From Impatiens glandulifera (taxonomy: Eukaryota > Streptophyta > Magnoliopsida > Ericales > Balsaminaceae), in contig NC_061863.1 of assembly GCF_907164915.1 (NCBI RefSeq), positions 23,389,710 to 23,453,709 on the forward strand: 64,000 nt of DNA, given 5' to 3'. Within the stretch, counting starts at the first letter, position 1. Each line of letters opens with the position of its first letter. Made by a program: the position numbers and the translations under genes. Below the pieces are notes generated by a model, which was given only the letters and a program-made list of their open reading frames with translations, did no database searches and was not told where the DNA came from. Below are positions 1 to 64,000 of this stretch, one piece after another.

Positions 1-504
1 AGAAAATTGATTTTTTTTAGTGATTTATATGTTCAAGTTCTTTTGGTTATAGAATTTCAGAATAACAATAAATAATTCAAATTATTGTATAAACTCATTT
101 TTTTTACTATGAATGGTTTATTACAGGTAATCTCCCAATGGATCCTGGTTTCTAAAGAAATGTCTGACAATTGTTGATACAACAGATCGAATAACAACCA
201 TTGTTTCTAATGGGTGTACATTTTCTCAAACTATAGAAGAACAACTCAAGATTATTGGAAGAGACAATGTTGGTAGAAGGGATCATTAATGTGGGTGAGG
301 TTTCCTCTCCACCTTTAGTGAAGGACATTTAGTGAAAGGAGAAGGAAATGTGCGGAGAAGGAAATGTGTCTTTCTGTATATAGTCATTTAAGTTGTTGTT
401 TTCCCCCCTCTAATCACAATGTATTTAATTTCATATATTACATGTAATATTTTACCTCTTTTCTTAACTATTTTTATTATTTTATTAAAAAAAAGTTATT
501 ATTA
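1..504. repeat. left half of a duplicated non-coding segment (copy A)
   Basis: This AT-rich stretch aligns by eye with 19131-19600. Both copies share a segment beginning near 'atatgttcaagttc', a stretch 'gaacaactcaagatt' and a run ending 'gttattattagat'. Copy A is split by copia element 1 and resumes at 14080, so 1-504 plus 14080-14760 corresponds to 19131-20215. I see no coding potential. A motif near 230-290 recurs at about 14610-14680 and in copy B, so each copy contains an older internal duplication. The copy may extend left of the window. Confidence 0.75.
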
Positions 505-509
505 GATAT

Positions 510-1288
510 TGTTAGGATCAGGGACGCCCTTGGAGGACCGGGGTGTTTCCGGTTTTAAGAAGGGTGGCCGCTTACAACGCACAACACATTTTGGTGATAG
601 TCCGGTTAGAGACTATAACCGTTCTCAGCACTACACAAAATGTCACAGACTCTTGAACCGGATTCAAGGGCGGAAATGTCTGTTTCAGTTTGAAGCAACG
701 TATGCGATTTAGATGATGTTTTAGAAGGAGTCGGTTTTAGGAATATGAGTGGACCGGTTTACGGAGTATGATTAACTTGGTTTGAGGTTAGGTTAATTGA
801 GTAAGTAATGAAACGAAAGAAAGAACACGAGACAAGGATTTTTATGGATGTTCGGAGCAAACTCTCCTACGTCACCCCTCTTCTCAGGTTATGAGAAGGA
901 TCTCCACTAACTTTTATAGTTACAATAACATTGCCGGTCGAGCCCAACTCGCTACTCGCCGGTTACACCAACTTAAGCTTTTGTCTTTGCTGACCGGTCG
1001 CTTGAGAGTGTGAAAACCGGTTCCTCTGATCTCTGACTTGATCACTTGGAACTGATTTCTTTGAAGTATTTCAGCAACCGGTTTATGATGCCCCAACCGG
1101 TTCATACGATTTGATCTGTACCTACACATGAAAATTAACAACTGTTTAGTTTTTCTAGTCGGTTCCAAAAATTAACTTTACTTAATTTTTCTTATCAATT
1201 TCTCCCTTTTTGATTATTTAGAATAAATATTCAAAACTTGTAATGTGTGGCCGGTTTTAAAAATTAACTTTCTTAATTTTTCTTATCA
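510..1288 (-). repeat. 3' LTR of element 1, internally deleted
   Basis: It starts TGTTAGGATC and ends CTTATCA directly before the polypurine tract. Compared with the other LTR it lacks the segment equivalent to 13225-13760 (536 bp); the join lies at about 975/976. The missing part holds the U3 TATA box. Near its inner end the sequence 'atttctccctttttgatt' occurs at 1198 and again at 1289, about 91 bp apart, and a third partial copy follows at about 1370. The end at 1288 was chosen because the right LTR also contains two such units. Confidence 0.85.
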
Positions 1289-1302
1289 ATTTCTCCCTTT
1301 TT
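1289..1302 (-). other. polypurine tract of element 1
   Basis: On the minus strand this reads as a purine run (AAAAAGGGAGAAAT) immediately before the 3' LTR, the expected plus-strand primer site of an LTR retrotransposon. The following 1303-1525 is non-coding element DNA and holds a further partial copy of the LTR-end/polypurine unit. Confidence 0.8.
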
Positions 1303-1525
1303 GATTATTTAGAATAAATATTCAAAACTTGTAATGTGTGGCCGGTTTAAAAATTAACTTGTTTAGCGATTTCTCCCTTTTTGATCATTTTGAAGAAAAT
1401 TTTCAAAAACATGTGTTTTAACTTCAAAAAGGTATGTAGAAACTAATAAAATTAAAGGTATGATAAAACGACCAAGTTCTGAAATAAAGTTAAACATTAA
1501 TTGTTTTTAACGAAGTAAAAAGAGA

Positions 1526-4485
1526 TTATGACTTGGATGTTCCCCCCTTGTCAAGTTCTTTCTCCAGGTCTTTTTCAAGTCGCCTTCTTTCTTCCTCTTC
1601 CCTTGCTTTCCACTCCCTGTCGCGTCTTTCAGCGTCAATAAGAATTTCGGCCCACACACTTGAGATGCCGGGATTCTTTTTGCCAAATCCAAAACCGGCA
1701 CAGACTGGTTTTGGTTGATGAAGTGGTTGAGCAACAATTGGTCTGGAGCTTGTAGTTGCGGTTGACCTTTCAATTGTCCTCTTCTTGCGCCGGTTGAGTT
1801 CTTCGATATCCTCTTCTTCATCATCTTCTTCTTCATCAGTAGCAGGTTGCACATTTAGCCCGACCGGTACAATTGTTCTTTGGCTGCTTTGTTCTGCCCG
1901 CTTAATTACCTTTGCACCGCCCTTCGTTTCTTCTTGTTTCTTGTGTTCATAGTATGAGACGGTTCAGTCGGTGTGGGTTCCTAGATACCTGCCTGTTCTT
2001 CCTCGTTGCATTTCTGGGCAAGCTCATGATCTTGGTCCTCAATTTCTTTCTATAACCGTCCCTTTTCCCTTTCTTCGTCTTGCAGCCTCTTAGCGGTTTC
2101 TGCATCAGACTCGATTTGCTCTTGAGTCTTGCTTACTTGGAGTTTGGACATCTCCCCAATTTGAAAGGCCATTGCCTGCAGCATATCTATCAAAGGAGCG
2201 GTTGCGGTTTGGATGGTTTCTGCGAACAAAGATTTAACGGAGGTTTGCACAGCCTCATCTATCATGGACTTGATAGATGTTTGAACGGTGTTGGCTATTT
2301 CGGTTTGTACAGATCCCCATATAGTGTTTGACAAATTTGCTTCAGCTGTGGCAATCCTCTCATCGGTTGCCGTTTTGTAACTTCCAAGACATGAATCAAT
2401 GGTATCAATTACCGCCTACTTCATTTGATCAATTTCCGGAGCTTTAGCAGTTTGAGAAGGATCTTGTTCCAGGTTTTCCGCTGTTCTAGAAGTCTCCCCG
2501 GCAATGAAGAAAGGCTTACACTTATATAGGTCGACATTGCTAAGTTGGTGTCGGCAGCCGTTTCTCCATTGTGCATCAAGATGGTCAAGGCTTTGCAGGA
2601 GCTTTTCCCGTACTGGAAGAAACCGTTCAGACATTTTCCTTTCAATTGGAGTTAGCGTTGCTCCTTCTACTTCCTTTAATGCTTCCTCAACTGCTTGTAA
2701 CCGGGCGTATTCACGAATTACCGCGGTTTTGCTGAAGGCGGGTTGAATAAAATTTGTGTGTGCCAGCTTGAGGGCCCTTTCTTCTAACTTTATGAGTCTG
2801 TCCCAATGTTTGTTGCCGCTCATCCCTGGAACCATATCCGATAGCTTTGTCTCACAACGAAGCTTTACCCACATGAGATATGGGGAAATCACATCACTGG
2901 AACTTTTGTTCAAGTCCCTGAGGAGTTCCTCGAATAGTTCTTCCTCCTGTTCTGTTGAAAGTTTGGCCATGTCCCCGGTTAGGATTTCTGGTTGGGGGCC
3001 GGTTTGTAGAGTACCTTTTCCTGTCACCGTCGAATCTTCGACAAGGACCTCTTTTCCTTTGTTAACCTGAACTGACCCTTCAGGTATGAATGCTGAATCG
3101 ATTGGCCCATCTTGAGCCGATTGGCCTGATGTGTCCTCTGGAACTGACTTGTTCCCTGCGGAACCGGATGGTTCCTGTTCTTCAGAGTTACCCTCTTGAG
3201 CCGGAGGAGTAATGTTTGCGGTTTTGGCCGTTTCTTCGACCGGTTGAACTTCACTTTGATCGGGTATCTCAACCTGATCAACTGACTTACGACGACTTGA
3301 CACATCGTCTTCGGTTTCCCTTGTAATGTCTTGGACTATGTTCTCAATGGCTTCAGAGGTGTTTAAGCCCACGTCGACTATTACCTCTTCAATTCTTTTG
3401 CTTGGGGACTTGGAGTTTTCAGAGTTGATACTAACCTCTGCTTCCTCCTTTGACGCGGACTCGGTTTTGTGGCTCCCCGACGGTTCGGTTTGCCTTGGTG
3501 AGTTAGATGGAATAGGAATGGGACGAACGGTAATTATGGGGATGGGTTGGAAGATGTCTCCGGTTCTTTCTGGTGGATCGTCCGAGGAAAGGGTTTTCTC
3601 GGAGTCCGCCGGTTTGTTGGAGCTCTTCTTTGCAGTCGACTTCTTCCTCCCCTTTGTTTCTTGTGCGGCTTCGGCTTCAACCGCCTTTCTCTTCGGTTTC
3701 TTTTGTTTTGGACATTCTTCAACCGGAGCGGAAGAACTGGTCCCCTTGGAAGACTTCGTTCTGGAGGACTTCGGTTTAACCGCTTTGTCGGGCTTCTCAA
3801 TCATCGACTCAGAGTTGAGAATATTGTTGGGTGGGAGCGGTTCACCTTCACCAAGTTCTACATTAAGGAACTTAAGAATTTTGACGATTTGCATTGCGAA
3901 GGCCTGAACCCGGCCATCCTTCTGAATCACCATTTGGCAAAATTCTTCGAAAATAACATATCCCCAATCCACCTTTTCACCGCGGACAATGGCCATCAAC
4001 ATTTTAAGTTTAAGTTTCGTCAGGTTATCGAAGTTACCTCCTCTTCCCTGAAGTGAACGGGCGATGATGTTCAGCAGCCACCTGAACTCCGATTTCAGCT
4101 TGTTCTTCCGGCTGGAGTGGATCACCAGATCCTGATCTTCAAATGATATCACCAACCGGACAGAATTAGACTCTGCATTGGTTAGGTCGGTTTAGAGATC
4201 CAAACCGGTATTGGGCAAACCGAGAGCTTCAGCAAATAACTCCTCGGTGATCAGAATGTCCTTCCCGTTGACGGTGGCGGAGACCTTTCTCTTTGTCAGA
4301 GTCGCCGTCGCTAGAAACTCCATTACTGCCGACGGATATACAGTGAATGGACCAGATAGGAACTCCTCCAACCCAGAATCTCTTAAAGATTGAAGAACAG
4401 CCTTGTTTTTATCTTCAGCGTGTTCATCAATGTCTGCGAAATCGACTTGTAACATCCATTGGAACGGAGCTTTGCCTAGAGCCAT
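1526..4485 (-). pseudogene. accessory ORF-C of element 1 (long, coiled-coil type), interrupted
   Basis: The start is ATG at 4485 (MALGKAPFQW), chosen over upstream non-ATG starts because it follows a TATA box at 4601-4607 and aligns with the starts of the sister ORFs. Residues about 10-95 carry the shared accessory domain (LQVDFADID, then EEFLSGPF, then LPNTGLDL). The next part has the second conserved block (VDWGYVIFEEFCQMV). A long Lys/Ser/Glu-rich linker and a probable coiled coil rich in Gln, Glu and Ala follow, and then a tail with an acidic run and a charged helix (EEEERRRLEKDLEKEL). In-frame stops occur at 4194-4192 (TAA), 2418-2416 (TAG) and 2052-2050 (TAG), with the same frame open on both sides of the first two. 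A frameshift separates the last part (1852-1526). Function unknown; an env-like or nucleic-acid-binding role is speculation. Confidence 0.75.
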
Positions 4486-4600
4486 GGTAGATTTTGAGAA
4501 GAATGAATGAAGAACGATGATGATCGGAGTTTGGATTGCCTTTGAAGATCTGGAAATTTTAGAGAGAGAAAGCGTATGTGATGAATGGGCTGATTTGAAC

Positions 4601-4607
4601 TTATATA
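4601..4607 (-). promoter_or_regulatory. TATA box of accessory ORF-C, with upstream E2F-like site
   Basis: The minus strand reads TATATAAG about 116 bp before the ATG at 4485, followed by a CT-rich leader (tttctctctc). Further upstream are TTTGGCGCC (about 4656-4664, matching the plant E2F consensus TTTSSCGC), a perfect 14-bp palindrome GTTACTGCAGTAAC (4681-4694), and several copies of GGCGGTAAA between about 4698 and 4763. I see no coding sequence in 4486-4986. This looks like a separate promoter inside the retrotransposon; activity is inferred. Confidence 0.6.
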
Positions 4608-4986
4608 GACGACGGTTCCGAACGGTTGGAAGACGAACCGTCACTTGATAATGTTTTTGGCGCCAACTTTCCCTCCAAAAGTTACTGCAGTAACTTTCGG
4701 CGGTAAATGCGGAAAACCAATGGGCGGTAAATTTTGGGAGGTAAAACTGTGGGCGGTAAAATTTTCAAACTTTTCGTTTTGCTTGAGATTCCGGTTTTAC
4801 TTGATTTGTTAACCGGAAGTGTCGTTTAACATTTAGTCTTATGAACTTTAAAAACCGGAAGGAAAGATATGAATAAGAAAACCGGATAGTTTTAAAATTA
4901 GATATTTTATAAATGATAACAGATAACATCGAGCGGTTTTGGTCGTACAACAAAATGACCAAAAACCGGAAAGAAAGATAGATAAC

Positions 4987-5748
4987 TTAGTTTTCTTTAA
5001 ACCAATCCCCCTCCACCATTCTTTCGTACCACTTGTTCACGGTGTTGTCGGGTGTTCGTTCCTCAAACCTCGATATCCATCTCTCTAGCATGGATATGGT
5101 GATGGTGTTGGACGGTCCGACCGGAACACCGGGTTCAAGGTGACGACGCTGAGCCATCAGAAACCGGGTGATTTGAGGGGCGAAGCTGGTCCTTCCCCTT
5201 GAAGCGGTTATGAGCGACTTCAGGTTGTTGAAGAGATAGGATGCCCAGTTGATTGACGAGTTGCGGATGATGGCTATCATGATGTCGAAAGCCTCCCGGT
5301 TGTAGTTCTGGTTAGGCATTCGGCCCATGATAGACCTTTGAACCAAATCATGCAGGACTTGGTAATGAGGAGCAAGTTTCTCTTTCTTCCCAAAGTCCTT
5401 GATCGGTGCGTTGGAAGAGGAGAAGATCTGGAAGAAGTCTTCTTTAGCCGGAAGGAAAGGCGTTGGGAAGTCAGAAAAGCCTTCGGTTGGAAGGTGAAAG
5501 AAGTTGGCAAATTGTTCTTCGGTAATCCGAAGAAATTGGCCGTCGATGATGGTGCGGATGCTGCCATCATCTAGAATGTGACCATTGTTGAAGAACTCGC
5601 ACACCTCCTCCACGAGGATAGTGTCTGAGCCTTTGAGAAATCCTTGAAGTCCCGACTCTATGATCGGTTGGAAGATGCAGTCATGATATCTGCTATCTTT
5701 TACATCTTCGAAATCGACGATGAGAATGTTTCTGAGTTCAGCCGACAT
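4987..5748 (-). CDS. accessory ORF-B of element 1 (intact)
   Basis: This is an uninterrupted 253-residue ORF starting ATG (MSAELRNILIVDF). The open frame runs 15 codons further upstream, but only from a non-ATG codon. Its two-part architecture is shared with ORF-A and ORF-C. The N-terminal half has IVDFEDVK, ESGLQGFL, VCEFFNNG and LPTEGFSDF; the second half has YQVLHDLVQRSIMGR, MMAIIRNSSINWASYLFNNL near the middle, then GVPVGPSN and a C-terminal helix. No signal peptide, membrane span or catalytic motif is visible, so it does not look like a classical envelope protein. It is the only fully open member of the module in this window. The pattern loosely recalls the plant-transposon-associated domain in many plant proteins of unknown function; that is a recollection. 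Function unknown. Confidence 0.85.
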   Translation of the reverse strand: MSAELRNILIVDFEDVKDSRYHDCIFQPIIESGLQGFLKGSDTILVEEVCEFFNNGHILDDGSIRTIIDGQFLRITEEQFANFFHLPTEGFSDFPTPFLPAKEDFFQIFSSSNAPIKDFGKKEKLAPHYQVLHDLVQRSIMGRMPNQNYNREAFDIMIAIIRNSSINWASYLFNNLKSLITASRGRTSFAPQITRFLMAQRRHLEPGVPVGPSNTITISMLERWISRFEERTPDNTVNKWYERMVEGDWFKEN

Positions 5749-5848
5749 TGTGAGAAAGAGTGAGAAGGTTGAAGAGATTTTCTGATCGTTCAAGCTTTAG
5801 AGAGAAGGAATGCAGGAAGCGTGTTTTGAAAATGAAGGGTTGAGTCCC

Positions 5849-5856
5849 CTTTTATA
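5849..5856 (-). promoter_or_regulatory. TATA box of accessory ORF-B
   Basis: The minus strand reads TATAAAAG about 100 bp upstream of the ATG at 5748, followed by a leader with a TTCTCTCT run. The spacing is that of an ordinary plant core promoter. The gap 5749-6186 between ORF-A and ORF-B holds no other coding sequence. Confidence 0.6.
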
Positions 5857-6186
5857 GCTTGAAATGGTTGAATGCATTTAATGAGGATATTTAAAAAATC
5901 TAGCCGTTTATGTCTGGTCATTTATGACTTTGTGATTTTTCAAGAGAATAAAGACATGTCTTGTCGAATCAAGTCAGGCATGCTCATTGAGAATGAAGAT
6001 TTCTGTTTCCAAGAGTGATTTGATTTGATTTGGTACGACGCATTAAATATTTGATCATTTATGATTTTTAGATTTTTAGATTAAAGTGGAAGGAAATAAG
6101 CTTCATTAATTGTGGTACCAAACCGGTAGTACAACAAAATTACCGGTTTTGGAAAGGAAAAGAAATAAGACAGAAGGAAAGATAGG

Positions 6187-6924
6187 CTACACGTTAGATG
6201 ATTCAGCCGCTTGATTTCTTTTAGCCTTAACTGCTTCCCACCGGTCGATCAGCTCTTGTACTCTCTCTATAGTGAGCACATGCCTTGGATGGAGGGTCAC
6301 GAAGGGTCCGGAGTAGATGTCCAGACTGGCACAAAAACCGCTCAGCTGAGGAGCGTAGCCGGTTTTGTTGGAGAGGAGCATCTTCTTCAGGTTGCTGAAG
6401 ATGATCCAGGACCAATTAACCGGTGTCCCAACCGTTACAGCAATCATCATCTCGAAAAGCCTTTGGGTGTAATAGTAGCTTTTCTCTCTGCCCAAGATGG
6501 ACTTTCCAAGAATCTCACAAAGAAGCTGGTACTTGTGAGAGAGTTGTCTTTTAGCACCCCAGGGTCTAACCGGGATGTCAGAGTTTGATAACCGACAACA
6601 CATTTCTTCCATGGTCACCGGGGAGTAGGTTAAGTCGGTTACCCCTTCAGTGGGCAAACCGCAGTATACAGCGAAATCCGTCTCGCTGAATAGAAATTTC
6701 TGACCATAAACTTGTAAAACGATTATGTCTCATTGCACTTCCTTTGTGGTCTGGAAGAATTCTTCGACTACTAGGTAGTCGAGAATGAATCTGTTTTCGA
6801 GGAAGCTTCTTAGCCCGCTTCTTGCAACGGCTAAGAACATTTCTCTAACCTCATGGTCTTCATATTGGTAGATTGAGTTAAAATCTGCCAATAGAATCTT
6901 CTTTGCTAGAGAGTTGGAGTTCAT
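6187..6924 (-). pseudogene. accessory ORF-A of element 1, one nonsense codon
   Basis: ATG at 6924 (MNSNSLAKK) opens a frame that runs to 6187 with a single TGA at 6732-6730. The frame is the same before and after the stop. In the related copy at 26177 the matching position is an arginine within QVIRDD, so the stop is best read as CGA to TGA. Conserved blocks are LLADFNSIY, SGLRSFLE, VVEEFFQT, LPTEGVTDL, YQLLCEILGKSILGR and VNWSWIIFSNLKKML. The full length is about 245 codons, close to ORF-B. It is the first accessory gene after pol. Function unknown. Confidence 0.8.
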
Positions 6925-7004
6925 GTTCTTCAGAGAGAGTTTTAAGCTCAAGACTGTTTTTGTGAATAGTAATTTTGTGAGGATTTGTGAAGGTTTAAGG
7001 GTGG

Positions 7005-7012
7005 TTTATATA
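7005..7012 (-). promoter_or_regulatory. TATA box of accessory ORF-A
   Basis: The minus strand reads TATATAAA about 80 bp upstream of the ATG at 6924, with AACTCTCTCT in the leader. The pol stop is at 7628, so this promoter lies in a non-coding spacer of about 700 bp (6925-7627) that otherwise shows nothing recognisable. Confidence 0.6.
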
Positions 7013-7627
7013 GCCAGGGGTTCGGCTAGATTAGTAGGTTTAAGCATGCTTGATGATGTCATCAGATATTTAATATGCTTTAACTTGTTGAAGTAACTAA
7101 TGTTTATTTCCAAGGCAAAAACTAATTATTACCAAGATATTAATGATGACAAAGATCTATTGACATGATGTGAGTCTCCCTCTCTTGATGATGGACACAT
7201 GTCGTCATCTCGATTGTGGTAGACTATTTTCATTTATTACAGGCTTCATTTTTCAAAATATGCATGAAAACTCAGTTGGTCATCCCAGGTTAACCGGAGA
7301 AGTTCATTTCATCAGACCAGAATGCATTTGTACTAAGCGGTTTTCCATGACCGGTTTTAGTAGGATATTTTGGTCCGATTGTGAAGAAATGTTGAGTTAC
7401 GTCAACATTTGTTCATCTTTGGATTTAGTATATCCACTTCAACCTGGTTATTTCAACCGTATAGTAAGTATACATGTGATTTGAAGTTATGAAGTAATCA
7501 GGCATAACCGGAGACTTCCTCCCGGTTAGCATTTTTGAATTATCAATGGCCTATTTGAATATGGTTTGAGAAGCGAGAGCTTCTCCCTGAACACATATCC
7601 CGGTTTCTCATTGTTATGCATGCATAA

Positions 7628-10600
7628 TCATGATATGAGTTGATTAAGATTAGTAAGTCCCAAAATATTTCGAAAGTGAGAAAACTTAGCTTCCTGTAGC
7701 GGTTTCGTGAATATATCCGCTACTTGTTGCTCGGTCGAGACGTATTCCAGCCGAATGTGTTTCTCCTGAACGTGCTCCCGGATGAAATGGTGTCTTATAT
7801 TAATATGCTTTGTTCTTGAGTGCAACACCGGATGGTATGTAATTGCTATAGCACTGGTGTTGTCACAGAAGATTGAAGATTCCTTGGCTTCTATCCCGAA
7901 GTCCCTTAGTTGCTGTTGAATCCAGAGAAGTTGTGCACAGCAGCTCCCGGCCGCTATGTACTCTGCCTCTGCGATTGATGTTGCAACAGATGTTTGTTTC
8001 TTGCTGCTCCAAGTGACTAACCGGTCACCTAAGAACTGGCAGGTCCCACTTGTGCTCTTTCTATCGATCTTACATCCTGCGTAATCGGCATCTGAGTAGC
8101 TTATGAGATTGAAACTCGAGTCTTTTGGATACCAAAGTCCCATTTCTTGAGTTCCCTTTAGATATTTTAAGATTCTTTTGGCCGCAGTATAATGTGATTG
8201 CTTTGGATTTGCTTGGAATCGTCCGCATACTCCAACCGCAAACAGAATGTCAGGTCGGCTGGCTGTTAGATATAGCAACGATCCGATCATTCCTCGATAT
8301 GCTGTGATGTCAACGGCTTGACCATCATCATCTTTGTCCAATTTTACAGAAGGACTCATCGGCGTAGTCGCTTCAGCGCATGTATCCATTCCAAATTTCT
8401 TCAACAGTTCGGCTGTATACTTTGGTTGGCTTATGAAGGTTCCGGCTTCAATCTGCTTAACCTGGAGTCCTAGAAAGAAACTCAATTCTCCCATCATACT
8501 CATTTGAAATTTGTCAGTCATCATTTTTGAAAACTTATCACATAACTTTGGATCGGTTGATCCGAATATAATATCATCGACATAAATCTGAACAAGTAAT
8601 ATTTGTTCCTTTCTTTCAAATTTGAAAAGTGTTTTGTCTACCGAACCTAATGTGAACTTGTGATCAAATAAAAATTGTGTCAATGTATCATACCAAGCTC
8701 TTGGAGCTTGTTTCAAACCGTAAAGGGCTTTGTTCAGCCGGTAAACATGATTTTCGTGTTCTGGATTTTTGAAACCTAGAGGTTGATTAACATATACCTC
8801 TTCATTTACTTTACCGTTTAGAAACGCACTCTTAACATCCATTTGAAAAACTTTGAAATTTTTAAAAGCTGCATATGCTAAGAATATTCTAATGGCCTCA
8901 AGTCTAGCTACAGGGGCAAATGATTCTTCAAAATCAATGCCTTCTTCCTGTTTATAGCCTTGAGCCACTAACCGGGCTTTGTTCCTCGTAACTAAACCGT
9001 CTTCATTGAGTTTATTTCTGAATACCCATCGTGTCCCTATAACCGGTTTGTTTTTCGGTCTAGGAACTAGGTACCAGACTTTATTTCTCTCAAACTCGTT
9101 TAATTCCTCTTGCATTGCTAGGATCCAATCGGGATCTGACAATGCTTCATCCACCTTTTTCGGCTCAATTTTTGATATGAAAGCTGAGTTTTCAAAGTGA
9201 TCCAAATTCTGTTGCCTAGTTCGGACGGATGAGGATATGTTACCTATTACTAGTTCAAGAGGATGCTTTTTGTTCCTTCTGAGGTTAATCCGAGACGTGT
9301 CTATCAAGCTTTCGGTTGGCTGATCAAGGTTAGACTGATCGGTAGGTTGAACAGAGTCAGACCGACCGATTTCTTCAGTAGAAACTGAAGAGTCAACTTT
9401 CTACGGTAAAGCAGCTTGATCAGGCAGAGTTTCAGCATCAACCGCTTGGTCCTTGACAAATCGTCTAAAAACCGGAACCTCGTCTTCATCATCAGAATAG
9501 ATATTAAAATTTTCCATTCTGTTGTGAAGATCGAAGGGTAATGCAGTGTTTCGTTCAACCGATTCATCGAAAACAACGTGTGCGGTTTCTTCAACTGTTA
9601 AAGTTCTAGTATTGTATATTCTGTAGGCTTTACTCACAGCTGAATATCCCAACATTATTCCCTCATCGGATTTAGCATCAAAGGCGGTGAAGTAATTCTT
9701 GCCATTATTGTGAACAAAACATTTGCTACCAAAAATTCGAAAGTACCGTACGCTTGGAATTTGATCAAAGTAAATTTTAAAAGGAGTTTTAGAAAATCGT
9801 TTAGTTACTAAAGATCGGTTTTGTGTATAACATGCGGTATTGATAGCTTCAGCCCAAAACTTTTGAGCAATACCCGAATCAGCTATCATTGACCTTGCGG
9901 CTTCCTTGAGAGTTCGGTTTCTTCTCTCAGCCAGGCTGTTTTGTTGAGGAGTTCTGGAACTAGACAACTCGTGTCTAATACCGGAATCATCAAGAAAAGT
10001 AGTTAAATTACTGTTTAATAACTCAGTTCCTCTATCACTTCTGATTTTGTTCACTCGAAAATATTTTTCATTTTGTATTCTGAAAATCAGTTTAATCAGG
10101 TTTGGAGTTGCTTGGCTTTTAGAAGCTAGAAAAGTAACCCAAGTAAATTTAGAATAATCATCAATAACTACCATAGTATAATGCATGCCTCCTAAACTAG
10201 TTACTTTAACCGGACCAAACAGATCCATATGCAAAAGTTCTAAGCATCGTTCAGATTGATAGTTTCCTTTACTTTTGAAAGATGACTTTATTTGTTTACC
10301 CATTTGACATGCAACACATACTTTATCTTTTGAGAACTTAACATTTGGAAAACCGTGAACTAGTTCCTTAGAACATATGAAGTTAATTATTTTGAAATTC
10401 AAGTGATTTAACCGTTTATGCCAAAGCCAGTTTGGATCATTTCCGGCTATCATACACACAGGTTTTTCAAAATCGGTTTTCCAATTAACTTTTTAATATT
10501 TCTCATCCGGTTACCGGTTAAAAGAATATCATTATCCTGATTTTTAACTAAACATGCGTTTTTATGAAATTCAACTTTGTAACCCACATCACACATTTGA

Positions 10601-10839
10601 CTTATACTTAACAAGTTAAAATGTAGTTCTTCTACCAATAACACATTACTTATGGATAGATTACCATGGACAATCTTACCCTTGCCCACGGTTTTACCTT
10701 TCGAGTTGTCCCCGAATGTTATGATTGCTCCGGTTTCATACTTGATGTCGGTTAGTAGCTCTTCGTTTCCGGTCATATGCCTTGAGCATCCACTGTCCAG
10801 GTACCATTCTGAATTCTTTAGCCGGTTGCTCCTCCTAAC
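7628..10839 (-). pseudogene. copia pol of element 1 (protease, integrase, RT, RNase H)
   Basis: Read on the minus strand. The protease active site is YLDSGCSRHMTG (about 10800-10770). The integrase zinc region is WHKRLNHLN then CVACQMGK. Its catalytic core has HMDLFGP, IRSDRGTE and the glutamate in SLAERRNR. RT has [10 protein letters not shown] and YVDDIIFGS. RNase H has [16 protein letters not shown] and FCDNTSAIA, and the protein ends near 7628. Two defects are visible. One is a single-base frameshift near 10480 between protease and integrase. The other is an in-frame TAG near 9403-9401, where element 2 has a Gln-rich stretch. All catalytic residues I can see are kept. The open frame extends upstream only to a TAG at 10842-10840. 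The start is set by how gag-pol is expressed and is uncertain. Confidence 0.9.
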
Positions 10840-10879
10840 CTACAACAAACAATTATTTACACCTTTTTGGTACCCACAT

Positions 10880-22297: not shown

Positions 22298-25200
22298 ATC
22301 AATGATAATATTTGGTGACAACTCCAAAGGTGAAGCCATGGGCAAGGATAAGATTGTCCACGACAACCTAACCATAAACAATGTATTACTTGTTGAAAAC
22401 CTACACTTTAATCTACTAAGTATTAGTCAAATGTGTGATATAGGATATACGGTTAAATTTCATAAACAAGCATACTTAGTTAAGAATCAATAAGGTAGTA
22501 TTTTACTAACCGGAAATAGGTTAGGAAACATTTACAAGGTAGAATGGAAAACTAAATGTGATAACCCTATTTGCATGATAGCTAAGAATGATCAAAATTG
22601 GTTGTGGCACAAAAGACTAAATCACTTGAACTTCAAAACAATAAACTTCATCCACACTAAAGAATTAGTTTAAGGTATTCCTAATATACAATTTGCAAAA
22701 GATAAAATATGTCATGTCTGTCAAATGGGAAAACAAATTAAATCAACATTTAAAAGTAAAGGGAATACTCAATCTAACCGATGCTTAGACTTACTTCACA
22801 TGGATCTTTTCGGACCAATTAGAGTAACAAGTCTAGGAATATTGCATTATACTATGGTAATTATTTATGACTATTCTAGATACACTTGGGTTATATTCTT
22901 AGTATCTAAAAATCAAGCTACTCCAAATCTGATCAAGATGCTTAGAAGAGTACAAAATGAGAAATTTGTACGTGTTAATAAAATTAGAAGTGATAGAGGT
23001 GCTGAATTTACTAATAGTACTCTAACTACATTTCTTGAGGCGTCTGGTATTAGACACGAGTTGTCTAGTGCTAGAACCCCTCAACAAAATGGACTGACTG
23101 AGAGGAAAAATTGAACCCTCAAGGAAGCTGCAAGATCCATGATAGTCGATTCGGGCGTTGCTAAAAAATTATGGGCAGAAGCTATCAACACTGCATGTTA
23201 CACTCAAAATCGGTCTATGATTAATAAAAGTCTCAACAAAACACCTTTTTAAGTATACCATGACAAGGATCCTAATATCCGGTATCTTAGGATCTTTGGC
23301 TGTTGTTATATCCATAACAATGACAAAAAAATTTGAATTCTTTTGACGCTAAATCCGATGTTGGTATCATGTTAGGGTATTCTGAAGTTAGCATATAGAG
23401 TGTACAATACTAGGACTCTTACTGTTGAAGAATCATCACACATTGTCTTTGATGAATCTGTTGAAAGTAATACTGCTTCATCCATTGATCCACACAACAA
23501 TTTGGAAAATTTAAATATTCAATTTTATTGTGAAGATGAGGTTCCGGTCTACAAAAGATTTATATATGACCAGCGGTTAACGCTGAGAATCAACAGGATC
23601 AAGCTGCTTCACAGCAGGAAGTTGACACCTTAGAGACTGCTGAGGAAACCGGTCGGCCTGACAATGATCAGCCTACCGGTCTGTCTAACCTTGATCAAAT
23701 AACCGATCACTCAGAAAACATAGCTGGACCAAATTTTAAATAGAACAAAGATCATCATCCTGAGCTTATTATAGGTAACCCCTCTTTACCCATCCGAACT
23801 AGGCATCAATTGTTAGAAGAATATGAAAAACATCATTTATCTCATAGATTGAACCTAAAAGGTGGATGAAGCATTGCTGGATCCCGATTGGATATTAGCA
23901 ATGCAAGAGGAATTAAATCAGTTTGAGAGAAATAAAGTCTGACACTTAGTTCCATGACCAAAAATCAATCGGTCATCGGAACAATATGAGTGTTTAGAAA
24001 TAAACCCAATGAGAACGGTTTGGTTACGAGGAACAAGGCTAGACTAGTGGCCCAAGGATACAAACATGAAGAAAACATTGATTTTGAAGAATCATTGGCT
24101 CCTGTTGCTAGACTAGAGGCCATTAAAATCTTTCTTGCATTCACTGCTTTCAAAAATTTCAAAGTTTTTTAAATGAATGTTAAAAGTGCTTTCTTTAAGA
24201 ATTGAGTGAAGAAGTATATGTTGAGCAATCGCTTGGTTTCAAAACTCCTGATCTAATTAGTCATGTCTACAGGCCAGATAAAGCACATTACGGTTTAAAA
24301 CAAGCCCTTAGAGCATGGTATGAGACACTGACAAAGTTTTTGTTCAATCATGATTTCACCATAGGATCGGTAGATAAGACCCTATTCAAATTTGAGAAAA
24401 AAAGAACAGATTTTACTTGTTCATATCTATGTTGATGATATCATTTTCGGTTCAACAAATCCTAAGTTATGTGAAATTTTTTCTAAAATGATGACTGACA
24501 AGTTTGAAATTAGTATGATGGATGAATTGAGTTTCTTCTTGGGTCTTCAGGTTCGGTAAATCGAAGGAGGAACGTTCATAAATCAATCCAAGTATTCAAA
24601 AGATCTATTAAAGAAATTTGGCATGGATAGTTGTTATGCTGCATCTACCCCAATGAGCTCCTCAATCAAATTAGACAAGGATGAAGACGGTCAGGGTGTT
24701 GATATTACAGTTTATTGTGGAATAATCGGCCCACTTCTATACCTAACAGCAAGTCGACCGGACATCCTATTCGTAGTAGGAGTATGTAGGAGATTCCACG
24801 CTAACCCAAAACAATTTCATTATACTACTGCTAAACGAATATTAAAATATCTTAAGAGAACTCAAGATGTGGGACTATGGTATCCAAAAGATTCAAATTC
24901 AATTTAACAAGCTACTCTGATGCAGATTATGCAGGATACAAAATACACCGAAAGAGTACCAACAGGACATGCCAATTCCTAGGTGATCGACTTGTCTCAT
25001 GGTATAGCAAGAAATAGACATCAATTGCAACTTCAATTGTAGAGGCAGAGTATCTTGCGGCTGGCAACTGCTTTGCTCAACTCCTCTGGATTCAACAACA
25101 ACTAAGGAATTTCAGCATTATAGCTAAAGAATCACCGATCTTCTGCGACAACACAAGTGCTATTGCTATCACATATAATCCGGTATTGCATTCAAGAACA

Positions 25201-25383
25201 AAGAACATTGATATTTGACACCACTTCATTAGAGAACATGTGTAGCAGAAACATATCCGGCAGGAGTATGTCTCCACCGAGTAACAAGTGGCCGACATTT
25301 TCACTAAGCCCCTATAGGAAGCTAAGTTTTCTTACATCAAAACTATTTTGGGTCTTACTGATAGTAGTCAAGTTATTCCTTAG
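22298..25383 (+). pseudogene. copia pol of element 3, decayed and 5'-truncated
   Basis: Plus-strand remnant of the same family as elements 1 and 2. It starts inside the protease-integrase linker (FGDNSKGEAMGKDKIVHD) and runs through integrase (WLWHKRLNHLN, CHVCQMGKQ, HMDLFGP, IRSDRGAEF), RT ([25 protein letters not shown]) and RNase H to a stop at 25383. Many stops and frameshifts are visible, including the change of the integrase AERRNR motif to TERKN-stop. Gag and the active site of protease are missing because the element is cut at the plastid fragment. 25384-26104 is the non-coding spacer before ORF-A. Confidence 0.88.
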
Positions 25384-26104
25384 AATATCGACATGCATTT
25401 AGGGAGAAATCCATTCATAAAGAAAACTAACCTTTGCATTCATGAAAACCGGGCATGGTCTTAGGGAGAAGCTTTTGCTTCTCAAACATCATATATCCTC
25501 AGTTTTGCATTTAAATCAGTCGGTCTTTTCAAAATCTAAGTATTTTTTAAAAACCAATCGAATACTTATTTTCATATCTTATGTGCATAAGTCTATAAGG
25601 AACAAATCATCAGACAGATAAAATCGGATGGTTGGTCCCTATTGAAACCAGTAAATCATTCTACCGGAAAGAAATGTACAAAACTGACCTGCTTAAATAA
25701 ATCGATAAAACCGATCAGTTATTTTTGAATGAATAACTACAGCCCAACAAAATTTCCGCTATATGCGGAAGCGGTTTTTCTTCAGGATTAAATAAGCGAT
25801 CGCATTAAATCCGATTTTATGGACAGTCCACCGGTTCATTACATAGAAATCTCGGTAGTCTCATTTCTCTTTCAAAATGGAACAGCTGGACAATGTTCAA
25901 TCAGAATTTGTCTGAACACTTCTCTTATGAAAAGCAATTAGTCATTCCTCAAACAAGGTGAAGACCTATGTCTATCACTATTCAAAGAGGAGACTGACAT
26001 TTTCACTAAAATATCATATTCTTGCTTCTTTGACTATATTAAATCTTACTCTTATTTTCTTAAATAATCCCCAAGACATTTCAATGGGCTAAATCCTTAT
26101 ACTA

Positions 26105-26114
26105 TTTATATAAT
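26105..26114 (+). promoter_or_regulatory. TATA box of accessory ORF-A in element 3
   Basis: TTTATATAAT about 65-70 bp before the ATG at 26177. It sits at the position of the TATA boxes in front of the accessory ORFs of elements 1 and 2. Confidence 0.5.
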
Positions 26115-26176
26115 ACCGACAATGTGAGAACCAAACCACTAAGAATACTTCCATTTCAATCCATTTCAAACAAAAG

Positions 26177-26420
26177 ATGTATCCTACTCTCTCAAACAAT
26201 CTTCTGGCAGACTTTGAGTCAGCTCTATCTTGTGAAGACAATGAAGTTTTTGCTATGTTCAGGTCTCTTCAGGCAATTGGCCTAAGAACTTTCCTTAAAG
26301 ATCGGTATTTCATAAATACCGGAGTTATTCGTGAATTTTTCCAAACCGCTCAAGTAATCCGTGATGATCTTATCCTTTCCACTATTCGAGGTCAGAAGTT
26401 TTTCTTCAGTGAGATAGATC
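26177..26420 (+). pseudogene. accessory ORF-A of element 3, truncated by element 4
   Basis: ATG MYPTLSNNLLADFESAL, then IGLRTFL, VIREFFQTA, QVIRDDLIL and RGQKFFFSEIDL. It aligns with ORF-A of element 1 and shows arginine where element 1 has a TGA. Coding similarity ends at 26420, exactly where the LTR of element 4 starts (TGTTGGGTC), so the insertion cut the gene. The downstream half is not seen. Confidence 0.82.
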
Positions 26421-27971
26421 TGTTGGGTCAAATTATTTTAACTAAGGGTCAAAGTATTCTGACTAATGGAATTTTGATAATAAGTTTGTTTAAAACTTAA
26501 ACTAAGCCGTCTAATAGTTTTTGGTACAAGTGTATCGAAACAGACGTAGTTAGATGTGCAGTCTAACAGATACGTAGTTAGACGTGCAGTCTAATAGACG
26601 TAGTTAGACATGCAGTCTAACATATACGTAGTTAGACATGCAGTCTAACAGATGTAGTTAGACGTGTAGTCTAACAAACGTAGTTAGACGTGCAGTCTAA
26701 CAGACGTAGTTAGACGTGAAGTCTAACAGATATGTAGTTAGACGTGAAGTCTAACAGATACGTAGTTAGACGTGCAGTCTAACAGATACGTAGTTAGATG
26801 TATAGTCTAATAGATACGTAGTTAGACGTGTAGTCTTACAGACGTAGTTAGACGTGCAGTCTAATAGATACGTAGTTAGACGTGCAGTCTAATAAATGAA
26901 AGTTAGACGTGCAGTCTAACTCCTTTAGATTAGTCTGAAGGGAAGCGTAGTTAGACGTTCCGTCTAACAGATAAGAGTTAGACGTGCAATCTAACTCCTT
27001 CAAATTAGTCTGAAGGGAAGCGTAATTAGATGTGTCGTCTAATCCTATTAGACCAGGTGGTCTAATGGATCCTGCTATTAGACGTGGGTGTCTAATTTCA
27101 TTAGACTTGTCAGTTTAAGTGAAAAACGTTTAACTAGCATCCGTCTACCCATGATCAAAACTGTATGCTACTCCTGCTCCACTTTTCCGTGCAGAGCAGT
27201 ACGACAGCCAATTGCAACCAATTAACTAATGCCACGTAAGCAAATATTCTTCCCACTACTTGTTTCTTGTAGGAATATCCTAGAAGAATATTTGGCGTGC
27301 TACCATATTGGTACGACCACGATCCTGGTGCTTAGAGTCTGTTGTACCTGTGTACTATGGAGGCGTTCCAATGGAAGTTCGCCACGTGTCATTATAGAAG
27401 ATTCGACCGTTGGTACCTACTCTCTATATAAAGATCTTCAAGGACAACGGAAGAACTACTAGACACAATTGCTGAATACTGAGAAATACACATACGAGAT
27501 ATCCACTGAATTTACAATCTTAAGAACTGCTTTCTTGCTTTTACTGTGTGTACATCAAAAGAGTGTTAAAATCAAAGTATTGTCTAGTTGAGTGATATTT
27601 TTCAATATATTATAAGTTGAACAGAGTTTGTTCTGTTCAACAGTGAGCTAGCCGTGTAACCGTATTTGATTCTAAGAAACGTATAGTGAATCCTTCCGGT
27701 GGTTGGAAGAAGGGGTGACGTATGAGAGTTTTGCTCCGAAAATCCATAAACAAACAGCTGTGTCATTTACATTCTGTCATTTTCTCATTCTTTGGTTCTT
27801 AGCTTCAAACTTGAGCAAATGTTTCCGCACTTGAATCGTTCAAGAGTTTGCAAGGGTTTGTGAAGAATAGAAAGTTATTTAAATCCCTAACAGGATTTCT
27901 ATCAACTCATTTGTCCGAAGTCGTCATCAATAGACAGATCCCCATCTGTACCGATTACACCGATCCTATCA
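26421..27971 (+). repeat. 5' LTR of element 4
   Basis: 1551 bp, TGTTGGGTCA to CCTATCA. It carries a dyad-repeat array in U3 (26540-27115), a TATA box TATATAAA at 27425-27432 and, in U5, the dyad CTTGAATCGTTCAAG (27830-27844). It aligns along its length with the solo LTR 31918-45436 read on the minus strand, which confirms both ends. Confidence 0.85.
26540..27115 (+). repeat. tandem array of dyad units TTAGACGTGCAGTCTAA
   Basis: About 18 copies of a 17-bp near-palindrome are separated by short linkers of the type CAGATACGTAG or CAGACGTAG, giving spacings of about 20-30 bp. Variants keep the outer TTAGAC and GTCTAA arms and change the core. A second dyad (TTAGTCTGAAGGGAAGCG) occurs twice. The array lies upstream of the LTR TATA box, in U3. 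Confidence 0.9.
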
Positions 27972-27973
27972 AT

Positions 27974-27985
27974 TGGTATTAGAGC
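27974..27985 (+). other. primer-binding site of element 4
   Basis: TGGTATTAGAGC, one base different from the usual copia tRNA-iMet site, two bases after the LTR end CCTATCA. Confidence 0.85.
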
Positions 27986-28020
27986 CATGTTTCTATTCTC
28001 AAGCATCAAGAACCTGAATC

Positions 28021-29164
28021 ATGTCTATCATCAATGAGATCCTTCTTCTTTTGAGAGACAACTGCGAATATTGGATGATGAGAATGCAAGCTCACTTGGT
28101 TGCTCTTGATTATGACATGTGGAGCGTCATTACCTATGGTCCCATAAACATTTCGAAGCCAAGATGCGAGTGGACCCTTGAAGATAAGATGATAAATAAC
28201 CTGGACAATGTGCCCAAAAATATTTTGTATCAATCGATCAACATGAACATATTCTACGAGATCAAGTCATGTTCCTCTGCTAAAGAAATTTGGGAGAAGC
28301 TGACTCAGATCTACAGTCGAAATGTTCAAGCCAAGAAGAACCAGAAGGACCAAAAAGTTTTCATGTATGTTGAAAACAAATTCAAATGGGTCGAAAGCGA
28401 TTTAGAGGAGTTTCTTGTTGAAAAGGATACTGAAACTGTAACATGCTTGATGGAAGACGATCAATCCAAGGTAAATGATGTTTCCCCACCAGAATTTACC
28501 AACGAAGAGTTAACAACTGCACTCAATAAAATGACCATTGAGTACAAGAAGTTATCAGATTCTTTTTATGAAATGAAAGTAAAACATGAGGCCAATATTT
28601 CTTCTTCACACAAAACTTTTGAATCAAATGTTTTTGAAAAGAAAGTAGTAGAGATCTCATCCGAAAACAAAAGGTTAAACTATGTTGTTAGTGCTTGGAC
28701 GAGGTCTGGAGAAGCTGTCAAATATCAGATTAGTCTGTTGAAACCCGCTGGATCTAAATCCGGTTTACGATTTGATGGACCCAAACTAGTCCTGCAAAAC
28801 GTCAAACTCAACAACTGACAAGCTTAAGCCAATAAGCTTTGTCAAAGGGAGTTTAACTGACAGTGAATCTGATCCAATTCATGAAGAATTAGCTTTGAAG
28901 AATGAAATAACTTATGTTCCGTCGACTGTTAGCTGACTGAAAAATAAGTTAGAAGTAGCTAGCAAGTCTGGCAATCTAAAATTTGGCAAGAAGTCAAGAA
29001 TTTCTAAAAGAAAATCATCTTCAAAGACTAAGGGATCAGTGGCTAGCAGGATGGCGTCTGCTATGTCAAAATCATACGCATTAATCACAACACAAAATGG
29101 AAAATTCATCAGAATAACTCAAATATGGATTCCTAAAGGACTGATTGACCGAGGACCCAATTGA
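28021..29164 (+). pseudogene. copia gag of element 4, internally deleted
   Basis: ATG at 28021 (MSIINEILLLLRDN). The capsid-like N-terminal domain is recognisable (YWMMRMQAHLVALDYDMW, SAKEIWEKLTQIY). At about 28340 it joins directly to the acidic C-terminal region (PPEFTNEELTTALNKM). Most of the second capsid part and the zinc knuckle are therefore missing. The frame stops at 28818 and continues in another frame to the conserved end IWIPKGLI..GPN-TGA at 29164. Confidence 0.8.
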
Positions 29165-29205
29165 ATGTGGGTACCAAACAATTGTAAATATTATGTTGTG
29201 TAGGT

Positions 29206-30246
29206 ACAAATAAATGATGGTCTCGAGGAATCTATATGGTATCTTGATAGCGGATGTTCCGGGCATATGGCAGGAAACAGACGACTTCTCACTAATATAG
29301 TATATTGTTCTAGACCTAAAATTACTTTTGGTGACAACAAGAAGGGTAAGACCATGGGTAATGGTAAGATTATCCATGGTAATCTAACCATTAATGATGT
29401 GTTACTTGTTGAAAATTTGTGCTATAACCTGATTAGTATTAGTCAGTTATGTTATAACGGTCTATCAGTAGATTTTCAAACTCATGCATGCCTAGTTAAA
29501 GATCAACATGGTAATACTTTATTAACCGGTAGTAGAGTAGGAAAATCATATAAAATGAATTGGCAAAAAGAATAATCTAATCCTATGTGCATTATTTCTA
29601 AGAATGACCAGAAATGGTTATGGCATAAAAGGTTAAACCATCTGAATTTTAAAACCATAAACAACATTTGTTCAAACAATTTAGTTATTGGATTACCTAA
29701 ATTACAGTTTTCTAAGGACAAGGTATGTTCTGCTTGCCAGTTAGGCAAACATGGTAGATCATCGTTCAAAAGTAAAGGGAATCTCAATCCAGTCGCTGCT
29801 TAGAATTGTTACACATGGATCTGTTTGGTCCAATTCAGTAAAGAGTCTAGGAGGAATGAGATTTGCTCTAATTATTATTGATGGTTTTTCACGATTTACA
29901 TGGATAGTATTTTTATCATCAAAGGATAAAACTTCTGAAAATTTGATTAGAATATTTAAAAGAATTCAGAATCAGAAATCTTTGAATATTGTTTGCATTA
30001 TAAGTGATCAGGGAACTGCGTTTACAAACAGATACCTTTCCTCTTATCTCGAGGAGTCTGAGATTAGGCACGAGTTGTCTAGTTCCAGAACTCCTCAGCA
30101 GAATGGCATTTCTGAGAGAAGAGTGATGACTCTAAAGGAAGTTGTGAGATCCATGCTAGCTGAATCAGACGTACCTTAGAAGTTCTGGGCAGAAGCCATA
30201 AACACAGCTTGCTACACACAAAATTGGTCAATAATAAACAAACGTT
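29206..30246 (+). pseudogene. copia protease-integrase of element 4, truncated
   Basis: YLDSGCSGHMAG marks the protease active site near 29240. Then come the linker FGDNKKGKTMG, a TAA near 29573, the integrase zinc region (WLWHKRLNHLN, CSACQLGKHG), a frameshift near 29800, IISDQGTAF for the second catalytic Asp and ISERRVMTLKE for the Glu. Similarity ends at ATAATAAACAAACG near 30246. Confidence 0.82.
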
Positions 30247-30619
30247 GTAAGTCGATAACGAGCAATAAATAAGCATCGGTTATTCGACGTATTGTAAAGT
30301 GTATTGAATATTCTTAGTGAATATCCTTCTAAACGTTTGAGAAGAAAGGGTGACGTAGAATCTTTATCTCTAGACATCCATAAATCATGTGTTGTGTTCC
30401 TTTTCTACTTCATACCTCTTTATTGTTGTCATATCCGTGTGTGTTGCTTCAAATCGAAACAAGCATTTCCACACTTGAACTCGATTCAAGAGTTTGTGAC
30501 GGTTTGCGTAGAATAGAGACTGATATTAACCTCTAACAGAGTTAGTATCAATCGGCGTGTTGTGTAAGCGTTCGTCCTATCGAGACCCTCAATCTCCTTC
30601 GGCGATCTCGATCCTAACA
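30246..30619 (+). repeat. R-U5 part of a third copia LTR subfamily
   Basis: It shows the order of motifs common to the copia LTRs here: GTGAATATCCTTCT, GGGTGACGTAGAA, CATCCATAAA, TTGCTTCAAA, the dyad CTTGAACTCGATTCAAG (30474-30490) and a terminal GATCCTAACA. It differs from the LTR at 26421 and is truncated on the left. It could be the leftover 3' LTR end of element 3; this is not provable here. Confidence 0.65.
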
Positions 30620-30631
30620 TAATTCACTATC

Positions 30632-31917
30632 TGGTGGGTAGGGTACTCATTTTCATCCCTAGATCTCTCTAATTCTTGGATCATCCATGATAACGATGTC
30701 AATCCTAATGGCTCATTTCTTTCTAACACCAGCAAATAGTAAACCCTCTTCGAGAATCATCGAGGTAGCACACCAAATGCGAAGAGGCAACAAAGATCCC
30801 TCTAGTGTTATTTTAGTGAAAATGCTAATGGGCCTGAACAACTCATGTGCATATTCTACCATGAAAAAAGGGGCTCCCCTTAATCATCTACAGTTAGACC
30901 TAAATTCTTTGATCTCCGTCAATCATTTTTTTCCCTTTTAGACTCTCTTTGTAAAATATCAACAAGAGAGTTCTATTTGTAACAAACTCTAGCGAGTATG
31001 TGAATACAACTCTATTTTTGTTCAATCGAATCAGAAAAGAGATGCTCATTCTCTAGGTTTCATTTTATATGCATATGTATTACATTTGTACTTTGTTACA
31101 TCTACAAACTCTCACCTCTTTTTTTGTAACAATCCATAACTAAGACAAGCCGACGCGGCCTTTAGAAAGAGAGTTCCAAAAATCGGGCGTTTTATACGCC
31201 ACGAGATGGCCGAAGAACCCTCCATACCTGAAACGGTCTCAGCGACCAAATTCAAATAAATAAAGGATGCCTTGTCGAATATAACGGAGCAACTCGTGTT
31301 GATTACAACTTTTTTAACAATTAGTAAATTCCGTCTACATTCCAAAACATACTTCCTTCTCCTTGATTTCCTAACCAGATAATCCCGATTATGTTCACTC
31401 CCATTAAAACCTGTCCTACTTGTCAACAAGCTAAAGAAGAAGTCTCTCTCTACGAAGACTCTAAAGAGGATATCGACTAAACTATACGGGTACAACATGA
31501 GGAAGTAATCAAACCCTTAGGATAACAGGAAAAACAAATTACATTGGATGACCAATCACCGCTAACAGAATATAAGTGCCACATCGATCAAGTTCAAGCC
31601 ATGTAGGTAGAAATGCAAGCCTAGCTAAACAAGTTAACGAAGGGAAAAACTACTTAAGAACATCATCACTGGAAAGTCGCTATGAAAAATGCTGAACGAG
31701 CAGTTATTCCGGCAGGTGTCAAACTTCCAACACTATCTAAGTACATAGGAACAAAATTTGTCTATTTGTTTCAAAATGTAGAACCAATTTTTCTCCACTT
31801 ATTCCCCCAATATCATTATGATGTTGCTCTACGCTGGTATCACCAATAAAAGATAATATATCTATAGAGCATAGAAGAACTGATTGTAGCGTTCATAGAA
31901 CACTTTTTAATGCATCT
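30632..31917 (+). pseudogene. gypsy gag, 5' part
   Basis: Broken frames carry ALRWYHQ and EELIVAFIEHF near 31820-31905, the usual retrotransposon gag signature. Its continuation DLKRLEKRLKKIKQ is found after 45437, on the far side of the inserted solo LTR. Upstream text (30690-31700) is full of stops. A minus-strand ORF at 31112-31498 is only a shadow. Confidence 0.65.
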
Positions 31918-32775
31918 TGATAGGATCGACTTTATCGATAGAGACAGGGGTCTGGCTATTGATGAAGGCTTATGAAAAACGGTTTGAATCTTGTTAGGGA
32001 TTTAATTCGCTTTCTATTCTCCGCAAACCCTTGTAAACACTTGAAACAGAATCAAGGCGGAATTGTTTACTTAGGTTTGAAGCTCAAAATGAAGAATGTG
32101 AAGATGACAGAAATGAAAAGACACAGCAGTTTTTTTATGGATGTTCGGAGCAAACTCTCCTACGCACCCCTTCTTCCAACCACCGGAAGGATTCACTATA
32201 ATATTATTCGAATCAAATACAGTTTGCACACACTTAGCTCACTATTGAATAGAACACACTATGTTCAATTTACAAGATGAAGAATATCACTCAGCTAAAG
32301 GTGTTTTTGATTCTAGCACTCTCTTGATTCATACACAGTACAATCAGGAAAGCAGCTTGCAGCTTGAATATTCAAAAGATTGATTTCTCAGTAGTTCTTC
32401 TCAAATAGTATTTCTTAGTTGATCGAATGGCAGTTCGTCCGTTGTCCTTGAGATTTGATAAATATTCAGCAGAGACTAACGATCGAATCTTCAGAATGAT
32501 ACGTTGCACTCTTCCATTGGAAAGCCTCCATAGTACACAGCAGGTTCTGAGCATAGGGATCATGGTCGTACATCCACTAGTAGTGCGCCGAATATTCCAT
32601 CAGAGATGTACCTGCAAAACAAGTAATGTGAGGGAAATTCTCTTACGTTGCATTCGTTGGTTGGTTACGTATAGCTATCGTACTGATCTTCACTAGAAAG
32701 TGGAGCAGGAGTAGAGTACAGCTATAGCACGTGGGTAGGCGGGTGCTAGCTTCAAGCATACTACTTAAGCATAGT

Positions 32776-33946
32776 TGTTAGGATCTAGGTCGCGGATGGG
32801 GGACCGGGGTCTGACCGGTTTGCACTCAAAGATTGGTGTTTAATCCGGTTAGAGATTAATACCGGGGTTTCAATACTATACAAACTGTCACAAACCCTTG
32901 AACCTAGTTCAAGTGCGGAAGTGGTTTGTTTCAGGTTGAAGCAGCACACACACAGGATGAATTGGACCGGATTTGGATAAAGTCGGTTTGGAGTTTGGTG
33001 GGTCGGTTTGGGATTCAGTAAATCGGTTTAAGTGATGTTGAATCGGTTAGAACGGTATGAGTCGGTTAGTATAGATCGGTTAGAATATAAAGCCGACAAA
33101 ATGTAAAGAACAAGACAGGTTTATATGAATGTTCGGAGATAAAGCTCCTACGTCACCCCTTCCTCTCGAAACCGCGAGAAGGGTATTCACTAAGGAATAC
33201 ACAAACACAATCCGATCGAGACTTATTTGCTGCTCGATAACACTCGTACAATTCTCACCGAAATTGTAATCTCACTTAAAATACACGCTTAAACTCTTTT
33301 AATTTAGAGAGATAAATATCACTTATGACTTAGGTTGGTGCAGCTCTTAAATGTTTTCTCTTGTAACTTGTAAATTCTAGAACTGCATTTAGTCCTCTTT
33401 AGCTCCTTCTTTTATAGGTGAAATGTGCCAACAGTCACATTTCATCTCCTTAAATTTGATTGGTTTAGCAGAGATTTAGTGATTCAGACCTGGCGGTTTA
33501 GGCTTCCAGTGTGTAGGTCAAACCAGCTAGGTTTGTCTTTTACTTGATATGGCAACTTTCGGTTAGACAGTTGCCTGCATCTGGAGGGTTGCGCCTTTGA
33601 TTTATCCCGGAGTGGAAAGATCTTGTCGGACGGTCTTCTGCAGCCTGTAGATTGTCCTCAGACTTCTATGAATATGGCAATACTAAGGTCTGTCCGTTTG
33701 GTATCATCTTCAACAGATACTCAAAGTATCTATTTGCACCGATCGGTTGTTTAGGTTAACCGGATGACTTCCGGTTTTGGTCTTCTTTTCTGACCGGTCT
33801 TGTCTTCTTGATCGGTTAGGTTCTTGGCCGGTTGTATTGCTTGACCGGTTGAATTACTTGACCAAACCTAATTCTTTAACCGTTCTCCTGCATAGGAAGT
33901 TTGTTTTGTTAGGTTCTTATTTTTATTCGGTCTAATTTATCTAACA
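32776..33946 (-). repeat. 3' LTR of element 2
   Basis: 1171 bp, TGTTAGGATCTAGG to TATCTAACA. TATA box TATAAAAG (minus) at 33409-33416, U5 dyad CTTGAACCTAGTTCAAG at 32897-32913, many CCGGTT repeats near 33740-33870. Confidence 0.92.
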
Positions 33947-33960
33947 ATTTCTCCCTTTTT
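33947..33960 (-). other. polypurine tract of element 2
   Basis: AAAAAGGGAGAAAT on the minus strand, directly inside the 3' LTR. A second, partly duplicated copy ('tttcttcctttttgatt') lies about 165 bp further in (near 34110). 33961-34251 is otherwise non-coding. Confidence 0.82.
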
Positions 33961-34251
33961 GATTATTTTATTTAAAATATTCAAAAGCATGTAAGAATGA
34001 AAATGTAGGCCAGTTTCTTTAAAAGTTCATTTGGCCGGATTTTTGGAAAATGACTTAGAAATAAATTTTGAAAAATTTGAGAAAATTTTTATAATTTTAT
34101 CTTTATCAATTTCTTCCTTTTTGATTATTTTATTTAAAATATTCAAAACCATGTAAGAATGAAAATGTAGGCCTGTTTCCAAAAATACTTGATATATATA
34201 AATAAAATTATACTAAGGTAAATATAGGTAATATATAATTAAAGAAAGCCT

Positions 34252-35082
34252 CTATTTCTTCTTCTTGGGCAGGTATTTTTCCAGCATTTCTTCAGTCGCC
34301 TTTCCCTTGACCACTGGAGCAGGCCTGAAGGAGGATCCTTGACCGCCTGAAGTACCGGTGAAAGGTGAAACCGGTGGAGCAAACGATCTAAGTGGAATCG
34401 CTTCAAGACCTCGCGGTATTTTGGTCAGCGGTACGGTTTCTTCCTCGAGATCGTCATCTTTTTGCGAAACCGGGTTGATTGGAGGATCGACAACCGCTTC
34501 AGCAACGTTGTCCAATAGCTTTGAAATTGCCGCTCTCACATAGGTTGGTGAAGACTACCTTTGCCCAGTTAATTTTAGTGCCGTTGACTAAACCGGTAAT
34601 CATGTCGATCTGCATTTGGGTAAGACTATCATAGTTGCCTCCCCGTGCTTGATCCGACTTAGACAGGATCTCGCATAGCGGTCTAAGTTCCGGTTTGAGT
34701 GAAGTTTTTTTACCGTACACTGCTATTGGTACCACAGTATCCGATACATCCCGGAAAACCACTTGGAATGTATCCTCGTCTATAAACACTGAGAAGTCGT
34801 TCCCCTCGGTTAGCAGATGGAGGACCTCAGCAACCGACTCCATGGTGAGTTTGAACGGTTTACCGCCTACTGTTGCGGTTATCGTTCCTTCGCTGAGTGC
34901 GGTGGTTTGAAGAATTCGGTAACCGCTTCTTGATACATAATGAACGGTCCGTTCAAGAAATGTTCAAGACCGGACTCAAAGATTTGGGTTAACACCCGTT
35001 TAGCTTACGCCGATCCATTTGCTCGAATTTTATCGAAATCGACCTGGACAATGTGGGTGAAAAGCACAGATTCATGACCCAT
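34252..35082 (-). pseudogene. accessory ORF-C of element 2, broken and internally shortened
   Basis: ATG at 35082 (MGHESVLFTHIVQVDFDKI). A TAA follows after residue 25, and a one-base loss in the EFF(Q) motif near 34910 shifts the frame. The domain continues as LLTEGNDFS and INWAKVVFTNLCE, then joins near 34530 to a C-terminal tail ending YLPKKKK. Compared with ORF-C of element 1 the long linker and coiled-coil part are missing, so the gene was shortened internally. Confidence 0.72.
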
Positions 35083-35192
35083 TGTGAGTTGAAGAGACCG
35101 AGAGATCGAGAGCGTGAGAGAGTTTAGAGATTTGAAAGCTAGAGAGAGAAAGCCGTTTCGCGTAAGAATGAAGTAAAATGACTAAGGACCAT

Positions 35193-35199
35193 ATTTATA
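35193..35199 (-). promoter_or_regulatory. TATA box of accessory ORF-C, element 2
   Basis: TATAAAT on the minus strand about 110 bp before the ATG at 35082, with a leader rich in CTCTCT. Upstream (35240-35400) are TTTGCCGCC and TTCCCGCCC, resembling E2F sites, and several AACCGCTTC/AACCGC repeats. Confidence 0.55.
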
Positions 35200-35577
35200 G
35201 TCGCGGGTTGGAATCTCAACCGCCGCGAACTGTCACATCAGATTTGGGCGGTTATTTTCCCTCCAAAATGACTTTGGGAGGCAAGCGATGGGCGGCAAAC
35301 ATTGGGCGGGAATTTGATGCGGTTATTTAACTGGTGATGAAGCGGTTATTTAATGTAGCCGGTCTATTTATGAGACGGTTATTTAACTGGTGATTTAAGG
35401 AAGCGGTTAGCGTTTTTAACCGGTTGATCATTTAGACCGATATTCTAATAATATAATTTTGACTCGGTTTTCGAATTAGAAATTTAAATGATCATTCAGT
35501 AAAAGAGAGCATAATAGAGACCGATACACAGATCGGTTTAAATTACACAAGATACAGGATTATAAATCATGTAATGA

Positions 35578-36263
35578 CTATTTTAGAGAGTTTGTCCTCC
35601 ACCCCTTCCTCGTGGAGAATATTTGATAGGTACGTCGGGGTACCCGGTCCAAGATTTGGATGGTGTGTACGAAGGAACCGACTGATGTGGGGGACATAGC
35701 CGAAACCTTTGTTTCGACCATGGTCTTCAAGTTATTGAAGATGAACGATGACCAATTGATGGGGGTGTTGCTGATGATGTAGGTCATCATGTCGAAGACT
35801 TTCTTGGAATAGTGTTGGTTCGGAGATTGGCAGATGATGGATCGGTTGACGATCTCGTGAAGGAGTTGGATGTGATGGGCGAGGCGAGTTTTCAGACCGT
35901 AGTTCTCCACTGGTACTTCGGTTCCGAAGAAAAATTCCGCGTAGTCAACGCTGCACTCCCAACCCGGGATGGGAAATCGGAGAACCCTTCAGTGGGCAGA
36001 CGGAACATTCGGGAGAATTCGCTTTCGTGAAGAACAAAGGTGTGGTTCTTCACGATAGAGGTAATGGCATCGCCGGAGATGGATGCATTATTGAAGAATT
36101 CCATTACCTCTGGAATGAAGAGGGGTCCCGATTCTTCGAGAAAATCACGAAGGCCGGTGTCGATGAGAGATTCAAAGAGGAGTTCCTTCACTTCAAGATC
36201 CTCAACTTTGAGGACGGAGTCGAAATCAATGCAAAGATATTTTCTTAGAGTACGGTTCGACAT
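35578..36263 (-). pseudogene. accessory ORF-B of element 2, one frameshift
   Basis: ATG at 36263 (MSNRTLRKYLCIDFDSV). Conserved blocks are LIDTGLRDFLEE, VMEFFNNAS, FRLPTEGFSDF, then a frameshift near 35900, then QLLHEIVNRSI and INWSSFIFNNLKTMV to a stop at 35578. It is closer to ORF-B of element 1 than to its neighbours A or C, e.g. LPTEGFSDF in both. Confidence 0.8.
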
Positions 36264-36351
36264 TCTTTCAAAAAAAATTGTTAAGAGAGAGAGAGAGTTT
36301 AAGAAATTATAAGTTGTTTGGAGGTATGTCAAATTGATAAAGGGGGGTTCC

Positions 36352-36358
36352 TTATATA
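36352..36358 (-). promoter_or_regulatory. TATA box of accessory ORF-B, element 2
   Basis: TATATAAG on the minus strand about 90 bp before the ATG at 36263; the leader contains AACTCTCTCTCTCT. The interval 36359-36687 holds no gene. Confidence 0.58.
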
Positions 36359-36687
36359 GTTTTGAGATTGGAGGGAAAATAGGAGCATTTAATACTAATA
36401 TTCCGTTTTGTCTTATTAGTGTTGGGAATATTTATGTTTCCAAAACTCCTTGGGAAGGAGTTACTTTTGACCGGTTGCGGAACTCGAGGTGGGGAATCTA
36501 GTTAGGAAGTAACTAGGTTTGTGTAATTTCCCATGTAGTTGGAAATCAAAAGTTACTTTTCATTAAAGAAAGTGGAGTTACAGCAAACCGAAAGAAACAC
36601 ATAGATTAGCCGAAAAGATCATAATGGAGTAGAATGATAATACAACCGGTTCGTACAGCAAAATGACCGGTTGTAGAAAGGGGTAAC

Positions 36688-37428
36688 TTAATTGCCGGAG
36701 GAGTTGAGATGACGGTTCTTCCTTTTCCAGGCCTTCTCGAACCGCTCATAGAACGAGTCGGCAACTTCCCTAGTTATGACTTGGATCTGGTTTAGCCCTT
36801 CGCCCGGACAGAGTGGAACCCCGAGTTCCATGAGTAGGCAGCTGATTTGGGGAATGAGACCGGTACGGCGAGTGGTGATCATCCAGATCAAGACATCAAA
36901 CAGCACCCTGGACCAGTTGACCGGCGTATCTGTTTTGATAACGGTCATCATGTTGAAAACTGTGGTACAGTAAGTGTTGGTCACATCCTTACCCAGGATG
37001 CCCCGACCGATGATATCATTGAGAAGCTGGTATTCAGCTCTCAGTGATGACCTAGCACTGTGGTCACTGACCGGACGATTTGACCAAGAGAAGTTCAGGG
37101 AGATTTCGGCCTTTAGTTCGGCCGGAACGTTTAGATCGGTAAGCCCTTACTTCGAAAGGTCGAAGCACCGGGAAAATCATTCTCCGAAAAGTCAAACATG
37201 GTCTCCAACCCTTGATTGAATAAGGGTGTCAAAGTACGGAGTACCGCGGAAGACCCTTGCATTGTAGAAGAACTCCAGAACGGTTTCAGGGAAGATGACA
37301 TGTTTGTCATCTAAAAAGGATTTTAGACCAGTGTCTTCAAGAGACTTGATCATTTTGAATATCTCGTAATGTTCAGTTCCTTGAGCAGACTTGAAATCAA
37401 CTTGGAGAATGTTTTGAAACTGAGACAT
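36688..37428 (-). pseudogene. accessory ORF-A of element 2, frameshifted
   Basis: ATG at 37428 (MSQFQNILQVDFKSAQ). It keeps LEDTGLKSFLDD, VLEFFYNARVF, then loses frame near 37195 and again near 37140. The second half is clear: YQLLNDIIGRGILG, VNWSRVLFDVLIWMI, GVPLCPGE. Confidence 0.78.
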
Positions 37429-37487
37429 TTTTGTTTTAGTGAGATGATAAGTTGATACTTGTGACTATTTTGTCTGATGTTTACCTA

Positions 37488-37497
37488 ACTTATATAT
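37488..37497 (-). promoter_or_regulatory. TATA box of accessory ORF-A, element 2
   Basis: The minus strand reads AATATATAAG about 65 bp before the ATG at 37428. 37498-37958 is the non-coding spacer to the end of pol. Confidence 0.5.
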
Positions 37498-37958
37498 TAG
37501 TGGAGGGATGATAGTATTATCCAGTAGGTAGCAGTTAATGTATTCTATTGACCATAGGATAAGACATATTGCATGAAATAAGTATGTCTACAACCTAGGA
37601 TGTGAGTCATAGGCCTGGACGGTGAGAGATATCATATCTTCACGTCTTTTAAGGTATGACCATTTTGCTTTGAAAATGTATCTTTTCAAAACAGATACAT
37701 CTAAACACAGATAATTGTTCCAATTCTGTTCGGAAGCCAAATAACCAAGAGTATATTATTTCCAAACCGGTCGGTTTTCAGTCATTGGTCCCGATGCGGT
37801 TAATTAGTGTAGGAACTAAGTAACTGGTCGGTTTTCTGTGACTGATAGACAAAGCAGTTCTTCAATAAGTACCTTGGTGAATTCGGTTTCTGACAATTTA
37901 GGAAGAACTACCGGTTTTGTCTGTCCGAACCGATTTTCCTTTTAGACATTTGAGAGTT

Positions 37959-40900
37959 TTAAGAGATGAGCTGATTAATATCGGTTAAACCGAGTATGTT
38001 TCTGAAGTAAGAAAATTTAGCTTCCTGCAGAGGCTTTGTGAATATATCGGCTACTTGTTGTTCTGTTGATACGTATTCCAGCCGGATATGCTTCAACATG
38101 ACATGTTCCCGGATGAAGTGATGCCTTATGTCGATGTGCTTTGTTCTAGAGTGTAAGATCGGATTGTACGTGATTGCTATGGCACTCGTGTTGTCATAGA
38201 ATATCGGAGACTTTTCGCGGTGATACCGAAGTCCTTCAGTTGTTGTTGGATCCATAGAAGTTGTGAACAGCAACTTCCGCTGCCAGATATTCAGCTTCTG
38301 CGGTTGATGTGGAAACCGATGTTTGCTTCTTGTTGTGCCATGAAACAAGCCGACCACCTAGGAATTGGCATGTTCCGCTGGTACTTTTTCTGTCAACTTT
38401 ACAACCTGCATAGTCTGCATCTGAGTAACTTGTGAGGTTGAAAGATGAGTCCTTTGGATACCACAGACCAACTTCAGGGGTTCCCTTTAGGTATTTCTCG
38501 ATTCGTTTTGCGGTGGTGTAGTGAGACTGTTTTGGATTAGCCTAGAATCTTCCACACACTCCGACCGCAAATAGTATATCCGGTCTACTTGCTGTCAGGT
38601 ATAGGAGTGAACCGATGATTCCTCGGTAGGCCGTCAGGTCTACTGCCTGACCATCATCATCCTTGTCCAATTTGATTGATGAACTCATTGGAGTAGCCGC
38701 GGAGGAGCATGTGTCCATTCCAAATTTCTTTAGAAGTTCCTTTGTGTATTTGGGTTGACTTATGAAAGTTCTTCCTTCGAGCTGTTTAACCTGAAGACCT
38801 AGGAAGAAGCTTAATTCTCCCATCATACTCATCTCAAATTTGTTAGTCATCAGGGTTGAGAACTTATCACATACTTTATGATCGGTTGATCCGAAAATGA
38901 TGTCATCCACATATATTTGAACAAGTAGGATATGCTCATTTTTCTCAAATTTAAATAGGGTTTTATCCACCGAACCTATGGTGAAGTCATGTTTTAACAG
39001 AAACGCGGTTAGTGTATCATACCAAGCTCTAGGAGCTTGCTTTAGACCGTACAATGCTTTGTTTAAGCGGTATACATGATTAGGCAGGTCGGCATTTTTA
39101 AAACTGAGTGGTTGCTCAACATATACTTCCTCACGTAGGTCACCATTCAAAAATGCACTTTTGACATCCATTTGAAAAACCTTAAAGTTTTTGAAAGCAG
39201 CAAAGGCCAGAAAAATCCTAATGGCTTCAATCCTAGCTACAGGGGCAAATGATTCTTCAAAATCAATGCCTTCTTCCTGTTTGTATCCTTGTGCCATTAA
39301 TCTGGATTTGTTTCTCGTGACCAAACCGTCTTTATTGAGTTTATTTCTAAATACCCATCTTGTTCCTATGACCGGTTAATCTTTAGGTCTAGGGACTAGG
39401 TACCAGACTTTGTTACTCTCAAACTGGTTTAACTCTTCTTGCATTCCCAAGATCCAGTCTGAATCTTACAATGCTTCATCCACCCTTTTCGGCTCAATCT
39501 GGGATATGAAAGCGGAATTAAAGTATTCCTCCAGGATTTGTTGCCTAGTTTGGACAGGTTTTGAAGGATCACCTATAATAAGCTCAGGAGGATGATTTAT
39601 ATTCCTTTTGAGATTCGGTTCAGGAGTGTCTACCAAATCATTGTTTATTTGATCAAGGCTAGACATATCGGTAGGCTGAACAAAAATGTCAGACCGACCG
39701 ATTTCCTCAGTTCCGAGGTGTCAGCTTCCTGTTGTGTGGCAGCTTGATCCGGTTGGGTTTCATCATCACCCATTTGGTCATGGACAAACCGTCTGAAAAC
39801 CGGAACCTCATTTTCACTATCAGAATGGATATTGTTATTTTCCAATCTGTTGTGTAGATCAAAGGATGATGTAGTGTTACTTTCAACTGATTCATCGAAT
39901 ACAGCATGAAGAGATTCCTCCACGGTTAAAGTTCTGGTGTTGTACACTCTATAAGCTTTACTGACTGCTGAGTAACCTAGCATGATCCCAATATCGGATT
40001 TTGCATCAAAAGCAGATAGGTAATTTTTTCCATTTATGTGAATGTAACATTTACAACTGAAAATTTTAAGATACCTAAGGTTAGGAATCCTATCAAAGTA
40101 TACTTCATACGGTGTTTTGTTGTGAAACTTGTTAATCAAAGACCGGTTTTGTGTGTGACATGCAGTATTGATAGCCTCAGCCCAGAATTTCTGGGCGACA
40201 CCCGAATCGGCTATTATGGACCTTGCGGCTTCCTTGAGAGTTCGGTTTCTTCTCTCGGCCAGGCCGTTCTGTTCTAGACAACTCGTGTCTAATACCAGAT
40301 TCATCAAGAAATGCATTTAATGTACTATTTGTAAATTCGGTTCCTCTATCACTCCTAATGCTATTTATGCGTGTTGATTTTTCATTTTGTAAACGCTTAA
40401 GCAATGTAATTAAATTTGATGCGGTTTCATTTTGTAAACGCGTAAGCAATGTGCACTAGACAACTCGTGTCTAATACCGGATTCATCAAGAAATGTATTT
40501 AATGTACTATTTGTAAATTTGGTTCCTCTATCACTCCTAATGATATTTATGCGTGTTGATTTTTCATTTTGTAAACGCTTAAGCAATGTAATTAAATTTG
40601 ATGCGGTTTCACGTTTGGATGCCAAGAATATTACCCATGTATACCTAGAATAATCATCAACAACTACCATAGTATAGAGCATACCGCCTAGGCTGACGAC
40701 CCTAATCGGTCCAAATAAATCCATGTGAAGAAGATTTAAGCATCGGTTAGACTGAATGTGTCCTTTACTCTTAAAGGTTGATTTAGTTTGTTTACCCATT
40801 TGACACGCTGAACAAACCTTATCCTTATTGAATACTATATCAGGAATTCCTTCAACCAACTTTTTACCGCGGATATAGTTTAAGGTTTTCAGGTTTAAGT

Positions 40901-41387
40901 GGTTTAACCTTTTATGCCACAGCCAGGTTTGATCGGTTTTAGCTACCATGCAAACAGGGTGTTCTACTTTATTTTTCCAATCTACCTTGTATATATTTCC
41001 TAACCTATTTCCGGTTAGTAGTATGTTACCTTGAGAGTTTTTAACTAGGCATGCATGTTTAAGGAATTCTACAGTGTATCCAGCATCACACATCTGACTG
41101 ATGCTTAGCAGGTTAAAATGTAGGTTCTCAACTAAAAGTATATTATCAATTATTAAATTACCATGGACAATCTTACCCTTGCCCACAGTTCTACCTCTTG
41201 AGTTATCACCGAAGGTAATCATTGCACCGGTTTCTATTCTGATGTCGGTTAGAAGATTGTTGTTTCCAGTCATGTGTCTGGAGCAACCGCTATCCAGGTA
41301 CGACTCGGAGTTTCCTAGCCGTTTCTTCATATCCTGCAAAATATACATATTTACAACTATTTGGTACCCACATTTACTTGGGTCCAC
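37959..41387 (-). pseudogene. copia pol of element 2
   Basis: Minus-strand protease (SYLDSGCSRHMTG near 41300), integrase (WLWHKRLNHLN, CSACQMGKQ, HMDLFGP, IIRSDRGTKF), RT ([19 protein letters not shown]) and RNase H (FYDNTSAIA, ending at 37959). Defects: a 182-bp direct duplication in the integrase core (40274-40455 and 40456 to about 40637) that also removes part of the TPQQNG motif; stops near 39480, 39377 and 38542, the last in GRF-stop-ANPKQ where element 1 has Gln; and a frameshift in RNase H near 38280. The open frame overlaps the gag stop in a +1 register. Confidence 0.9.
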
Positions 41388-43141
41388 AGGTGATTAATCC
41401 CTTAGGTATCCAGACTTTAATAAGTCAGACAACTTTCCCGGTTATGGTTCTAACTAGTTCTCCTGTACTCGGTTTGAGGTCTTTTGTTTTCCTAAAAGTG
41501 CCTTATTCGGAGGTGGCGTTTGGTTTATCCTATGTGGATCGACTTTCTTACCTTTGGGCCGGTTGGCTTTCCTTTTCTCAGGATGAAGCCAATTTTCGGA
41601 GTCAGTTGGACTTACATAAGTTATTTCGTCGTCCGGTTTTGAATCACCTTGTTCCTCATCATCGGTTGAAGAACTCTTGACAAATCTTACAAAGGGAAGG
41701 TTGCCTTTTGTAAGCTTCATTTTGTCCGAATGGTTCTGGTTGGAGGATTTGTTGTCTTTTTACCCAAGACCAAATTTGCATTTGGGATGTCTCTTGTACC
41801 TAGACATCTGATTCACCATGTCACTGGATCTTTTCCATGCGGCTATTCTATACCGGGTTCGGGCATCTTCTTCTTCGGTCAATTCTTGAACTGACTCCTT
41901 AAACTGTTTGGTCTTAGAGGATTGTTTAGGTGCTATCTCGGTTTCTAGGATTTTATCAAGTTGGATGGTTTTTGGTTCGGTCAAGATTGGTGCTATGGGG
42001 TCGGTTCTAAAGTTGAGTTGGGTTGGTATTAGTGTTAATAGGTTCTTATACTCTGCTACCATGTCATTTAGCGCATTAAATAACTCATCTTTAGTAAATT
42101 CTTCACATGAAGAATGAAATACCTGTTACTCGTTTGCCATGAGACATTTGAGTTCGTCATCACTGTCACTGTGAGCCCATAAGCTTCCTCCGTCATCGGC
42201 TATCAGTGTTTTCTGAACTTTACTTCCTTCACCGGTTTGTTGATAGTTATTTCGGTGGTTCTGATCGTCCGGTTTCGGTCATCCCGCCTAGGTTTTCTGC
42301 ATTCCCACCTGAAATGTCCCAAACAATTGCAGTTATAACATCTAACATTAGATTTATCACCGTAGTTATAGTTGTTGTTGTTTGTCGGTTGGCTTCTCTT
42401 CATGAATCTGCCAAACTTCTGTGCAAGCATTGCCATGGCATCCTCGGTGAACTGTTCAGCATTTCTGATCGGTGCAGGAGCAACCGGTTCTATGGATGTG
42501 ACTAAGGCTTTAGTAGAGGTTGAGGCTGAAACTTCATCTTCAGTCCTAGATCTCATTTCAAACTCATATGCCTTAAGATCTTCGAACACATCGTGTAGCT
42601 TCATCTTGCTTAGACAGTTTGATTCCCTCATCACCATTGTCTTTATATCCCATGCACTTGGAAGAGATCTTAGCGCTCTAATGATGATTTCCTTGTTGTC
42701 ATACTTCTTTCCAAGAGTTGATAGCTCGTCTATCACATCTGTGAATCGGTCACTGTACTCCCTCATTGTTTCTCCCGGTTTCATCTTGATATTTTCAAAC
42801 TTCTGGGTAGCCACCATTATCTTGTTTACCTTGGTTCTTTCATTTCCCTCATGAATTTGAATCACCGTTTCCCATATTTCCTTTGCGGTTTTGCAATCTC
42901 TGACCTTACAAAACGTATTCCTGTCCAAACCGTTAGTGATGAGGTTTCTAGCATGGTTGTCCAGATTGTTTCTTCTCCTGTCTTCTTTTGTCCATTCCCC
43001 CCTTTCTTTATCAATCTTTACCGGTCCTTCAGTCATGATGAACTGCATCTCGTCATCCATGGTGATTAAGTGCAGGTGCATGCGTGCCTTCTAGTAGGAA
43101 AAATCATCCCCTTCTAGCATTGGAGGCTTATCGAAAGACAT
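41374..43141 (-). pseudogene. copia gag of element 2
   Basis: ATG at 43141 (MSFDKPPMLEGDDFSY) is followed at 43093-43091 by TAG, then the frame continues (MHLHLITMDDEM). The capsid-like domain (TAKEIWETVIQIHEG, MREYSDRFTDVI) and zinc knuckle CYNCNCLGHFRWEC are present. Frameshifts and a stop near 42203, 42125 and 41760 break the C-terminal part. The end VWIPKGLI..GPK-TAA (41376-41374) matches the other elements. Confidence 0.87.
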
Positions 43142-43166
43142 GCTTGCTTGAGTATTGAAACTAACT

Positions 43167-43178
43167 GCTCTGATACCA
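43167..43178 (-). other. primer-binding site of element 2
   Basis: TGGTATCAGAGC on the minus strand, two bases inside the 5' LTR end at 43181. Confidence 0.92.
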
Positions 43179-43180
43179 AT

Positions 43181-44349
43181 TGTTAGGATCTAGGTCGCGG
43201 CTGGGGGACCGGGGTCTGACCGGTGTGCACTCAAAGATTGGTGTTTAATCCGGTTAGAGATTAACACTGGGGTTTCAATACTACACAAGCTGTCACAAAC
43301 CCTTGAACCTAGTTCAAGTGCGGAAGTGGTTTGTTTCAGGTTGAAGCTGCACACACACAGGATGAATAGGACCGGATTTGGATAAAGTCGGTTTGGAGTT
43401 TGGTGGGTCGGTTTGGGATTAAGTAAATCGGTTTAAGTGATGTTGAATCGGTTAGAACAGTATGAGTCGGTGAGTATAGATCGGTTAGAATATAAAGCCG
43501 ACAGAAAGTAAAGAATAAGACAGTTTTTATGGATGTTCGGAGATAAAGCTCCTATGTCACCCCTTCCTCTCGAAACCGCGAGAAGGATATTCACTAAGGA
43601 ATACACAAACACAATCCGATCGAGACTTATTTGTTGCTCGATAACACTCGTACAATTCTCACCGAAATTGTAATCTCACTTCAAATACACGCTTAAACTC
43701 TTTTAATTTAGAGAGATAAAGATCACTTATGACTTAGGTTGGTGCAGCTCTTAAATATTTTCTCTTGTAACTTGTAAATTCTAGAACTGTATTTACTCCT
43801 CTTCAGCTCCTTCTTTTTTAGGTGAAATGTGCCAACGGTCATATTTCATCTCCTTGAATCTGATTGGTTGAGCAGAGGTTCAGTGATTCAGACTTGGCGG
43901 TTTAGGCTTCTAGTGTGTAGTCAAACCAGCTAGGTTTGTCTTTTACTTGATATGGCAACTGTCGGTTAGACAGTTGCCTGCATTTGGAGGGTTGCACCTC
44001 TGATTTATCCCGGAGTGGAAAGATCTTGTCGGACGGTCTTCTGCAGCCTGCAGATTGTCCTCAGACTTCTATGAATATGGCAATACTAAGGTCTGTCCCT
44101 TTAGTATCATCTTCAACAGATACTCAAAGTATCTATTTGCACTGATCGGTTGTTTAGGTTAACCGGATGACTTCCGGTTTTGGTCTTCTTTTCTGACCGG
44201 TCTTGTCTTCTTGATCGGTTTGGTTCTTAGCCGGTTGTATTGCTTGACCGGTTGAATTACTTGACCGAACCTAATTCTTTAACCGTTCTCCTGCACAGGA
44301 AGTTTGTTTTGTTAGCTTCTTATTTTTATCTGGTCTAATTTATCTAACA
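43181..44349 (-). repeat. 5' LTR of element 2
   Basis: 1169 bp, TGTTAGGATCTAGG to TATCTAACA. The TATA box position reads TAAAAAAG on the minus strand (about 43812-43820) instead of TATAAAAG in the other LTR, so the promoter of this copy is damaged. U5 dyad CTTGAACCTAGTTCAAG at 43302-43318. Confidence 0.92.
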
Positions 44350-44364
44350 ATAGCATTGGACGTA

Positions 44365-45290
44365 TTTCAGTTAGACGACCTCGTCTAATGAAATCAAACG
44401 TCCCCGTCTAAGGGAAGAATCCATTAGACCACCTGGTCTAATGGGATTAGACTTACGTCTAATTACAATCACTTTAGACTAATTTGAAGGAGTTAGACTA
44501 CCCGTCTAACTTTCACCAATTAGACTTCATGTCTAATCTTTCACAACCATTAGACTGCACGTCTAACTCCACGAGTTAGACTGCACGTCTAATTCCGGTT
44601 CTACTTCAGACTTGTCTGAAGGAGTTAGACTACACGTCTAACTTTCAGGTTCCATTAAATTGCACGTCTAACTCCACGAGTTAGACTGCACGTCTAATTA
44701 CGGTTCTATTATACTGCACGTCTAACTCTACGAGTTTTACTACACGTCTAATTACGGTTCTATTAGACTGCACGTCTAACTCCACGAGTTAGACTGCACG
44801 TCTAATTACGGTTCTACTTCAGACTTGTCTGAAGGAGTTAGACTACACGTCTAACTTTCTCTTTCCATTAGACTACACGTATAACTCCGCTGAGTTAGAC
44901 TGCACGTCTAATTCCGAATATATTAGACTGCATGTCTAACTCCGTTGAGTTAGACTGCACGTCTAATTCTGAATATATTAGACTACACGTCTAACTCTGC
45001 TGAGTTAGACTGCACGTCTAATTCCAAATATATTAGACTACACGTCTAACTCCACTAAGTTAGACTGCACGTCTAATTCCAAATTCATTAGACTGCACGT
45101 CTAACTCCACGAGTTAGATTGCACTTCTAATTACGAAGTCTATTAGACTGCACGTCTAACTCCATGAGTTAGACTGCACGTCTAATTCCTCTAGTTAGAC
45201 TGCACGTCTAACACCGCTTAGTTATACTACAAGTCTAACTTTACAAGTTAGACTGCATGTCTAACTCTGTGCATCTAATGCCAAATCGGT
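44365..45290 (-). repeat. tandem array of dyad units TTAGACTGCACGTCTAA
   Basis: About 30 units of the exact reverse complement of the motif at 26540-27115, with linkers such as TTCCGAATA, TCCACGAG and TTACGGTTC that alternate in pairs, so the higher-order period is about 44-50 bp. The second dyad TTCAGACTTGTCTGAA occurs at least twice. It lies in U3 of the solo LTR. Confidence 0.9.
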
Positions 45291-45436
45291 CTAATGATCC
45301 TCATTAGAACCAAGTCTAATCAAATTGTTCTTTAATACACCTGCATCAAAAACAATTAGACGCATAAATTATTTCATCATCAAAATTCTAATAGTCAAAC
45401 TATTTCAACACTTAGTCAAAATATTTTGACCCAACA

Positions 45437-46640
45437 CATTTAGATCTCAAACGACTAGAAAAGAGGTTGAAGAAGATCAAACAAGGATAAAATGTTAAAT
45501 TCTCCGTGTTTATCGATCGATGTAAAGTTGTCTTCGAGGAAAACAATTCCCTCCTAAGAGAACATCGTCAAATGGATATAATTTTGGAAAATGTTAACGG
45601 ACGATAATATGTTGGACTCGTCGTCAAAACTTTCCAAACTATGAAGAAATTGCTAAAAACTGACATTAATCTTAATGACGCTAACAAGAAGGAAGGAAAA
45701 GAGGGAAAAGCAGTCAAACTACCCCACATTCAAGTCGTTTCCCGAGAAAGAAAAGACGCAAGTACACCATGTAATCACTTCCTAGCAAGAGCAATCGCCT
45801 CAAAAGGCAAGCCCATGTAAGTATTTACATCCCAAAGTAGATATAACTACTTCTATCAAGGACGCACTTCCAATGGCACCTAAACCCCCCTATAGTCTTT
45901 TAAGGACCTAGGGATGCCTTTAAGTCAGGTGATGAAGATTTTCCATGAAAATAATCTCGTCAAAACACTTTCTCCAAGAACAGATAAACTTTTCTTGGTA
46001 AAGTATGAGAACGCTTGGCGCAACTATCACGAAGCAAAAGGTCATATTACCGACATTTGTAGTGCCTTCAAACACCTATTTCAAGACTTGATCGATCAGA
46101 TGTGATCGCCAAGACGAAAATAGCAAAGAATCTGCTACCGGATCACAAAGTCAATATGCTCACCACTGATGAAGCATTCTTTGACTCCAATGTGTTATTT
46201 GACCTGATCCATAAAACTTAACAAGAGATTAACATGATCGTTCCCAAGCCCAAAGAGAAGTCCAAAGCCCGCTCTGTTGAGACTTTTGAATGGTGGACAT
46301 AAAAACGACTACCCATATTTATGCCCCAATTGACATCGCGACAATGCATGGTGGAACAGATTTCGAACCTAGTTTCATGAAAACCACGTCGTCCAATGTG
46401 CTATCCACCTCCCAGCTTCCTGTTGGAACCCCAAATGGAAAATGAACCTAGAGCTCTTAACTTAGGAGACAACCTCCTAAATCAACTAAAAAGGACAAAT
46501 GATAACAATTCCATCTGGGAAATCTTGATGTACTTTATTGAGCATAGAAAAATAGTCCTTCATGAGTTAAGCAAGGTCAACGGCCCTGCCAACACCACCC
46601 GTAAAGAACTAGTAGGAATCATATTCGCTAGTTAGCAACA
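45437..46640 (+). pseudogene. gypsy gag, 3' part
   Basis: Continues the gag split at 31917 (DLKRLEKRLKKIKQ). Further broken frames contain NHFLARAIAS and KYENAWRNYHEAKGHIT near 46000, the latter resembling the short zinc-knuckle-like segment (CAYHDMKGHHTEDC type) of Tat elements. No intact ORF. Confidence 0.6.
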
Positions 46641-47370
46641 TAACATGATTGTCTTTGAAGACAAGGATCTTCCATCAGCCAAAATAAATCATGACAAAGC
46701 CTTCTACATTTTTGTGCAAATGGAGGGGAAGACCGTTCCAATGGTCTTGATAGATGATTGATCTGCTCAAAACATATAGTGGGTATCCTGAGACAAGATC
46801 CTATGGTCCGACTTGTGTGTCAGAGGTTTTGACAGCTCTCGTCATGAGATAATGGGTTGCTTCAAGTGCACCGTCCAAATGGACAGCATCCCCTTCCAGG
46901 TTTACTTTTGTGCCATCAACATGAAACCTTCCTATAACTTTATCTTAGGAAGACCATAACTTCATCAAGCCAATGTTAGTTTTAGCCTCCACCCTACACC
47001 AAAATCTCAGGTTCATCGCCAATGACCAAGTCATCATAGTCAACGACATGATAGACACTATAACAGTCATTAACACTCCCGAGGTTGAACTAAGCGGGTT
47101 CAAGATATGTTCAATCCTCTCAAAAGGTAAAGACTCATCCAAACACCCTAACTTTAGTATGTTTAATCTCTCCTCAATCAAAATGATGCACCAAATGAGA
47201 TATTTATCTGGCATGAGTTTAGGCCCAAATGCCAAAGGCATGACATCATTCCCACAACCATGTTATAACATGAATCGACACGATTTAGGATATGTCCCTA
47301 TAGGTGTCCAAGAAATCTGCAAAAAAAAAGGATATCCAAACGACACAAAGTTGTTCCACCAACCCTGAAA
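46641..47370 (+). pseudogene. gypsy protease and linker
   Basis: The retropepsin-like segment VPMVLIDD-stop-SAQNI (near 46740) corresponds to the DNGSALN active-site region of Tat elements, with the glycine codon changed to TGA. NFILGRP follows near 46950. MRYLSGMSLGPNAKGMT near 47200 is the usual G-patch-like linker before RT. Confidence 0.65.
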
Positions 47371-47959
47371 GGACAATTCATCCACGAGGGACAAATCACC
47401 CTATGCTTTAACTTTCCCGAACTATTTACCAACCATATTTATAGAGACGTTTTCCAGGTCTTGAAATCTTTTCAGATTGTCCTCATAATCTTAACCCTTC
47501 TAATTGTGTGATTAGGAAAAGAACAAACTATTGGTGTGACGCCCTCCGAATCTTGGCTCGGATTCCCAAAACAACTGCTTCAACTTAAGAATCTCTCTCT
47601 CTAAGTTCTCAAGAAATTGACTCCCTTTCATCCATCGATATTGTGATCAATGAATGTATAAATCTTTCTCTTCTCATGTGTAGAGAGATGTTAAATATTG
47701 TACATTGTAAGAAACCTAAGAATAATGATCTTGTTGGATGTTCTTCTCTTATATGTAATAAATCCTCGATGTAATACAAGAAATAGATTTTGAATCTTTA
47801 AGTAGAAATGATCTTTCCTTTTACTCTGATTTAAACTTCAAAGCCAAACACTTACTAGAAACTAAGGATGAGATTCTCTCCATCGAGGAAAAGACAATAG
47901 AAATCAATTTAAAAACGGTTGATGATCTTTAAATCGTACTTATTGGCCAAAGTTTAAAC

Positions 47960-49700
47960 CCTCAATAGCCTCTGGAAATTATTGACCTACTAAAAGCCAA
48001 AAAATATGTCTTCGCCTGGTTATACAAGGATATGCCAACCACTAATCCAAAGATCACACGACATCATATTCCTCTATATCCTAACACTAAGCCAATAAAG
48101 CATAAGCTCAGATGAATGAAAGACGAAGTCGTAAATAAAATCCGTGAAGAAGTCCGAAAGAAACTCAATTCTAGATTTCTCGAGGTAGTTGAATATCCTA
48201 CCTGGATTGCCAACTTAGTCCCCATCCTAAAGAATGAAGGAATACTATGCGTGTTTGTAGATTATCGAGATCTGGATAAGGTCAGCCCGAAAGATCACTT
48301 TCATCTACCACACATCGACATATTGGTCGATCAAGCCTTCGGTCATGAGTTGTTATCATTCAGGGACAGATTTTTAATATACAACCAAATCCTGATGGCC
48401 CCATAAGACAAGGAAAAGACCACGTTTATAACAGAAGTATGAACATTTTATTATAGGGTCATGTCTTTCGGTCTTAAGAACGTGGGAGATACCTACCAAA
48501 GGGCAGCCACCATGATCCTTCATGACATGATCCTTAAGGAAGTGCAAGTATATGTCGACGAGATGATTGTCAAATCGAAGGATCGAGAAGGACATGTCTT
48601 AAACCTCGAAAATCCTACAACGAATCAGAAAATATCAGCTACGGCTCAACTCGAAGAAATGCACATTCGGAGTCACATTTGGTAAAATTCTAGCTTCCTA
48701 ATCACATAGAGGGACATCAAAGTCGCTCCCTTTAGGATTAAAGCAATCACGGCTATACCGGTCCCTTAAAATGAAAGAGAGGTTTGCGAATTTTTAGATA
48801 AAATCCAATACATTAGCCGATTCATCAATAAGCTTACCATGACATGCGATCCGCTGTTTAAGCTAATAAAAAAAGATAAAAAAAATTGTATGGGATGAAG
48901 ATCCAACTATCCTTTGACAGAATCAATGATTACTTAAAATCCCCTCCCATATTCATACCACCTACAGATAACATACCTCTTATTATATACAGACACAACT
49001 ATGGGAAGCTTATTGACTCAAGAAAATGAGGATAAACATTAAACAGCTATGTATTACATCAGTAAGAGGATGAATGAGTGTGAACTTAATTACACTCCAA
49101 TTGAAAACATTTGTTAGGCCTTAACATGGGTCATCAAAAGGTTGAGAAACTACGTGTAAACCCATCCTATCATGTTGGTATCAAGACTGGACCTGATCCA
49201 TTTCTTGTTTCAACGAACTCTTCTGTCACCAAAGTTAGCCAAATGGATGATGATGTTATCCGAATACGACATAGCCTATATTGTACAAAAGTTTGTCAAA
49301 GAAAGTATTGTTGCAGACTTCCTTGCTGACCAACCCATCATTATTGAGTTAGAAGACGAACTCAAGTTCCATGATGAAGGAATTATGAGTATAATATCAG
49401 ACACATGGAAAGTGATGTTTGACGGAGTTTCCAAAAAGTAGGGTTATGGAATTAGAATTTTGTTAGTTGACCCGAATGGGACGTACAACCCAATATCCAT
49501 AAAACTCGAATATCATGTCACCAACAATAAGGATGAATACGAGGCATGCCTCTCGGGTCTCAAATTGGCATATGAAAAAGGGGAAACCAGGTTAGAAGTT
49601 GTTGCGGACTCTAATTTAGTTATATCCCAAGTTAATGGCATGTGGCAAATGAAAGGGCAAAATATGAAACCCTACCACACCCACTTGACATACTCATGAA
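47960..49700 (+). pseudogene. gypsy reverse transcriptase and RNase H domains
   Basis: RT is seen in YPTWIANLVPI, CVFVDYRDLDKVSPKDHF, MSFGLKNVGDTYQR and YVDEMIVKS (about 48560), where the second active-site Asp is Glu. A degraded gypsy-type RNase H follows. A second, archaeal-type RNase H (LVDPNGTYNPISIKLEYHV, NKDEYEACLSGLKLAYEKG) lies at 49410-49690. The dual RNase H is characteristic of Tat elements. 47371-47959 holds only broken frames. Confidence 0.75.
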
Positions 49701-50039
49701 CATATTTGATCAAGTATCATGTGTTCACGCTCCAAGAAGCCAATACCGCTTCGCGAATTCTTTGGCTACTTTGGTACCCATGACTCAAATTCCATCAAAC
49801 CTCTAAAATCCGACAAAAATAGAAATCTGCTTTTGAATCAGGAACAATCACTTCTTGTGAGAATGTTGTTAAACCCTAGTATGATATTCTCTAAAAGTAC
49901 ATTGAGTATGGAGAATGCCCTTTTCATTTCCGAGCTAAGGAACAACGAGCGTTGCGCCAATATTCCATTAATTACGCTTGGATTGCCAATAGGCTTTACT
50001 GTCGATCTTTCAATGGTCAAAACATGCTCTGCGTAGATA

Positions 50040-51385
50040 ATATTGAGTTCAAAAGTATCATGGAATAAGTGCATGCAGGTACATGTGGCCAACACATGAA
50101 TGGAATGGATTTATCCAAGAAAATACTTCTTCTAGGATATTATTGGCAAAATCTTGAACAAGAATGTGTGAGTTATGTGAGGAGTTATCATCAATGCCAA
50201 ATTAATTATAACTTAAAGCATACACCAGCATTTTTCCTCTACAATATGATATCTCATGACCCTTCTCTACATGGGGCATCGATGTAATCGGGAAAATCTA
50301 TCCCCTCGCATCAAATGGACACGAGTTCATACTCGTCGTTATAGACTACTTCACCAAATGGGTTGAAGAATCGTCTTATAAAGTCATGAAATCATCTCAA
50401 GTGGCAAAGTTCATCCAAACTACCATCATCGCTAGATATGAAGTTCCTCATGTCCTGATTTCAAACAATGGTCGACACTTCCAAGGAAAAGTGTTGCAAT
50501 TTCTTAACGAGTTCAAGATCAAGCATGACAAAGCATTTTCATATAGACTCCATACTAATAGTGTGGTCGAAGCGGAAAATAAAAACGTGATTAGGACCGT
50601 CAAGAAGATGACCAACGCGTATAAAGACTAGCATGAGAATATGTCATACGCCTTATGGGGATATCGTACAATCACTCGAACTTTAAAGGAAGAAAATCTC
50701 TACTCTTTGACATACTGCATGGACGTTGTACAACCCATCAAAATCAAGATTCCAACTCTAAGAATACTCTTAGAAAGCCACGTCATAGAAGAAGACTTAC
50801 TCAAATCTCTATATGACCAACGAACATTTATAGAGGATGAGAGGTTAAACACTTTGTGTACAACCCAAGCCTATCAAAAACGCATGTCAGACACCTTCAA
50901 TAGGAAGGTTAAACCTAGAAACCTCAAATAAGGTAATCTAGTTCTCAAACAAACTCGAGAACTCCTAACCCTAGGGACGGACCCAAGATTTCGAACTGGG
51001 ATGGGCTTGAAAAAAAATTAGGGTGGGCTTAAAATAATAACGAGAAAATTTTGAAAAAAACAAGTATATAAAAGTAAAATTTTACCAGTTTTTTAATAAT
51101 TAGATAAAAAGACAATGAATTATATTAATTTTTTTAAGAAACTAAGGGTAATTCCATATTTCTACCGTAAAAAAATATATATACATTTTCGGTGTGGGCT
51201 TCAGCCCACCCGAGCCCTTACATAGATTCGTCCCTGCCTAACTCTAAGGGAAAGTTTCGACCCAATGGGAAGAATCCTTCCTACTTAAGAAAATCTTCTC
51301 TAGAGGAGTGGTCCTTCTATCTAACGTAGAAGGAAAGAGTTTATTGCGTTAAACAATCTCGATGCGCTTAAAAGATTTTTTGTAT
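50040..51385 (+). pseudogene. gypsy integrase, interrupted by a MITE
   Basis: Zinc region HAGTCGQHMNG..YHQCQ, with one Cys changed to Tyr. The catalytic core shows VVIDYFTKWVEE, LISNNGRHFQG (Asn for the second catalytic Asp) and VVEAENKNVIRT. The C-terminal region RKVKPRNLK..GNLVLKQ is cut by the insertion at 50972-51236 and resumes as ESFDPMGRIL and LNNLDALKRFF to about 51385. Confidence 0.75.
50972..51236 (+). mobile_element. hAT-type non-autonomous element (MITE)
   Basis: 265 bp with terminal inverted repeats TAGGGACGGA and TTCGTCCCTG (reverse complement CAGGGACGAA), flanked by 8-bp duplications cctaaccc (50964-50971) and cctaactc (51237-51244) with one mismatch. Terminal sequence and 8-bp target duplication are those of the hAT superfamily. 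Removing it restores the gypsy frame region. No coding capacity. Confidence 0.82.
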
Positions 51386-52859
51386 AATATCAAGCATCAC
51401 AAAACGGTTTAAAACTCGATCTTAAAGGAAGCTCATCTCAACAGAATCCAATCCAAATTTTGTATAACTTGCAACATGGACAAAAGACTCATGTCCGAAC
51501 TATGGAGACATGACTCTTCTCTTGTAGAAAAATAAAACCGAAAAGATACGTAGGCAACCTGTAAATTTGCATGTCAGATCTCACTTAAATAAAACCCCCA
51601 GTCCCTTCCTCAAGAGAGAAAAAAATCTTTTAAGAAAGGAAGAAAACATTAATCTCATCCTTGAGTTGATGTTTGGAATTTACATAAACAAGTAGGGGAA
51701 AAACCAAGAGCATTGTTTCATTCCGAGTGATATTCTAAAAAATTAAACCAAGAATTTCACAAAAAACTTGATTTAAAATATATCACTCATAAGTTTATTT
51801 CATTTCTAGACGATTATCTTGAGAGCAGCCCCCATAGAAGGTTTTGAAAGAAAGAGAACCTGAATAAACCCCATAAAAGCAAGGCCCATAGACCCAAATT
51901 TAGAAAGGACATATCATCGTCACTTTTATAAAAAAAAAATAGAGGTTTGAAACTCATTCTTTGGAAAGAAAAAACAAAATTGAAAATGCTAAATAGAGAA
52001 CTGGAATAAACTCCAAAACTCTGTAAAAAATATTGAAAAATGTTCATGTGTTGGTTGACATATTGAAATTACCATTCGTGTTCACTCAAACTCTAGTCTT
52101 GATTGCTATGGAAAGAGTAGAATTTACCCATTCTACCAGTTACACCCCGGAAACGAAAAAAACGGCTCAAGTGGTTGGAATATTGAAATCACCATTCGTG
52201 ACCTACCCAATATCTGAATCTTGATTGCATATAGCAAAGGCATGGATGCATCGATTCTATTAGATATACACGCGAGACAACAAACAAAGAAAAGAAAAAT
52301 TCATATGAAGATCCAAAGAAGAAAGTCGAAAGCCACTCCCAAATGTTTTTGCAATGATCGAACTTTCAATAATGTGGTTCAAGGCCGAGCAACCAAAAAT
52401 AAGTTGCACTCTTTTATCAAAAGATCAAAGTGTCGATCGCCTTTCTCGAGGGTTATGATCATGGATAATTGTTTGTACAAGAGATTGAATTTATAGCTAA
52501 TATCTCAAAAGTTAGGGGGAAAATAAATATTATTCCTTGATGAAAGAAAAGTAATCTCAAAAAATGTGAAAGATATTCAAAGTCTAGCCCCGAATATGTT
52601 TTGAATCCGAAAACGTCATGATTCATTCCAAGGGGTCAAGTTCATTTTAATCTCGAAAAAGAAAAGATATAAACAAGGGTAAGAACTAGGGAAAAAATGT
52701 TTCTTTATCCAAAAATATGAGTCATTTTTTCATAAAAAAGCTAGAAACCGAGTTTCAACTAGTTGTGAGGACACTTTGAAATATAAAAGGAAACAAGAAT
52801 TCTATGGAAATATTTCCTTAAAAGGCATCGAGTTGTGACCGATACTACACAAGAAAAAT
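51386..52859 (+). other. gypsy 3' non-coding region, proximal part
   Basis: Long untranslated-like stretch between pol and the 3' array. A short internal repeat (ATATTGAAAT..ACCATTCGTG) occurs at about 52061 and 52180. No gene recognised; the short ORF at 52221-52496 has no motif. Confidence 0.5.
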
Positions 52860-54600
52860 AAGAAAAAATGAGTCTCTAAACTCTATATGTTAATAAGTAT
52901 GTGAGATTGTTCATACACAATCTATTTAAACCCTATTTGTAGTTAGGTATCTAAAACTTTATTTATTGATAGGTGCAATAGATCATTTTTATACGATTCC
53001 GCTAAAAACCCAAATTATAATTAAGTATCTAAACCTATCTATTGATAGGTATGTGAGATTATTTGTACACAATCCCATTTAAATCCTAGTTATAGTTAGG
53101 TCTCCAAAACCTTATTTGTTGATAGGTGCGATAGATTATTTTATACGATGCCACTAAAAATCTTGATTGTAGTTAGGTATTTAAACCCTATCTATTGATA
53201 TGTGCGAGAAATCATTCGTGCGTAATTCCATCAATAAACCCTATATGTCGATAGGCCATGACATCATTTATATATGATTCTATCTAAAATCTTATATGTT
53301 AATAGGTGCGAGAAATCATTCGTACACGATTCTGTCATTAAACCCTATAAGTCGATAGATCGAGATATCATTTGTATATGATTCTGTTAGAAACTCTATC
53401 TGTTGATAGGTGCGAGAAATCGTTCGTACGCGATTCTGTTAATAAACTATATTTTCAATAGGTTGAGACATCATTTGTATATAATTTCATTAGAAATCAT
53501 ATCTGTTGATAGGTGCGAGAAATCGTTCATACACGATTCCGTCAGTAAACCCTATATGTCGATAGGTTGTGACATCATTTCTATATGATTTCGTTAGAAA
53601 CACTATTTGTCGATAGGTACAAGAAATTGTTCGTATGCGATTTCATCAATAAACTCTATTTGTTGATAGGTAAAGTCATCATTTGTATATGATTACGTTA
53701 GAAATGCTATATGTTAATAGGTACAAGAAATCGTTCGTACGCGATTCCGTCAATAAACTTTGTATGTCGATAGATCGAGACACCATTTGTATATGATTAT
53801 GTTAGAAACTTTATCTGTTGATAGGTGCATTAATCGTTCATACACGATTCTGCCAAACCTCTATCACTACATAGGTATCCCCTCTCACAACATCAATAAA
53901 ATCAAAACACTACCAAACAAAACTCTATCGTTCGATAGATCCTTCAAGCCTTGTCTGTAGACAAGCTAATACATCATTCGTACATGATCCAACCACAATA
54001 AACCCTGTCATCTAAAAAGGTAATCAAAACCCTATCCCTCGATAGGTCCTCAAACAAAACCCTATCGCTCGAATATGTATTCCAAACTCTATCATCCAAC
54101 AGGTAATCCAACCCTTATCACTCGCATAGGTACTAAGCAAACCCTATTTCTTGATAGATATCCAGTCAAAAACCCTATTTTTCAATACGTACATCTTCCA
54201 GATCACAAAATCATTGAGCCTTGTTTTTTAACATCCACAACGATCGTTCGTACATGATCATGTCCAAACACTATCATCTACTTATAATAAAACTCTATCA
54301 TCCAAATATGTATCCAAATCCTATCACTCGATAAGTACTTAAGCCTTGTTTATCAACAATCACAATGATTATTTGTATATAATCATGTTCAAATCCTATC
54401 ATTTGATAGGTAATCTCACAAAGTCTTGTTTGAAAGCCTATCTCACGATAGGTACTCCAATGAACTCTCGTTCTTTGATAAAATCTCGTTCTCAGATACA
54501 TGGTCCTGTTCAAAATCCTATCTTCCGATAGGTACTCCAATGATGTTTTATTCCCAATTCGCGACACTAAAACCTATCTGTTGATAGAACCACTATCATT
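52860..54600 (+). repeat. tandem repeat array, about 104-bp period, hairpin-rich
   Basis: In the regular part (about 53180-53830) the AAACNCTAT motif recurs at 53391, 53494, 53598, 53702 and 53806, a period of 103-104 bp. Each unit is two diverged half-units of about 52 bp. Each half holds a dyad such as CTATCTGTTGATAGG and a second such as ATCGTTCGTACGCGAT or ATCATTTGTATATGAT. Flanking parts (52860-53180 and 53830-54600) are more diverged. It lies in the gypsy 3' region, a place where Tat elements are known to hold tandem repeats. The following 54601-55252 is non-repetitive spacer. Confidence 0.85.
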
Positions 54601-55251
54601 TATATATGATTATTCTCAATCTCACATGTGAGTGATCTTCACAAAAAGTTTGTTAAATTCCGCGATAAACAAGTGATGATACCATGATCATATATACATG
54701 ATCACACGATAGCAAGACCTATAACAAAGTTTTTTTACTTCCTCGCCAAGACCTATTTGTTGATAAGTCTCATGATCATATGTTTATGATCACCCCAAAG
54801 AAGTTACTTTTTAGTAACCCACATGAAACGTTACTAAAACTTTCATGTTCCTTGTATATCTCATAACGTTAACTCTTTAGCCATTTGTACATACTAAAAC
54901 ATGAATAATCTATTAATATTCATGCTATGCATGAAATGATGTTTCAATACCTATAATTACTCTTACTCCATCGATTTTAAGAATACTTTGTCAAGTTCTG
55001 TAAAACAAGAATATTAAAAAAACAATCTTTGTTAAGATAAAATACCAAGGAAAGGATTTCATAAAGCAACGCTAGAAAGCACATCAACGAATGTTATGTA
55101 TATCATCAGCAGGACATTCTAACCGCAACATGCTATAGGTTCTATCTTCTAAACTCCCTCATTATAAATTGGACTAAATAACTTAATGTTAGCTGTCAGA
55201 CTCGAATCAGCGCTTTCAAAAACCAGTTTATTGTATTCAAACTCGATTTGC

Positions 55252-55262
55252 AAGGGAAACTC
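55252..55262 (+). other. probable gypsy polypurine tract
   Basis: A short purine-rich run (AAGGGAAACTC) immediately before the LTR start at 55263. Confidence 0.5.
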
Positions 55263-58066
55263 TATAAGCACTAAAAATCTACACTCCAATTTATAATATT
55301 AAATAAGTATTTTTAATTATTTTTAAATAAATAAGATCAAAATAATTAACCCCATGGCCAAAAACCTATTTAAAATAATTAATTATCGTGCTAATTAATC
55401 AAATTAATTAAGGATTTGGGCCAAAAGAAAAAATAAAATCAAAATAATTTTAGAAAAATTAAATGATTAAAATATAAAATTTTGATGAATTGTTGTATCC
55501 ATTTCATCTAAAAAGAATTATTATACAAAAACATAAAATAAATTGGTAAAATATTTGTCATATTTATTTTAATATTTTGTGTAATTAAAAAGATCAAAAT
55601 TAAAGTCAAAAGAGTGAAAGAAAATCAATTTCAAATAAACTCTTAAAGATTTAATAAAAATATATATCTCTGATCCTTTGTGGCCAAAACTAAAGAAATT
55701 AGTTGCAGCTCACGCCAAGACCATCAAATGAGCATTGGAATTTCATCAAGCGTTCGGGAGCTCTCTTAGTAGCCGGTTGTAGCCAAGGAGAAATGTGCGC
55801 GCAATGTACTGAATAACCTAACGGGAAGTCAACCCTATTATCCGAAAACACTCAAATACCAACGACGTTGGATGGAACGCGGAAAGAATGCCAAAACGCG
55901 CATGAAACGATGTCATTCCATGCGCCACCATTGTCTCAAACGAGATGCCAGACTGGATAAGCTTGAAGATCCATAATCGATCTTCTCTTCTTGGAACTCA
56001 TCTGTTAGTCCATCATTTCGGCTCATTTAAAACCTGAAATGATCACTCTACGATGGTGATCATTTATACCTATCAAAATATAGATGAATCATCCCTATTC
56101 TGGCGACTCCAGCAAAGAACAACCAAAAGCCATTAATCCAGGCCACTAGATGCCCCCAACTGACTTAGGATGAGTATAAATAACCTTAAGTAATTCTGAA
56201 ATTAAGGAACCAACCTATATCCTTCAAATCAAAGAAAATCCAAAATCTACCATTAAAGCTTGAAGCTTTTGGATTTTTCGAATTTTCTATTTGAAGCTTA
56301 AAACTTGGATTTGAGCATCTAGAAAGCTACCCTAAGGATCAAGGTGTGTTCTCTGGTCCTTGGTAAGATTCCAATCAAGCTCTAATTAAAATTTACAGTT
56401 TGAATTTAAAATTTTATATTTCAATTTGTATAAGCTTGTATGCTTACAGTTTATGGTGTTTTATGGTTGAAAAATTATCCATAGATGATTTATAAACTAT
56501 ATAGATACGTTATAACTATTCAATTGATCTAAATAACAAAAATCCAAATTTGAATTTCAAAGATAAAAAAAATGGGTTTGTTGTTCTTCGATTGAATCAT
56601 AACGAAGAAAGCTTTCCAACATGATTGTAAACATGTTGGGCAACTGTTTCAATCATGCTTGATCCATCACAATCATGTTTGATCCAAATTAAAAATTTTA
56701 AAATTAATTGAATTTTTGAGATCTTGAATTGGTTAAAACGAACGGTCGGTGGTCTTGTTTTGGTACCAATCAATTATATGAGATATAAGGAAGCTATTGG
56801 ATATCTCATTTCACTTCAAAACGACTTTAAAATCAAAAACCCAATTTTTGATGTCAAATTGTTTTGAAACAATTGATCAACATTCAGGTTGATTCATACA
56901 TTAAGATGATGATCAAAATAATCTTAGGAGCTTTGTGAAGTTACCCAAGCTCTTTGATCAAAGAATCAGAGATAAAAAAAATTAATTTAAAAAATTAGAT
57001 CATTGTGTTCTTGAGGACCGGGGCTTGTTAGCCTAGGACTAAGAGATCCGACCGAGGATCCTAGATCTGAAACGAGACCAAGAATTAAGAAAAATAAGTT
57101 AGGACCAAGAACTTAGGACCGATGTTCTTGAGATAGACCTAGACCTGGGACCAATATTCTTGAGCTAGGACCGAGAGGTCCAACCAACCTAGGACCGATA
57201 AAATTTTGACCTAGTACCGAGAGGGCTGACTTTGGACCAAGACTCCCAAGACTCACGACCGAGACTCACAGGACCTAGGACCAAGAGGCCTGTGTCCAGG
57301 ACAAAAACTCCATAGACCTAGGACTAAGAGGTCTAATATTGGGACCGAGCATCCTAGCTTGGGACGTAGAACTCCCGAGCCCTTGACCGAGGAACTTAGC
57401 CTAGAGCTAGCCCCGGATCGAGAGGTTTATACACCTCGATTGAGAAACCTAGTCTTAGGCTATCGGTTTTTACACCTAGATCGATAAGATTACCTAATGA
57501 TCGAGAGTCCTTAGCACCTCAATCGAAGAACTCCGGTACTCTAACCGAGAGCTCCCAAACCTAGACTAAGGGTCTCTAGACCCTGACCGATAAAAACGAA
57601 CCCCAACCTTAGGACTCCTGTCCTAAGGCCTATTTTGTTCCACTTTTAAAAAGAAATTCAAAATTATTTTTATAATTTTGGGACTCCAAATTTATTCTAA
57701 AAATCCCCAAAACTAAGAAATGCTTTTAAAATATTTTTGGGATATTTCCATAATAATTCAATAAAGGCTAGTTTGGTGTTTATTTTTAAACCCTAATACA
57801 TTTAAAAATGACTAATATTCTTTAGGTATTTCCACTCTAGTTATCATCTATAACACGTATCAACATTTAAATAAAATTTATTATATTTACATAATTGATT
57901 TTAAAAAGCTTTCAGATACTATCCAAATCTTTTAAAAATAATGTTTTGTTTTTAAAAGATGAATGACACGTAAATCAAGGTTGAAATCATCGAATCTCGA
58001 GCCACTTTGGGCCCCGCATACCACGTGTTGACTACACGCTCAACTGCGGAATTCCCGAGGGTTACA
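55263..58066 (+). repeat. 3' LTR of the gypsy element
   Basis: About 2.8 kb. It starts TATAAGCAC (TGTAAGCAC in the copy at 16755) and ends GAGGGTTACA. The terminal TGTAA..TTACA inverted repeat supports both ends. Truncated relatives lie at 16755 and 21125. It contains the degenerate repeat 57005-57640. Confidence 0.7.
57005..57640. repeat. degenerate short-period repeat (GACCGAGAGGTC type)
   Basis: Many imperfect copies of a unit like CCTAGGACCGAGAGGTCC, with variable spacing of roughly 17-35 bp and partial dyad symmetry (GGACC..GGTCC). It lies inside the gypsy LTR. Confidence 0.75.
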
Positions 58067-60789
58067 CCGATCAAACTATCTACCTAAATTGAAAAATATG
58101 GTTGATGATTAAATACTAACATAGTGTTGACCAATCAATCAGTTAACAATTTTAGAATAGTAATACAAACAACATACACACAAATGCTGAACGAAAATTA
58201 AGGTAGAAGATGAACACACAAATCAAGTATAAAATTGAAATTATAATTTTAATATTTGAATTCAACTTACAAAAGCCAAAAGCCTAGAAAGAGTTTCTAA
58301 GGCCGAGGATGAACTCCAACTAGCTTCCAAATCTCCAATAACGATATCTTCTTTCTTTCCGATCATCTTTGATCTCCTCCTTTGAGATTTGTTTACTAAA
58401 ATAGAGAGTGTTAAGAAGCCAAAAATAGCCTCTAAGTCCTCCCTCTTCCAAAAATCTTGGGTGTGCCCTCCTTGTAGATTGTTTCTTCATTTATAAAGTT
58501 GCGTTGACACAAATGATTTTTGTTTCTTTATTTATATTTGTAAACGGAGTTATAAATATTTTAGGATTCCAATGTGGGACAATTACTTGCACTTCTTATT
58601 CACCATTTCTTTACTTCCTTTTTTTCTCTCTCTCCTTCATCGCATATATAACTCGTTAAGGTAGGTAAACTAACCTTGTTAACACTAATTTTTTTATATT
58701 TATTTGTTGATGAACATTTTTCTTATATTTCCATCATTATTTCTAAAATGGTTAATCTTATTATGGTTCGGGTGTTTTGTATTATTTTTATTATTATGTT
58801 TAAACAACACTAATTTATATCATATAACATATATTTTTTATGAAAAAAATATTCAAAATAAGATTAATTTGAATTTTATAATTTATTAGCATGCATAATT
58901 AAAATTTTACATATTTTTTCTTATGAAGATTCAATATTCACCAACGTCTTTTTATTGGGTATTAAGCAATTCCATGACATTTTTCTTTTCGATTAGTATT
59001 GTTTGTTTAGGCAATTTCGAACAAGCTTTTATCAAATCATTTGGAAAAAAAATTGGTCAATGTAGTTAATATCGATTAAATGTTGGGTTTTTTTTACCGT
59101 AAATTCAATGGGTGTAGACACCCTATTTTACAACTCAAATAATTAAATAAATATGGTTCGTCGTCTAATATGATGATCATACTTAGTTACTAGACCAGAA
59201 TACTCATAATAGATAATTAATCTTTAAAATTGACAATTTTCGGTTATTCAAATTCCACTTGTCATAAATAATTAAAATCTAATCACTCAGACACTTCCAC
59301 GACGATTAGCTTGAAAAAACATAGAGTTGAGTAAAATATTTCTTCTTCCGATTTCAAGGAAAAAAACCATCTTGAGCATATTCTTTAAATTCAAGCGTAA
59401 TTTTTCCAAATGACTTTAAATTTGGAAAATTAAAATCTGGAAAATAACCTGCTTGGAAAATGTTGAATTTTGAGTATAATTTTTTTAAAATTTTTTAGGA
59501 AAACGCTTTGAAGGCCTTGAGAAGAATATAAAAATATATTTATTTCACCCGAAGGACCACCGGAGGACCTCCGTACACGACGTCATGGATGTCGGTGTCA
59601 GAGAGTGGCACCTACGCACCCAAACTGAGTTTGTGTTCATCTGAAGATTGAAGGAACTACGATCCATCTCGTTCAATGAACTTGCTACCAAAATTATAGT
59701 CATTGAATGTATCTTTCCAACACACCCAAACTCAGTCATTGACTCGTCATGAGTCATTTAGGAGAGCTTAAACAAGGCTTCTTACAGAGATGACCAATTG
59801 GTGTCACTTTCCTTCATCATTAAATGGTATGAAGCACGTTTGCCTATCCAAATTATTTACAACTTCAAAGTTGTTGGTTGTATCTTGGGCTTTCCAAAAA
59901 ACTTAAGAACAGTCAATTTGGTCCACTAATGAAGCTCAATTTGTCAATTAAGTAAAAGCTTATTCAACCTTGGAGAAATTGCCCCTCACGTTTGATATAT
60001 ATCGGGCATTTCATTGACAAAAGCCTTAAGTTGTGGACACTTCTGAAATTTAGAGCTATAAAGTGTATAAGACCTCTACTAACTACAGTCCGATCTCGAA
60101 GGAATTGCCTCGCCGAATATTCTACTCCGATCAAGAGTCGTCTTCTTCTTCGCGGTTGTCTCTATATTGATTCTCAATCCTTCTCATCTAATGTAATCTC
60201 GAGAAGCTTTGTAAGGCTATAAGACATAACATATCTTTATGCCGAGTAAAAGTTTTAAAATCAGTTATTTATTCAATTTTAAGCAATTCTACAGGTGTAT
60301 TTTCTATTTGACTACCTTTTGATTATTAAATTGCTTTGCATAATTGGTTTACTCATCAAATTCTAGTTTTAAGCTTGGATAGAAACTAGGAATGATCCTA
60401 ACATTAAGCATTGTTTTCCGATGAACTATTTGTCAAACATCTCCATCCTCTTCTTAGATATGTAGTTATGTTCCTATTGCTCAAAAGGAATCACTTAACT
60501 CACCATTTAGCTAACTTAATCGAGCTATACGCTAACTAATTGAATAACAAGAAGACACGATGAATATCTGAAACTGTTCTCGAGCTCGTCGGAAAATTTT
60601 TATGATGAATCCCGTCGTCAGGGTCGGCCCTAAGAATGGGGCCAATGCCCAATACAAATTTAAATTTTATAATATAAGTCCGATATAATGAATATATAAT
60701 ATAAATTGAGTAATATAATAATACGGAAAAAGATTAAAATGGAGATAAAAAATTATGTATATATTGTCGAACTCTTGATAATTAATGAA
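58067..60789. other. intergenic DNA, no supported gene
   Basis: AT-rich. Short ORFs (e.g. 58704-58889, 59545-59757 minus, 59992-60222) show no motif. CAGGGTCGGCCCTAAG at about 60617 looks like one hAT-type terminal repeat, but I see no partner. Confidence 0.45.
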
Positions 60790-61225
60790 GTGTCTTTGCA
60801 CTAATTGTTAAAGAATTTATTTTCTATAGATACTTGCGTCCTTAGATTATTGATTTTTTTGTCCTCTTCTAGACTAACGGTAATAAAAGCTGGATACTAA
60901 CCTTAAGTTTTTGGGTTCGACTCCGTCAAACGGCAAATTCTACGCCTAGTTAAATGGTTAAGTATGTTTGCGGTTTACCTACTTAATACGTTATCCCATT
61001 TTTTATTTTTGTTCAATTGGGTTTTTGAACTTTTAAATTTTTAAATTTTCTCATTTGATCCCTAAAGTTATGAACACAAATAAAAATATAAAATGCTAAA
61101 AATATCACGGCCAATTCATTGGTCATCCTGATGCACGTCCAAAGTGATTCTAAATCTCCAAAAGCGTCCTTCATGTTTCCTGCAAAAGTCTATTTTAGCC
61201 CTTAATTAGACTTTAGATTCAAATC
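60790..61225. repeat. diverged duplicated segment, copy 1
   Basis: Aligns with 61850-62080. Shared text includes TGCACTAATTG, TGTTCAAT..GGG, ATAAAATGCT and TCCTTCATGTTTCC. It carries an extra block of about 145 bp (60860-61004). Confidence 0.65.
60860..61004 (+). mobile_element. possible tRNA-derived SINE or SINE-like insertion
   Basis: The block is present in copy 1 and absent from copy 2 of the duplicated segment. It holds GGTTCGACTCC (60914-60924), a perfect match to the RNA polymerase III B-box consensus. A-box-like text lies upstream (TAGACTAACGG) and downstream (TAGTTAAATGG). No clear target duplication or tail. Confidence 0.35.
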
Positions 61226-61849
61226 ATTTTAGAAAAATTTTACAAACTAAGAGTGAATGAAGAATAAAATAAAAAAGAAATACTTCTATGTAAGTGCTGA
61301 AATACTATTTTGGAGCAGTAATCTACAATATTTGGAAAGAAATAAATTCAAGAACTCATAGTGGAAGAAGTATAACTATTAAAGATATTTGGGGAGATAT
61401 AATTTCAGATTAAAATGCACTTATTCAATTCTGGAGAGGAATCGAAAGGAATGAAGAGAATAGAAAGATTTGTTAGATATATGATATTTCATTTGAGAAA
61501 GTCACAAGTATATAATTAAAGTAAAAACATTATAGGCGTTAATGAATTGTTGTTGTTGTTGTCTGTAATTCAATTCTTATTTTATTGTCAAATCTAGAAA
61601 TTGTCTAGATCTGATCTTAAACTTTTGTATTTATTTCCCTCTTTTGGTGTTTTTAATGAAATCGAACTAAACTATTTTCCAAAAAAAAAAATCCACAAAA
61701 TGCAGAATGGTTAAGAATATTTTCAAAGTTATGAACAGTTTTATTAAAATGTTTAGAAACATACATGAACTATAGGCGATATTGAACTGCGTGAACTGTC
61801 CATTGGTCTAGGTATGTCCGCATGGAAGGCAAGTCACAGTCAAACCCTG

Positions 61850-62080
61850 GAAGTGTCATTGCACTAATTGATAAAAGAAGTTATTTTCTATTGACACTTC
61901 TGTCCTTGAATTCCGGATTTTTGTTCAATCGGGCATGTGGACTTTTAAAGTTTCTCATTTAGACCCTGAAGTTATGAAAACAAATAAAAAGATAAAATGC
62001 TCTCCAGACACATCCTTCATGTTTCCGCAAAGTTTATTTCGGCCCTTAAACTTCAGATTCGATCCATTTTAGCCTCCAAG
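61850..62080. repeat. diverged duplicated segment, copy 2
   Basis: Partner of 60790-61225 without the extra block. 62081-62993 is AT-rich intergenic DNA upstream of the receptor gene. A TTTAAATA at about 62915-62922 could serve as a TATA-like box; this is weak. Confidence 0.6.
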
Positions 62081-62993
62081 TTCCAATTTCAAAATATTTT
62101 AAAACTCTTGAATCTATTAAGTTCATTATTTCACCGAACCATTTTTCCTTCAACCAATTTTGACATTCAAATCATTTTGGAAAAATACCAAAAAAATGCA
62201 AAAAAGTTAATAATATTATTTTCCACGAAAATAAAATAAAATTCTACAATTTTCAGAACACATTTGAAAAAAAAAACTTTGCGAGGCCATAACTCGAGTT
62301 CTATGACCCTAAAAATCACGAAATTAATTATGGACACTCCACAAAATATTTTTGACCACCACAAAAATATTCAAAATTTTTGAATACTCTTAAGAAAAAA
62401 CGTTCATTTTTGTAGTGTTTTATCCGGAATCCTGTAATCCCGAAAATTTCACGACAAATTCCGAAGTACTTCTACGATTATTATTTATCCAGTCATACAA
62501 ATCAATCAAACAATCAATAAATGTGAAATTTTTATTTCTCGTTTTCCACTCTCACTCTTTTTTGTTCAAGATATGTTCATCGATTGCTTTATTTTAATCT
62601 TGTCTATATACTAATGGACTCCTAGATTATTTTTTCAAAGGTATGAACAATTTTATTAAAATGTCTAAAAACATACCTGAACTATATGTCACATTTGTAA
62701 GGATAAAACATATACAAAATCATATTAGTAAATCTCGAGATGAGTATTTGAAAATGCTAAAGGGGAAAAGAGATGGAAACTCACTAAGAAGAATCAGTCA
62801 AATACAATATATTTATTCTCACTTGGGTCACAATCACATTTACTACTAGTCGTGTATATTGACATTGTCTTCTTCTCTAAAAAATTGAAGATAAGACCAA
62901 AAACAAACAACAACATTTAAATACACATGTCCGGTTCCAAGTTCCAACCATCAATTAACCAGATCAAGCTTTAAGTTCAATTTGCATTTTCAA

Positions 62994-64000
62994 ATGGCTT
63001 TCTTCAACTATACTATTATCCTCTCTATTGCCATTTTCTTCACCATCTCCTCTGCAACTCAATTTACCATAGATACTGATAAACAAGCTTTACTTGCACT
63101 CAAATCCAATTTCCTAAGCATTAATTCATATACAACCCCACTCTCCAATTGGCTCAATGATCATTCTTCCCCTTGCAACTGGACTGGCGTCACTTGCAGC
63201 CAACAGAGAGTCGTCGAACTCGATCTCTCCGGCATGGGTCTCGGGGGTCTCATTAGCCCCCACATCGGAAATCTCTCATTCTTAACGTCCCTACTTCTTC
63301 AAAACAATCAGCTCTCCGGACCAATTCCAGACCAAATCGGAAAACTTTTCCGTCTGAACAATCTAAATGTAAGCTTCAACCTTATCAATGGAGAAATCCC
63401 GACAAACCTCAGCCGTTGTTCGGACCTTGTCAATTTAGACCTCATGCAAAATCAAATCTCCGGCAACATACCCGACGACCTTAGCCGCCTCTCAAAGCTC
63501 GAGCGACTAAATCTGGCACGTAACCGTTTCTTTGGACAGATTCCTTTATCGATCACCAACATATCGTCGTTGACTTATCTGAATCTGGGTACGAACAGTC
63601 TAATTGGAGGTATACCGTCGGAGCTGGGAAACCTTCGGAATCTCCGAATACTTGATCTTTCTATAAACAACCTTAGTGGAAATGTTCCTCAATCTGTTTA
63701 CAATATGTCATCAATGGTTTATCTAGTCTTGGCCGATAATGACCTTACAGGTGATCTTCCCACTAATATTGGCTTCTCACTTCCAAATCTTTTAGGGTTT
63801 AACTTCTGCTTCAATAAGTTCACTGGTTCTATCCCGTCTTCCTTACACAATCTTACCCGCATTAGAAGTATTCGCATGTCATGGATGTTCTTAGAAGGGT
63901 CTGTGCCGCCAGGCCTCGAGAATCTTCAAGACTTGGAAATGTATAATATTGGTTACAATAGGATTGTTAGCAATGGAGATGATGGGTTAAGTTTCCTTAC
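62994..64000 (+). CDS. LRR receptor-like kinase, subfamily XII type (5' part, runs off the window)
   Basis: Open for all 335 codons to the window edge. Residues 1-22 form a signal peptide (hydrophobic IILSIAIFFTIS). Residues 28-68 are the N-terminal LRR cap with the paired cysteines in PCNWTGVTC (Cys61 and Cys68). From residue 74 regular 24-residue plant LRRs follow, each with an L..N.L.G.IP core (e.g. NQLSGPIPDQIG, NSLIGGIPSELG), at least ten in view. The end (YNRIVSNGDDGLSFL) resembles the spacer in FLS2/EFR/Xa21-related receptors. The expected membrane span and Ser/Thr kinase lie beyond the window. Such proteins sit in the plasma membrane and often detect microbial ligands; the ligand here is unknown. 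It lacks the stops and repeats of its surroundings and looks like a functional host gene. Confidence 0.9.
   Translation, partial: MAFFNYTIILSIAIFFTISSATQFTIDTDKQALLALKSNFLSINSYTTPLSNWLNDHSSPCNWTGVTCSQQRVVELDLSGMGLGGLISPHIGNLSFLTSLLLQNNQLSGPIPDQIGKLFRLNNLNVSFNLINGEIPTNLSRCSDLVNLDLMQNQISGNIPDDLSRLSKLERLNLARNRFFGQIPLSITNISSLTYLNLGTNSLIGGIPSELGNLRNLRILDLSINNLSGNVPQSVYNMSSMVYLVLADNDLTGDLPTNIGFSLPNLLGFNFCFNKFTGSIPSSLHNLTRIRSIRMSWMFLEGSVPPGLENLQDLEMYNIGYNRIVSNGDDGLSFL

Follow-up and report, generated by a model that had tools for sequence, protein, structure and literature searches.

Whether the extra ORFs of SIRE elements are heterogeneous because they came from several sources or because they evolve very fast is a published open question (accessible text of PMC6317226). 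A 64,000-nt stretch of the Impatiens glandulifera genome (NC_061863.1, positions 23,389,710 to 23,453,709; hereafter the window) raises it within a single retrotransposon, where three genes, A, B and C, lie between pol and the 3' LTR: where did they come from, and what might they do for the element? The host, element 1 (510-14074, minus strand; Table 1), is a SIRE-like Ty1/copia element with the Ty1/copia domain order, integrase 5' of RVT_2, an LTR pair 97.8-98.1% identical (98.1% across 468 aligned nt, 97.8% across 313) and a flanking 5-bp duplication, GATAT (505-509 and 14075-14079). Its 5' LTR and primer binding site join in the Sirevirus/SIRE form CA/A(T or G)TGG TATCAGAGC. Three copies of the polypurine octamer AGGGAGAA lie no more than 100 nt from the 3' LTR edge, and AT/TG follows two of them. 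A sequence scan near this LTR found no Sirevirus octamer AGGGGGAG; the accessible text of PMC2829016 describes two Sireviruses with a variant octamer, other than the one in element 1. CCGG is present 15 times in the 1.3-kb 5' LTR (shuffle mean 2.1, maximum 6) and 14 times in the 2.0 kb of non-coding linker (shuffle mean 2.4, maximum 7), so LTR and linker carry high-copy CGG-CCG boxes of the Sirevirus type, the coding parts being enriched as well; AACCGG boxes are likewise enriched in the element. An Rfam search returned two pieces of bacterial-type rRNA and nothing else. Overall, element 1 looks like a triplicated version of the SIRE-lineage env-like ORF rather than a different type of element.

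Table 1. Features of element 1 and of related copies in the window
Feature	Position	Strand	Basis and remarks
5' LTR, element 1	12758..14074	-	alignment to 3' LTR; 536 nt without counterpart in 3' LTR
3' LTR, element 1	510..1288	-	alignment to 5' LTR
LTR end/primer binding site junction CA/AGTGG TATCAGAGC	12744..12759	-	sequence identical to a Sirevirus junction variant in the accessible text of PMC2829016
gag ORF with zinc knuckle	10880..12508	-	Retrotran_gag_2 7.2e-21; zf-CCHC 0.0013, just below its cut-off
Integrase part of pol	9401..10459	-	gag_pre-integrs 6.2e-15, rve 8.2e-11, SH3_retrovirus 1.3e-21
Reverse transcriptase/RNase H part of pol	7628..9307	-	RVT_2 2.9e-78
Three copies of AAAAAGGGAGAAAT, polypurine-tract-like	1197..1382	-	two before the 3' LTR edge, one just inside
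Gene A, PF20167-type domain	6187..6924	-	homology to B and C; one in-frame stop here
Gene B, 253 aa, intact, PF20167-type domain	4987..5748	-	profile match E 0.025; structure modelled
Gene C	1526..4485	-	PF20167-type N-terminal domain 4485 to ~3799; three in-frame stops and a frameshift here
TATA-like box, gene A	7005..7012	-	86-88 nt before ATG
TATA-like box, gene B	5849..5856	-	108 nt before ATG
TATA-like box, gene C	4600..4607	-	122 nt before ATG
Conserved C-promoter element TTTTGGAGGGAAA..TTGGCGCC	4657..4680	-	comparison of C starts
Gene A' of element 2, broken	36691..37428	-	tblastn; TATA-like box at -68
Gene B' of element 2, broken	35581..36263	-	TATA-like box at -95; best window match of B outside itself, E 8e-39
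Gene C' of element 2, domain part, broken	34535..35082	-	tblastn; TATA-like box at -117
A-type gene, 5' part, third decayed copia element	26177..26497	+	TATA-like box at -70; aligns to A at 44% over 54 aa

The first-pass annotation had described A, B and C as three paralogous ORFs on one strand of a copia element, sharing a domain pattern and free of visible membrane spans. Their position and mutual homology were borne out by two agreeing methods: tblastn within the window (A-B 2.6e-25, B-C 3.7e-19, A-C 4.6e-13) and Smith-Waterman alignment, in which the broken pieces of A and C were joined by X at the stop and the scores (A-B 268, B-C 196, A-C 165) were reached by none of 500 shuffles (top shuffle 61), ruling out chance resemblance. 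The common pattern also held, since the motifs DF, GL..FL, EFF, LPTEG and NW...F.NL align in register across the three, and no membrane span was seen in any of the A, B and C pieces by 19-residue Kyte-Doolittle averaging, which peaks at 1.27. As ORFs, however, the three fared unequally, because only B is intact in element 1. A is interrupted by an in-frame TGA between open parts 6924-6733 and 6729-6190, and C is split into 4485-4195, 4191-2419 and 2415-2053, with a last piece, 1963-1529, in another frame. Open A and B genes are present in other copies, and four of these (L003, L005, L006 and L008) carry A homologues open over 245 aa. Beyond its N-terminal domain, C has a low-complexity stretch rich in lysine, followed by a C-terminal part that looks coil-like by eye; C contains the basic clusters KKPKRK and RKKSTAKK, which we take to be nuclear-signal-like.

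The genes are not peculiar to this copy. A second element in the window (~32775-44351), overlooked in the first-pass annotation, has its own A-B-C set, and all eight close copies keep the same order, which answers the earlier suggestion that it be checked in relatives; of the 12 distant copies sampled, 11 likewise have A upstream of B-C. A genome search with gene B gave 18,845 first-look candidates, and all 150 of those scored were at least 83% identical. Proteins 24-41% identical to B fall into three ancient clades in this genome: in the tree, each of the three genes has a single clade that spans both element types, which sets their age relative to those types, and dN/dS of 0.10-0.17 shows that the genes have been under purifying selection. 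Diverged genes in three selected clades favour fast evolution from one source as the answer to the question posed above. The survey behind that question left out ORFs shorter than 250 codons (accessible text of PMC6317226), so A genes (245 codons) and B genes (235-237 codons) would be missed by its cut-off.

The family is already catalogued in Pfam as PF20167 (Transposase_32, 'Putative plant transposon protein'). Its gathering cut-off of 45 bits was passed by relatives of A (L022, 48.8 bits) and of C (L013, 50.2 bits), and by 43 of the 150 genome matches scored. The window's own B (14.9 bits) and two pieces of C (C1, 18.6; C2, 13.0) score under it, the open 3' part of A gave no PF20167 match in a Pfam search of window pieces, and none of the B-type proteins tested alone exceeded it; the genes of the window are assigned to PF20167 because they are homologous to the passing relatives. 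Among the PF20167 matches elsewhere in the genome are open frames of 962-1037 aa, which were taken, from length alone, to be of the C type. In a large protein database, B found one match and the family alignment two, all of them I. glandulifera gene models.

Each gene is preceded by a promoter-like sequence. Of the 71 starts of A, B and C, which come from related loci and hence are not independent trials, 68 have a TATA-like box 50-150 nt upstream, against a background of 10.6% (870 of 8200) for positions drawn at random from these loci. By eye, the surroundings of the box are conserved by gene type, with TAATATATAAG in A of the element-2 type, CCTATTTAAGRAGCC in most B of that type, and TATAAATA plus an upstream GGAGGGAAA..TTGGCGCC block in most C; GGAGGGAAA and TTGGCGCC each recur in 25 of 34 C starts examined, at -173 to -205. 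An internal promoter of the Sirevirus ENV-like gene was hypothesised previously with no conclusive identification (accessible text of PMC2829016). Nearly every A, B and C gene now offers a conserved candidate promoter, which makes the expression of Sirevirus env-like genes testable. For SIRE1, read-through or suppression of the stop of pol has been reported (PMC2829016, accessible text); here it was rejected because each gap carries stops in all frames. Expression from spliced LTR transcripts, leaving the TATA boxes unused, has a parallel in Ty3/gypsy elements, for which spliced env-like mRNAs have been proposed (work cited in PMC2829016, accessible text); the excess of boxes over random positions and the type-specific conservation around them make it quite unlikely here.

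What the proteins may do is suggested by the predicted fold. The best match in a fold search with the B model was VANC21, at moderate strength; VANC21 is encoded by plant transposons, binds DNA and counteracts silencing. The poor model of A did not have it among its matches. A fold search of B against viral models gave nothing at E <0.88, and a PDB sequence search with two family profiles gave weak matches to other proteins only. The VANC domain model PF09331 (DUF1985) had no match in 15 family members at E up to 1, and hhalign against DUF1985 gave P 0.15, with 9 of 100 shuffles as high. As DUF1985 sequence similarity is lacking, A, B and C are not classed as VANC; we infer that they may work like it and may thereby help the element to avoid plant silencing.

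We therefore put forward the following explanation, to which, taken whole, we assign a little under an even chance. One env-like accessory gene of a SIRE-like family would have been triplicated long ago into the tandem A, B, C, and all three would have been retained by selection since then, C having gained a long basic C-terminal part behind the shared domain. Each gene would be expressed from its internal TATA promoter rather than by read-through from pol. The products would be nuclear DNA-binding regulators acting as sequence-specific anti-silencing factors in the manner of VANC, recognising family-specific boxes repeated in LTRs and linker (here presumably AACCGG), so that the element stays expressible. 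A bolder version, which we consider possible but doubtful, would make the PF20167-type envelope-like genes of plant retrotransposons no envelopes at all but the equivalent of VANC in these elements: the three products would be diverged DNA-binding anti-silencing factors, separately promoted and each reading its own class of repeated box, and E2F-like sites would drive the C promoter in dividing cells.

Other roles have to be weighed against this. The site between pol and the 3' LTR of a SIRE-like element is that of ENV-like genes in the literature (PMC2829016 and PMC3414828, accessible texts), which would suit surface or movement proteins with which the element leaves cells or passes from one to another. 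Transmembrane and coiled-coil domains are common traits of such genes (PMC3414828, accessible text). A, B and C have no strongly hydrophobic stretch, their low hydropathy ruling out a retroviral-type envelope with a membrane span; together with the basic clusters of C, the PF20167 domain and a DNA-binding protein as best fold match, this makes the env reading very unlikely. Selection and high copy number attest usefulness to the element at an unspecified step, and would also fit particle helpers, structural or nucleic-acid-binding (a chaperone, say, or a Gag-like or RNA-binding protein), with no part in anti-silencing. The separate conserved promoter-like regions fit timed regulators better than parts of a gag-pol particle, and the VANC21 match also speaks, indirectly as does the former point, against such helpers, which we regard as an unlikely but serious alternative.

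Capture of host-gene fragments by this single copy would at first sight be supported by I. glandulifera gene models, since those named 'protein DEK-like' and 'serine/arginine repetitive matrix protein 1-like' are similar to stretches of C, and the tail of B stands at the end of one named 'pleiotropic drug resistance protein 1-like'. However, the DEK-like model reads by eye as C throughout and looks like a gene call on a copy of the element, and the probability of such capture is negligible; exons unique to one copy are ruled out by the copy number and by the tree with its ancient clades.

Among known systems, the Sirevirus eORF-3'F (ENV-like) is close in layout, lying in sense orientation between pol and the 3' LTR, and the likeness extends to the junction CA/AGTGG TATCAGAGC and repeated palindromic CGG-CCG boxes, and probably to AT/TG attachment and several polypurine tracts (PMC2829016, accessible text). 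The same paper lists an inverted repeat around the terminal polypurine tract and a polyC-rich integrase signal as further Sirevirus marks. Element 1 differs in its trio of paralogues, every one preceded by a TATA-like box, and in having the octamer AGGGAGAA, not AGGGGGAG; in the literature, covered mostly outside subscription-only texts, we found no copia element that carries a set of three paralogous accessory genes. The accessory gene of Grande and TRP28 of Retand are antisense ORFs of Ty3/gypsy elements, unlike the sense genes A, B and C, and TRP28, for which DNA binding is predicted (PMC11963269, accessible text), belongs to a separate Pfam family, PF04195. The sunflower Athila 14 ORF(+) shares the PF20167 domain family: this Ty3/gypsy ORF was described as partly similar to PF20167 and related to Athila ORF1 (PMC11728184, accessible text), whereas here the element is copia with three gene copies, and the Athila ORF1 model PF03078 had no match in this genome in a search run without a positive control. 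VANC of the VANDAL DNA transposons resembles A, B and C in being encoded by the element, in the moderate fold match of B and in the short boxes repeated in the element itself, VANC targeting short motifs that recur in non-coding parts of the element encoding it (PMC5735166, accessible text); it differs in belonging to another transposon class and in lacking significant sequence similarity to A, B and C. If the VANC-like fold is true, a major class of plant retrotransposons would join the DNA transposons in encoding its own means of anti-silencing.

The window was placed at C2:23389710-23453709 of the 653.9-Mb genome. The long terminal repeats of element 1 aligned in two stretches, of 468 nt (98.1% identity) and 313 nt (97.8%), and a 5-bp duplication, GATAT, lay on both sides of the element (505-509 and 14075-14079). 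The 5' LTR alone carried an additional 536 nt (13225-13760), missing from the 3' LTR. The element had the copia order of gag, integrase and reverse transcriptase, and we class it as SIRE-like because junction, attachment site and boxes agree, with a polypurine octamer that is not an exact match.

Element 1 and its accessory genes in the window
Feature	Position	Strand	Location
Element 1	510-14074	minus	
Gene A	6924-6187	minus	between pol end (7628) and 3' LTR
Gene B	5748-4987	minus	between pol end (7628) and 3' LTR
Gene C	4485-1526	minus	between pol end (7628) and 3' LTR

The first-pass annotation had described three related same-strand ORFs in this copia element. Within-window tblastn connected A with B (E = 2.6e-25), B with C (3.7e-19) and A with C (4.6e-13), and none of 500 shuffles reached the pairwise scores; the three genes are mutually homologous. 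The three-gene set is real, but the ORF limits had to be corrected, and B is the sole open gene in this copy: one stop divides the frame of A, and a frameshift and three stops break C. Other copies in the genome had A and B open. A genome search with B gave 18,845 first-look candidates. The 150 of these that were scored had 83-100% identity, and a hand count found the matched stretch free of stops in 92 of them. Parts of B or C also occur in three public I. glandulifera gene models (P0001, PDR1-like; P0002, DEK-like; P0003, serine/arginine repetitive matrix-like), which appear to be transposon genes that annotation assigned to the host. Further open frames lay at 28021-28818 (+, 265 aa) and 62982-63998 (+, at least 339 aa).

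The Pfam family PF20167 (Transposase_32, 'Putative plant transposon protein') matched the window proteins weakly (B, E = 0.025; C1 and C2, two of the open pieces of C, 0.0019 and 0.095), and its profile gave no match to the open 3' part of the window's A. Among 150 scored genome matches, 43 passed the curated cut-off, and some of the 150 had open frames reaching 962-1037 aa and were taken to be C-type by length. Relatives above the cut-off included one A-type protein (48.8 bits) and one C-type protein (50.2 bits); two further proteins of A type scored 14.0 and 19.2. In a mixed A/B/C alignment with ten invariant columns, all 15 members matched the family at E up to 1, the lowest value being 8.7e-14.

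Element 2, also in the window, has a gene set of its own (A', B' and C') with identical order. The A-B-C order, which the first-pass annotation proposed to look for in relatives, was kept in all eight close genome copies of element 1. In 27 of 30 PF20167 loci, all but L022, L030 and L031, the C-type gene had a paralogue immediately on its 5' side. In L030 the C-type gene stands close behind a partial reverse transcriptase match, and neither A nor B was matched in the interval; in L031 a PF20167 gene lies ~900 nt after the gag end with no pol match in between, and this locus is perhaps a non-autonomous element retaining an accessory gene. The next upstream stretch, retrieved for 12 of the 30 loci, contained an A gene after the pol end in 11 (the eleventh pieced from stretches L080 and L039); the remaining stretch, L079, yielded nothing.

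In a maximum-likelihood tree built from 29 domain rows, each labelled from its best match and its position within the locus, A (6 rows, 96/94), B (10 rows, 99/95) and C (13 rows, 100/99) formed one clade each; 7 of 17 rows from the close copies were kept as representatives, 7 of 10 further A rows were left out for early stops, and the tool flagged long branches, the A row of L022 among them. Because each clade holds members of both element types, the triplication is older than the split between them. Their reverse transcriptase pieces were mostly 75-90% identical to that of element 1, and the accessory proteins were much more diverged, the B-type proteins of the PF20167 loci often being 38-43% identical to B. 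Nei-Gojobori dN/dS, as ratios of means, was 0.16 for A (n=8), 0.10 for B (n=8) and 0.17 for C (n=7, L004 omitted for a broken match) in element-1-type copies, and 0.16 for the C domain (n=23) and 0.27 for B (n=19) in the PF20167 loci. These values, obtained after removal of some loci with no start or of doubtful type, are biased downward because loci were picked by protein similarity, and dS above 1 is unreliable; even so, they show purifying selection on all three genes.

Expression of A, B and C by read-through is disfavoured, since stops interrupt all frames in each of the intervals separating pol, A, B and C. TATAWA occurred 68-122 nt before the ATG at all seven A/B/C starts in the window. 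Across all loci, TATAWA or TATWTAA, a pattern widened after TATTTAA boxes had been seen, stood at -150 to -50 of 10/10 A, 27/29 B, 31/32 C and 2/3 unclassified starts; the control was 870 of 8200 random positions drawn from the same loci. All ten further A genes had a TATA-like box. TATAWA alone preceded 53 of 76 starts (control, 171/2050), a lower figure because most second-type B genes carry TATTTAA by eye. By eye, too, the box surroundings were specific to gene type, reading TAATATATAAG before A and CCTATTTAAGRAGCC before most B of the element-2 type, and most C genes were preceded by an ACCGCC..TTTTGGAGGGAAAC..TTTGGCGCC block, then TATAAATA and a CTCTCT-rich leader. GGAGGGAAA and TTGGCGCC were each found between -173 and -205 in 25 of 34 starts at the C position (L022 and L031 among the 34 not being C-type), and 29 and 30 times, respectively, in the whole loci (147,427 nt). 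Within the window, the two putative C promoters held 5 of 7 matches to TTSSCGSS (one palindrome counted twice), which we take to be an E2F-type consensus, and all five CCGCCCA matches. As the loci are related, these counts are not independent trials, and the distinct boxes common to types with strongly differing proteins are the stronger point. Whole-upstream comparison of 21 pairs gave little; the standouts were E1A-E3A (z 6.6), E2A-E3A (4.0), E1C-E2C (4.0) and E2B-E2C (3.2), E3 being a third, decayed copia element.

Two bacterial-type SSU rRNA pieces (21374-22345, +; 369.6 and 133.3 bits) adjoin a decayed copia element; their best matches in the plasmid collection were cyanobacterial records (82-85%), and they are probably an old plastid DNA insert. 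The palindrome TTAGAC(N4-6)GTCTAA occurs at 38 places of the window, with two arrays (26578-27078, spacing mostly 26-28 bp, and 44371-45248) that are inverted copies of each other flanking element 2.

For the I. glandulifera genome there is good support for the triplication, for its relative age and maintenance, and for the separate promoter-like regions; a function like that of VANC, the anti-silencing protein of VANDAL DNA transposons, is a testable inference. Among the genes of the VANC family (DUF1985) matched in the genome, many had open frames of 519-538 aa, and sites across the genome scored nearly alike, which suggests that a family of elements with a VANC-like gene of its own has been mobile recently. 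According to the portions of the literature consulted, an ENV-like gene is frequent in Sireviruses (PMC3414828), with a promoter supported but not conclusively identified (PMC2829016), and one survey, taking only ORFs of at least 250 codons, found a 3' sense ORF in 74% of SIRE elements, in 19 groups that resembled one another little or not at all (PMC6317226). Those portions of the Sirevirus and SIRE literature contained no description of three paralogous accessory genes per element. Partial similarity to PF20167 is reported for a sunflower Athila element (PMC11728184).
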